From: Armatimonadia bacterium
GTDB taxonomy: Bacteria > Armatimonadota > Zipacnadia > Zipacnadales > JABUFB01
Direction of reading: 5' to 3'
DNA: 47,021 bases
NCBI GenBank assembly: GCA_039679385.1
Contig: JBDKVB010000183.1
Span: 1 to 47,021 of the forward strand
Below, in pieces: positions 1 through 47,021 of the stretch. A program made the position numbers and the translations under genes. Each line of letters begins with the position of its first letter. Positions within the stretch are counted from its first letter, which is position 1. The notes beneath the pieces are model-generated. The model searched no databases. It saw only the letters and a program-made list of their open reading frames with translations, and was not told the origin of the DNA.

Positions 1-103
1 CCCGTAGGGGCCCAAAACTAACCTGCAGGGCCTGAAACGCCCCTCGGGCTTCAGTTGCAGGGTCTGGCTCCTCAGTGTTGAGTTCGTCGTCCAGCGCGGC
101 CAT
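1..103 (-). CDS. possible partial CDS running off the left edge
   Basis: On the minus strand an ATG at 103 opens a frame with no stop to the window edge (34 codons). A GGGGAGG run lies directly upstream of the ATG, too close for a normal ribosome site. The fragment starts MAALDDELNTEEPDP and is acidic. It is too short to identify, and the frame is also open further upstream, so the ATG may be internal. Treat as a weak, unassigned partial gene. Confidence 0.2.
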   Translation of the reverse strand, partial: MAALDDELNTEEPDPATEARGAFQALQVSFGPLR

Positions 104-178
104 CCTCCCCAGGTGTTCTGGCTGCCCCTCCCGAGACCCGTAGAGCCTGTGGCTGTGGGGGATGTGGCCACAGCAGGA

Positions 179-858
179 CTAGCCCGCATCATTCATGAGT
201 TCCCAAGGAAGTGAAACCGGAGAGACGTCGAAATGGGCTTCTGCGCCAACAGAGTGCCCTTTCGGGAGGTCTCTCCGGTATGACACAGTGTCTGGGCCAA
301 CTGCCCCTTGCATTCCCTCGTGGCAAGCAGGTCGTCGGCGAGTTTTCCGGCCGCGACATCTCCAGCGACGGCGGCCTTGTGTTCCTGTCGCGGCCGATGC
401 CCAGCTCGGGCTGAGCCATCGGTTGGCCGCCTGCCTTCCCGACACGCGCCAGGCCGCGAAGGTCCGCCATCAGGTGCAGGAGTTGGTTACCCAGCGCGTG
501 TTCCAGATCGCCGCGGCCTACGAAGACTGCAACGACGCCACGCAGTTGCGCCGCGATCCGGTGCCCAAAACGGTAGTCGGGTGTCTGCCGCAGAGCGGTC
601 ATGACCTGGCCAGCCTGCCGACGCTGTCGCGGCTCGGGAACTCCATGGGCCGCCGCGAGCTGTGGCGGATGGCGCAGGTGCTGGTGGCGCGACTGCGGCA
701 GGCCTGGCCAAGGACCCGCGACAGCTGGCCCCACCCGCGGCGGATATGGCTGGGCTTCGGGCTGCCCGGTGCAGGACCTGTGGCGGGACCTGCTGCAGCG
801 CCTCCAACCGCCACCAGAACCCACCGCCACGACGAGGTTCACGGGTAATGCGGGCTAG
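179..858 (+). mobile_element. internally deleted IS1380-family element with both terminal inverted repeats
   Basis: The segment is bounded by imperfect 21-bp terminal inverted repeats at 179-199 and 838-858 (16 of 21 positions match; the outer 11, starting CTAGCCCGCAT, are identical). Inside are broken pieces of an IS1380-type transposase. The outer sequence matches the IS end at 46895-46915. At about 680 bp the element is far shorter than a complete IS1380 (roughly 1.5 kb or more), and the catalytic centre is missing, so it is not autonomous. I see no convincing target-site duplication in the bases flanking the repeats. Confidence 0.75.
280..858 (+). pseudogene. IS1380-family transposase remnant (frameshifted, core deleted)
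   Basis: An ATG at 280 follows a GGGAGGT site and gives an IS1380 N-terminus with the family motif SSDGGLVFL. The reading frame then shifts. The second frame carries LSHRLAACLPDTRQAAKVRH, the diagnostic AAAYEDCNDATQLRRDP segment and LASLPTLSRLGN. After about 690 the sequence jumps to the C-terminal part, whose end (CPVQDLWRDLLQRLQPP...NAG, stop at 856-858) is again in another frame. The intervening couple of hundred residues of the DDE transposase, including the catalytic acids, are missing. The right-edge copy supplies the undamaged C-terminal sequence for comparison. It is certainly non-functional. Confidence 0.75.
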
Positions 859-1127
859 CATGGTGTGTGCGCGTGCCTTTGGACCTGGCGAAGGGCGAGG
901 TTGACGGCGAAGTGGGCCATCGCCGTGGCGCTGCTGACGCGACGCAACACGCTGTCGGCGTCAGGTCATCACGGGTCTCGGGATGGTTGTGACAGCGCAC
1001 GTCGGCAGGCACCGGTACGAGAGCAACGGCACCTGCCGACGCCCTGCCGGGACATGCGTGCCCTGAGTGTGGCGTTGCCACCGGATAGCTATGTACCCTC
1101 GCGGGCAGGCTGGGGCCGCTAAGGCCG
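859..1127. other. intergenic, with a weak hairpin
   Basis: I see no gene here. A 10-bp inverted repeat (CGTCGGCAGG at 1000-1009 and its complement at 1032-1041) lies downstream of the helicase stop at 1128. It could help end the minus-strand transcript, but there is no T-run beside it. Confidence 0.3.
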
Positions 1128-4100
1128 TCACCAGCCGACCAGAACCTCCTGCCCATCGACCCGGATCCTAAGCGCAAAGGTACTGTCATGTCTCCTTGCT
1201 TCCACAGAGTAGCCCCCGCCGTCAAACTGCGCGATGGAATGATCGCCTTCGGGACTGGCCGACTCGGGGCTGGCATTGGTGTGCCCGATGGTGAGTGGCG
1301 ACTCCATGACGCGAATGGTGTCAAAGGTCCGACGGTCAATGATCAGCACCATGCCGAGCTTCGCATCCGCCTGTATCTCCAGGTGTGCAAACTCGAACCG
1401 CACTCCTTGGTCGCCGTTGCCAGTGACCTGTGCCTTGGGGATGCCACTGACTGACGGGCGGCGAAGGCCGGGCGCGGAGTCGTGCGCGGCTAGTTCAGTG
1501 AGCACAGGGTATTGGGGGATCTCCTCGTGCTCGTCGATTCCCCACGCGCGCCGTTGGTCGTCGAGGACGCTCCGCTGCTTGTTCGCGTTGTCCTCCTGGC
1601 GGCGCTCCTTGAGGTATGAGACCTGACTGATCTTCGTTGCCACCCAGCGACGTCTCGCCGCCGGGGCTGCTGCCAGTATCCGCTCCGCGATGCCATGGTA
1701 GAACTTAAGGGTGTCACTAAGGAACCCCGACCGCTCGTAAGCTGCCCCGAGCTCCTCCCAGCTCGCATGCATCTCCCATCCGTCTGAGGACGACACGGCC
1801 CTGAGAATACCTGAGAGCTGACGTTGCGGGTTGTGCGCTCCCCACGCTTCGTTGGACCGTGCAAGCGCCCGCACCAGGCGACACCGAAGCACAAGCAGCT
1901 CGCTGTCGTCCAACTCCAGACGGTGGGGATCACGTAGGGCGTCGATGGCCTCCGAGCCCCACCCCTCTGAGACAAGGGCTTCGATCAGATCGCCGAGGAC
2001 AGTCTTCCCTTCCTCCCTCTTGGCGCCTGCTACTCCCGCCGAATCCCAGGCGTCGAAAGCCTGTCTGGCCTTCTTCGCCTCACCGATTCTGAGGTAGGCT
2101 CTCGCTGCCTCGTCGCCGCGCCCTGCTCGCTGCAGGGCAACCGCTACGTACCGCAACCAAGCAGGGGCATTGGGGCTGCCTTCGGCTTCCCAGGCACCTA
2201 TGACCTCCTGCGCCGCTTTCGCTCTGTCGCTGAGCCCCAGCAGCCACTCAAGCGCTCCCGGCATACCCACCACTTCGGCCTTCGATCGACGGTATTCGTC
2301 GCAGTCTGCCTTGCACTTTTCGAAGAGCTCGACTGCGCGCTGGTGTAGTCCGGACCTGTGATACGCCAGGGCCGCAACCTGGAGCGGAAGGTACCCTCGC
2401 CGCGTAAGCTCCTCGGCCGCCCTGCCGACGGGTGCCCCGTCGGGACCCCAGTCTGTGCCTGGGTTGCCGACCTGGTCGCGCATATTGGCGGCCACCGCCA
2501 CCCACTGGGCTGCAGCTTCCGGTACCACAAGACCCTCGTCAAGTCGAGCGACCAGGTCTCCGGAAAACTGCTGGAGGGACCTTACTCCGACAATGAAGGG
2601 AGTAAGGAGACGCGCCGGGTGTCCGGGCCGCAGGTCGGCGTACTCGCTCAGCATCAGGTGCAGCTCCGCCCAGTGACACCCCTCCCAGTAGCAGCGCCAC
2701 GCATCGTCCTGCATCCCAAGGCCGGCGAACTGCTCGCCCGCTGCAAGGGACTGCCGACGGTACTCGAGCGCATACGCTCCGCATAGTATGGCCTCACGAT
2801 CCCTGTGGGCGCGCTCGTAGTAGCCCTTGGCCCTGTCCAGCAGGCTCGCGCTTCTGTTCTCAATCCCCCACTCCTTGAGCCGGGTTGCCTGGGCGACGAG
2901 GTCGATACCTTCATCCAGGTTGGGGAGAGTGGTTATCCTGTCCAAGCCGGTGGTCAGGTCACCCCACGAGGACCCCGGTCTAGACGCGTCCGCCAGAGCA
3001 CAGCTCGCCTGGATCGCCTCTGGTGTTGCGTGCTGCCAGAGCCGCTCGTAGCCCTGCGCCGTGTCTATGATGAACAGATCACTCTTCGCTCGTGTCAAGG
3101 CGACGTAGAGGCGATTGAGGAAATACCTGAGCTCCAGGGAATCTGAATGGTCAGCGAAGTGGTCCCAGTCTATTGAGGGACAGGCTTCGCCGAACTTGTA
3201 GACAACCACTTTGTCGAACTCGAGGCCTTTTGCATCGGCCACGCTGTAGACGTTCACCGCTTGTTCCTCGGTGACCATCGTCCTGAGGACCTCGTCGCCC
3301 TCGATGTAGTCCGCGAGTTGGTTGGACCCCACCGGGACGATGATCGTGACATTGCGGGCGTTCTGGCGCAAGCTCTCAGCGTCTGAGCCGTCACCAAGGA
3401 CGTAGAGACCTGGGGGTGGACCACCAGGCGATGCCCAGGGGCGCTGGGGTTCGATGCTCTCGCCGACTAGACGACGCCAGAGCAGCACCACGTTGCACAC
3501 CTTGACGATCGGCTCGGTTGATCGGTAGTTCCTGGTAAGGTCGAACCGCTGGAGCCCCAGGGTGTAGTTGCGCTGCCACTGTGGCAGCACGACATCAATG
3601 AGCCCTTCTTGCAGCATGACACCAAGGTTCTCCCATCGGAACCCGGTCGGAGACAAGGTCTGGCAGGGATCGCCGCCAAAGGCGAAGGGAAGGCAGGACA
3701 CAGGTGGGGCAATCTCGTAGCGCGAGAAGACCGACAGACGACGTATAAGGTCGGTCTCGATCCTGGTGAAGTCCTGCGCCTCGTCGCAGAAGACGGCAGT
3801 ATGCCCGGGCCCGAGGTCTCCCTCAAGCAGCGCTTGCCTGATCAGGTCCTGATCGTCCCAGAAGCCACCGTCGCCAGTCAGTTGCCTGTACCAACCGCTC
3901 CAGACCGTGCTGAAGATATCCTGGTACATGTCCTCCGTCAGCGTTCGGTCGTCTCGCGGTAGTTCGCAGTAGTCCTCTGGGGGTAGAACATCATCGAGGC
4001 TCGCGATGTCGGTACACCAGCCCTTCACGTACGAGCGTATAGCGTGCCATGCCTCGTCGGCCGAGAAGCGGCGGTTCCCGGCCTGCTGGAAACCTCGGCC

Positions 4101-5372
4101 GCCTGGCTCCTGGTTGTAGTAGAGGCTACGGAAGCGATGGAAGTCGATGTAGTTGTTCTCTCCAAACCTGCCGCGCATCCCAAGGGGCAGCAACCCGCGT
4201 ACATACTCCAGGAACACGGAGAAGAGGCTATCCACGCTGCTCTTTTCGGGAGGGGCACCCCCACTGGCCACATACTTCGCGTGGTGCTTGAGTATGTTCA
4301 GGACACCTTCACCCGCACGCTCCAGCAGGCTCTCGCTGTAGGTCAGGTAGATCGGCGTCGGGAGGCACGCCCGATGCGGGCTCTGCAGGAACCGATCGCA
4401 GTACTGTGCGTAGAGGAACCACAGCATCGTCGTCTTGCCACTGCCTGCCCGACCGTTGATGAGAAGCGGTAAGGTCAGCATCTCACCGGTCGGGGCACTC
4501 GTGGTCCGAAGGAGGCCCTCCTCCTCGCCAGACAAAGCAAGGTTCGCCGCTTCGTTCTCCTCGATGGCAAGCCAAGCTCCGTCGTCATACAGGAGGTACT
4601 CTGGGTAGGTTCTCTGAGACAACGCGGCGACCTGGTCGAGTTCGGTGATGCCCTCGTGGGCCTGAGCGGGCACCCCGCCGGCGTCGGCGTTCGGCTCCGT
4701 AAGGGCAAGGAGGAGTATGACGCTGTGGGCCGATGGTCCGTCGACTACGACGCGACAGTGCCAGATGCCTACCCCTCCGCCCGGGGTGTAGTGTGGCTCC
4801 CCCGCTGCATCGCCTTCCCCGCCACGCACCAATTCACACACCTGGACTATCAGGTCGCGGTAGTTCAGCCAGTAAGCGCGATCAACCCTCTCCATCTGTC
4901 TGACCCATTCGATGCTCTCGTATACTGCGAGGCCCCCCTTCTTGTCCAGAATGCCTTCCGGGGGCAGAAGCCACTCTTCCAGCAAGGCGGGAAGGGGCTG
5001 CGGCTCTTGTACAGCCCCTTCCACCAGACCTGGTGCGATCCTATTGAGGTTCACGGCGACCCACTCCTCAGTGGCCCACTCCTCTGGTTCGCTCAGGTCC
5101 TCGTAGTCGAAGCTCGCGTAGGCCGCGTCACCCCGTCTGAAAGCCTTGCACAAGTGCAGTACCGGTCTCCCGCTGATTTGCAGGAGGTAGCCGAACACAC
5201 GGTACCTGCCCCACTGGAATAGGTAGCGGGGTGAGCGGTGGCGGCGTGCCTGCGCCGCGATGCCCCCCATCCCCTCTCGGCGCATTGCTTCCTCGAGGTT
5301 CTCTCGCCGGTTCGTCAGTTGCCATTCGCCTATCTGCCTGTCAACTTCAGCCGTCGTGTACAGAAGCACCAT
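1128..5372 (-). CDS. large UvrD/Rep-type SF1 helicase with long C-terminal helical region
   Basis: This encodes 1414 residues from an ATG at 5372, chosen because GGGAGG sits 5 nt upstream; an upstream in-frame extension lacks such a site. All superfamily 1 motifs are visible: Walker A GRAGSGKT (about 307-314), Walker B DEAQD (530-534), GDPCQ (567-571), LTRNYRST (612-619), ADAKGLEFDKVVVY (about 712-725) and LYVALTRAK (755-763). The first 300 residues are of unknown type. The last 600 are helical and alanine-rich with TPR-like spacing, ending in a short beta-rich segment. I see no nuclease motif. It is probably an ATP-driven DNA or RNA translocase. It is the last gene of the co-directional minus-strand run, 192 bp after the HD gene, which suggests a role in the same defence island. 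Its substrate is unknown. Confidence 0.88.
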   Translation of the reverse strand: MVLLYTTAEVDRQIGEWQLTNRRENLEEAMRREGMGGIAAQARRHRSPRYLFQWGRYRVFGYLLQISGRPVLHLCKAFRRGDAAYASFDYEDLSEPEEWATEEWVAVNLNRIAPGLVEGAVQEPQPLPALLEEWLLPPEGILDKKGGLAVYESIEWVRQMERVDRAYWLNYRDLIVQVCELVRGGEGDAAGEPHYTPGGGVGIWHCRVVVDGPSAHSVILLLALTEPNADAGGVPAQAHEGITELDQVAALSQRTYPEYLLYDDGAWLAIEENEAANLALSGEEEGLLRTTSAPTGEMLTLPLLINGRAGSGKTTMLWFLYAQYCDRFLQSPHRACLPTPIYLTYSESLLERAGEGVLNILKHHAKYVASGGAPPEKSSVDSLFSVFLEYVRGLLPLGMRGRFGENNYIDFHRFRSLYYNQEPGGRGFQQAGNRRFSADEAWHAIRSYVKGWCTDIASLDDVLPPEDYCELPRDDRTLTEDMYQDIFSTVWSGWYRQLTGDGGFWDDQDLIRQALLEGDLGPGHTAVFCDEAQDFTRIETDLIRRLSVFSRYEIAPPVSCLPFAFGGDPCQTLSPTGFRWENLGVMLQEGLIDVVLPQWQRNYTLGLQRFDLTRNYRSTEPIVKVCNVVLLWRRLVGESIEPQRPWASPGGPPPGLYVLGDGSDAESLRQNARNVTIIVPVGSNQLADYIEGDEVLRTMVTEEQAVNVYSVADAKGLEFDKVVVYKFGEACPSIDWDHFADHSDSLELRYFLNRLYVALTRAKSDLFIIDTAQGYERLWQHATPEAIQASCALADASRPGSSWGDLTTGLDRITTLPNLDEGIDLVAQATRLKEWGIENRSASLLDRAKGYYERAHRDREAILCGAYALEYRRQSLAAGEQFAGLGMQDDAWRCYWEGCHWAELHLMLSEYADLRPGHPARLLTPFIVGVRSLQQFSGDLVARLDEGLVVPEAAAQWVAVAANMRDQVGNPGTDWGPDGAPVGRAAEELTRRGYLPLQVAALAYHRSGLHQRAVELFEKCKADCDEYRRSKAEVVGMPGALEWLLGLSDRAKAAQEVIGAWEAEGSPNAPAWLRYVAVALQRAGRGDEAARAYLRIGEAKKARQAFDAWDSAGVAGAKREEGKTVLGDLIEALVSEGWGSEAIDALRDPHRLELDDSELLVLRCRLVRALARSNEAWGAHNPQRQLSGILRAVSSSDGWEMHASWEELGAAYERSGFLSDTLKFYHGIAERILAAAPAARRRWVATKISQVSYLKERRQEDNANKQRSVLDDQRRAWGIDEHEEIPQYPVLTELAAHDSAPGLRRPSVSGIPKAQVTGNGDQGVRFEFAHLEIQADAKLGMVLIIDRRTFDTIRVMESPLTIGHTNASPESASPEGDHSIAQFDGGGYSVEARRHDSTFALRIRVDGQEVLVGW

Positions 5373-5564
5373 GGGGTCCTCCCACCTAATGCGCCGGATA
5401 TTGCCCAATGCTGCCTGGGCGTTCGTCTGACGTCGCAGCGTTCGGCGGATTGCGGATTGAGAAGCTGGCGAGCCCAGTCCCCAAGGCGTCTGCATCGGAG
5501 GCAAGGGCCACCTGAACGCCAGGCGCCCCCTGGCCCAAGCGTGTTCGGCACCAACTCAGCCCGC

Positions 5565-8093
5565 CTATTCCTTGGGGATGCAGTCGTGTGCAAAGAGCAC
5601 CTCAAGGGCCTTCCAGCTCACCGGACATAGTGTCCTCAGCCTCGCGTCCTGGATGGTGTCTCCTTTCTGAAGCGGCTCGAAGGCTCCGGCGTACTCTTTC
5701 AGCCATTTCGTTGCCATATCGATCACTTTCCTGTGTTGCTTGGCCCAGGTCGGCTCTACCTCAGCACGCCTGATGAGACGTTGCCTCAGCGAGATATCAT
5801 CATCGTAGAGACGGTAGTGCTCGGGGGGGATCTCAGGCAGGAGCCTGCCGTCCTCGCGCCCGGATTCACGACAGGGGTTACCTATCATGTGTTCCCTTTG
5901 CCAGATCCCGCGCAGGTAGTCGACAGACAGCAGGAGAACCGGCCTTCGAACGAGAGACTGGCGGTCTTCGAGGATCTCTCCGTCCAGAAGCGTGTCTCCT
6001 GGACCCAGACTGAACTCAACGGGCCACAACACCTCGATACCGAGCTCTGTGGGGTTGATACTGAACACAACGTTCTGACAGGTCCCGGGCCCATCGTCAG
6101 GCATCGATGTATCCTTGACCTCCACCGTCCCGAGCGCGTTGTGGAAGGGGAAGTATGAGAACCCCTCTCTGCTGTCGACTACCAAGAGACCGTCCTGTTC
6201 GCGGCGCAGGTCACGATGGCGGCTTGAGTACTGCTTCCAGACCTCCCTGTCGGGATCGTGCCATGGGGGAATGATCCCGTCCAGGAGCGGAAGACGTTGC
6301 CGGACCCGTATGGTCTCAGTCCCGCTGTCTACCGCGAAGCGCTCCACGACCATCATCTCTTCACCGAATTCCCGTTTCATCAGGTAGGTCGCGGGGCTAC
6401 GCCATTCCCGGTCTCTCTCGGACGCCCCGTTGGCCACGTTCCAGCCAATAGGTGCGATGTCGCGGAAGAACAGGGCGCAGTAGAGCTTACCTCCAAGACG
6501 GGGGAAGGGAATGATCCCCCCTGAGGCCCACCGCAGGGGAAATTCCACGGGATCCACCACCTTCACCGTGGGTTCCCGGGACAGGAGAGCTTGATGGATC
6601 TCATCCGACAGGCGATAGGCGTCCTCCGCGCGGTTCTGGGGCACCATCTCCCGAAGCATCAGGTTCTTGCCCCTGTTGTTGTAGACGCCCCATTCCTGTC
6701 CATCAAGTTGGATTTGCAGCGTATGGAGACCACTACGTTCCACCTTGATGATCACGGGGTGCTTAAGATAGAGGACCTCGAAGGCCTTGCGGGGCCAGGC
6801 GTGGTGGATGTGACGTCTCTGGACTAGCAGTGGAAAGCCATCACAGAGGCTGCGTCTGCATATGTCAGCATACGGGTCCGGGTCCTGATCGAGGGTGCCT
6901 GCGCTGTAGTCTACGTCAAGGAGCCCTCCGAGGCTAGCCGTGTCGCCGATCAGGGGGAGACTCAGCCACTCCTCGATCCGCGTCCGCAGGTCAGCCTCGT
7001 TGTCCCCGCCGAGTACAGCGACTTCCTCGGGCAACACGTCCCCCTTCCCAACTAGCTCCACCAGCTCCGCTCGGCAGCTCTCCAGTTCATCTCGGACCAT
7101 CGTCTGCGCCAGAGCGATCAGGTCTCTATGCGACTCTGCAGGCGCCCCATCCAGCAGCGGCGCCGGGGCCTGATCAAGCCACTGATCGTCTAGGCTGACA
7201 GGTTCGATCACAACCATCTCTGGGAGCATATGGACGCGCCGCACGGTGCGATGCATCAGGTAGTGCGTGTTCTGGGCTCTCAGGAGCCCCTCAAGCTCCG
7301 GGGTTGGTTGGTCTAGTTTGCGTATCTCCTCTCTCACTTCCGCTGCCTTGGCCTCAATCTGCTCCAGGTCACGAACCCAGCCAGAGCCGATCTGGCAGCC
7401 GTCAGACAGCGCGAGGAGGGAAGCCAGAACGCCCACCCGTATGGGGTATATCTTGGCCATTTGCTCATCGCCGTGAAAAGGATACGTATCGTTCTCCTCT
7501 ACCCCTGCATTACGGCGGTCCGCGCCTCGCCGGTGCAGGCCCACCACCTTGGCGACGATACGGGCCCAACCGCCGTTGTGCGCCATCAGAGGGTTGGCCG
7601 CCCTGGCAACGCGCCAAGCACCGATATCGGCATGAAGCTTGCGGATCGTCGACGGGCCGATGATGCCAGACGCGCACTCTTTCTGGACCCGGCCGCGGGC
7701 ATCGGCCGATATCAGCTCACAGTCCTGGTTCCTCACCTCCCCGAGCGCGGTCTGGCGGAACTGCTCGACTTCGCTATGCGGGCAGGACATGCCCGCATCG
7801 TGCAGGTATGCTGCGCACGCTAGGGTGAACCACTCCCCGGGATTGTGAAGGACGGGTTCTTCGAGCTTGTGCTCTATGGCCTGTATGATGCGCGGGACCG
7901 CGGCGTAGGTCTGTCTCGCATGGTCCCAGTAGTGGTCGATCATCATCCACATGGGCATATGCGGGGTCGGACTGAGTGCGCCTTGCCACGTCGGGATGAG
8001 GACCGTGAACAAGCTCGAAAGGTACTCATCCCGACCGATACCGCGGACGGCGAAAAACTCATTGGCAGCTCTCACCTCGGCGTCGATATCCAT
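5565..8093 (-). CDS. HD-domain (HD-CE-like) protein, 842 aa
   Basis: The ATG at 8093 is preceded by AGGAAGGAAGGG; the 54-codon extension upstream has no ribosome site and was rejected. The N-terminal third has the spacing of an HD phosphohydrolase: H58, the H98-D99 doublet in AAYLHDAGM, H154 in RKLHADIGA, H187 in VVGLHRR and D231 in LLALSDG. This order matches the HD-CE type found in prokaryotic conflict systems. The remaining 600 residues are mixed alpha/beta without a motif I recognise. HD enzymes hydrolyse phosphoester bonds of nucleotides or nucleic acids; the substrate here is unknown. The same HD layout occurs in the CARF fusion at 19832-22066, so the island carries two related HD enzymes while its Cas10 has none. 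Confidence 0.72.
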   Translation of the reverse strand: MDIDAEVRAANEFFAVRGIGRDEYLSSLFTVLIPTWQGALSPTPHMPMWMMIDHYWDHARQTYAAVPRIIQAIEHKLEEPVLHNPGEWFTLACAAYLHDAGMSCPHSEVEQFRQTALGEVRNQDCELISADARGRVQKECASGIIGPSTIRKLHADIGAWRVARAANPLMAHNGGWARIVAKVVGLHRRGADRRNAGVEENDTYPFHGDEQMAKIYPIRVGVLASLLALSDGCQIGSGWVRDLEQIEAKAAEVREEIRKLDQPTPELEGLLRAQNTHYLMHRTVRRVHMLPEMVVIEPVSLDDQWLDQAPAPLLDGAPAESHRDLIALAQTMVRDELESCRAELVELVGKGDVLPEEVAVLGGDNEADLRTRIEEWLSLPLIGDTASLGGLLDVDYSAGTLDQDPDPYADICRRSLCDGFPLLVQRRHIHHAWPRKAFEVLYLKHPVIIKVERSGLHTLQIQLDGQEWGVYNNRGKNLMLREMVPQNRAEDAYRLSDEIHQALLSREPTVKVVDPVEFPLRWASGGIIPFPRLGGKLYCALFFRDIAPIGWNVANGASERDREWRSPATYLMKREFGEEMMVVERFAVDSGTETIRVRQRLPLLDGIIPPWHDPDREVWKQYSSRHRDLRREQDGLLVVDSREGFSYFPFHNALGTVEVKDTSMPDDGPGTCQNVVFSINPTELGIEVLWPVEFSLGPGDTLLDGEILEDRQSLVRRPVLLLSVDYLRGIWQREHMIGNPCRESGREDGRLLPEIPPEHYRLYDDDISLRQRLIRRAEVEPTWAKQHRKVIDMATKWLKEYAGAFEPLQKGDTIQDARLRTLCPVSWKALEVLFAHDCIPKE

Positions 8094-8307
8094 GGTACCC
8101 TTCCTTCCTGTGTGTTGCAGGAACCTATGAGACTTGATGGCTCCAGACCATCGCCGACCCTCGAACCCCTTAGGTCCCGCGACCGTCGGTCCTCGGCAGA
8201 CACGCTTGTTAGCCCGGAAGTCCGGCTTGGGTGCGGGAGGCATGCGCCCGTTCACACGAGCGCATGCCCGAGGGCCTGGCTCCCAGGACGTCTGGTCGCC
8301 ATAGGTG
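8094..8307. other. intergenic between the small membrane gene and the HD gene
   Basis: These 214 bp carry no convincing gene. They contain a perfect 9-bp inverted repeat at 8239-8268 (listed separately) and the ribosome site of the HD gene. Confidence 0.4.
8239..8268. repeat. perfect 9-bp inverted repeat with 12-nt loop
   Basis: GGCATGCGC (8239-8247) and GCGCATGCC (8260-8268) form a GC-rich stem between the tubulin/small-membrane-protein pair and the HD gene. There is no T-run, so it is not a textbook terminator. It could be an operator or an RNA processing or pausing element. Confidence 0.45.
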
Positions 8308-8448
8308 TCAGGCTGTTAGCGTCCTCGCAACCACGGCTACTGCCCCGCTCACAAGTGCGAGGAGTAGAAGGCAGCACCGCCACCAAGGCTTGCGCGGGAC
8401 GTACCAGCGCTTTGGGTCCCATCGCTTTCGTCTCTGGTGAGTCCTCAT
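8308..8448 (-). CDS. 46-residue single-pass membrane protein coupled to the tubulin-like gene
   Basis: The ATG at 8448-8446 overlaps the TGA of the tubulin-like gene (8447-8445) as ATGA, a classic translational-coupling junction. The product has a strongly basic N-terminus (MRTHQRRKRWDPKRWYVPRK), two tryptophans at the membrane boundary, and one hydrophobic helix at about residues 24-41 (CCLLLLALVSGAVAVV). The positive residues before the helix suggest the N-terminus stays in the cytoplasm. I do not recognise a family. Given the coupling, it may anchor or regulate the tubulin-like protein at the membrane. The overlap and the composition are the only evidence. Confidence 0.55.
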   Translation of the reverse strand: MRTHQRRKRWDPKRWYVPRKPWWRCCLLLLALVSGAVAVVARTLTA

Positions 8449-11400
8449 ATCCCCAGCACACCGTTGCAGTACTGCCAGCAAGCCGCCCAGATGGCCCATT
8501 GCAGATGGGTCCTGTTCAGCCCTTCAGGGCCGGTGCTGGTCGTGTCTAGAGGTGGGAGGGCAACAGCGGCGGGGCTTTGCGGCCTCATTGCTGCCTCAAC
8601 CGCGGGGCTGGCAGACGGGTCGATGGCGAGGTACCTCGGCAAGTCCTCCCGGCAGAACGTGATGAGCCGGGATCGGGCTGATTGGGCCAGCGGGGTGTCC
8701 GCCATCAGGGCAGTGAGGGCACCGTCGAGGTTGCAGGCGAGGCCAAGGTCGCAGACGGCCTGTGGGCCGGCTCCAGTCTGGCAGTCGGGTATCTGCAGCC
8801 GACGTGCCGCTACCCCTCCGCCGGTATCGGCAAGCGGATACTCGACGCTAAGCGAAGTGCCCAGAAGCGCGAAGCACACGGCGAAGCTCTGGAAGGCTTC
8901 CCAGTTCCCCAAGTGGCGACAGACGCTGGGGTGGAGCGGCAGTTGGGACTCCTGAACGACGTGGCCGGCCAGCAAGAACTCCTCGACGTAGTCCGTCGCA
9001 TTCCGCTCTTCTGCGTGGCAGTGGCAAGGGAGGCCGCCCCTCCACTCATAGTAATCACTCCGTGTTCGTGGGTAGTACTCCCACTCAGGCAGCCGCAGAC
9101 GAGCGGCGACGCGGGCGACGGCAACGGAGTACCGGAAGGGCGAACCCGCCGCAACCCCCGCAGGGCGGATCTGGTTCGCCGTCAGGGCGGCGTTTACGGC
9201 AACGGGGAGCGCCGAAGCGGCACTGGGGATATAGGCGCCAAAGCTCTCCTCAGTGGGCGTCGCGTCTCCCACCAGCAGGAGCGCCGGCTCGGACTTGGAC
9301 ACCAGGGAAGCAGCCATCTCATCGCCGAACTGTTGAAGATCCCGACCGCGCGCCGTTGCCTCCAGGGCGGCGATCTCCCAGATGTCTTTGGTGGCCAGCG
9401 GCCCCCCACACTTGTTCCGGCCATCCTGGACGAAGAGCTCTGGCTTGTGACGGTAGGTGAGAGTCTTCCTATACGACCCACTCACCCCATCGGCAAGCCA
9501 CTGCCGGAGCTGGTCCGGGGGATCGTAGCCCGGCACGTCTGGGCAGACGAGGAAGCAATCGAACGACGTGGCGATGCCGTCCGCTCCCACGGTAGTCCCG
9601 AAGGCAAGCCCGCCTCCGCTACGGAACTGGCTGTGGAACTGCCACTGCATCTGGCCGAGGAGCGCGCCGATGATGCCGCTGTCGGTTACCAGACTGACGT
9701 AGAGCTGTCGCTCGGTAGGGCCTCCGGGGTCTGGAAGGTAGCAGCGTGGTAGTGCTTTTGCATACTCCTGCCGGAAGGTAAGGTCCTTCTCGCTGGCCGT
9801 CTGCATCTGCTCGCGACAGGCCTGAAGATAGCCAATCCACCCGTCTGCCGTCTCACCAACCTTCATCCAGAGGTCGTTGGTTAGTGCAAGCATGTCCGCG
9901 AGCGTGAGTTCATACGCCTGGAGCAGCGTATGCCATTCCACGAGGGTGTGGTACCATTGGTAAGGACCCTCCACGAACACCGCCTGATTCCCTCTGCTCG
10001 GGGGCTGCGAGAGCAGGTTCTCCTCCTCCCCCTTCAGGACGCCCTCGGCACGCTGCATGACCTTCTCGTCGGCGAACCTGTTGAGCCACGCCCGCACCTC
10101 CGCCAACTCCGCATCCAGCAGCTTCCGGCAGCTCAGCAGGACGTCCCGCGCGATGACTAGACTGTACGGGCGCTGCTCCAACGTCCGCCACTTGCCCTGC
10201 TGGGTGTCGTAGAACAGCTCAAGGAGTTGGTGGGCCAGTTGGACGATGAAGTCTCGGCATATACCGGCCCGCTGGTAGTTGATCCAAGCCCACAGTGTCG
10301 CATCGTGCCCAGGGTCAGGGGTGTCAGTCTGTTGCCCCACTGTCTGCGCGGTGAAGCCATGGCACTGTGAGACAACGTCCTGATTCGGCACGGGGCGGAA
10401 GATCCGGCTGAGGTCAAGCCAGTCTACTACAGTCGCATATGGGGGCCTGGGGCCCTCCGCATTTGCTGGCCCGTTGGTGTTGAGATTGCGCCGCAAAGTC
10501 ACGAGACCCTCGAGCGAATCGGGCTGGTTCAACTCGGGCCACCGAACGGGCAGGCCGCCTGCAGTCGCGACGGTTAGGCTAAGCGTCCCAGGGCCCGTGG
10601 TTCGCAGCGCCGCCTCAGCGCGCTGCCGCCCCTTGTCGGCTTCGTCGGGCGGCACAGTGAGCAGCCTGTCGTAGATCTCACGCGCGAACCCGAAAGCAAA
10701 GCTGGTTTCCAGAGCCTTCCAGTCATACAGGTACGTGTAGATGCCTGGCACCATGTACCCTGGCTCAGAAGGCCCACCGGGCACCTGCACGGTACAGTGT
10801 TGTCGCCAGTTGGCGGCGGATGTCCCTGCCACACCCGTCCCGTAAGTGCACAGCAAGTGGTCGGCCAGTGCAGGGCAGACCCCGAAGAGTGGGGCCTTGC
10901 CGTTCAGGTTGACCCCGCCGCGCCCCTCTCCGTCGATGATGAAGCACCCGTCGAACAATTCGCTGTTGCTGACCGACGTTCCAGGGCAGTAGTCGACATG
11001 GCCAGGCTTCATAAACAACCGCTCCAGCTCCCTCATCCCCGCGAAACCGCGAGCGTTGCCCTGGCCCCGGCTCTGGTCGTCGCCGAAGATGGCCCGGAAC
11101 CCATTGGGCAATGCGACGTAGGCGTGGAAGGGAGTCGACGGTGGCTTCTCCTTGCGCAGGATTTGTGCTACATCCAGGAGCATCCCGGAACCGGTGCCAC
11201 CCGACTGTGACCCGATCATGACGATGAAGTCCTGCCCCTGCACCAGTGCCCGCAACCGGGGCGCCAAGTCGCTGGACTCCAGGAAGAACCCAACACGACC
11301 GGCAGGGCGTACCTGGCCGTAGCCTGTCTCAGGGATGATGCCGTTGGGGTTGCTGATCTTCTGCGCCTCTGACCTCCCGAGCCACCGGTCGATGTAGGGA

Positions 11401-11660
11401 TGGGAACGGCCAGCCTGAATGTCTACAATGGCCGGCCCCGGACGCTGCTCAAGTTGGTAGAACTCGGTGGATTGGGGGCTGACATCGATCTGGAACCCGT
11501 CAGGCAGCTTGTACTGGTTGTCGTCCTCCCCGGGACCGTCTATGACCAGCATCGAGAACCCGGCGGCGGCGGCGCTTCCGTACTCGTGTTCCAGCCTATG
11601 TTTGAGCCAGTTACACACACCGCGCCCCACCCCACCGACACCGACGACGAGGATTGACAT
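8445..11660 (-). CDS. giant tubulin/FtsZ-superfamily GTPase (Tubulin_2-like), 1071 aa
   Basis: The ATG at 11660 has AGGAGGGG upstream. The first 20 residues (ILVVGVGGVGRGVCNWL) form the glycine-rich first nucleotide-binding loop of the tubulin/FtsZ fold, and GGTGSGM at 154-160 is the tubulin signature that contacts GTP phosphates. The family is expected to bind GTP and may form filaments. At 1071 residues it is more than twice FtsZ length; the C-terminal 700 residues carry no motif I can name and no membrane segment. Tubulin_2-type proteins are commonly annotated as tubulin-like. Here it lies 36 bp downstream of a vWA lipoprotein and is coupled to a tiny membrane protein, which points to a membrane-linked assembly rather than cell division. 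Substrate and partners are inferred. Confidence 0.75.
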   Translation of the reverse strand: MSILVVGVGGVGRGVCNWLKHRLEHEYGSAAAAGFSMLVIDGPGEDDNQYKLPDGFQIDVSPQSTEFYQLEQRPGPAIVDIQAGRSHPYIDRWLGRSEAQKISNPNGIIPETGYGQVRPAGRVGFFLESSDLAPRLRALVQGQDFIVMIGSQSGGTGSGMLLDVAQILRKEKPPSTPFHAYVALPNGFRAIFGDDQSRGQGNARGFAGMRELERLFMKPGHVDYCPGTSVSNSELFDGCFIIDGEGRGGVNLNGKAPLFGVCPALADHLLCTYGTGVAGTSAANWRQHCTVQVPGGPSEPGYMVPGIYTYLYDWKALETSFAFGFAREIYDRLLTVPPDEADKGRQRAEAALRTTGPGTLSLTVATAGGLPVRWPELNQPDSLEGLVTLRRNLNTNGPANAEGPRPPYATVVDWLDLSRIFRPVPNQDVVSQCHGFTAQTVGQQTDTPDPGHDATLWAWINYQRAGICRDFIVQLAHQLLELFYDTQQGKWRTLEQRPYSLVIARDVLLSCRKLLDAELAEVRAWLNRFADEKVMQRAEGVLKGEEENLLSQPPSRGNQAVFVEGPYQWYHTLVEWHTLLQAYELTLADMLALTNDLWMKVGETADGWIGYLQACREQMQTASEKDLTFRQEYAKALPRCYLPDPGGPTERQLYVSLVTDSGIIGALLGQMQWQFHSQFRSGGGLAFGTTVGADGIATSFDCFLVCPDVPGYDPPDQLRQWLADGVSGSYRKTLTYRHKPELFVQDGRNKCGGPLATKDIWEIAALEATARGRDLQQFGDEMAASLVSKSEPALLLVGDATPTEESFGAYIPSAASALPVAVNAALTANQIRPAGVAAGSPFRYSVAVARVAARLRLPEWEYYPRTRSDYYEWRGGLPCHCHAEERNATDYVEEFLLAGHVVQESQLPLHPSVCRHLGNWEAFQSFAVCFALLGTSLSVEYPLADTGGGVAARRLQIPDCQTGAGPQAVCDLGLACNLDGALTALMADTPLAQSARSRLITFCREDLPRYLAIDPSASPAVEAAMRPQSPAAVALPPLDTTSTGPEGLNRTHLQWAIWAACWQYCNGVLGI

Positions 11661-11696
11661 GATCGGCCCCTCCTGCGTGATGGTGGAAAGCTCTGT

Positions 11697-13844
11697 CTAG
11701 CTCCGAACCCTGATCAAGCCGATGGCAGTCGCTTGACCCTTCCTGAGGCGTGATGGTACTGCGAGACCCCAGACGAACCGCGCGCAACCGACCTGCACCC
11801 CCGCGCGGTCGATGCCCCAGAACGCGAAGCGGCGGGGCCGCACGCGCAGTGCCCGTTTGCCCTTTGCCGGCGTGGGGTCCTTCCAAGGAGTCGTCCTCAC
11901 CCATGCGACCCGTTTCCCTGCATTCCTGAAGGTGGCGAGTGCCTGACCCGTTCCGGCGTGGGTGATACGTATGTCCATGCTCATGCGCCGGGCACCTAGT
12001 AGCCGGCAGAGCAGCCATGCCCAGGAGAGAGCAATCAGTGCAACGTATAACAGGGCGAGAAGGATGAGCACTCGGAGCGGCGTGCTCCACCCCGTTGCTC
12101 GGATATGGACAACCTGCATGCTCGTGTCATGGCACGTGGACTCCACGTCTCCTGCTGGCGTCCCGGTATGCTCGACGTGAAGCACGCAGTCGCCCGGCAC
12201 TGGCTGCTGGATGAACAGTCTCGTCCGCATAGGCACAGCGAACCGCGTTGAGAAGCGGTTGCCGTTGGCCTTGAGCCAGAGAACCGGCGAGTCCTTGCCA
12301 TCGGGCATCTCTGAGAGCTGAGCCAGGTAGAGATGGTTGGGATGGTTGCTGAACTGCTTTTCGGGCTGGGCAGGCTTCCCGGAGAGCATCAGCGTCCCAT
12401 CCACCGCGAGGAACTGCTGGGTGAAGGGGAAGCCAGTGAGGGTGACCGGCGTGAGTTCGAGATAGGGGACTGAGGCCACCTTGACGTTGTAGGTAGTGGT
12501 GGCATCCAGGACGCTTCCCGCCTGTACACGCAGAGTCAGCTTGTAGACACCGGGGAGCTTCGTGGGTATCGCCGGCTCACCGTAGTACAGACTCCTGGCA
12601 GGCTTACCGAACTCAAGGTTGACGGGCCCGCCTGTTGGCCCAAGGACCTGGGCGCTAAGGCCGAGGGGGTAACGCGCGTCTGACTCCACTGGCTTCCCAC
12701 TGTGCCGAGCGAAACTTGCAACGACGCGGAGGCTCTTTCCCTGCGGGTGAACCGTCTTGGGCAGCACCAGGTTCATCTGCAGAGGTACTTCGTTACGGTA
12801 GACCTCGACTCGGCCCGTTCCCTCGGTGATCTCATACTGCCACTGCCCAGTCTCGGGGTCAAAAACCGAGATGATGTCGTAGCCTTTGAACTGGCGCCTG
12901 CGGGTATCTGGGTCGGCTCCCGGCGACAGGGCCGTGCCGTCGGGCCGCAGTATCCGGAGCCTCAATTCGGGTGTCGCGGGGAAAACGTGGAACTCCACGC
13001 GGTCCAGGTACGGCCTGACCGTGAACGTCTTTCGGCCTGCGGTCAAGATGTCTGGCGGGACGTTGGGGATGCCGAAGATGCGGTTGATGACCTGATTGAA
13101 GCGCTCCCTGAGCTCGGACACCGACTTGATGCACGCCACACGCTCGCTACCGGCGATCGCACTCCAAAGTTCGGCGCACTCCGCCCAGGTGTCACCTTGC
13201 TGGTCTACGGCGATCACGTAGAGCTCGCAGCCATTCGGGACCAGTTCCTTTTGGACGAAGGCACTGATCTCATCGAAGTAAGCTGAGGTGCTGAGCTTGC
13301 GGCTATCCTCAGGCTTACCATCCGTGAACAGGACGATTCGACACTTGCGCCCCTCGTCAAAGCCTCCGGCAGAGCGCAAGCTGCCGGTCGCAGCCTTGAG
13401 TGCTGCCAGTGTGTTGGTGCCCCCCATGCCCTTTGCGGCCACGCGGGCCGAAACCTCCTGAAAGCCAGAACTGGGAGTGACTGCAGTGAGTGGCGCAGTC
13501 TCCGGGCTCACACGGTCCCCGAAGTCCAGCACCGCGATCCGGTTAGGTTGGTCCTCGGCGCTCTTCTCAGATATGTTGGCGATCAGGTAGCGAGCTGCCT
13601 CGACACGCACGCCCTGCGGATCCGTGCCCTGGGGACCGTTCATGCTGCCTGACTGATCCAGAAGCAGAGCCACGTCCACAAGAGGCGGGCTTGGTTCTGG
13701 TAGCTTCAGAGTGATCTCCGACCTTGCGGGCGGCGCAGTGCACCCGCCCAGCCCACACAGGGCCACGATCAGCACAGCGAGGCAGGCGGCTGCACACAGG
13801 CGCCACCTGACTGTGACGCTCTCTTCTGCCATCGCCAACTCCAT
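11697..13844 (-). CDS. von Willebrand factor A domain lipoprotein with C-terminal membrane helix
   Basis: This encodes 715 residues. A second ATG at 13832, with GGAG 7 nt upstream, is an alternative start four codons in. The N-terminus has a lipoprotein signal (LAVLIVALCGLGGC, lipidated Cys about 35). A vWA domain follows at about 56-260 with an intact metal-binding MIDAS site: DQSGS at 63-67, T143 in GMGGTNT and D175 in LFTDGKPED. Beta-rich segments follow, then a transmembrane helix at about 592-613 and a basic tail of about 100 residues, probably cytoplasmic. vWA domains make metal-dependent protein contacts and often work with AAA+ ATPases. The gene starts 9 bp after the AAA+ gene stop and precedes the tubulin-like gene, so a vWA/AAA+ partnership spanning the membrane is plausible. 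Confidence 0.82.
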   Translation of the reverse strand: MELAMAEESVTVRWRLCAAACLAVLIVALCGLGGCTAPPARSEITLKLPEPSPPLVDVALLLDQSGSMNGPQGTDPQGVRVEAARYLIANISEKSAEDQPNRIAVLDFGDRVSPETAPLTAVTPSSGFQEVSARVAAKGMGGTNTLAALKAATGSLRSAGGFDEGRKCRIVLFTDGKPEDSRKLSTSAYFDEISAFVQKELVPNGCELYVIAVDQQGDTWAECAELWSAIAGSERVACIKSVSELRERFNQVINRIFGIPNVPPDILTAGRKTFTVRPYLDRVEFHVFPATPELRLRILRPDGTALSPGADPDTRRRQFKGYDIISVFDPETGQWQYEITEGTGRVEVYRNEVPLQMNLVLPKTVHPQGKSLRVVASFARHSGKPVESDARYPLGLSAQVLGPTGGPVNLEFGKPARSLYYGEPAIPTKLPGVYKLTLRVQAGSVLDATTTYNVKVASVPYLELTPVTLTGFPFTQQFLAVDGTLMLSGKPAQPEKQFSNHPNHLYLAQLSEMPDGKDSPVLWLKANGNRFSTRFAVPMRTRLFIQQPVPGDCVLHVEHTGTPAGDVESTCHDTSMQVVHIRATGWSTPLRVLILLALLYVALIALSWAWLLCRLLGARRMSMDIRITHAGTGQALATFRNAGKRVAWVRTTPWKDPTPAKGKRALRVRPRRFAFWGIDRAGVQVGCARFVWGLAVPSRLRKGQATAIGLIRVRS

Positions 13845-13853
13845 CGTGTGCGT

Positions 13854-16106
13854 TCACTCCTCTTTGCGGTTGATGACCACCTTGCCGTCTACCCAGTCGA
13901 GATGCAGAGCTTGCCCCCCCAGTTCCGGCTGAGCGGCCAGGAGTTCGGCAAGCGAGGCCGTCACGACATGCTCCACGGCGCGTTGCATGGCCCGAGCGCC
14001 GTAGCGTTCGTCGTAGCCCGTCGCCACCAGGTGCTCGAGCAACCCCTCACTGGGTACCAAGGTCAGCCCCCGACGCTGGACGCCTGTCCGATGCATCAAG
14101 GCCGTGATCTCACGCCGGGCGATCTGGCGCACGGTGTCGCGATCTAGTGGTGAGAAGCTCACTACTCGGCTGAGGCGGTTCAGGAACTCCGGTCGGAAGG
14201 CTGTGGCCAGTTCCTTGTTGAGGTCCTCGTCAGTGATCTGCCGAGTGCTTGCCTGGGAGAAGCCAACCGGGGCCCTGCCGAAGAGGTAAGCGCCGACGTT
14301 CGACGTCATGATGATGATGGAGTTCAGGAAACTGCCTGTACGACCGGTCTCGTCGGTAAGGCGTCCCTCTCCGAGGACCTGCAGAAGCAGGTTGAACACG
14401 CTATCATGCGCCTTCTCGATCTCGTCAAAGAGAACCACTGAGAAGGGGGTTGCGCAGACGTCCTCCACCAGCCTACCCGCTTCTTCCTGCCCGCCTCGAC
14501 GGCCGCAGAGCTTCGCAAAGCCGTCAGCCCCGGCGAACTCCGACATGTCGTAGCGCACAAGTGCTTCCTCCGTGCCAAACAGGTGCTTAGCCAGCGCACG
14601 CGCCAACTGAGTCTTCCCGACTCCAGTGGGGCCCGCGAAAAGCAGTGTGCCTACCGGCCTGCTCTCTGGGGCGACCTCTGCCTTGTAGGCCAGCACCACA
14701 TCGCAGGCGGCGCTTACGGCGCCCTCCTGCCCGATCACGTGTGCACGGAGGGCTTCCTCAACCTGCGCTCTGGTCACAGCAGCGTCCGTACGGACTATGT
14801 CCTGACGTAGGCCTGACAAATTGCACACTGCGTTCTCGACGTCCCGAACAGTGATGGGGCCGGCCTCTGGCGACTCTGACCGGTAGGCGATGACCTCACT
14901 GAGAAGCTCTAGCGCCTTGCCGGGGTACTTTCTGGTGCGGAAGAAGCGGCCTGACATGTCCACGAGACGCTCGCAGACGCCCTCTCCAAACTCGACGGCG
15001 CCACCCGCCGTGTTGCTGTCAGTGAACCTGGCCACCCGGTCTCGGACCATCAGAAGAGTGTCTTCACGACATGGTTCGGGTACGTGCAGTAGGTGGAAGC
15101 TCTCCGCGAACCGCGGGTTGAGCTTCAGCATGAGCTTGTAGCCGTCGGAGTCCGTTGCGCCGATGATGGTGATCTCGTTGCGCGAGATGAAGGGCAGAAG
15201 AAGGTTGGCGATGGTGCGGTCGAGCTTCTCGTCGAAGCGTCCAGTGGTCACGGCCAGGTGGGTCTGATCCAGAAACAAGATGGCGTTCTGCTCGATGCAG
15301 TTCTCAGCCACGAGCTGTGTCTTGTTCTCAAGCTCGTGGGCGTATAGGACCGAGGCTTGAAAGGCTGCAGGCACACATTCGTAGATGTGGCGATCGCGAA
15401 GATCACCGCGATCCACACGTGCATCGCCTGCAGCGATCCATGTGGCCAAGGCGTGGACTACAGCGCTCTTGCCGGTCCCCGAGTCACCGACCAAGAGTAT
15501 CTGCTGCCGCGGCCCACTCAAGGCCGAGATCAGGGACTCCACCAAGTCGTCCCGCACGTACATCGGCAGTATCTCGCGCTCGGTAGCCAGCTCGACGAGG
15601 TCACGTCCGAGGTTGGGAAGATCAGCAGCTTCGGGTATCCGATCGGCAGCATCACCTGACAGGGCATGGCGAGCCCTCTCTAGGACCTTCGCGATCTCCG
15701 GGCGGGCTGCCGATACCGCCTGCGCGAACACCTGGAGCACTTGGAGGAACTGCTCCTCCGTGGGAGGACCATACTCGATGGGGAGGTACCATGCCGCCCG
15801 CAGTTCGCCGTCCCTGGCATCCCACTCATACTTCGGGACGATAGTGTCCCAATGGAGCGACATCAGGCGCTCGAAAACGACCCGCTTTGCCCTCTTGGGC
15901 ACTCTGGCCAGGCCCACAGCCTGCACAAACAGGAAGTAGGGACTCCACCGAACTAGAATGCTAAGGCCTTCCTGGCCGTCCCCAGCGCTTCCAGCCTCCA
16001 CCACGAAGGCGTCGAGCGAGGTCGACCATTCATACTCCCATCCCAGAGCCGCCAGGTACCCATCCATCGTGAGCCGCATCGAGGCGGCATCGAGAGGCTT
16101 TCCCAT
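13854..16106 (-). CDS. YbjN-like domain fused to double AAA+ Clp-type ATPase
   Basis: This encodes 750 residues. Residues 1-140 resemble the YbjN/type III secretion chaperone-like fold. Two AAA+ modules follow. NBD1 has Walker A GDSGTGKS (207-214), but its Walker B reads LFLDQTH (277-283), with Gln in place of the catalytic Glu. NBD2 has Walker A GPTGVGKT (492-499), Walker B VVLFDE (557-562), a TSN sensor 1 (601-603), the Arg-finger segment FRPEFLNR and a GAR sensor 2, all intact. It lacks the Clp N-domain and the ClpB coiled-coil middle domain, so it is a Clp-like unfoldase or remodeller of unusual architecture, perhaps with NBD1 as a structural or trap ring. It heads the second block of the minus-strand run, 156 bp after the nucleoside hydrolase; no strong promoter is visible there. 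Confidence 0.85.
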   Translation of the reverse strand: MGKPLDAASMRLTMDGYLAALGWEYEWSTSLDAFVVEAGSAGDGQEGLSILVRWSPYFLFVQAVGLARVPKRAKRVVFERLMSLHWDTIVPKYEWDARDGELRAAWYLPIEYGPPTEEQFLQVLQVFAQAVSAARPEIAKVLERARHALSGDAADRIPEAADLPNLGRDLVELATEREILPMYVRDDLVESLISALSGPRQQILLVGDSGTGKSAVVHALATWIAAGDARVDRGDLRDRHIYECVPAAFQASVLYAHELENKTQLVAENCIEQNAILFLDQTHLAVTTGRFDEKLDRTIANLLLPFISRNEITIIGATDSDGYKLMLKLNPRFAESFHLLHVPEPCREDTLLMVRDRVARFTDSNTAGGAVEFGEGVCERLVDMSGRFFRTRKYPGKALELLSEVIAYRSESPEAGPITVRDVENAVCNLSGLRQDIVRTDAAVTRAQVEEALRAHVIGQEGAVSAACDVVLAYKAEVAPESRPVGTLLFAGPTGVGKTQLARALAKHLFGTEEALVRYDMSEFAGADGFAKLCGRRGGQEEAGRLVEDVCATPFSVVLFDEIEKAHDSVFNLLLQVLGEGRLTDETGRTGSFLNSIIIMTSNVGAYLFGRAPVGFSQASTRQITDEDLNKELATAFRPEFLNRLSRVVSFSPLDRDTVRQIARREITALMHRTGVQRRGLTLVPSEGLLEHLVATGYDERYGARAMQRAVEHVVTASLAELLAAQPELGGQALHLDWVDGKVVINRKEE

Positions 16107-16262
16107 CGCAATCGCTCACACCCGCACAAAGAGTACCGTCCTGACAACGAGTGCTACGCTTGGCCGCAGGGCCCAACCTCATCATCTCAACGACCGCAAA
16201 CTGTCACCGAACAACGATGGCCTCTGGGAGCCCTACCGGCATCTGCCGACGGCAAGACACGG

Positions 16263-17390
16263 TCAACTCGTCACCGGTGGCAGCCGTTCCGAATCCATAC
16301 AGACTGCCCTCAGTGAACGCATCAGACGCAGACGGAACTCAGGGCTGTCCACTGCGAGCGCGATGTCCTTCCGTGGCTCACGCTCCCGGTTGCCGCGAGC
16401 GCGGTGGTCAATGACCGTCATCCCCCGAACCGGTGAGTCGTGGGCGCCCAAGAAGGCGTCAGCCATTCCGGCCTCGGCAGAACCCAGGGCTCGGTCCCGC
16501 GCTGTGATGACTTGCACGTTGTACGGCCTCGTCCAGACCAACTCGGGCCAGATCGCCACCGCCATCGCCAGCGGATCGTGCATGTAGCAGCCGTTGAACC
16601 CTTCGTTGTCCCGGTAGAACCCCATGTAGTGACTGGTGATGTCCCGGACGAACTTGCCCCGCTTCCACTCCTCCGGGCGCAGGCCGACCTCGATGTCCGC
16701 CAGCGTCAACGGACACTGCAGCGCCACGTCCAAGCCGACCACCGTCATCGGGATGGGGCTCGCGAACACCTCGGCCGCCGCCACCGGGTCCATCCACACG
16801 TTGAACTCACCGTAGGGGGCGATGTTGCCCGGCACCTTGAAGGCACCGCCCATGAAGACGATGCGGGGGATGTTGGCGGCAATGCCCGGCTCTCGCCGCA
16901 GGGCCTCGGCCACATTGGTCAGAGGCCCGGTCACCAGCAGCACCACGTCGCTGGGCTCGCGGTAGGTCTCCAGGATCAGACCCACGGCGTTCGTTGCTGA
17001 CAGCCGCGCCGGGTCGGGATCGGGCTGGCAGTTCTGCCCCAGCCCCCCGGGGCCATGGATGAACTCCGCGTCGGGCTTGTCACCCGGCGGCCAGCCGCTC
17101 AGCGGCATATCCAGACCCGCACACACCGGGAAGCCCACCTGCAGCCCGGCCGCATCGAAGACCTTCAGCGCATTCAGGGCGCTCTGCCGAGGCCCCACAT
17201 TGCCGCACGACGTCCCCAGCCCCACGATCTCGACTTGGCCACAGCCGATCGCCAACAGCAACGCCAGTGCATCGTCCACCCCTGGGTCCATATCCAGAAG
17301 TAGCCTGGCCGAGTGGTGCGTCAGGCCGGCCACCGCACCATCGATCTCAGAGCACAGAGCATCGATCTCGTGCCATCGCAGACCGTCCAT
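16263..17390 (-). CDS. inosine-uridine-type nucleoside hydrolase in the CRISPR operon
   Basis: The start is the ATG at 17390, which shares a base with the upstream stop (TGATG) and has AAGGAGG 10 nt before it; the longer frame begins inside the upstream gene. The 375-residue product has the calcium- and ribose-binding signature DMDPGVDD (33-40), TGPLTNVA, MGG, EFNVWMDP (195-202) and the HDP motif at 271-273. All hallmark residues of the IUNH family are therefore kept. These enzymes cleave the N-glycosidic bond of ribonucleosides to base and ribose. Housekeeping salvage is the default function. However, it is translationally coupled inside a run headed by Cmr genes and CARF effectors, so a role in nucleotide depletion during infection is a real possibility (inference). 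Confidence 0.88.
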   Translation of the reverse strand: MDGLRWHEIDALCSEIDGAVAGLTHHSARLLLDMDPGVDDALALLLAIGCGQVEIVGLGTSCGNVGPRQSALNALKVFDAAGLQVGFPVCAGLDMPLSGWPPGDKPDAEFIHGPGGLGQNCQPDPDPARLSATNAVGLILETYREPSDVVLLVTGPLTNVAEALRREPGIAANIPRIVFMGGAFKVPGNIAPYGEFNVWMDPVAAAEVFASPIPMTVVGLDVALQCPLTLADIEVGLRPEEWKRGKFVRDITSHYMGFYRDNEGFNGCYMHDPLAMAVAIWPELVWTRPYNVQVITARDRALGSAEAGMADAFLGAHDSPVRGMTVIDHRARGNREREPRKDIALAVDSPEFRLRLMRSLRAVCMDSERLPPVTS

Positions 17391-18487
17391 CACCGCTCTG
17401 CCTCCTTCGTCTTCCGACTCCACGCTGGAGCGGCGGCTAACCCGAGCGAAGCAAACGCGAGCTGGTAGACCTGCTCAACAACGTGCCACAGGGCCACGTC
17501 TCGGGCCGTGACGCGATGTGCTTGCTCGCGTATGAGGTAGTCCAGGTCCATATGCAGCACGTCCAGACGCGTAGGCAGCGCCCAGTATGACTCCGTGTGG
17601 TAGTCGTCCGGCTTGCTCCACACAGCTCCCGCAGCGCCCTGCAACTGGGCTGGCTCCAGGCAGCGCAAGACCCCTTGGCTGTTGAACGACCAGATACGTG
17701 CGTCCCCGAAGCTTGGGCCGTGCGAAGTCATCGGGCAGAAGAGCGAGTACATCGGGGCCTGACGCCCGTTCTGAGTCGCCTTGCTCCATCGCGTTCCCTG
17801 GCGGACCCATAGCCGCAGACCACACCCGCCTTCCCCATCACCTCTCCATAGGAGGGCGTTGGGCATGGCGGCGCGGGTACTCGTCACGCGCATGCTGCGC
17901 AGGATCATGGTATGTGGGTGGGCTGATAGCACCACGTCGTTCGAATGGCGACGCTGGGCAATATCCTCGGCAGGTGCGTAGGCGGTGCGCAGCTCGTGGA
18001 CGATCTCGCTGTCGGCTCGCTCCAGGTCTCGCAGGTAGAGCTTGGACATCTCCCTGAGTGCCGCCGCGTTCCCTTCGCACCACTCAGGGACGGCCCCGGT
18101 CTGGCATTCACCCGCTGCTAGCGCCTGCAAGGCGTACTGGTCCACCTGTTCGCGGAGAACCCGCCCATCGTGGCTCTCACGCACCGTCACCCCAAGCAGC
18201 TTGACGTGGTCGGAGCATACCTGCCCAGTGCCGGCCAGCTGGCACTGGTGAACAAGAGACACAAAGAAGCACGCCGACGGATGCTGTGTGAAGCGCCAGC
18301 CCACGGGGGTCTGATCCTCCAGCGCTGCCAGCGCCTCATCCAGAAGACCTTCCGCCTCGCCTTGCGTCTCTGAACTGCCGCAGCACGCGGTCGTCTGGTC
18401 ACTCGGCAGCCCTTTGCAGAGAAGCCGCTCGCAGATCCGCTCGACGATGTGCTGCCGGGCCTTCTCCGTGACCCTGAACTGCGCCAT
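17390..18487 (-). CDS. unrecognised 365-residue protein between CARF effector and nucleoside hydrolase
   Basis: The ATG at 18487 is preceded by GGGAGGAA 9 nt upstream and lies 19 bp after the CARF gene stop. I do not recognise a family. The N-terminal half is helical and cysteine-rich (for example ACCGSS). The middle has a possible beta-rich part around ALLWRGDGEGGCGLRLWVRQG, and the C-terminal 70 residues are helical. I see no signal peptide, membrane segment, nuclease or ATPase motif. It is tightly linked on both sides (TGATG overlap with the nucleoside hydrolase), so it probably acts with one or both neighbours, for instance as a partner or regulator of the hydrolase. Confidence 0.7.
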   Translation of the reverse strand: MAQFRVTEKARQHIVERICERLLCKGLPSDQTTACCGSSETQGEAEGLLDEALAALEDQTPVGWRFTQHPSACFFVSLVHQCQLAGTGQVCSDHVKLLGVTVRESHDGRVLREQVDQYALQALAAGECQTGAVPEWCEGNAAALREMSKLYLRDLERADSEIVHELRTAYAPAEDIAQRRHSNDVVLSAHPHTMILRSMRVTSTRAAMPNALLWRGDGEGGCGLRLWVRQGTRWSKATQNGRQAPMYSLFCPMTSHGPSFGDARIWSFNSQGVLRCLEPAQLQGAAGAVWSKPDDYHTESYWALPTRLDVLHMDLDYLIREQAHRVTARDVALWHVVEQVYQLAFASLGLAAAPAWSRKTKEAER

Positions 18488-18506
18488 CGCTGCAGTTCCT
18501 CCCAAT

Positions 18507-19625
18507 TCACCAGCCCGCGACCAGACGACGCAGCTCCTCCAGCAACCAGTCACGGTGGTTGACAGTCTGACAGGTTGTCAGGACTCGCAACTCCAGCCCC
18601 ATCGCACCGTCGCCGCACACCACACGGAACTCGTCGAGGGGTACCGTCCCCGAAGCCTTGACGAAGCTGCGACCCGTGTTCACGAAGCGTAGGTTCTCCA
18701 CGCGGGTTACTGGTGACAACCTGGCAAGCTGCTGGGCGCGCTGAAGGCTGTCTTTGGGGGCATGCGGCATCTCTGCCATGTTCAGGTGCAACCTCTGAGC
18801 GATCGGTACGTCTGAATCGGGAGGCTGTTCGGCGCGAGCGGGGGGAGAGCACTCGAAGGTCTGGTGCATAAGCTCCAGCACAGGGCTCAGCGCATACAGG
18901 GTCTGACCGTCGACCTGCTCAGTGTCCAGCAGCGGCCGCAGACGAACGTCGGGGTCGAGGCGATCGAGCTGCGACTGCGGCACTATCGTCTCCTCGGCCA
19001 GGGCCCGGAAGAGAGAGTAGTTCTCTATCCACAGCGACCGATCAAAGTCCACTGGCATGGGCGGCAGCTCAATGCACTGGGCGAACTGCTCGAACAAGTA
19101 CACCACGGGCACCTTGAGCGCTTGGCCAAGGAGCCCTGTCAGGCTGATCTGCGCCTTGTAACCGCCGGTTGCGTTGATCACGCACTGTACCTGAGGGTCG
19201 CGTCGGCGGGCCTCCATGAGACAGCGTGCGGCGGCCTTGACCAGCGCTCTGAGGCCCCTATGTGCGAAACGCTTCGGGTCTCTGCCGTCCAAACCATCAA
19301 TCATCTCATAGGTGGCTTCGGTCACGTCCTCCCACCCGCCGATGTGCGAGGTGAGCACTTCACCGGACCACTCGCCTTCGGGCGTGTCGGAGACCAGCAA
19401 GTGCACTCGGAAGGGGGGCTTCAAGACACCCACAGACAGCTCTTGGCCCTCCAGCAGAAGCGCCAGGGAGTTGACTTCGGCACCGCAAGCACGGCTGGTG
19501 CGCCCTTCGCCGTTCAGCACCGCAAGAGCGTCCTGGCGGGACGGCAATCCATCGTTCGTGCCTTTCCCACGACGCATCCCTTGCAGAAGACTAGTGCCCA
19601 CCGTCACCACAAGGTAGGAGCCCAT
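18507..19625 (-). CDS. CARF-domain CRISPR effector with possible RelE-like C-terminus
   Basis: The start is the ATG at 19625 with GGAGGT 6 nt upstream. The 372-residue product opens with YLVVTVGTSLL (motif 1 of the Csx1/Csm6-type CARF fold) and has VINATGGYKAQ at 149-159 (the ligand-binding loop of the second CARF motif). CARF domains bind the cyclic oligoadenylates made by Cas10. No HEPN motif (RxxxxH with family context) is seen. The last 80 residues (295-372) have the strand pattern of a RelE-type ribosome-dependent mRNase, ending in FRVVCGDG...LELRVL...RDWLLEEL. If so, it would resemble the CARF-RelE effectors known from some type III loci. The CARF call is firm; the RelE call is tentative. 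Confidence 0.78.
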   Translation of the reverse strand: MGSYLVVTVGTSLLQGMRRGKGTNDGLPSRQDALAVLNGEGRTSRACGAEVNSLALLLEGQELSVGVLKPPFRVHLLVSDTPEGEWSGEVLTSHIGGWEDVTEATYEMIDGLDGRDPKRFAHRGLRALVKAAARCLMEARRRDPQVQCVINATGGYKAQISLTGLLGQALKVPVVYLFEQFAQCIELPPMPVDFDRSLWIENYSLFRALAEETIVPQSQLDRLDPDVRLRPLLDTEQVDGQTLYALSPVLELMHQTFECSPPARAEQPPDSDVPIAQRLHLNMAEMPHAPKDSLQRAQQLARLSPVTRVENLRFVNTGRSFVKASGTVPLDEFRVVCGDGAMGLELRVLTTCQTVNHRDWLLEELRRLVAGW

Positions 19626-19831
19626 GCGTACCACCTCCAAAGGCGATGCTCAAGGCGACAGGCCACGCTGCACATCTGCAGATCCGACTCGAGCGGCCAT
19701 ATAGCGAGGCGTCCCATAGGACGTTCTGGTCGCCGCCCTACACTTCACATGGAGCAGCTCCGAGCCGTCGCGATCGATAGGCTCCGAGGAACGCGGCAGG
19801 GGGTGCATCGCTTCTGCCCTCGGGCCTCAGG
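19626..19831. other. 206-bp intergenic between the two CARF genes
   Basis: No gene or strong promoter is visible. It contains the ribosome site of the downstream CARF gene. The gap is unusually long for this otherwise tightly packed operon. Confidence 0.35.
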
Positions 19832-22066
19832 CTAGGAGTCAGCACCCCCAAGATCACCTGTCGGCAGCTTTTGGGCAGCTGGGGTCCCCTTCAGCTCTAG
19901 CGGAGCGTCAGAGCAGTCCGACCAGCAGAAGGACAGCGTGAGGGGAGCGCCAAGCTTGGCCGAGAGATAATCCACCTGCGGGTGGTCCTTTTCGTCGCCG
20001 GCTTCGCTGCTCACCTCGTCGAGCAAGTACTTCCTCAGGGTCCGGCCATTGAGCTCCCCCTTGCAGTCGTCGCGTTCCTTCAGGGCTTCAGCGTCCAGTT
20101 GCTCCTGAAGACTGGGCTCGGGGACGAGCTCGAACCGCAACTCGCAGCCGCCTTTGCCCCAATCGCCTGCCGGGAAGATGGCGATCCGGCGGACCGCCTG
20201 ATGCTTCAGTGAGTGTAGGTACTGGTTGTCGCGCAGTTGGACTTCGTCTCGAGCCCGGGCGAGCGCCGTGTACAGCGAGTTCCAGACTGGGTCGGCGCAT
20301 CCGCCCATGGCCAGAGCAAGCCTGTCGCGAGGTGACAGCTTCGGCATCGCGCCGCTACAGCTGCTGTTGACCCACGACCACGCTCCCCTCGCGTCCTCGG
20401 CACCAGTTGGGGCGGAGCCGGCCTTGCTGTCGAGATGGCTAACGCAGGCCTCGGCAAGGCGTATGAACTCCGCAAGGTGCGTCTTCCGGTCCTGCTCGAA
20501 CAGCTTCTGCTGAGCCTCGACCATCAGTGCGCCGCCGACCCGACGCGTCTGGTTGTCACAGCCATCGATCAGGCGCAGCAGGGCAACAAGCTTGGGGAAG
20601 TCGACCTTCTCGGAAAGTCCGTACTTCTTCTGCGCGTCCAGGGGTGTAGCCAACTCCATATCGCGGTAGCAGCACTTGTTGCCTTCGCCTGCCCGTGTCC
20701 AGCCGGTTCGCCGCCGGTGGTAGGCGCACAAGTAGGCGACCTCTTTTGCCAGGCAGGCCCTTGCGTTCCACCCCAAGTCTTCGCCACACTTTGTCAGTCG
20801 GTAGAAGGATAGGAAATGGTGCAGCGACCGCACCTCGGACGGGAACAGCCGCACCAACTGCCCATCCGGGCGGGGTAGAGCATCTATAGTGTGGCCGCAG
20901 TCATGCAGTAGCAAGGCCGCGAGCAGTACGAAGCGTTCGTGTGCGTTGAGGAAGCGGCAGTCCTCGGAGTCCGGGCCATTCTCGATGACGCGGTCGAGGA
21001 GCGGCAGTAGCACCAACTGGGCGACTTCCAGCAGATCGCGGTGGTGTTCAGAGGCATGCCCGGCAGCCATGGGGAGCTTGTCGCCGAGCCAGATCAGCGG
21101 CCCTTGATCGCAGACTAGGCGCTCGAGCCTCGCGACGTAGTCGCCGGGAGCCCCCTTCAGAAGGTCATACACCACATGTAGGCTGTACTCCTGGAAGGGA
21201 TCTATCTGCGTCTGCCGATCGTACAGCTTCTCAAAGATCGCTTGTGCCGGTGCTGGGTCGCTCTCGCTGCCCGCCACAGACTGCATCCGCGGGTCAAGCT
21301 TATCGCGGTAGCCTTCCCAGAGGACCGCTGAACGACGCAGTGCGTCCTCGCGATGCCAGAGCTGGAAGTCCAGTCCAATCGGGAAGGGAGGAAGCGTCGT
21401 GATCTCTGTTGAGCCCGAGAACAGGTAGTGCATTTCGTAGGGCCTGTCCATGAGCGCAGCGGCGATCGTGGCATACGGAATCAGCTCTTTGAACCCACCC
21501 GTTGCGTTGATGATGACACGAGAGCCGTCGTCCGTGCCCTCTTCTGCAAGTTGGTGTATGTGTTCGATGAGGTTGGGTGCCCCGGTCGTACGGAAGAGCT
21601 CCGGGTCCTCGACCTGCAGTCCCTCCACCGGTATGACCTTGATACCCTCGACCCGTCGCCACAGATCATAGGCCGCTTTGGCTGTGTCCTCCTTGCGGGC
21701 CTTGACGAACCGGCGGATGATCCTGGCACAGTCGCGTCCCAGCTTCGAACTGGACGCCAGGAGGTGGACTTCCAGGGATTCATCGGGAGGCAGCTTGTCC
21801 CGCAGCAGCAGATAGAGGTAGCTCAGCTCCTGTGGCAGGCGGTCCTGGTAGCTGTCGTCTCCACATGTCCGCCATTCCTTGACCTGCTTCTCTTCATCTA
21901 GCTTGGTCAGCTCCTTCAGAACCTCGCAGACCCGCTTGGCCTCGTGGGGCCGCTCTTTGAGGTTCCCGCACGCCGTGTTGAGGGAGGAGACACGGCCGCT
22001 GCCCCTCCTGCCTCCCGTGTTCTCAACCAGGGACGTACCCACGGTCATGATGACGCGGTGACGCAT
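19832..22066 (-). CDS. CARF-HD fusion effector, 744 aa
   Basis: The ATG at 22066 has GGAAGG 8 nt upstream and lies one base after the cmr6 stop; an in-frame GTG at 22075 is the alternative. Residues 1-230 are a CARF domain with MTVGTSLVENTGG and VIINATGGFKE (184-194), expected to bind cyclic oligoadenylate. Residues about 335-510 form an HD phosphohydrolase: H341/H342, the H388-D389 doublet in LLLHDCGH, H416/H417 in RSLHHF, H450 and D501 in LLRLIDG. The C-terminal 230 residues are unassigned. I infer a second-messenger-activated HD nuclease or phosphohydrolase. It may supply the activity missing from the HD-less Cas10 of this locus. The HD layout matches the protein at 5565-8093. Confidence 0.85.
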   Translation of the reverse strand: MRHRVIMTVGTSLVENTGGRRGSGRVSSLNTACGNLKERPHEAKRVCEVLKELTKLDEEKQVKEWRTCGDDSYQDRLPQELSYLYLLLRDKLPPDESLEVHLLASSSKLGRDCARIIRRFVKARKEDTAKAAYDLWRRVEGIKVIPVEGLQVEDPELFRTTGAPNLIEHIHQLAEEGTDDGSRVIINATGGFKELIPYATIAAALMDRPYEMHYLFSGSTEITTLPPFPIGLDFQLWHREDALRRSAVLWEGYRDKLDPRMQSVAGSESDPAPAQAIFEKLYDRQTQIDPFQEYSLHVVYDLLKGAPGDYVARLERLVCDQGPLIWLGDKLPMAAGHASEHHRDLLEVAQLVLLPLLDRVIENGPDSEDCRFLNAHERFVLLAALLLHDCGHTIDALPRPDGQLVRLFPSEVRSLHHFLSFYRLTKCGEDLGWNARACLAKEVAYLCAYHRRRTGWTRAGEGNKCCYRDMELATPLDAQKKYGLSEKVDFPKLVALLRLIDGCDNQTRRVGGALMVEAQQKLFEQDRKTHLAEFIRLAEACVSHLDSKAGSAPTGAEDARGAWSWVNSSCSGAMPKLSPRDRLALAMGGCADPVWNSLYTALARARDEVQLRDNQYLHSLKHQAVRRIAIFPAGDWGKGGCELRFELVPEPSLQEQLDAEALKERDDCKGELNGRTLRKYLLDEVSSEAGDEKDHPQVDYLSAKLGAPLTLSFCWSDCSDAPLELKGTPAAQKLPTGDLGGADS

Positions 22067-22067
22067 G

Positions 22068-23132
22068 TCATTCACCTTCCGCGGCTGCCCTCAGCTCCCC
22101 ACCCAGCGAGGGTTTGTCTGGATTGCTCTTGCTTCGCTTGTCTAGCCACGATAGGTCTTTGAGCTTCCGCAGGAGGAGCGCGGCGGCCGCCCTCTTGGTC
22201 TCTCCTTCATAGGCGTTCAGCTTACAGAGTACCGTTCCCTTTTGGTTGATCTGTGGTGAGCCTTCCAGGAACTGGTCGGCCCAACGCTCCAAGGCCTCGA
22301 GAGGGGTCAACGGCGGGTCGGCAGCCGTGGGGGGCCCCTTGGCCGTCTCGCCGTCGCAGGTGAAGTACCCATAGCCGGCAGCCGTTTTGGCGCCGAACCC
22401 CAGCTCGGTGAGCCCTCCCACGAGCCACTTGCGCGCCGTTTGAACGTCGTCGTCGAGACTGGCGGGATGCGCTTTGGCAAGGGCGAACCGGAACCGCTCC
22501 TCTGGCGCCACAGTCAGGAAGTAGACCATGTTCGGGTTCTCCCAATCGCCTGGGGTCTGCGGAGACGATGGGTTGTAGTACTCTCGGTGGTGACTGTTGA
22601 CTATGTCCACCTCGACCTTGGGCCACTGTGCCGGCCATGCCTCAAGGAAGACCACCGACCCTCCGGCACTCGTTGTTCCCATGATGCGTCGACGAGAGGG
22701 GTCGCTCTCACCCACTCCCATGCTGTCAGCGTAGGCAGTTGCCAGCCCCTTGAGGCCTGTGCCGGGGAGATAGGGGAAGCCATAGATGGGGTGCAGACAG
22801 AGGGCAGCGTTCTCCAGCCCCGTCGGACGAGACAGGTGCGCTGCCAGACGCCAGACCGTGCTCATCGTCCACTGGCCCTCTGGCTTCGCGCCAGCGGCAG
22901 CCGTCAGGTTGCTCCATCCGGCGAGAAGCGCTCCCCCGCACTGCGTATTCTGGAAGCTGTTGCACGCTCTTGAGATGTCGGTCAGGTGCTTCTTTGCATC
23001 TTCGCCCGTGAGGCTTCCGAACTGGTCGTTGGCGTAGGGGACGTAGGTATCGGTAAGCAAACCGGGGTGACGGCGCTGCGTCGGCCACCCTTTCAGTGCT
23101 TCCGTGGTCGGGTTCAGAACCGGGTAGGCCAT
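22068..23132 (-). CDS. cmr6: type III-B RAMP protein Cmr6
   Basis: This encodes 354 residues with an ATG 3 bp after the cmr5 stop. It shows the RAMP features of Cmr6: GFPYLPGTGLKGLA (the K-containing glycine-rich turn), VVFLEAWP...VDIVNSHHREYY and the C-terminal glycine-rich GFGAKTAAGYGYF. Cmr6 caps the guide-RNA-bound Cmr4/Cmr5 filament together with Cmr1 and helps recognise target RNA. It is the last subunit gene of the cmr1-to-cmr6 set and is followed directly by the CARF-HD gene. Confidence 0.9.
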   Translation of the reverse strand: MAYPVLNPTTEALKGWPTQRRHPGLLTDTYVPYANDQFGSLTGEDAKKHLTDISRACNSFQNTQCGGALLAGWSNLTAAAGAKPEGQWTMSTVWRLAAHLSRPTGLENAALCLHPIYGFPYLPGTGLKGLATAYADSMGVGESDPSRRRIMGTTSAGGSVVFLEAWPAQWPKVEVDIVNSHHREYYNPSSPQTPGDWENPNMVYFLTVAPEERFRFALAKAHPASLDDDVQTARKWLVGGLTELGFGAKTAAGYGYFTCDGETAKGPPTAADPPLTPLEALERWADQFLEGSPQINQKGTVLCKLNAYEGETKRAAAALLLRKLKDLSWLDKRSKSNPDKPSLGGELRAAAEGE

Positions 23133-23135
23133 CGC

Positions 23136-23573
23136 TCAGTTGCCCCCCTCGCCAGCGTTGTCTTCCTCGATGACGTCATCCGGCTCAATCCCCGCGCCCT
23201 GGAGGTACCGGCTCAGCCAGGATACGTAGGCCATGGCCTCCTCAGTCGCCCGCATCAGTAGGATCAGGTCCCCGTCCTTGATCCTGTTGATCAGCTCCAG
23301 AGCAGGATCGTCTCCCGGGGGCAGCCCCAAGTCTGCGAGCACAGCGCCCGCCAGGTCTGTCGCCGCCATCTTTCCGTCGTTGTCACGTGACCTCAGGAAG
23401 GCGAGGGCCTGCCCGATACCGCTGACATGGACGCGTGTCGAGGTCTGCCGAAGCGCGGTCAGGTAGGCTTTGGCTCCCCCATTGCTGTTCCATCGGTCTG
23501 GTGCCGCACCGAATCGATCCGTCAGGGCTTTCCAGGCCCGCTGTGCTCGCTGTTGCTCCGCGGTCCTAATCAC
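23136..23573 (-). CDS. cmr5: type III-B small subunit Cmr5
   Basis: This is the short helical subunit (about 145 residues), placed between cmr4 and cmr6 as in canonical loci. I chose a GTG start at 23573, which overlaps the cmr4 stop (GTGATTAG) and has GGGAG 8 nt upstream; longer in-frame starts at 23615 or 23648 would overlap cmr4 by 50-83 bp. The first residues (VIRTAEQQRAQRAW) match the basic, helical Cmr5 beginning. Cmr5 packs along the Cmr4 backbone and contacts the target RNA. Confidence 0.82.
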   Translation of the reverse strand: MIRTAEQQRAQRAWKALTDRFGAAPDRWNSNGGAKAYLTALRQTSTRVHVSGIGQALAFLRSRDNDGKMAATDLAGAVLADLGLPPGDDPALELINRIKDGDLILLMRATEEAMAYVSWLSRYLQGAGIEPDDVIEEDNAGEGGN

Positions 23574-24582
23574 CGCCACCACTCCCTGTCCATGTCCCGC
23601 CAAAGAAGCTGACATGGCAGAGCCCCTTGCCGGTGCTCGCGTCGCCACCGAACTGCAGGTACCTCCCGTGGATCCAGTCCTTCGTCTTGGTCAGCAGGGC
23701 GTTTGCGCCTTTGCTCTCCGCGGGCTTGTCGTCTGCTGTCTTCCCTCCATCGGTCTGATGGTCCCGATCGACCAGCAACACGGAGTACAGGACCGTCTCC
23801 GGGGGAAGGAACTCCTCATTGAAGAGTGCTCCCTTCCTGACGGTCTTCTTCTCATAGTCCAGGGCGTTACGCGTCACGACTTCGGTGCGGAACTGGACGA
23901 AGTAGGAGAAGACGTCATCGGGGACGATCACCAGCCGGTCCTTGGCAGCGGGCGCATAGGCAGCCAGGGCGTTCGCAAGATCCACGACGACCTGATTGTT
24001 GGGACTCTCGGTGTTGGCTTCCCACTTGAAGGAGAGGTCCTCCAGCACCGCCAAGTACCCACCGTCCTGATCGTCTTGTGGTGCCGGGAAGAACAACTCT
24101 GCCTGGCTCGGTGCGTATGCAGACGGTCTGCCGTTTTCGGGCATGGTCGGCTGATGCTGGGGCAGCGAAGGGCGATTGATACCGGCCAAGACGCAGTCCT
24201 CGCCGAAACGCTCCAGGACTGCCGGGCAGGTGACCAGCGCAAAGACGCCCTTGATGGAGCGAACAGGAAACAGCAGGATACGGGCGTCACTCACGGCCAG
24301 AGCGCCGGCATGCTCCCCGGCGCTCTCGACTGGAGGCCCGAACACGCAGGTTAGGAGGCTATTGGAGTCAGCCTGCTGGACCGACGTCCCGAGCTCTTCG
24401 GCCAGTGCTCGGCGTGCCTGATCTCGGAAGACACCCTTCATGCCGCCGCCCTGGTTCATGGGCCACTGCGTGTGTTTCTCACGCTGGATAGGAAGGTCGA
24501 TCGCACCGATCCCAGTCCCGGCGCCCAGGTGCGTTGAGGTCAGCGCCCTCATGAAGGCGATGGTGCCGCTCAAGCTTGCCAC
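23566..24582 (-). CDS. cmr4: type III-B backbone RAMP nuclease Cmr4
   Basis: This encodes about 338 residues. The start is a GTG at 24582 or a TTG at 24573, the latter overlapping the cmr3 stop as TTGA. It contains the Cmr4 hallmark GIGAIDLPIQREKHTQWP with D29 at the position of the catalytic aspartate, and the glycine-rich GGGMKGVFR. The C-terminus has LQFGGDASTGKGL. Cmr4 forms the helical backbone of the complex and cuts target RNA at 6-nt intervals using that aspartate, so target cleavage should be intact. Confidence 0.92.
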   Translation of the reverse strand: MASLSGTIAFMRALTSTHLGAGTGIGAIDLPIQREKHTQWPMNQGGGMKGVFRDQARRALAEELGTSVQQADSNSLLTCVFGPPVESAGEHAGALAVSDARILLFPVRSIKGVFALVTCPAVLERFGEDCVLAGINRPSLPQHQPTMPENGRPSAYAPSQAELFFPAPQDDQDGGYLAVLEDLSFKWEANTESPNNQVVVDLANALAAYAPAAKDRLVIVPDDVFSYFVQFRTEVVTRNALDYEKKTVRKGALFNEEFLPPETVLYSVLLVDRDHQTDGGKTADDKPAESKGANALLTKTKDWIHGRYLQFGGDASTGKGLCHVSFFGGTWTGSGGGD

Positions 24583-25682
24583 ACTCCTCTCAGACAGTAC
24601 CCCCAGCCGGCTGCCCGGTCTTCGGGGTCATCGGAAATGCACGTTCCGTGTTGCACCGCAGGCGCTTGGTCCAGGAAGTAGACCGCTCCCGCCTGCACGG
24701 CATAGCGCGACTTCATCGGCAGGTTCGCCGCCAGATCCCAGCCAGAGAACGCCAGCGGCCTTCCAGTAGCGGCGGCGCGGATGGTCCCAACTGAACTCGG
24801 AGTCGGAGACCCGCCCCCAAACAGGGCCGGTGTTGCCAGATAGATTAGCGTGTTGACTGCTGAAGCAGGAGCGCTCCAGGGCTGCCAAGGCTTGTCAACG
24901 ATCTCGACCCGGGCAACCTTGCCGTCGCCGCCCAGTCGCAGCCACGGACGCTCCATGACATGCTCGGGCATATGCTCGTACCCCGGACTGTCCAGCTTCA
25001 GGTCCACCTCCAGGTACCATCCCTTCTGGAGGCGGCTGAAGGTCGACGTGTACAGGAGGCCCTCGGCTGCCGTGCCGGTATCGCCGTCGATCGCAACGCC
25101 GACCCTGGTCTCTTTCAGGATCACTTCTTCGCCCGCGCTCTCGGCAAGGATTTGGTGCTCGGGCAAGGTGCCCTGCTCCAGGTATGCCTGCAGGTCACTC
25201 CCATGGATGAACCCATCGGGCAGAGGCTCCCAGTGGAGGTCGGACCCGGTGGCCAGGAGGGTCCTGGCCGGGCTGCTGCCCACGGTGACCGGCCTCAGGG
25301 ACGCCGGCGTGGGCACGGGACCCGAAAGGTCTCTCACGATAGTCCTGGGGACTGGAAAGTAACGCTCGTCATCCCTCCCGAGGAAGGGTCCAATGATCTC
25401 GGCGTCGACAGGCCAGGCGGCACCGGCCACCTCTTTGAGCTTCGTCTTCAGGACCGGCCAGTATCCCGCGAGGCCGGTCTTGCGCCGGGCCTCCCGCATC
25501 GCGGTGCGGATGCCTCCGTAGTTGGCCCCACAGGCGTCGAGCAGATAGGTCCGCAGCGCACCGGCGATGGTCCGGGGTGGCGGAAACACGGACTCCGAGG
25601 CACCAGCTCCGGTGCCAAACCAGCGTGTCTCGCGGAACATCAGCACATCCACAGGATGCAGTCTCAGGGTCATCGGTGCCAT
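24570..25682 (-). CDS. cmr3: type III-B RAMP protein Cmr3
   Basis: This encodes 370 residues from an ATG at 25682 with GGGGGAGAG upstream, one base after the cas10 stop. The sequence begins TLRLHPVDVLMFRETRWFGTGAG and shows the Cmr3 arrangement FPPPRTIAGALR followed by repeated glycine-rich segments (LATPALFGGG, AATGRPLAFSGWDL). Cmr3 pairs with Cas10 and holds the 5-prime handle of the crRNA. Confidence 0.9.
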   Translation of the reverse strand: MAPMTLRLHPVDVLMFRETRWFGTGAGASESVFPPPRTIAGALRTYLLDACGANYGGIRTAMREARRKTGLAGYWPVLKTKLKEVAGAAWPVDAEIIGPFLGRDDERYFPVPRTIVRDLSGPVPTPASLRPVTVGSSPARTLLATGSDLHWEPLPDGFIHGSDLQAYLEQGTLPEHQILAESAGEEVILKETRVGVAIDGDTGTAAEGLLYTSTFSRLQKGWYLEVDLKLDSPGYEHMPEHVMERPWLRLGGDGKVARVEIVDKPWQPWSAPASAVNTLIYLATPALFGGGSPTPSSVGTIRAAATGRPLAFSGWDLAANLPMKSRYAVQAGAVYFLDQAPAVQHGTCISDDPEDRAAGWGYCLRGVWQA

Positions 25683-25683
25683 G

Positions 25684-27609
25684 CTAGTCTCTCCCCCTGT
25701 CAAGGAAACTCGCGATCAGCCCGAAGGCCACGAAGGCCTCCAAGACCCTCGGGGGAAAGTCCACGTGGTCTTCGAAGGGGAACTCGTCTTCCTTCACGGA
25801 CGGGGTACGCAACCGGTCGTAGCGTGCCTTCATCATCTCCCAGGTCCGCAGCCACAGGTCGGCCAGGTACTCGCGAGTCTTGGAGGCCGCCTCCTTGGGA
25901 GGGCAGTTGTCCAGAATCTCAGCTACCGTCGTCTGTTCGTCCTCCGTGAGGTGCAGACCACGGGTCGTCTGGCCGATCAGACAGCCGATCGCTGCGCTTT
26001 GTGCGTACCAGTTCCGGGTATCCGTCTGGAAGGCGGCGGTCTTCTGTAACCAGCGGTCAGAGACGCCTGCGTGGAAGAGACGCTGGAGCTTCAGCATCTC
26101 GTGCGTCATGCACCAGGGCAGCACGAGGCTCACCGCACCACCGGAGCGTTTGACCAGCTCGATCCCGAAGGAGTCCCGGCCCAGTTCCTTCGCGTTGTGC
26201 TCAGCCTGCCGGGCCGCGCGCAGGGCGCTGCGCAGATCGTACTTGTAGTGGACGATGGCCATCCCGGCGCTGAGAGTCGGCTTTCTGCCTTCCATGTCCG
26301 TGCCGAACTCCGGAAAGTCCTTGCGCAGTCCTTGTGCGCAAGGGAGGGCCTTCTCGAGAGGCACCATGTAAAGCGCGTCATCGCCGCCCGTGTAGACGGC
26401 AAACCCGTCGTGATTGCCAACGATCGTCTTTACGCTGCCGGCGTAGCCCTGGAGCGCCGTGCTCATGTCCCTCAGGAAGTCCTCACCGATGCTCCCCGTC
26501 TTCTCTCCGCCCAGCCACTTGCCCATCTCGTCGCCATCCTGCACGAGGATCGCGTAGTAGCGCGGTGGCGCGCCGAGCGTCTGTCCTTTCGCCTTTGCGA
26601 GCAGAGCGTTGCGCGCGGCCACCATGGCCTTGAAGGGTTCCTTGATCTGGGTCTCGGCGAGGCCGCCCTCGTCTGCCAGCCTCTTCGCGGTGAGGTTCAT
26701 CTCGAGCAGGTACCGCCGTTCGGTGTCGGCTGCGTTCCCGAGGGCCTGTTGGAGGGCCGAGACGGCGTCCTCGAAGGCTTGGGCCTCTGCCCCGCACTTC
26801 TCGACGGCGGCCTTCCACCAAGACGCCGTAGCGATGGAGGCTGTGTCGGGGAACTCCTTGCCGACACGCTTTCGCAGGTCGGCGTCGAGCGTGCAGAACC
26901 GCTTCGTCAGGGCAGGCGCGCAGAGCCGATCGCGGGTTGTGAGTCTGATGCCCTCCGGAGAGACCTTGCGGGCCGCCCCCTCCCAGAACTCGTTGGCTTC
27001 GTTGAGGCCGACAGGGCCCATCTGCTCCCACTCGCCCATGATCGCGCACTTGTGGCGGCCGATTCCGTTGTCGCCGGGGAAGTGTCGCTGCAGCTTGCGC
27101 GAAGCCAGGACCTCCTGCATGGTCCGGAATTGCTGTCCCAGGTCGCCGGGGTCGGCCATTGCCTTACCGAGCATCGCCTGGTAGACAGCGGGGATCTGTG
27201 AGAGCTCCAAGGCCACCGTCTGGATGTCCCAGAAGTGCTCTACCTGGCAGTCCCAGCCCCTGTCCCAGCCGGGGCTGCTGCTCAGCTTCTTCCCTAGCTC
27301 CTTGTGTACGGTGTCGGCAACTTTCTCCCAGCGCTCTTGGACAGCGTTGCGGCACGCCTCGGCAGCCGTCTCAGCGGCGTCAAGGCTGTCGAACCTCGCC
27401 AGGAACAGGTTGGGGATGTGGTCCGACCAGCCTGCGGCGGGCTTTGCAGGGAAGATCGTCGTGCCGCCCTCGCCCTCCACCGTCTCAAGGGCAGCGCGGG
27501 TGAGGTGGCTCAGCAACGCAGAGCCCGACTTGAGGTCGCGCACGCTCCGTGCGGCTTCGATGAAGCTCTGCACCGGGGTCAGACTGAAGGAGAAGAGAGC
27601 TCCGCTCAT
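25684..27609 (-). CDS. cas10: Cas10 (Cmr2) with intact cyclase motif and no HD domain
   Basis: This encodes 641 residues, starting in an ATGA overlap with cmr1. It opens directly with FSLTPVQSFIEAARSVRDLKSGS, the start of the first Palm region in Cmr2, so the usual N-terminal HD nuclease domain is absent. The Palm parts carry YYAILVQDGDEMGKWL (about 351-366) and the catalytic GGDD at 408-411, needed to make cyclic oligoadenylate from ATP. I therefore expect no intrinsic ssDNase but active second-messenger synthesis. That agrees with two CARF genes downstream and an HD domain supplied in one of them. Confidence 0.93.
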   Translation of the reverse strand: MSGALFSFSLTPVQSFIEAARSVRDLKSGSALLSHLTRAALETVEGEGGTTIFPAKPAAGWSDHIPNLFLARFDSLDAAETAAEACRNAVQERWEKVADTVHKELGKKLSSSPGWDRGWDCQVEHFWDIQTVALELSQIPAVYQAMLGKAMADPGDLGQQFRTMQEVLASRKLQRHFPGDNGIGRHKCAIMGEWEQMGPVGLNEANEFWEGAARKVSPEGIRLTTRDRLCAPALTKRFCTLDADLRKRVGKEFPDTASIATASWWKAAVEKCGAEAQAFEDAVSALQQALGNAADTERRYLLEMNLTAKRLADEGGLAETQIKEPFKAMVAARNALLAKAKGQTLGAPPRYYAILVQDGDEMGKWLGGEKTGSIGEDFLRDMSTALQGYAGSVKTIVGNHDGFAVYTGGDDALYMVPLEKALPCAQGLRKDFPEFGTDMEGRKPTLSAGMAIVHYKYDLRSALRAARQAEHNAKELGRDSFGIELVKRSGGAVSLVLPWCMTHEMLKLQRLFHAGVSDRWLQKTAAFQTDTRNWYAQSAAIGCLIGQTTRGLHLTEDEQTTVAEILDNCPPKEAASKTREYLADLWLRTWEMMKARYDRLRTPSVKEDEFPFEDHVDFPPRVLEAFVAFGLIASFLDRGRD

Positions 27610-28934
27610 AAGATCACCGTCCAGCCACTCGCGACGTAGCCTTTGAAGGTTGTTGTGACGACGACCCCGGCGTTGTCTTTGCCGCTAACGCTTACGGCAG
27701 CCGGTGCGAACAGCGGAGCTGCCGCTGCCTGCATGGCTGCGGCATCGGGTTTGGCCACGTCGCTATGGACGAGCGCTGTTTTCGGCCCGCGGGTGAACTT
27801 GAGGTCGTAGTCGTCCGGCAAGAAGAGCGACGGGAGCCAGACCACCAGTGGTACATGCTTGCCGTTGTTCAGCTTCAGAACCTTGAAGATAAGCGGGGAA
27901 GCTCGACGTTGTTGTCCGTGGTCCTTGGGGCCGACTGGATCGCCTGGACCGAAGACCTCATAGAAGGCCTTCTCGCCCGTGCTGCTGAACTGGTAGTTGT
28001 GCGGAGCCCCGAAGACCACGCCCTTCGTGGCAGGGGGCGCCGGCGTACCGACGCCGCTCCCCAGGTAGCCTTGAGTAAGCTGCAGATCATCTCCCATTGG
28101 CTTGTCGTTCTCCGTGTGCCTGAAGACGGTCCCCAGCAGACGTCGGTAGTCGTAGAAGAGATGGCCAGCCTGCCTGAGGGTCTGCTCCCAGCCGCTGTCA
28201 CTGGCGGAGCCCGCGGCGATCTTGGTCTCACTACTGAAGGCCGTGTGGAGGGGCGGTGTCGCAGGTCTCGGCACCCCAAGCGTCCGCAGCCCCTGCTCAA
28301 GGGCGACTGCGAGTGCCTCCGCGTCCTCACAGGCGGCTAGGTCAGGCAGTGTCACCTGGCCCTGAGGCTCAGGTGACGCAGGCACGGCATGAGGGACGCC
28401 CTGAAGCTGCAGGCTTCCAAAGCCCCTGCGGTTCCTTCGGCCGAAGCCGCCGAAGGCTGAGAGGAGCCACAGGGCACCCAGCACCTCTGCCCACTGCTGT
28501 GAAGTGAGGCGAGAAGCCACGAGACGGAAGCGGAACGTGCCCCCTGCCTTGATGCGGGGGTCACCTACCCAGCAGTCCCCCTCCTTGCGCCGGCCGTCAG
28601 CCCCATACACCATGTAAAAGAGGGGGCTTTGCTTGTTGGGCCCGTAGGGGGCCAGTGTCTCTCTTTGCCACTCCCCGCCTGCCGGCACCACCCGCAGGCC
28701 CTGGCCACCTTTGGTGTCCTTGCCGCGCTTGTAGGAGGTCGAGCCGAAGATCGCCGCCTCTGCGTCGAACAGATCTTCCTCGACCAGCTCAGGATGCATC
28801 GCCCGCCACCAGAACCGCAGCAAGGCCTTTAGGGTTGGTGGTCGCAGACCCTCCGGCTGCGCACGGTCCGCTCCACCAGCGTACGCCGGTGTTACCAACT
28901 CAAAAGTCACATCGATGGCGTTCAAGGGCAACAC
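27606..28934 (-). CDS. cmr1: type III-B RAMP protein Cmr1
   Basis: This encodes 442 residues and is the first gene of the operon. The start is a GTG at 28934; GGAAGG upstream could alternatively serve a TTG at 28925. Typical Cmr1 features are FELVTPAYAGGAD, PPTLKALLRFWWRAMHP, IFGST and SAFGGFGRRNRRGFGSL. Cmr1 sits at the 3-prime end of the crRNA with Cmr6 and gates target RNA binding. Confidence 0.92.
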   Translation of the reverse strand: MLPLNAIDVTFELVTPAYAGGADRAQPEGLRPPTLKALLRFWWRAMHPELVEEDLFDAEAAIFGSTSYKRGKDTKGGQGLRVVPAGGEWQRETLAPYGPNKQSPLFYMVYGADGRRKEGDCWVGDPRIKAGGTFRFRLVASRLTSQQWAEVLGALWLLSAFGGFGRRNRRGFGSLQLQGVPHAVPASPEPQGQVTLPDLAACEDAEALAVALEQGLRTLGVPRPATPPLHTAFSSETKIAAGSASDSGWEQTLRQAGHLFYDYRRLLGTVFRHTENDKPMGDDLQLTQGYLGSGVGTPAPPATKGVVFGAPHNYQFSSTGEKAFYEVFGPGDPVGPKDHGQQRRASPLIFKVLKLNNGKHVPLVVWLPSLFLPDDYDLKFTRGPKTALVHSDVAKPDAAAMQAAAAPLFAPAAVSVSGKDNAGVVVTTTFKGYVASGWTVIL

Positions 28935-29780
28935 CTTCCGTGACCGTCGGCGTTTCTGGGCGGTATGTCCGGCCCACCGCCGCAGGTCTAGGATATTGAA
29001 CCTCTGATCCCATATGCATCACGCTGAGAAGGCTAATTCAGCAACTAAGCAACCATACCTTCTTGCTACTGGACTAGATGCAGTTTTTTTTTTGCGCATC
29101 GTGTCCAGCAGCTCCTCGAGGTCAACGAGGATCGTCCAAAACTCTCAATAGGTACTTTCAGATGGCTTGGTGGACGTGGATATCTACGGACCTTGCTCTA
29201 TACGTACAGGGGGTGTCTTCGAGGTAACCTGGGGAGATGTCACGCCCCTGGGCTGAGCGCCTGAGGTGGGCTGCAGCCCTGCCTTCAAACAGGCCCCCAA
29301 ACGGCCCCTGGAGGCCACCGGAAGGGCCACTTTGCGAGCCGACTTGCTAACCTCCGCGGGCTGGGCAGCGACAGTCCCAAGAGGCGGTTGCGAATGAACT
29401 TGTCCGGACTTACCGGCTCTCCCCTCATCTTGCTGTAACCTCAGCCGGCTTCCCATGGGCCTGAGGGCTCGGCTGTGCAATCCTCCCATCTAGGACTGCC
29501 ACAGGGTCACACACGCCAGACCCCGCCATGCATGCCTTCTCTATGGGGCCAAGGTCCAATAGCGCCAGGCACCACCAGGGGCTATTGTATCGTCGTGGGT
29601 GTCGTGATCTGGACGATGGTGAAACGATCCAGGCGGACCCTCTGCGCCGGGACACCAAGGGCACAGCAGAGCGACAGCTGAACCCGCGCAGGCGAGTTCG
29701 CAGGCGAAGCGGCAGTCGCGTGCCCTGCTGCTTGGGCTTGCCGCGCAGCAGAGACTGGGTCCCGTGAGGGAGGGGCAGAC
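28935..29780. other. 846-bp intergenic between the divergent CRISPR and sulfatase units
   Basis: This should hold the promoters of both units, but I find no strong hexamer pair. The stretch 28990-29100 is clearly AT-richer than its surroundings and contains a run of ten T (29084-29093). No CRISPR repeats are present. Short open frames on the minus strand (29184-29489 and the 29425-29664 area) have no recognisable product. A 7-bp hairpin at 29725-29751 lies in the leader of the plus-strand unit. Confidence 0.4.
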
Positions 29781-30625
29781 ATGGGTAGAGGCCACATGCT
29801 CCGTGCGAGTGCCCTGGCGGCGATGGTGGTGTTGCTCGGGATCATGAGCGCCGCGGAAGGTGGCCCGAGCTGCCACCGGTTGCGCTCGAGGCGCTCGTCA
29901 CCGCCGCAGCACCGACCGGCCAAGCACAGCAGGGGTCGCCCGTGTCCAAGGAAGACAAGACGGGGACCAATCCCGTCAACTTCCAAAACACCATGGTCCT
30001 GTGGAACGAGTACCGGGAACTCCCCGGCAACCACTACTTCAACCAGGCCGTTTTCGAGTTGCGTCAGCCAATCCAGAACTCCGGCGCGGAACTCCGCCTC
30101 CGTGTGCCAATGGTGGCCTCTGATCTCTCCGGTGACACTGAGTTCGGCCTTGGAGACATCGCCCTCCGGTACCTCAGGTCCGTCAAGCTCACCCGCAAGT
30201 ACGCCTGGGCCGCCGGCCTGGAGACCTTCTTCGACACCGCCAGCGACGCCTCGCTAGGTACAGGCAAGTACCAATTGGCGCCAGTGGTCTACTACGTCAT
30301 GTTCCTCGGGCCGGGGCGGCTGATCGCTCCAGGCTACCAGCACAACCTCTCAATCGGCGGCGACGATGACCGCGAGGACATCAACTCAGGCTGCCTCGAC
30401 CTGTACTGTCTCCAGATGGCCAAGGGCGGGAAGTCCTGGGTGATGCTCGACCCGGGCCTGATCATCAACTACGAGGACGACAACGCCATATCCGGCTACC
30501 TGAAGGTGGTCCTGGGCTCCGCCATCGGCGGCGGTGCCAGCACCTACCTGAAGCCGGCGATCGGAATCGGCGGCGACCGCAGCATGGACTGGAGCCTAGA
30601 GTTCGGTTTCAAGAGGATCTGGTAA
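29781..30625 (+). CDS. outer-membrane channel-like protein, apparently frameshifted after its signal peptide
   Basis: The ATG at 29781 follows GGGAGGGG and encodes a signal peptide (MLRASALAAMVVLLGIMSAAEG). About 75 bp later the coding frame shifts near 29855-29866. The body continues in the other frame (PELPPVALEALVTAAAPTGQ...) through a GTG at 29942 to 30625. The body is beta-rich, with EFGLGDIALRY, GTGKYQLAPVVYYV, YLKPAIGIGGDR and a terminal DWSLEFGFKRIW. This resembles small outer-membrane barrels of the phenol-degradation MetA-type transporter group. It may be a sequencing error or a recent pseudogene. It heads the sulfatase cluster, only 35 bp before the maturase gene. Confidence 0.62.
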
Positions 30626-30660
30626 CTCGGTTTGCGTTACGACGGTAGCTTTTGGAGTGC

Positions 30661-31902
30661 ATGACCAACATGCTCGCCAACACTCGCCCGCCGTCCTTTC
30701 ATCTGATGGCCAAGCCGGCCGGCGCGGCATGCAACCTCAGCTGCGCCTACTGCTTCTTCCTCAAGAAGGGCGCTCTCTACCCAGACGGCCCCGCGCGGAT
30801 GTCGGAGGAAGTGCTGGAGAGCTACCTGCGGCAGACCATCGAGGCACAGCAGGTGCCCTTCGTGACGATCGCCTGGCAGGGCGGAGAGCCCACGCTGATG
30901 GGCCTCGACTTCTTCCGCCGATCCGCCGAGATCGAGAAGCGGTACCTGAGGCCCGGGACAGCAGTCGAGCGCACTCTGCAGACCAACGGCATCCTCCTCG
31001 ATGCCGAGTGGTGTGAGTTCCTGCGCGAGAACAACTACCTCGTTGGCCTGAGCCTCGACGGACCACGCGACCTCCATGACGCCTACCGCCGCGACAAGTC
31101 CGGCAAGCCCACCTTCGATCGCGTTCTCCGCGCCGCGCGGCTGATGCAGGAGTACGGAGTGGAGTTCAACCTCCTGTGCACCGTCAACCGGCAGAACGGC
31201 TCGCAGCCCCTGCGAGTCTACCGGTTCTTCCGCGATGAGTTAGGTGCTCGCTATCTCCAATTCATCCCCATCGTCGAGCGCGACAACGCGAACGGGTTCC
31301 AGCAGGGAGACAAGGTCACGGAGCGCTCCGTGCGGCCGAAGCAATGGGGACGGTTCCTGATCGAGGTCTTCGACGAGTGGGTGCGGCATGACGTGGGTGA
31401 GGTGTTCGTGCTCAACTTCGACGGCCCGCTGGCCAACTGGCTTGGATCGCCCTCCACCTGTGTGTACCGGCCAACCTGCGGGCAGGGAATGGCTCTCGAG
31501 CGCAACGGCGATCTCTACTGCTGCGACCACTACGTCGAGCCCGACTACCTGCTGGGCAACATCCTGGAGACCCCGCTTGTGGAGCTTGTGGCCTCCGAGA
31601 AGCAGTTCCGCTTCGGCCAGAACAAGCGGGATACGCTTCCGAAGTACTGCCTGCAGTGCGAGGTGCTCTTCGCCTGCAACGGTGAGTGCCCCAAGAACCG
31701 CGTCCTGCGAACACCGGAGGGGGAACCGGGACTGAACTACCTGTGCGCCGGCTACCGGGCGTTCTTCAACCACGTCAACCAGCCGATGCAGCTCATGGCC
31801 GAACTGCTGCGAAGGGGCCGGCCAGCCTCGGAGGTGATGGGGCTTCTCGATCAGATCGAGGCAGCCAGGCCCAGACAGGGGCAGGCTGCGGGCCAAAAGT
31901 AG
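30661..31902 (+). CDS. anaerobic sulfatase-maturating radical SAM enzyme
   Basis: This encodes 413 residues from an ATG at 30661 (GGAG lies only 3 nt upstream, so a TTG at 30652 is possible). The radical SAM cluster motif is CNLSCAYC (C24, C28, C31). The C-terminal SPASM-type cysteines appear in CGQGMALERNGDLYCCDHYV, CLQCEVLFACNGEC and YLCAGY, which bind two auxiliary iron-sulfur clusters. Enzymes of this group oxidise the active-site Cys or Ser of sulfatases to formylglycine without oxygen. The two sulfatases directly downstream carry a Cys in CTAGR and are its obvious substrates. Confidence 0.92.
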   Translation: MTNMLANTRPPSFHLMAKPAGAACNLSCAYCFFLKKGALYPDGPARMSEEVLESYLRQTIEAQQVPFVTIAWQGGEPTLMGLDFFRRSAEIEKRYLRPGTAVERTLQTNGILLDAEWCEFLRENNYLVGLSLDGPRDLHDAYRRDKSGKPTFDRVLRAARLMQEYGVEFNLLCTVNRQNGSQPLRVYRFFRDELGARYLQFIPIVERDNANGFQQGDKVTERSVRPKQWGRFLIEVFDEWVRHDVGEVFVLNFDGPLANWLGSPSTCVYRPTCGQGMALERNGDLYCCDHYVEPDYLLGNILETPLVELVASEKQFRFGQNKRDTLPKYCLQCEVLFACNGECPKNRVLRTPEGEPGLNYLCAGYRAFFNHVNQPMQLMAELLRRGRPASEVMGLLDQIEAARPRQGQAAGQK

Positions 31903-32052
31903 TCTCGCTCCCGGGGCTGCGGCAAGCGGTAGCAGCCTTGCCCTGACGTGAGGCAGTTGCCGCACCGGGCTCCGCCTCGCACAAGAGCCTGGTGGAGGCC
32001 TTGTCGGATTCGCCGTAGACGGATTCTGCGCACTCAAGAAGGAGGAGCTGAA

Positions 32053-33546
32053 ATGGCGGAGGCCAGAAAGCCGAACGTCCTGATCATCTGGGGGGATGAC
32101 ATCGGGTGGTTCAACGTCAGTGCCTACAACCTGGGCCTCATGGGGTACCGAACGCCCAACATCGACCGCATCGCCAGGGAGGGGATGCTGTTCACGGACT
32201 GGTACGGGCAGCAGAGCTGCACCGCGGGACGGGCGGCCTTCATCACCGGTCAACAGCCCATCCGTACCGGCCTGACCAAGGTCGGCCTGCCGGGAGCTGA
32301 GATCGGCATCCAGCCCGAGGACCCGACCATCGCCGAGTTGCTGAAGCCACACGGCTACGTCTGCGGGCAGTTCGGCAAGAACCACCTGGGAGACCGCGAC
32401 GAGTTCCTGCCCACGGTCCACGGCTTCGATGAGTTCTTCGGCAACCTGTACCATCTGAACGCCGAGGAAGAACCCGAACTCCCGGACTACCCCAAGGACC
32501 CGAGGTTCAAGGAGAAGTTCGGCCCCCGCGGGGTGCTGCATGCCTGGTCCCAACCCGACGGCACGCAGAAGATCGAGGACACCGGCCCCCTCACCAAGAA
32601 ACGCATGGAGACGTTTGACGAGGAGGTGACGGCGGCCGCCCTCGACTTCATCGAGCGGCAGCATGCCGCCGGCGAGCCGTTCTTCTGCTGGTGGAACTCG
32701 ACCAAGATGCACGTTTGGACTCACCTCAAGGAGAGTGCGGTGGGGGTCACGGGCATGGGGCTCTACCCGGATGGCATGGTCGAGCATGACAACCATGTAG
32801 GCCAGCTGCTGGACAAGCTCGACGAGCTCGGCATCGCCGACAACACGATCGTGATGTACTCGACCGACAACGGTGCGGAGGTCATGAGCTGGCCCGACGG
32901 TGGCGCCACTCCCTTCCGCGGCGAGAAGGGGACCAACTGGGAGGGCGGCTGGCGCGTTCCCTGCGTCATGCGCTGGCCGGGAGTGATCAAGCCTGGGAGC
33001 ATCAGCAACGAGGTCTGCTGTCACCAGGACATGCTTCCGACGCTCGTCGCCGCTGCCGGCGATCCCGATATCGTGGAGAAGCTGAAGAAGGGGCTCAAGG
33101 TCGGCAACAAGGAGTTCAAGGTCCACATTGACGGCTACAACATGGTGCCCCTGTTCTCCGGAGAGACGACGGAGAACCCGCGGCAGGGGTTCATCTACTG
33201 GAGTGACGACGGCGACCTGCTGGCGCTGCGGGTGGGGGACCGCAAGATCCACTTCATGGAGCAACGCGCCCAGGGCGCTGACGTCTGGTCCGAGCCGTTC
33301 GTCCCCCTGCGGGCACCGAAGCAGTTCCACCTTCGGAGTGACCCCTTCGAGAGCGCGGACGTCTTCGCGGAGATGTTCTACATAAAGTGGTCGATCGATC
33401 ACCTCTGGGTCTACGTTCCGGCACAGGCCATTGTGGCCAAGTTCATCGAGAGCCTCCAGGAGTTCCCCCCACGGCAGAAGTCCGCAAGCTGGGCCGTGCA
33501 GGACATCGTGCACAGGCTGACACAGGGCGCGCGAGGCAACGCCTAG
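32053..33546 (+). CDS. Cys-type sulfatase, first of a tandem pair
   Basis: This encodes 497 residues from an ATG at 32053 with AGGAGG 8 nt upstream; the longer upstream frame is not coding. The N-terminus has the metal-binding IIWGDDIG, and C56 in QSCTAGRAAFITG is the residue turned into formylglycine (CxAxR signature). Further family segments are GQFGKNHLGD, YSTDNGAE and FRGEKGTNWEGGWRVP. No signal peptide is visible, so it appears cytoplasmic. It hydrolyses sulfate esters; the substrate cannot be told. It is closely similar to the next gene and has the same length. Confidence 0.92.
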   Translation: MAEARKPNVLIIWGDDIGWFNVSAYNLGLMGYRTPNIDRIAREGMLFTDWYGQQSCTAGRAAFITGQQPIRTGLTKVGLPGAEIGIQPEDPTIAELLKPHGYVCGQFGKNHLGDRDEFLPTVHGFDEFFGNLYHLNAEEEPELPDYPKDPRFKEKFGPRGVLHAWSQPDGTQKIEDTGPLTKKRMETFDEEVTAAALDFIERQHAAGEPFFCWWNSTKMHVWTHLKESAVGVTGMGLYPDGMVEHDNHVGQLLDKLDELGIADNTIVMYSTDNGAEVMSWPDGGATPFRGEKGTNWEGGWRVPCVMRWPGVIKPGSISNEVCCHQDMLPTLVAAAGDPDIVEKLKKGLKVGNKEFKVHIDGYNMVPLFSGETTENPRQGFIYWSDDGDLLALRVGDRKIHFMEQRAQGADVWSEPFVPLRAPKQFHLRSDPFESADVFAEMFYIKWSIDHLWVYVPAQAIVAKFIESLQEFPPRQKSASWAVQDIVHRLTQGARGNA

Positions 33547-33554
33547 GCGACCCC

Positions 33555-33597
33555 ACCCGTGGCCTGCCTGCAAGCGCCGTCTCGGCAGGCCACGGGT
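33555..33597. repeat. perfect 14-bp inverted repeat between the two sulfatase genes
   Basis: ACCCGTGGCCTGCC (33555-33568) and its exact complement (33584-33597) form a very GC-rich stem with a 15-nt loop. It starts 9 bp after the first sulfatase stop and ends immediately before the ribosome site of the second. There is no T-run. It could be a terminator, an mRNA-stabilising hairpin setting the ratio of the two sulfatases, or a translation switch. Confidence 0.7.
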
Positions 33598-33616
33598 GAA
33601 GAAGGGAGACAGCAGC

Positions 33617-35110
33617 ATGGCAGACAAGAAGCCCAACTTCCTCATCATCTGGGGAGACGACATCGGCCAAACCAACCTCAGCTGCTACAGCAAAGGGGTC
33701 ATGGGCTACCACACGCCCAACATCGACCGCATCGCCAACGAAGGCATGCTGTTCACCGACTACTATGGTCAGCAGAGCTGCACCGCGGGCCGGGCGGCCT
33801 TCATCACCGGCCAGAATCCCTTCCGCACCGGCCTGACCAAGGTTGGAGTGCCGGGTGCAGACCTGGGGCTGAGGCCCGAGGACCCGACCCTGGCCGAGTT
33901 GCTCAAGCCGCAGGGCTACGCGACGGCGCAGTTCGGCAAGAACCACTTTGGCGACAAGGACGAGATGCTGCCCACCAACCACGGGTTCGATGAGTTCTAC
34001 GGGAACCTGTACCACCTCAACGCCGAGGAGGAGCCCGAGCTTCGCGACTACCCGCCAGCGTCTGACTTCCCCAACTTCCGGAAGAACTTCGGTCCCCGCG
34101 GCGTGATACACAGCTTCGCGGACGGCCGCATCGAGGACACCGGCCCTCTGACACGGAAGCGAATGGAGACGATCGACGACGACATCGCAGAGCACTCGAT
34201 GAAGTGGATCGAGGACCAGGCCAAGGCGCGCACGCCGTTCTTCATCTGGGTCAACTTCACCCACATGCACCTGCGCACCCATGCCAAGCCTGAGAGCCTC
34301 GGCCAGTCCGGGCGCTGGCAATCCGAGTACCACGACGTCATGATCGACCACGACAAGAACGTCGGCGCGATCTTGGACAAGATCGATGAGCTTGGCATCT
34401 CCGAGGACACCCTCGTCTTCTACAGCACAGACAACGGGCCGCACACGAACTCCTGGCCCGATGGCGGCACGACGCCCTTCCGCAGTGAGAAGAACACCAA
34501 CTGGGAGGGCGCCTTCCGTGTGCCGGCGCTGGTGCGCTGGCCCGGCAAGATCAAGCCCGGTTCAGTCTGCAACGAGATCATGAGTCATCAGGACTGGGTA
34601 ACGACTATCCTGGCCGCCGCCGGGGACCCCGACATCAAGGACAAGCTGACGAAGGGCCACGAGGCCTGCGGGAAGACCTTCAAGGTCCACCTCGACGGCT
34701 ACAACTTCCTTCCCTACCTTCTGGGTGAGGAGAAGAAGGGTCCGCGTCCGGGCTTCATCTACTTCTCCGATGACGGCGAGCTCGTCGCCCTGCGCTTCGA
34801 CAACTGGAAGTTCGTGTTCGCCGAGCAACGCGCACAGGGGCTCATGCGGATCTGGTCCGAACCCTTCGTGCCGCTGCGGATCCCCAAGATCTTCAACCTC
34901 CGATGCGACCCCTACGAGCGGGCCGATATCACCTCCAACACCTACTATGACTGGATCTTCGACCACCTCTTCCTCGGGGCCGCCGCGGCGGTAATTGTCG
35001 AGGAGTTCGTGAAGACCTGTGTTGAGTTCCCGCCGCGACAGAGGCCCGCGAGCTTCACCGTCGACCAGATCCTCGAGAAGCTGCACAACCCGCACGCCGG
35101 CTCAGGCTAG
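33617..35110 (+). CDS. Cys-type sulfatase, second of a tandem pair
   Basis: This encodes 497 residues from an ATG at 33617 (GGGAG upstream; a GTG at 33596 would begin inside the hairpin). It has IIWGDDIG, the formylglycine site C55 in QSCTAGRAAFITG, GQNPFRTGLTKVG, FGKNHFGD, YSTDNGPHTNSWPDGG and a C-terminal PPRQRPASF. It differs from its neighbour most in the middle and in the substrate-pocket segments, suggesting duplication followed by divergence in specificity. There is no signal peptide. It is matured, presumably, by the enzyme at 30661-31902. Confidence 0.92.
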   Translation: MADKKPNFLIIWGDDIGQTNLSCYSKGVMGYHTPNIDRIANEGMLFTDYYGQQSCTAGRAAFITGQNPFRTGLTKVGVPGADLGLRPEDPTLAELLKPQGYATAQFGKNHFGDKDEMLPTNHGFDEFYGNLYHLNAEEEPELRDYPPASDFPNFRKNFGPRGVIHSFADGRIEDTGPLTRKRMETIDDDIAEHSMKWIEDQAKARTPFFIWVNFTHMHLRTHAKPESLGQSGRWQSEYHDVMIDHDKNVGAILDKIDELGISEDTLVFYSTDNGPHTNSWPDGGTTPFRSEKNTNWEGAFRVPALVRWPGKIKPGSVCNEIMSHQDWVTTILAAAGDPDIKDKLTKGHEACGKTFKVHLDGYNFLPYLLGEEKKGPRPGFIYFSDDGELVALRFDNWKFVFAEQRAQGLMRIWSEPFVPLRIPKIFNLRCDPYERADITSNTYYDWIFDHLFLGAAAAVIVEEFVKTCVEFPPRQRPASFTVDQILEKLHNPHAGSG

Positions 35111-35149
35111 CCGGCCGCGAACACGAACCGGGACAGGAGGGAGCATCCC

Positions 35150-36070
35150 ATGGGCTTTCTGGAATCCTGGCACGATGGGGACGCCAAAGGCTCGATCGTC
35201 GAGTTCGTGGAGGCTGTCACGACACCCGGTAGCCCGGACTTTGTGCCCTCGGTCGAGCGTGTAGCTGCCTTTGATAACGACGGCACCCTGTGGTCGGAGC
35301 AGCCGGTGGCCTTCCAGCTACTGTTCGCCATGGATCGCATCCGCGACTTGGCCCGAGACCATCCCGAATGGAAGACGCAGCAGCCCTTCCAGGCCGTCCT
35401 CGAGAACGACCAGAAGGCTCTCGCCGCAGGAGGAATGCCCGCACTGGCGCAGCTACTCGCGGCCTCCCATGCGGGGAACACCACCACGGAATTCGATGAC
35501 GTAGTCCATTCGTGGATCACGACGGCCAGGCACCCCAGGTTCGACCGGCACTTCACGGAACTCGTCTACCAGCCGATGCTGGAGCTGCTGGACTACCTCC
35601 GGGCGAAGGGTTTCCGCACCTACATCGTCTCCGGTGGGGGCATCGAGTTCCTGCGAGTCTGGGTCGAGGCCGCCTATGGTATCCCCCGCGAGCAGGTCGT
35701 GGGCAGCAGCATCAAGACCGAGTTCGTGATGACGGAGAAGGGCCCGGAGCTGCGGCGTCTCCCGGAGGTCGACTTCTTCGACGACCGGGAGGGCAAGCCC
35801 GTCGCGATCAACAGGTTCATCGGTCGGCGGCCACTCGCTGCCTTCGGCAACTCAGATGGAGACCTGGCGATGTTGCAGTGGACTGCCGCCGGAGAGGGAC
35901 GCCGTCTTCCGGTGCTGATCCACCATACCGACGCAGACCGCGAGTGGGCCTACGACCGCGAGGCCGGAGCAAGTTCACTGGACAAGGCTCTCGACGAGGC
36001 CGCTGCGCGCGGCTGGCCGGTAGTCGACATGGCCAGGGATTGGCGGGTCATCTACCCACCGCAAGCATGA
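35150..36070 (+). CDS. HAD-superfamily hydrolase/phosphatase
   Basis: This encodes 306 residues; GGAGGGAG precedes the ATG. HAD motifs are present: FDNDGTLW with nucleophile D42 and D44, the motif II segment TYIVSGGG, and motif IV as AFGNSDGDLAML. The cap region is helical. It acts on a phosphate monoester, perhaps a phosphoserine-phosphatase-like substrate. It is the last gene of the plus-strand sulfatase unit, 39 bp after the second sulfatase, and may process a sulfated or phosphorylated metabolite in the same pathway (inference). Confidence 0.85.
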   Translation: MGFLESWHDGDAKGSIVEFVEAVTTPGSPDFVPSVERVAAFDNDGTLWSEQPVAFQLLFAMDRIRDLARDHPEWKTQQPFQAVLENDQKALAAGGMPALAQLLAASHAGNTTTEFDDVVHSWITTARHPRFDRHFTELVYQPMLELLDYLRAKGFRTYIVSGGGIEFLRVWVEAAYGIPREQVVGSSIKTEFVMTEKGPELRRLPEVDFFDDREGKPVAINRFIGRRPLAAFGNSDGDLAMLQWTAAGEGRRLPVLIHHTDADREWAYDREAGASSLDKALDEAAARGWPVVDMARDWRVIYPPQA

Positions 36071-36140
36071 TCCGCGGACCCAGGCCGTCGGGTCAGGCGT
36101 CGCCTTGAGCTGATGGCCCGTGGCAACGTATCGATTGGTG

Positions 36141-36187
36141 CACAGAGTCCCGCCCGGCGCTCAACCTACGCCGCGCGGGACTCTGTG
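36141..36187. terminator. likely bidirectional terminator hairpin
   Basis: A perfect 13-bp stem, CACAGAGTCCCGC (36141-36153) with its complement at 36175-36187 and a 21-nt loop, lies between the converging HAD gene (stop at 36070) and the hybrid kinase (stop at 36251). Position and symmetry fit a terminator serving both strands, though T-runs are weak. Confidence 0.6.
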
Positions 36188-36250
36188 TGTTGGTGGGAGG
36201 ACGCGACCCTGGGCCGTGCGTCAACCAACCTGCCGGGAGGCCGAGCGGCC

Positions 36251-37411
36251 TTACTGCGACGACGCCTTCCCGAGCGGAAGCGCAAGCGAGAAGACGCTGC
36301 CCACGCCGAGCTCACTCTCAACCCAGATTCGGCCACCGTGGGCCTCCGCTACCATCTTGCAGAAGGTCAGCCCCAGGCCTGTGGACATCTTCCGACCGGC
36401 CTTGCGCGTCTCCACCTGGCCGAACTTCTCGAAGATGCGCTCAAAGGCTTCCTCCGGGATGCCCTCGCCCGTGTCGCGGACGGCAAAGCACAGGGCGTTG
36501 TCCTCAGGGCTATGGCGGACGGCCAGCGTGACACTGCCCTGGGGAGTGAACTTGATCGCGTTGCCCAGCAGGTTGACGAGCGTGCGTCGCAGCTTCTCCT
36601 CATCGGCCTGCAGAACCGGCAGAGACTCCGAGATCTCCACTCCCAGCTCCAGCCCCTTCTCCTGGGCCAGCGTCGCAACCTGATTGACGCAGCGCTGAGC
36701 AAGTGCAGCCGCGTTCACCTCGCTGCGCTCAAGCTCCATCTGACCGCTCTCCATCTTGTTGATATCGAGCAGATCGTTGATCATCCCCAGCAGCGTATGG
36801 CCGCCCTCGATGGATACCGTCAGCAGCTCCTGCTGCAGATCGTCCAGCTCGCCGAGGGTCTCCATCGTCTCCAGGCCGGTGATGATCGAGGTGAGTGGCG
36901 TTCGCAGGTCGTGCACGATCATGTGCATCAGGCTGTCTCGGAGCTCCTCCAGCTCGCGCAGTTGCTCGTAGCTTTGCTCGAGTTGCCGGTGGTGCTCGGC
37001 GGCCTCGACCTGCAGGCGCCGGAGCTTCAGATGAGCGCCGACGCGTGCTCGGACCTCCTCGAACTGGAAGGGCTTCGTCACGTAGTCCAGGCCTCCCACC
37101 TCGAAGGCCTTGACCTTGTCGCTCGTGTCGCTCAGAGCACTGATGAAGATGACGGGGATGTCGCGCAGGTCGTCGTTGTCTTTGAGTCGCTCGCAGACCT
37201 CATACCCGTTCATCTCCGGCATCATGATGTCAAGCAAGATGAGGTCCGGCGGCTCACTCTCCGCGGCGCGCAGGGCCAGCTCACCGCTGGGTACCGGACG
37301 CACCGTGAAGCCCTGTTCCTTGAGCATCGCTGCCAGGACCTGCAGGTTGGCCGGCGTGTCATCCACGATCAGCAGATTCGGTGCCGGTGCAGCCTCGGTG
37401 GCCTCGGCCAT
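36251..37411 (-). CDS. hybrid receiver-histidine kinase
   Basis: This encodes 386 residues; AGAGGAG precedes the ATG, 5 bp after the stop of the upstream kinase. Domain order is a receiver (phospho-acceptor D61 in LLDIMMPEMNGYE, K113 in TKP), a coiled linker, HisKA with H167 in MIVHDLRTPL, then a HATPase domain with NLLGNAIKFT and GLGLTFCKMV. There is no membrane segment, so it is a soluble relay kinase. It probably takes phosphate from the large hybrid kinase encoded just upstream and passes it on. Confidence 0.92.
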   Translation of the reverse strand: MAEATEAAPAPNLLIVDDTPANLQVLAAMLKEQGFTVRPVPSGELALRAAESEPPDLILLDIMMPEMNGYEVCERLKDNDDLRDIPVIFISALSDTSDKVKAFEVGGLDYVTKPFQFEEVRARVGAHLKLRRLQVEAAEHHRQLEQSYEQLRELEELRDSLMHMIVHDLRTPLTSIITGLETMETLGELDDLQQELLTVSIEGGHTLLGMINDLLDINKMESGQMELERSEVNAAALAQRCVNQVATLAQEKGLELGVEISESLPVLQADEEKLRRTLVNLLGNAIKFTPQGSVTLAVRHSPEDNALCFAVRDTGEGIPEEAFERIFEKFGQVETRKAGRKMSTGLGLTFCKMVAEAHGGRIWVESELGVGSVFSLALPLGKASSQ

Positions 37412-37416
37412 GTCGA

Positions 37417-40400
37417 CTACTCCTCTCTTGTGAAGAGCGCGAGCAGAGCATCGTACTGGTAGGACTGGGCTAGTCTCTCCAGAGCGACGGCGAGGGAGGG
37501 GTCCTGTGCGGCGACCTCGCCGATCATCTCCAGGAGTTGGTCCAGGTTGGCGTTCACGGTGGCGGTGCGCATACGTACAACAAGCTCAGCCGGTAAGCCC
37601 TCCAGATCGGCAGAGGTCGGACCCGCCGACGCCTCTGCGGCAGCCCTTGGTCCTGCGGCTTCGTCCTCATAGAGGTACTCGACACCCAGATGCTCCGCGA
37701 GCCGCGAGAAGAGCTCGTCCTCGCGATAGGGCTTGCCGATGATCGCGTTTGCGCCGGCAGCAACCACGCGATCGCGCTCCTCAGCGAAGGCGCTGGCGGT
37801 CACGGCGATGATCGGTGTGTGCGCACCCTCCTCCATGTTACGGATCCGCTGAATTGCCTCATAGCCATCCATGACGGGCATGCGCAAGTCCATCATCACC
37901 AGGTCGAACCGGGACTTCTCGAAGGCGGCCACTGCCTCTGCACCGTTCGTCGCCTCGAAGGTCTGGAACCCGACGGCCCGCAGCAGTTGCGAGAGCAGCT
38001 CGCGGTTCTCCAGCCGGTCATCCGCAACCAGGACCCGAAAGGCCGGCTGTCCGGGCTTCAGACCGATCACTCGCCGTGCCTCAGTCGCAGAGCTGAAGGC
38101 GGCCGCCTCACTCTCCTGCAAGGGGAGGTCGAACCGGAAGGTGCTGCCCTTGCCGAGAGTGCTCTCGACGGTGATCTCGCCGCCCATCAGTTGGATGAAA
38201 CGCTGGCTGATCGCCAGGCCCAGACCGGTGCCGCCGACTCGAGCGCCGCCGGAGCTCTGCTCGAAGTACCCGAAGATGCGGGTGCGCTCCTCCTCGGCGA
38301 TGCCCATCCCGGTGTCCTCGACCTCGACGACGAGGCGAGGTCCGGAGGCCTCGGTGCGGGCTCCGACTCGCAGGGCGATGCCGCCCCTGTCGGTGAACTT
38401 CACGGCATTGCCCAGGAGGTTGATGAGGACCTGGCGCAGCTTGTTCTCGTCGGTCACCACGTAGCGTGGCACCCCGGGCGCCACCTCAACCGCCAGCCTC
38501 AACTGCTTGGCCTCCGCCCGCACCTGAAGCATCATCCCCAGGTCCTCCACCAGGGCGTGTAGGTCGAAGGGCGCCGGGTTCAGTGTGGTGCGCCCGGCCT
38601 CGATCTTGGACATCTCAAGGACATCGTTGATAAGCGACAGGAGATGCTCGCCGCTGCGACTGATGGTCTCGAGGCGCTGCCGCTGCTCGCCGCTAAGTGA
38701 CGGGTCGCGCAGCCCCAGTTGCGTGAAGCCGAGGATGGCATTCATGGGTGTCCGGATCTCGTGGGACATGTTGGCAAGGAAGGTGCCCTTGGCCCGGCTG
38801 GCCTGGTCGGCCGCCTCCTTGGCCTGGGCCAGATCCTCCTCGAAGCGCTTGCGCTCCGTGATGTCACGGATGCACTCGATGGCGCCTGCGATGCCGCCGT
38901 CCGCTCCGTATAGTGGGGCCGCGGTGGCGGAGAGAAACACCTCATGGCCTGCGAGCGCGGGGACGTAGGTCTCGCCCTGGAGCACGCCACCCAGGCGCTG
39001 CAGACCGGCGTACTCGCCCTCGAACTCTGCGCTCGGATGCAGGACGAAATCCGCGAGGATGGGCCTGCGCTCGCCATAGAAAGGTAGCGCATACTCGTAG
39101 TCGCCCTTCCCGAGGATCTCCGCGGCGGTGACACCGGTCATGGCCTCCATCGCGCGATTCCACGCGGTCACACGACCCTCGCGGTCGATGACCAGGGTCG
39201 GGTCGGGCAGGAAGTCGAAGACGTCACGCAGCAACCGTTCCGTGGCCCGCCGCTCCGCTTCCAGTTTCCGCTCCTGGGATATGTCTTCCAGCGTGCCTTC
39301 GAGGAAGCGCGGTTCGCCCGCCTCGTCCTGTACCAGTCGGGCGTGGAGGCGCACCGGGTAGACCTCACCGTTGGCTCGTCGGAAGTCCACCTCAAAGCCC
39401 GACACCGGACCCCTCAAGACAGCACACAGTAACCGGCGTCGATCGTGCGCAGTGGCGTAGAGGTTCTCGAGGCCGATGGCGTTGGCCTGTTCTAGGCTGT
39501 CTACCCCGAGAGAGCGAAGCAGTGCCGGATTGGCCTCGCTGATGAGGCCGCCGCGCTCCGTTCGAAAGATGCCGATGGGTGCGTTCTTGACGAACTCCCG
39601 AAAGCGACTCTCGGAGGCAGCCAGGGCCTCCTCCGCTCGCTTGCGGTCCGTCAGGTCCGTGATGATCTCGACCGCGCCGATGTAGTTGCCGTCGGCATCG
39701 TGAAGCGCCCGGGCACATCCCAGCAGGTAGCCTTCCCGTCCGCCGAGGGGCAGGTACGTCTCGCCGATCAGCACAGATCCCTCGCGGTGTACGCTGGCGT
39801 ACTTGGTCGCAAGTTCCTCGAGTGGCCGCTGGACGAGGTCGATCAGGATCGGGCGGCGCTCGCCGTAGAAGGGGAGCGCGTACTCGTAGTTGCCCTTGCC
39901 CAGCATCTCCTCGGCCTTGCACCCCGTCATCCGCTCGAGGGCCCTGTTCCAGGCCGTCACGACGCCGTCACGATCGATGACCAGGCACGCGTCGGGCAGC
40001 AGCTCAATCAGGTCGAGAAGGCGACGCTCCGACTCGGCCAGGGCCTGGACGGCACGACTGACCTCGGTGGCATCCACGCCCACTGCAAGGCTGCCGGTGG
40101 TGTTTCCCGCGGCGTCGGTGAGGTTCGCGGTGTGCCACGACAGCGTCCGATGCTCGCCGCTCTTGCTACGGAGAACCGTCTCGAAGTGCTCGAGGCCCTC
40201 CCTGGTCTGGGCGGCCTCCCTGGCCCGATCAAACACCTCGTGCCGGTAGTGCATGTCCGGGAAGAGCCGGCGCCAGACGCCACCACGGCCGAGAACCTCG
40301 TCACGTGAGTAGCCCGAGAGGCGTTCAGCGCCGCGGTTCCAGAAGGTCACCTTGCCCCGGGCATCCAGCGCATCGATCCAGACCATCGGGGTGTCGAGCA

Positions 40401-40965
40401 TCTCGCGCTGAAACTGCATCAGTGCGGCGGTCTGCTCATCTGCCCGCTTGTGGCGCATCATGGCGGCCAGCGCCTCGGCCACCATCCGCAGGAAGCTCTC
40501 ATCAAGGGCGTTCCGCTGGTATCCCGGCGCGACGAATAGGCACGCAACGCCGAGGAGGTTGTCGCCCAGCAGAATCGGCACACAGTAGTGCTGCAGCCCG
40601 CTTACCTCCTCGGGCACGGCGACGCGCTGGGGCTCGGAACCGTCGGCGAAGAGCAACTGGCGGGTCACGGCGGCTTGCCCGCAGACGCACTCCCCGAAGG
40701 GCACGCGGGCGCAAGCCTCGATCATGGCACCGGGCAGGTCGCGCTGCGCCCGCATGACCAACTCGCTCGTGTCCTCGTCTACCTCAAGGATGCAGCCGCG
40801 CCCGGGGTCTGACAGCCAGGACAGGCCCAGGACAAGGTCCAGCGCCTCCGTGAGCATCTCGGTCAGGGGGAGTTCGGTCAGGATGAGGTGCAGCAGGGCG
40901 CCGAGCACCTGCTGGTACTCGCGGCTGCGCTGCAGTTCGTCACGGACCTGCTGTCCGGCGTCCAT
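37417..40965 (-). CDS. large hybrid histidine kinase: GAF, four PAS, HisKA, HATPase, receiver
   Basis: The start is the ATG at 40965 with GGGGAAGGA upstream; the 97-residue extension above it looks non-coding. Of 1182 residues, about 20-170 form a GAF domain, followed by PAS domains near 190-300, 315-440, 455-565 and 580-705. HisKA has H735 in MSHEIRTPMN; the HATPase has NLLGNAVKFTDRGG and GTGLGLAIS. A receiver near 960-1080 holds MMDLRMPVMDG, and a short C-terminal helical domain resembles a degraded HPt without the phosphohistidine. No transmembrane helix is seen, so it is a cytoplasmic sensor. PAS 2 and PAS 4 share GKG-YEYALPFYGERRPIL, a sign of internal duplication. It forms an operon with the next kinase. 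Confidence 0.92.
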   Translation of the reverse strand: MDAGQQVRDELQRSREYQQVLGALLHLILTELPLTEMLTEALDLVLGLSWLSDPGRGCILEVDEDTSELVMRAQRDLPGAMIEACARVPFGECVCGQAAVTRQLLFADGSEPQRVAVPEEVSGLQHYCVPILLGDNLLGVACLFVAPGYQRNALDESFLRMVAEALAAMMRHKRADEQTAALMQFQREMLDTPMVWIDALDARGKVTFWNRGAERLSGYSRDEVLGRGGVWRRLFPDMHYRHEVFDRAREAAQTREGLEHFETVLRSKSGEHRTLSWHTANLTDAAGNTTGSLAVGVDATEVSRAVQALAESERRLLDLIELLPDACLVIDRDGVVTAWNRALERMTGCKAEEMLGKGNYEYALPFYGERRPILIDLVQRPLEELATKYASVHREGSVLIGETYLPLGGREGYLLGCARALHDADGNYIGAVEIITDLTDRKRAEEALAASESRFREFVKNAPIGIFRTERGGLISEANPALLRSLGVDSLEQANAIGLENLYATAHDRRRLLCAVLRGPVSGFEVDFRRANGEVYPVRLHARLVQDEAGEPRFLEGTLEDISQERKLEAERRATERLLRDVFDFLPDPTLVIDREGRVTAWNRAMEAMTGVTAAEILGKGDYEYALPFYGERRPILADFVLHPSAEFEGEYAGLQRLGGVLQGETYVPALAGHEVFLSATAAPLYGADGGIAGAIECIRDITERKRFEEDLAQAKEAADQASRAKGTFLANMSHEIRTPMNAILGFTQLGLRDPSLSGEQRQRLETISRSGEHLLSLINDVLEMSKIEAGRTTLNPAPFDLHALVEDLGMMLQVRAEAKQLRLAVEVAPGVPRYVVTDENKLRQVLINLLGNAVKFTDRGGIALRVGARTEASGPRLVVEVEDTGMGIAEEERTRIFGYFEQSSGGARVGGTGLGLAISQRFIQLMGGEITVESTLGKGSTFRFDLPLQESEAAAFSSATEARRVIGLKPGQPAFRVLVADDRLENRELLSQLLRAVGFQTFEATNGAEAVAAFEKSRFDLVMMDLRMPVMDGYEAIQRIRNMEEGAHTPIIAVTASAFAEERDRVVAAGANAIIGKPYREDELFSRLAEHLGVEYLYEDEAAGPRAAAEASAGPTSADLEGLPAELVVRMRTATVNANLDQLLEMIGEVAAQDPSLAVALERLAQSYQYDALLALFTREE

Positions 40966-41048
40966 GGTGTCCTTCCCCGGAGCGACATCCTCCGATAGCG
41001 CACTGTGCCCCTTAGCCTTCTCCTCGTGCCTTGCCGTTGCCCTGGACC

Positions 41049-41636
41049 TTACGAGGGAACGGGCCCGACGGCGTCCGGCGACGCGAACAGCCTGCCCAGG
41101 CCTCGCACCTTGAAGGCCAGGAGCACAAGCAGGAGGCCGAACAGCACGGCATACAGGGCGATCACCCACAGCAGGGCGATTGCGCTTGCGCTGGGCTGAG
41201 CCATGAGGATCGCGCCGAACAGCACAGAAACCACGCCGGCAACGATGAGGCGCCACTCACCGGTGGTCTCCTTGCGCAGCGCGATCGCGACGACGACCTT
41301 CAGGAAGCCGGTGAGAATCGCCCAGGCTGCGATGCAGAACAGGATCGCGAGGCCCATGGCGGCCGGCGCTGCAAAGGCCAGGATGCCGACAAGGACACCC
41401 AACAGCCCCTCGATGAGCAGCAACCACCAGTTATCATCCTGTCTGCGTCCGGCCAGGGCGATCGCGATACTGAGAAGGCCGTCGGCCAGGGCGTAGGCGC
41501 CGAAGAGCAGAACCAGCGCCGCGAGAGAGATCCCTGGTTGCAGCCATGCGAGCACACCGAACGCGATCGCGACGAGGCCACGCAGCAGCAACACCCACCA
41601 GTTCCGGCACAGAACGGCAGCCAGTCGATGCTCCAC
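41049..41636 (-). CDS. HdeD-family (DUF308) membrane protein
   Basis: The start is a GTG at 41636 with GGAGAGGA upstream. The 195-residue product has six hydrophobic helices in pairs, with repeated LLLRGLVAIAFGVLAWLQPG, LIEGLLGVLVGILAFAAP and IVAGVVSVLFGAILMAQP, the three-fold signature of the HdeD/DUF308 family. These inner-membrane proteins are linked to acid or general stress responses, with unclear mechanism. It is flanked by two-component genes. Confidence 0.88.
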   Translation of the reverse strand: MEHRLAAVLCRNWWVLLLRGLVAIAFGVLAWLQPGISLAALVLLFGAYALADGLLSIAIALAGRRQDDNWWLLLIEGLLGVLVGILAFAAPAAMGLAILFCIAAWAILTGFLKVVVAIALRKETTGEWRLIVAGVVSVLFGAILMAQPSASAIALLWVIALYAVLFGLLLVLLAFKVRGLGRLFASPDAVGPVPS

Positions 41637-41742
41637 TTCCGATCCTCTCCCTTCGGTTGGTGTCTGGGGCCGGCTACGGCTCTGGAGACGCTTTCCCGAC
41701 AGTTGCACGGGCGCAGTCGCGGGAGGTCGGGCATCGCCAGAG

Positions 41743-42114
41743 CTAGAGAGAGTCCTCAGGCAGTGCCCTGGTGAGTGCGTCGAGGAGTTGCTCTTCGGTG
41801 AAGGGCTTTCTCAGGAAGGCGTAAGCTCCACGCCGCAGCCCGATCTCCTCAGGCTCTGTTCCCTCGTGCGCCGTGATGAGCACAATGGGGACCCGGCGTC
41901 CGCTGTCAATCAGGACCTGCTGCAGCTCAAGTCCGGTCATCTCCGGCATCTGCACATCGACGACCAGGCACGACGGCTCGGTACCGCTCTCGGCCAGGAA
42001 GTCGAGGGCCGAGCCGTACGTGATCGCCTCCAGACCCATCGAGCGGAGGAGGCGCTCGAGCGCTACACGGACGTCCGGGTCGTCATCGATGACTGCGACC
42101 AAAGGTGGAACCAC
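41743..42114 (-). CDS. receiver-only response regulator
   Basis: The start is probably the GTG at 42114 (GGAGGGG 8 nt upstream). The 123 residues are a complete receiver domain: VAVIDDDP acidic pair, phospho-acceptor Asp in CLVVDVQMPEMTG, the Thr of LITAHEG and Lys in LRKPF. The sequence is FixJ-like, but there is no output domain after the receiver. It is probably phosphorylated by the kinase at 42300-44063, 185 bp upstream in the same direction. Confidence 0.87.
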   Translation of the reverse strand: MVPPLVAVIDDDPDVRVALERLLRSMGLEAITYGSALDFLAESGTEPSCLVVDVQMPEMTGLELQQVLIDSGRRVPIVLITAHEGTEPEEIGLRRGAYAFLRKPFTEEQLLDALTRALPEDSL

Positions 42115-42299
42115 CAGGCTGTCCCCTCCGTCCGACCCGGTTGCAGCGCTGACGTGGTCGCCGTCCGGAACGCCTCTCCACCACGGCAGGCCAAGGAACC
42201 ATACTAATGATAGGCCCACTCGGCTGCCGGTGCATATGGGACGTTAGGGCAATGGGCAGGCTGGAAGGGTATGGGGCCGCTGAGGGGAGAGTGCGGCGT

Positions 42300-44063
42300 T
42301 TACCCCGCCGGTTCGAAGAGAGGCATGCGCAGCTCGAAGCGTGCGCCGCCTCCCTCGCGGGGAAGGGCATGAAGGCTGCCGCCGTGGGTGATGGCAATCC
42401 AGCGGGAGATGGGAAGGCCCAGGCCGACGCCGCCTACCTTGGTGGTCATGAAAGCGTCGAAGACACTCTCGGGGCGATCCTGGGGCAAGCCGTGGCCGGT
42501 GTCCTCGACGATCAGAACCGCGGCTTTGTCCTCCCTGCAGCAACTGACGGTCACCTGTCGCGAGGCGGTTGGCTGAGCCTCGACGGCGTCGAAGGCGTTC
42601 ATGACCAGGTTCAGGACAACCTGCTGGAGCTGCACACGGTCTCCCGCGACCGTAGGGTGGCAGTTAGCCTGGAGGATGCGGAAGTCAACTCGGCGCCTTA
42701 CGGCTTCGGTGGTGAGAACGTGGGTCACCTCGCCCACCGCGGCACAGAGGTCGACCCGCTCAGTTCGGGGCTCACTTCGGCGCAGATGGTCGCGCATGTG
42801 GGCGATGATGGCGCCGGCGCGCAGCGCCTCATCGGTGATGTCTGCGACGATCTCCTGGAGCTCCTGCAGGTCGGGCTTGGCGCCGGCAAGAAAGTGTGCG
42901 GCGGCCCGTGCGTTGCTGGCGATGGCGGTGAGAGGCTGGTTAAGCTGGTGGGCGAAGGCGGCGGCCAGTTCCCCGGTGGTCATCACGCGCGCAACGTGGG
43001 CGAGACGATCATGCAGTTCGCGGGCAGCAGCATCGCTCTGCTGGCGCTCGATGGCCTTGCCGATGAGGTCTGCCACCACGCTCACGCGGCGGATCAGGGC
43101 CTCGGGCCATTCCCTGCTCCGGCCAATCGTCTCGAAGCCGAGCGCGTGGCTCACCTTGCCGTCTACTCTGATGGGGATGCTCAGCTGCGCCCCGACCTTG
43201 TAACGCTCAAACCAACGCCGTTCGGTGACGGCCTCCGCAGGCAGATCCTTCTCGCCCCTTGTGATCGCGATGATCTCGCCCCTCAACAGCCGACTCGCAT
43301 GCCAGTGAGCTCGATGGTCCGGCGCGGTGTCCTCCACCAGCGGTGCCAGTTCGGGCCGCACAGCGAAGAGGTGCTCGAAGACAAGGGTGCACCCCACCGG
43401 GTCAACACGGCAGAAGAGGGCCCGGTCACACTGGAGCAACCCGGCCATTCCCTCCAGAAGGCTCCTGATCGCCACCTCGAGCTCCCCGGCGGAGGTGCTC
43501 GCGAAGGCCGTTGCGATCTCAGTGACTACCTCTTCAAAGCGCAGGCGTTCGACCAGGGCCTCGCTATCCTTCCCCCTGTCGGAAGCGCACTTCGCCCGCT
43601 CGCTGCAGAGCACAGCCAGGGCAGTCACATCGGCGTAGGCTTGCGCAAGCTCCGCGTCATGGCAATCGAACCCGCCGGGCTTGTTCCCCAGACCGAGGAC
43701 GCCAAGCACGCTGCTGTTCACGACCAGGGGCGCCCACAGGACGTTCTCCAGGGATGTGTTGCGATCGGGGAGCCAGGCCGACGCGCCGTTTTGGTCTGGG
43801 TGGTTGCAGAAGAGAGCCTGGGTCCGCTCGCAGGCTTCGGCTGGGAGCCCGTCGATCGACATTGGCACACCGGGGCTCAGAAGACTTGGAGGATCGCCGG
43901 ACTCGGCGAAGAGGAGGAGGCCCTCCGATGCATGCTTGGTGCAAAGAGCCAGGCAGCCCGCAGTCGCCCCGATCAGCTTCCGGCACGAGCTGAAGCTTCT
44001 CGTTAGGGCTTCCGTCAACTGGTCAGCGGGCATAGGGTCAGAGATCATGTTGACCATCCGCAT
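42300..44063 (-). CDS. soluble GAF-domain sensor histidine kinase (FixL-like transmitter)
   Basis: About 587 residues from the first good ATG at 44063; an ATG at 44159 is an alternative, and neither has a clear ribosome site. There are two GAF-like domains (about 10-170 and 195-350), then a transmitter with H in ELAAAFAHQLNQPLTAIASNA, the N-box VLNLVMNAFDAV and a G-box VEDTGHGLP and GVGLGLPISRWI. The transmitter type resembles FixL/DctB-like kinases. There is no membrane helix. A good promoter at 44244-44272 drives it. Its likely partner is the receiver protein downstream. Confidence 0.88.
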   Translation of the reverse strand: MRMVNMISDPMPADQLTEALTRSFSSCRKLIGATAGCLALCTKHASEGLLLFAESGDPPSLLSPGVPMSIDGLPAEACERTQALFCNHPDQNGASAWLPDRNTSLENVLWAPLVVNSSVLGVLGLGNKPGGFDCHDAELAQAYADVTALAVLCSERAKCASDRGKDSEALVERLRFEEVVTEIATAFASTSAGELEVAIRSLLEGMAGLLQCDRALFCRVDPVGCTLVFEHLFAVRPELAPLVEDTAPDHRAHWHASRLLRGEIIAITRGEKDLPAEAVTERRWFERYKVGAQLSIPIRVDGKVSHALGFETIGRSREWPEALIRRVSVVADLIGKAIERQQSDAAARELHDRLAHVARVMTTGELAAAFAHQLNQPLTAIASNARAAAHFLAGAKPDLQELQEIVADITDEALRAGAIIAHMRDHLRRSEPRTERVDLCAAVGEVTHVLTTEAVRRRVDFRILQANCHPTVAGDRVQLQQVVLNLVMNAFDAVEAQPTASRQVTVSCCREDKAAVLIVEDTGHGLPQDRPESVFDAFMTTKVGGVGLGLPISRWIAITHGGSLHALPREGGGARFELRMPLFEPAG

Positions 44064-44243
44064 CTGAGCAGTAACGAAGGCAGGCGACGATGCTCCCTCT
44101 CGAGCCACGACCGCCGCAAGCCGGCGGCATCCCCCCTTGCCGGGCCAGTCGGACCCCATCGGGCCCCAGTATGGCCTCACGAGTACCAGGACTAGGCCAA
44201 ATGGTGCCCTAAAGTCCCATACTCTCCTAACTCGGACCCATTT

Positions 44244-44272
44244 ACTATATCCCAGAGAGGGCCCTATATCAA
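44244..44272 (-). promoter_or_regulatory. sigma70-type promoter for the sensor kinase
   Basis: On the minus strand TTGATA (44272-44267) and TATAGT (44249-44244) are separated by exactly 17 bp; each box matches the consensus at five of six positions. Transcription would start near 44237, upstream of the kinase gene, in an unusually AT-rich spot between divergent genes. Confidence 0.65.
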
Positions 44273-44435
44273 GATCACTCGCGCGGGGCCAGGCACGGCC
44301 GCGGTGTTCTTTCCTGGCTCGGTGGGAAAGGAGTGGAGCTTGCACCTTAGTGCGCCGGGGCCCTCACAGGGGACCGGCAGGAACAGCCAGGAGCGCAACC
44401 TGCGCAGCGGCGACCTGGCAGCGAGGAGGGACGAA

Positions 44436-46898
44436 GTGCTTAGTGGCAAGGTGACTAGGTACGTGCCGCTTGTATTGTTCGCGTTGGTAGCTCTCAGTAC
44501 GAGCCATGCCCAGGAGGAGCAGTCGACGGTCGGCGACCCTGGATGGCCCCGCCATTTCACGGCCTCTGCAGGCGAAGAGGTCGTGGTGTACCAACCGCAG
44601 CTCGTAGCCTGGCCCAAGTACCTGAGCCTTGAGGTCCTGGTTGTCGTCTCGATCCAGCCAAAGGGGGCGGCCCAGCCTTACGTCGGGTCGGTTCGGGTCA
44701 CTGCCGACACCAGTACCGACCTTGATAGCCGCACGGTGTTGCTGACCAACCCCAAGGTCAAGGAGGCCAGCTTCCCGGGAGTCGATGAGGAAACGCTCGC
44801 CCGAGTCCAGCAGAAGGCCAAGTCCATGATCAAGGCGGGAGCCAAGACGATCTCGCTGGACCGCCTGCTGGCAGCGGCGGTGAAGCTTGACATCCCGGTC
44901 AAGGGCGTCGCGGTGAAGTACGACCCACCGTCCATCTTCTACAGCGAGAAGCCGGCGATCCTGATCGTGACGGACGGCGATCCCGTCCTGTCGCCAATCG
45001 AGGGCACCGGGCTAATGTACGCGGTGAACACGAACTGGGACCTGTTCTATGAGCAGGCCACGACGTCCTACTTCCTGCGCAATGACAACACCTGGCTGCG
45101 GGCCGGCGCTCTGGCGGGACCGTGGCAGCCTGCAGACAAGCTCCCGTCGGGTCTGGCCAAGCTGCCGGATAACGACAACTGGAAGGACGTCAAGGGCACG
45201 GTGCCCGGCGTCCCGATCACCGCCGCCCAGATGCCGCAGGTCTTCACGAGCACAAAGCCGGCTGAGTTGGTGGTCATCAATGGGAAACCGCAGTTCACCC
45301 CGATCACCGGCACCACCGGGCTGCTATACGTTGCCAACACGGACGCCGACCTCTTCATCTATGGCCCGGAGCCCCAGTATTACCTGCTGATCGCCGGGCG
45401 CTGGTTCAGGAGCCTCAAGCCGGCGGAAGGGCCTTGGGTGTCGGTCGGCTCGTCCCTCCCGGCGGAGTTCGCCAAGATCCCACCGGACTCGCCAAAGGCG
45501 CGGGTTCTCGTCTCGGTGCCCAGCACCGACCAGGCCAAGGAAGCGGCCATCCTGGCGCAGATCCCCCAGACCGCCACAGTGAAGACCTCCGAGGCCAAGG
45601 TGAGCGTGGTCTACAGCGGCGAGCCCAGGTTCGCACCCATTGAGGACACGACGATGGAGTATGCCACCAACTCTCCCTACAACGTGATCCGGGTCGGCGA
45701 CATGTACTACTGCTGCTTCCAGGGAGTCTGGTTCGTGTCGAGCACAGCCAAGGGCCCCTGGGTTGTCACTGGCAGCGTCCCGTCCCAGATCTACACCATC
45801 CCGACGAGCTCCCCGGTGTATGAAGTCACCAACGTGACGGTAGTCGAGGATAAGTCCGACGAGGGCGAGGTGACCTTCGCCTTCGCCGCCGGGATGCTCC
45901 TCGGAGCTCTCGTCGCCTCCGACGGCTGTGTGGTGTATGGCACCGGCTGGTACTATCCGCCCTACGTGTGGCACCCGCCCTATGGGTACCTGGGACCGCC
46001 GATCTACTACCCCTGGCGCGTGACCTACGGGACGGGCGTGTACTACAACCCGACCTACGGCATCTACCAGAGCCGAGGCAGGTACTACGGGCCCTATGGT
46101 GGAGCGGGATGGGGCGCCGCCTATAACCCCGCGACAGGAACCTACGCCCGGGGAGCAGCGGTCTATGGTCCCTACGCAGCCGGAGCTGCCGGTCGGGCCT
46201 ACAACCCCTACACCGGGGCCTATGCCCGTGGTGCGGCCCTCGCGGGACCGAACTACTCAGCAGCCTACATCAACGCGTACAACCCGAGCACAGGGCGGGG
46301 CATCACGGCCTACGGTCGCTCCACTCCCTATGCCAGTTGGGGACGATCCACTGTCACGAACGGGAATGAGTGGGCGAGGAGCGGCTACTACCAGACCTCC
46401 CAGGGCGAGATCCACGGCTACCAGACCTCCCGCGATACGGGCGGGGCGAGATGGGAGACCGACCGGGGTTCCGGCTTCGCAGTGCATGGCCAGAACAACA
46501 CCTATGCCGGCCATGACGGCAACGTGTACAGGAGAACTGACAGCGGCTGGTCGAAGTGGGACGACGGCTCGTGGAACCCGGTACAGCCTCCACTCACCAC
46601 CTCCAGGCCCACTACGACACCCACGATGGGTGCCACTGCGCCCAGGACCATGAGCAGCGACGTTGCCACCCAACTACAGAACGAGTACCAGATACGAGCC
46701 ACGGGTGACCAGCGCGCCAACTACTACCAGGGAACACGGCAGCAGCCAACGGGTCGGCAGTGGCCCAGTGACTTCCAGTCGCAGCGGCTGCCGCCGACGG
46801 GTGAGCAGTGGACCGGGGGCTCTCAGCGGACGCGGCCACAGGCGTCTGGTGGTGGCGGTCGTGTTGGTGGTGGTGGAGGTGTCCGGGGCCGCCACTAG
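44436..46898 (+). CDS. large secreted repeat protein with Tyr/Gly-rich tail
   Basis: The start is a GTG at 44436 with AGGAGGG 5 nt upstream; the longer frame from 44304 lacks one. The 820-residue product has a signal peptide (VPLVLFALVALSTSHA) and a mixed N-terminal domain. Roughly three repeats of about 100 residues follow, with the pattern P-I-x-GT--LY--NT--D-F ... WFR---GPW ... LP--F--IP. Then comes a hydrophobic segment (FAFAAGMLLGALVA), YYPPYVWHPPYGY, and a tail rich in YNPxTGxYARGAAxxGP repeats. Similar proteins are usually labelled as carbohydrate-binding or hypothetical. The last residues, GGGGRVGGGGGVRGRH, run straight into the IS at 46895, which supplies the stop. Confidence 0.8.
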   Translation: MLSGKVTRYVPLVLFALVALSTSHAQEEQSTVGDPGWPRHFTASAGEEVVVYQPQLVAWPKYLSLEVLVVVSIQPKGAAQPYVGSVRVTADTSTDLDSRTVLLTNPKVKEASFPGVDEETLARVQQKAKSMIKAGAKTISLDRLLAAAVKLDIPVKGVAVKYDPPSIFYSEKPAILIVTDGDPVLSPIEGTGLMYAVNTNWDLFYEQATTSYFLRNDNTWLRAGALAGPWQPADKLPSGLAKLPDNDNWKDVKGTVPGVPITAAQMPQVFTSTKPAELVVINGKPQFTPITGTTGLLYVANTDADLFIYGPEPQYYLLIAGRWFRSLKPAEGPWVSVGSSLPAEFAKIPPDSPKARVLVSVPSTDQAKEAAILAQIPQTATVKTSEAKVSVVYSGEPRFAPIEDTTMEYATNSPYNVIRVGDMYYCCFQGVWFVSSTAKGPWVVTGSVPSQIYTIPTSSPVYEVTNVTVVEDKSDEGEVTFAFAAGMLLGALVASDGCVVYGTGWYYPPYVWHPPYGYLGPPIYYPWRVTYGTGVYYNPTYGIYQSRGRYYGPYGGAGWGAAYNPATGTYARGAAVYGPYAAGAAGRAYNPYTGAYARGAALAGPNYSAAYINAYNPSTGRGITAYGRSTPYASWGRSTVTNGNEWARSGYYQTSQGEIHGYQTSRDTGGARWETDRGSGFAVHGQNNTYAGHDGNVYRRTDSGWSKWDDGSWNPVQPPLTTSRPTTTPTMGATAPRTMSSDVATQLQNEYQIRATGDQRANYYQGTRQQPTGRQWPSDFQSQRLPPTGEQWTGGSQRTRPQASGGGGRVGGGGGVRGRH
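46117..46330 (+). repeat. in-frame tandem YNPxTGxYARG repeats
   Basis: Within the C-terminal region of the secreted protein, units such as YNPATGTYARGAAVYGPY, YNPYTGAYARGAALAGP and YNPSTGRGITAYGR recur with about 22-residue spacing. Confidence 0.65.
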
Positions 46899-47021
46899 CC
46901 CGCATTATTCATGAACCTGGCCGTGGCGGTGGGTTCTAGTGGTGGTTGGAGGCGCTGTAGCAGGTCCCGCCACAGGTCCTGCACCGGGCAGCCGGAGGCG
47001 AAGCCCAGCCATACGCGGCGC
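46895..47021 (-). mobile_element. C-terminal end of an IS1380-family element, running off the right edge
   Basis: The terminal repeat at 46895-46915 matches the left element. Reading the minus strand from the edge gives an undamaged transposase C-terminus: RRVWLGFASGCPVQDLWRDL, then LQRLQPPLEPTATARFMNNA and G, with a stop at 46897-46895. The rest lies beyond the window. It is opposite in orientation to the left copy, so both C-terminal ends face inwards around the 46-kb interval. Confidence 0.75.

What the first reader, a model, noticed from the sequence alone, without database searches (positions are those of the whole stretch)
8445..11660. 1071-residue tubulin-superfamily protein in a defence island
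The GGTGSGM signature and glycine-rich N-terminal loop are clear, but the protein is more than twice the usual length and sits with a vWA lipoprotein and a Clp-type ATPase. A GTP-dependent filament in an antiviral setting would be unusual.
Basis: partly seen in the sequence, partly recalled or inferred. Interest (0 to 1): 0.55.

Follow-up and report, generated by a model that had tools for sequence, protein, structure and literature searches.

The report
Tubulin-like protein in CRISPR defence locus
A long bacterial relative of tubulin and its membrane-anchored partner sit, with a nucleoside-destroying enzyme, in the tail of a type III CRISPR antiviral locus, and relatives elsewhere keep much of that arrangement; this suggests, but does not prove, that a cytoskeleton-like protein helps carry out CRISPR immunity.

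Summary
Confirmed: window 8445-11660(-) is a 1071-aa Tubulin_2/FtsZ-like-1 protein with intact T1 and T4 loops. A weak model of its first 340 residues matches only FtsZ/tubulin/TubZ folds in the 50 Foldseek rows shown. Its length and vWA partner are normal for this family.

New here is the context. It lies in a 15-gene same-strand run that starts with type III-B CRISPR: Cmr1, Cas10 (GGDD), Cmr3-6, two CARF proteins (one CARF-HD), an unknown gene, nucleoside hydrolase (IUNH), YbjN-Clp ATPase, vWA lipoprotein, tubulin. Orthologues occur in 4 of 291 phylum genomes, the same four that hold the closest IUNH relatives. In G091, vWA-tubulin sits between cas6 and a CRISPR array whose other half heads the contig carrying cas1/2, CARF, CARF-HD, Cas10 and IUNH. 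Of 40 other Tubulin_2 loci, 39 show no type III genes or array. Exception: G041 has REC-HD and no Cas10 match.

Best reading: an accessory module of type III CRISPR in most of these genomes. Mechanism is inferred. A 2023 survey already mentions vWA and tubulin proteins near CRISPR.

The parts
8445..11660 (-). FtsZ-like-1 / Tubulin_2 protein, 1071 aa (T1 GVGGVGRG, T4 GGTGSG)
11697..13844 (-). vWA lipoprotein, 715 aa: lipobox LGGC(35), MIDAS DQSGS 63-67, one TM about 592-612, about 103-aa tail; conserved partner of the tubulin
13854..16106 (-). YbjN-Clp: ClpA/C-like double AAA ATPase with a YbjN-like N-domain, no M-domain; D1 Walker B has Gln (LFLDQTH), D2 intact
   Evidence: N-domain homologues in G003 and G041
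16263..17423 (-). IUNH nucleoside hydrolase, likely start 17390; DMDPGVDD and HDPLA motifs intact
   Evidence: phyletic partner
17390..18553 (-). P3, unknown family, likely start 18487; its stop overlaps the likely IUNH start by one base; type III-linked gene (next to cas6/cas1 in G042)
18507..19640 (-). CARF7 protein (CARF_DUF2103 type)
19832..22075 (-). CARF-HD effector (PF24391 HD-CE) with full HD metal motif
22068..28934 (-). type III-B effector genes Cmr6, Cmr5, Cmr4, Cmr3, Cas10 (GGDD, no N-terminal HD nuclease motif seen), Cmr1
5565..8255 (-). second HD-CE protein (likely start 8093); same strand, not conserved with the module
1128..5504 (-). UvrD-like helicase protein; same strand, not conserved with the module

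Best explanation
The tubulin is the cytosolic half of a membrane-anchored vWA-FtsZl1 pair that, with a nucleoside hydrolase (IUNH) and a YbjN-Clp ATPase, forms an accessory module of type III CRISPR-Cas in this lineage. Proposed working: Cas10 detects invader RNA and makes cyclic oligoadenylate; CARF and CARF-HD proteins bind it; the HD domain strips phosphates from nucleotides and IUNH cleaves the resulting nucleosides so that they cannot be salvaged. The GTP-binding tubulin assembles at the membrane, tied to the vWA protein's cytosolic tail, and gathers or licenses this response or damages the envelope; YbjN-Clp remodels the assembly to reset it. Shown by sequence: the families, motifs, gene order, phyletic coupling and CRISPR linkage. 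Inferred: every step after Cas10, including polymerisation, that cOA acts on this module, the substrates, and the role of Clp. The module can also be wired to another sensor: in G041 a REC-HD protein stands where CARF-HD would.
For: (1) 15 same-strand ORFs from Cmr1 to UvrD, largest ORF-to-ORF gap 191 nt; P3 stop overlaps the likely IUNH start. (2) Tubulin orthologues in 4 of 291 phylum genomes; those four hold the four closest IUNH relatives, 100/79/67/46% identity, next 41%. (3) CARF-HD relatives in 5 of 291, three of them tubulin carriers (about 1e-5, uncorrected for kinship). (4) G003 repeats P3-IUNH-YbjN-Clp and has a type III locus with CARF-HD. (5) G091: cas6/vWA/tubulin/array, then array/cas2/cas1/kinase/CARF/CARF-HD/Cas7-Cas5/Cas10/IUNH; identical repeats and contig ends that complete one repeat. 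(6) Control: 39 of 40 other Tubulin_2 loci have no type III genes or array; the fortieth, G043 C56, has tubulin and a related vWA beside III-B. (7) FtsZ fold, active-site motifs.
Against: G041 has IUNH, YbjN domain, vWA and tubulin but no Cas10-palm2 match in its genome and its Clp AAA part is missing. G003 has no Cas10-palm2 match and no vWA match; its tubulin is cut by a contig end. In G042 and G043-C32 the same CARF-HD type III locus occurs without this tubulin or IUNH. None of tubulin, vWA, Clp or IUNH has a CARF/SAVED domain. Only four orthologous genomes; two are in one family. The full AAA Clp is seen complete only in the window. Defence genes cluster, so adjacency alone is weak. The IUNH of G091 does not form an exclusive clade with the other three.
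Confidence: 0.5

Rival explanations
1. A self-standing defence or conflict module (IUNH + YbjN-Clp + vWA + tubulin, with its own HD-type sensor) that merely shares a defence island with type III CRISPR and is not controlled by cyclic oligoadenylate.
For: G041 carries the module with REC-HD and no Cas10-palm2 match; L012 (Myxococcota) has vWA-tubulin with no array on its 7.4-kb contig; published GTPase- and MoxR-centred conflict systems contain vWA and tubulin.
Against: Position inside the cas locus in G091, between cas6 and array; overlap of CRISPR-linked P3 with IUNH in the window and the same order in G003; co-occurrence with CARF-HD in 3 of 4.
Confidence: 0.3
2. A membrane-remodelling or envelope machine of the kind proposed for FtsZ-like-1 proteins in 2010, next to CRISPR by chance.
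For: vWA lipoprotein with a TM segment; membrane remodelling is the published prediction for the family; most Tubulin_2 loci in the phylum lie away from CRISPR.
Against: This subfamily is a separate clade (100/100), patchy (4 of 291), coupled to IUNH and in type III loci in the window and, by inferred contig adjacency, G091.
Confidence: 0.13
3. The tubulin domain is a non-polymerising GTP switch (or an inactive scaffold) that only regulates vWA or Clp, so the filament idea is wrong although the defence link is right.
For: The 2010 paper could not identify T6-H7 elements in FtsZl1 and allows that they may not form filaments; no T7-type loop was identified here; G091 reads GGAGSG at T4.
Against: T1 and T4 glycines are conserved in all four complete sequences; the fold matches FtsZ.
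Confidence: 0.25

Closest known systems
FtsZ-like-1 (FtsZl1, PF13809 Tubulin_2) with vWA partner, Makarova and Koonin 2010 (PMC2875224, read parts 1-2 of 5 of the text)
   Same: N-terminal FtsZ-like domain, about 1050 aa, vWA gene next to it, kinases in some loci
   Different: There: GTPase, OmpA, kinases, membrane remodelling; no CRISPR, IUNH or Clp mentioned in the parts read
CRISPR-linked vWA systems with kinase, phosphatase, transmembrane and tubulin proteins, Altae-Tran et al. 2023 (PMC10910872, passages only; authors recalled)
   Same: States in one sentence that vWA-related systems associate with CRISPR loci alongside tubulin domain proteins
   Different: No gene order, sensor, IUNH or YbjN-Clp in the passages seen; its supplements could not be read, so whether this very module is in them is unknown
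GTPase-centric (GAP1-N2) and MoxR-vWA ternary conflict systems, 2020 (PMC7159879, passages only)
   Same: Tubulin + vWA as conflict-system parts; ATPase/vWA pairing as theme
   Different: Here the ATPase is Clp-type with YbjN domain, not MoxR, and no GTPase gene was found in the cluster
Cat1 filament NADase of type III CRISPR, Baca et al. 2025 (PMC12162218, abstract and introduction only)
   Same: Filament-forming type III effector that destroys a nucleotide cofactor
   Different: Cat1 is one CARF-TIR protein; here sensor, enzyme and the putative polymer are separate genes

Membership tests
FtsZ-like-1 / Tubulin_2 | PF13809 above curated cut-off | tested here: met
   93.4 bits vs 27
FtsZ-like-1 / Tubulin_2 | FtsZ/tubulin N-terminal fold with T1 and T4 loops | tested here: met
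   Motifs; Foldseek, all 50 rows shown are FtsZ/tubulin/TubZ; VIA Z 13.9, rmsd 3.3 over 180 residues; the model itself is weak, pLDDT 41
FtsZ-like-1 / Tubulin_2 | vWA gene in the operon | tested here: met
   36 nt upstream; also in G041, G091, L012
FtsZ-like-1 / Tubulin_2 | coiled-coil middle and helical C-terminal domain | tested here: inconclusive
   full-length model unusable, pLDDT 30.8
FtsZ-like-1 / Tubulin_2 | GTP-driven polymerisation | not testable with these tools
   needs assay
type III CRISPR accessory (CARF) effector | encoded in type III loci in more than one genome | tested here: met
   window and G091 (C78/C36 adjacency inferred); a more distant tubulin in G043 C56
type III CRISPR accessory (CARF) effector | CARF or SAVED sensor in the same protein | tested here: not met
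   none in tubulin, vWA, Clp or IUNH; so it is not filed as a CARF effector, only as a linked module
type III CRISPR accessory (CARF) effector | activated by cyclic oligoadenylate | not testable with these tools
   needs assay
MoxR-vWA ternary conflict system | MoxR-type AAA ATPase | tested here: not met
   ATPase is ClpA/B/C-like with two AAA modules; bpMoxR only a weak part match
GAP1-N2 GTPase-centric conflict system | TRAFAC-type GTPase gene in the cluster | tested here: not met
   no such Pfam match among the scanned neighbours at 1128-19640 or 19832-28934
inosine-uridine nucleoside hydrolase | PF01156 and DxDxxxDD / HDP active-site motifs | tested here: met
   259 bits; motifs intact
ClpA/ClpC unfoldase | two AAA modules with intact Walker B in D2, ClpP-contact loop, Clp-N domain | tested here: inconclusive
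   D2 intact, GF at the ClpC loop position, but the N-domain is YbjN-like and D1 Walker B is Gln

The most novel reading that the evidence does not exclude
Type III CRISPR has recruited a membrane-tethered, GTP-driven tubulin polymer as part of its effector arm: cyclic-oligoadenylate-activated CARF-HD and a nucleoside hydrolase destroy nucleotides in two steps while the vWA-tubulin assembly concentrates them or breaks the envelope, and the same module can be re-wired from CARF to a two-component (REC-HD) sensor.
Probability: 0.22. Interest if true: 0.87.

Novelty: new variant of a known kind. Interest (0 to 1): 0.58.

Why it matters
FtsZ-like-1 proteins have been predicted since 2010 without a tested function in the papers seen here. 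A subfamily tied to type III CRISPR and to one enzyme with a known assay gives a direct handle: test whether a tubulin relative acts in immunity, and whether sensing, assembly and nucleoside destruction are linked. It would also add a separate, sensor-less effector arm to type III CRISPR, whose known effectors mostly carry their own CARF domain.

Tried and rejected

Considered and rejected: 'too long to be ordinary' (normal for the family); MoxR ternary system (ATPase is Clp); Clp as a fixed core part (complete only in the window, N-terminal part in G003, YbjN domain alone in G041); HD-CE and UvrD downstream as core parts (no match in the other carriers' fetched loci).

Limits of counts. Control: 40 loci chosen by me, not at random, from about 95 matches; 15 of the 40 are shorter than 19 kb because contigs end or I asked for less; type III genes were sought by tblastn at 1e-6 with III-B and III-D queries, so divergent ones could be missed; I included G043 C56 knowing that it has Cas10. 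Trees: the tubulin tree used 22 of 39 intended rows (17 loci were dropped because my pattern found no N-terminus; G003 was left out for lack of an N-terminus); the IUNH tree used 8 of the 12 non-system matches. A first IUNH tree had G041 in a wrong frame and is discarded. Probabilities ignore kinship and use a post hoc identity threshold.
Full report
Observation. It is a Tubulin_2 protein (PF13809, 93.4 bits, cut-off 27). The model of residues 1-340 has low confidence (pLDDT 41.3, pTM 0.54), yet all 50 Foldseek rows shown are FtsZ, tubulin or TubZ (best E 9e-5) and VIA-align gives Z 13.9 to S. aureus FtsZ, rmsd 3.3 over 180 residues. The T1 and T4 loops are intact. The rest could not be modelled. 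The length is normal: most open frames of Tubulin_2 in the phylum are about 900-1270 aa, and the 2010 type protein has 1051.

Neighbourhood. From 28934 down to 1128 all 15 genes run on the minus strand: Cmr1, Cas10, Cmr3, Cmr4, Cmr5, Cmr6, CARF-HD, CARF, P3, IUNH, YbjN-Clp, vWA, tubulin, HD-CE, UvrD-like. ORF-to-ORF gaps are at most 191 nt (351 nt before HD-CE if its likely start 8093 is used); the likely IUNH ATG (17390) overlaps the P3 stop by one base. Cas10 has GGDD and no HD nuclease motif was seen, so it should signal through cyclic oligoadenylate (inference from the known type III pathway; abstract and introduction of PMC12162218). No CRISPR array was found in the window. The vWA protein has a lipobox, MIDAS residues, one TM segment near its C-terminus and a tail of about 103 residues: an outside vWA domain tied through the membrane to the cytosol (inference). 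The ATPase resembles ClpA/C in both AAA modules, lacks the M-domain stretch, has a natural Gln in the D1 Walker B and carries a YbjN-like domain instead of Clp-N.

Relatives. The tubulin subfamily is rare: 3 of 46 class genomes and 4 of 291 phylum genomes, while Tubulin_2 in general is in 81 of 291. The same four genomes (G000, G003, G041, G091) hold the four closest relatives of IUNH, with a step from 46% to 41% or less for the rest. In the tubulin tree window, G041, G091 and a Myxococcota sequence (L012) form one clade at 100/100, apart from 18 other Tubulin_2. In the IUNH tree the window, G003 and G041 sequences group at 100/100; G091 joins next together with a long-branched G283 sequence.

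Gene order in the relatives. G003: P3-IUNH-small ORF-YbjN-Clp to a contig end, tubulin at another contig end, and a separate III-D-like locus with CARF-HD. G041: REC-HD, IUNH, YbjN domain without AAA part, vWA, tubulin; the HD part of REC-HD matches that of CARF-HD (26% identity, E 2e-10) with the same metal motif. G041 has no Cas10-palm2 match. G091: contig C78 carries Cas6 (PF10040), vWA, tubulin and a CRISPR array running off its end; contig C36 begins with an array of the identical repeat, followed by cas2, cas1, an FHA-RT-primase fusion, a membrane protein kinase, CARF, CARF-HD, Cas7/Cas5-type genes, Cas10 and IUNH. C78 ends with the first 32 nt of the 37-nt repeat and C36 starts with its last 5 (a 5-mer with frequency 0.0014). 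I infer that the contigs touch; this is strong but not proof.

Control. I took 40 other Tubulin_2 loci with up to 20 kb each: 39 have no tblastn match to the type III queries and no array; one, G043 C56, has tubulin and a vWA protein related to the window's directly beside cas6, Cas10, Cmr3, Cmr4, Cmr6, CARF, cas1 and, on the same contig, an array. That tubulin is outside the window clade, so the pairing may have arisen more than once. CARF-HD type III loci without this tubulin exist too (G042; G043 C32). P3 occurs in 4 of 291 genomes (G000, G003, G042, G043) and lies next to cas6 and cas1 in G042: it belongs to the CRISPR side.

Interpretation. Gene linkage, phyletic coupling and swap of the HD sensor (CARF-HD or REC-HD) suggest a module: HD sensor, IUNH, YbjN(-Clp), vWA, tubulin, most often under type III CRISPR. 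HD phosphohydrolases of other families turn nucleotides into nucleosides (recalled), and IUNH cleaves nucleosides; the pair would make depletion irreversible. Where the tubulin acts is the weakest step: scaffold, trigger or membrane effector. Against a purely CRISPR role stand G041 and the lack of CARF domains in the module proteins. The rival of an independent module in a shared island keeps 0.3.

Known and new. FtsZl1-vWA pairing is known (PMC2875224). Tubulin in conflict systems was proposed in 2020 (PMC7159879). [quoted passage not shown]); I could not read its supplements, so this module may be among its entries. What I did not find in the searches named is the coupling to IUNH, the YbjN-Clp, the embedding between cas6 and array, or the CARF-HD/REC-HD swap. 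Three accessory-gene surveys were not held.

Noticed in passing
L057:2139-4850 (-) and 4831-6150 (-), genome G091: FHA-reverse transcriptase-archaeo-eukaryotic primase fusion beside cas1/cas2, followed by a membrane Ser/Thr kinase, inside the type III locus. A possible phospho-regulated adaptation module.
   Followed up: partly
window 17390-18553 (-): P3: unnamed family with no Pfam, NCBIfam or PADLOC match, next to cas6/cas1 in G042 and between CARF and IUNH here; 4 of 291 genomes. Candidate new type III accessory gene.
   Followed up: partly
L102:1102-10484 (-), genome G043: Divergent tubulin + vWA with an 898-aa and a 353-aa unknown protein directly beside a III-B locus; a second, separate tubulin-type III pairing.
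   Followed up: partly
L009:39-9539, own genome contig C40: Second Tubulin_2 of the same genome lies with HSP70, GrpE-like and trypsin genes, resembling the published tubulin-HSP70 class of conflict systems.
   Followed up: no
L006:9275-9910, genome G041: The YbjN domain of the Clp protein stands alone, its AAA part gone, at the same place between IUNH and vWA.
   Followed up: partly
window 13854-16106 (-): D1 of the Clp ATPase has a natural Glu-to-Gln change in Walker B (LFLDQTH), like a laboratory ATP-trap mutant.
   Followed up: no
window 1128-8255 (-): UvrD-like 1458-aa protein and HD-CE protein downstream of the tubulin, not found with the module in other genomes; perhaps a separate defence pair.
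   Followed up: no
L100:2649-13955, genome G091 contig C22: A second Cas10-containing locus in G091 without the C78/C36 repeat.
   Followed up: no
window 31948-35110 (+): Two tandem sulfatase genes, 72-81% alike in DNA over several stretches.
   Followed up: no
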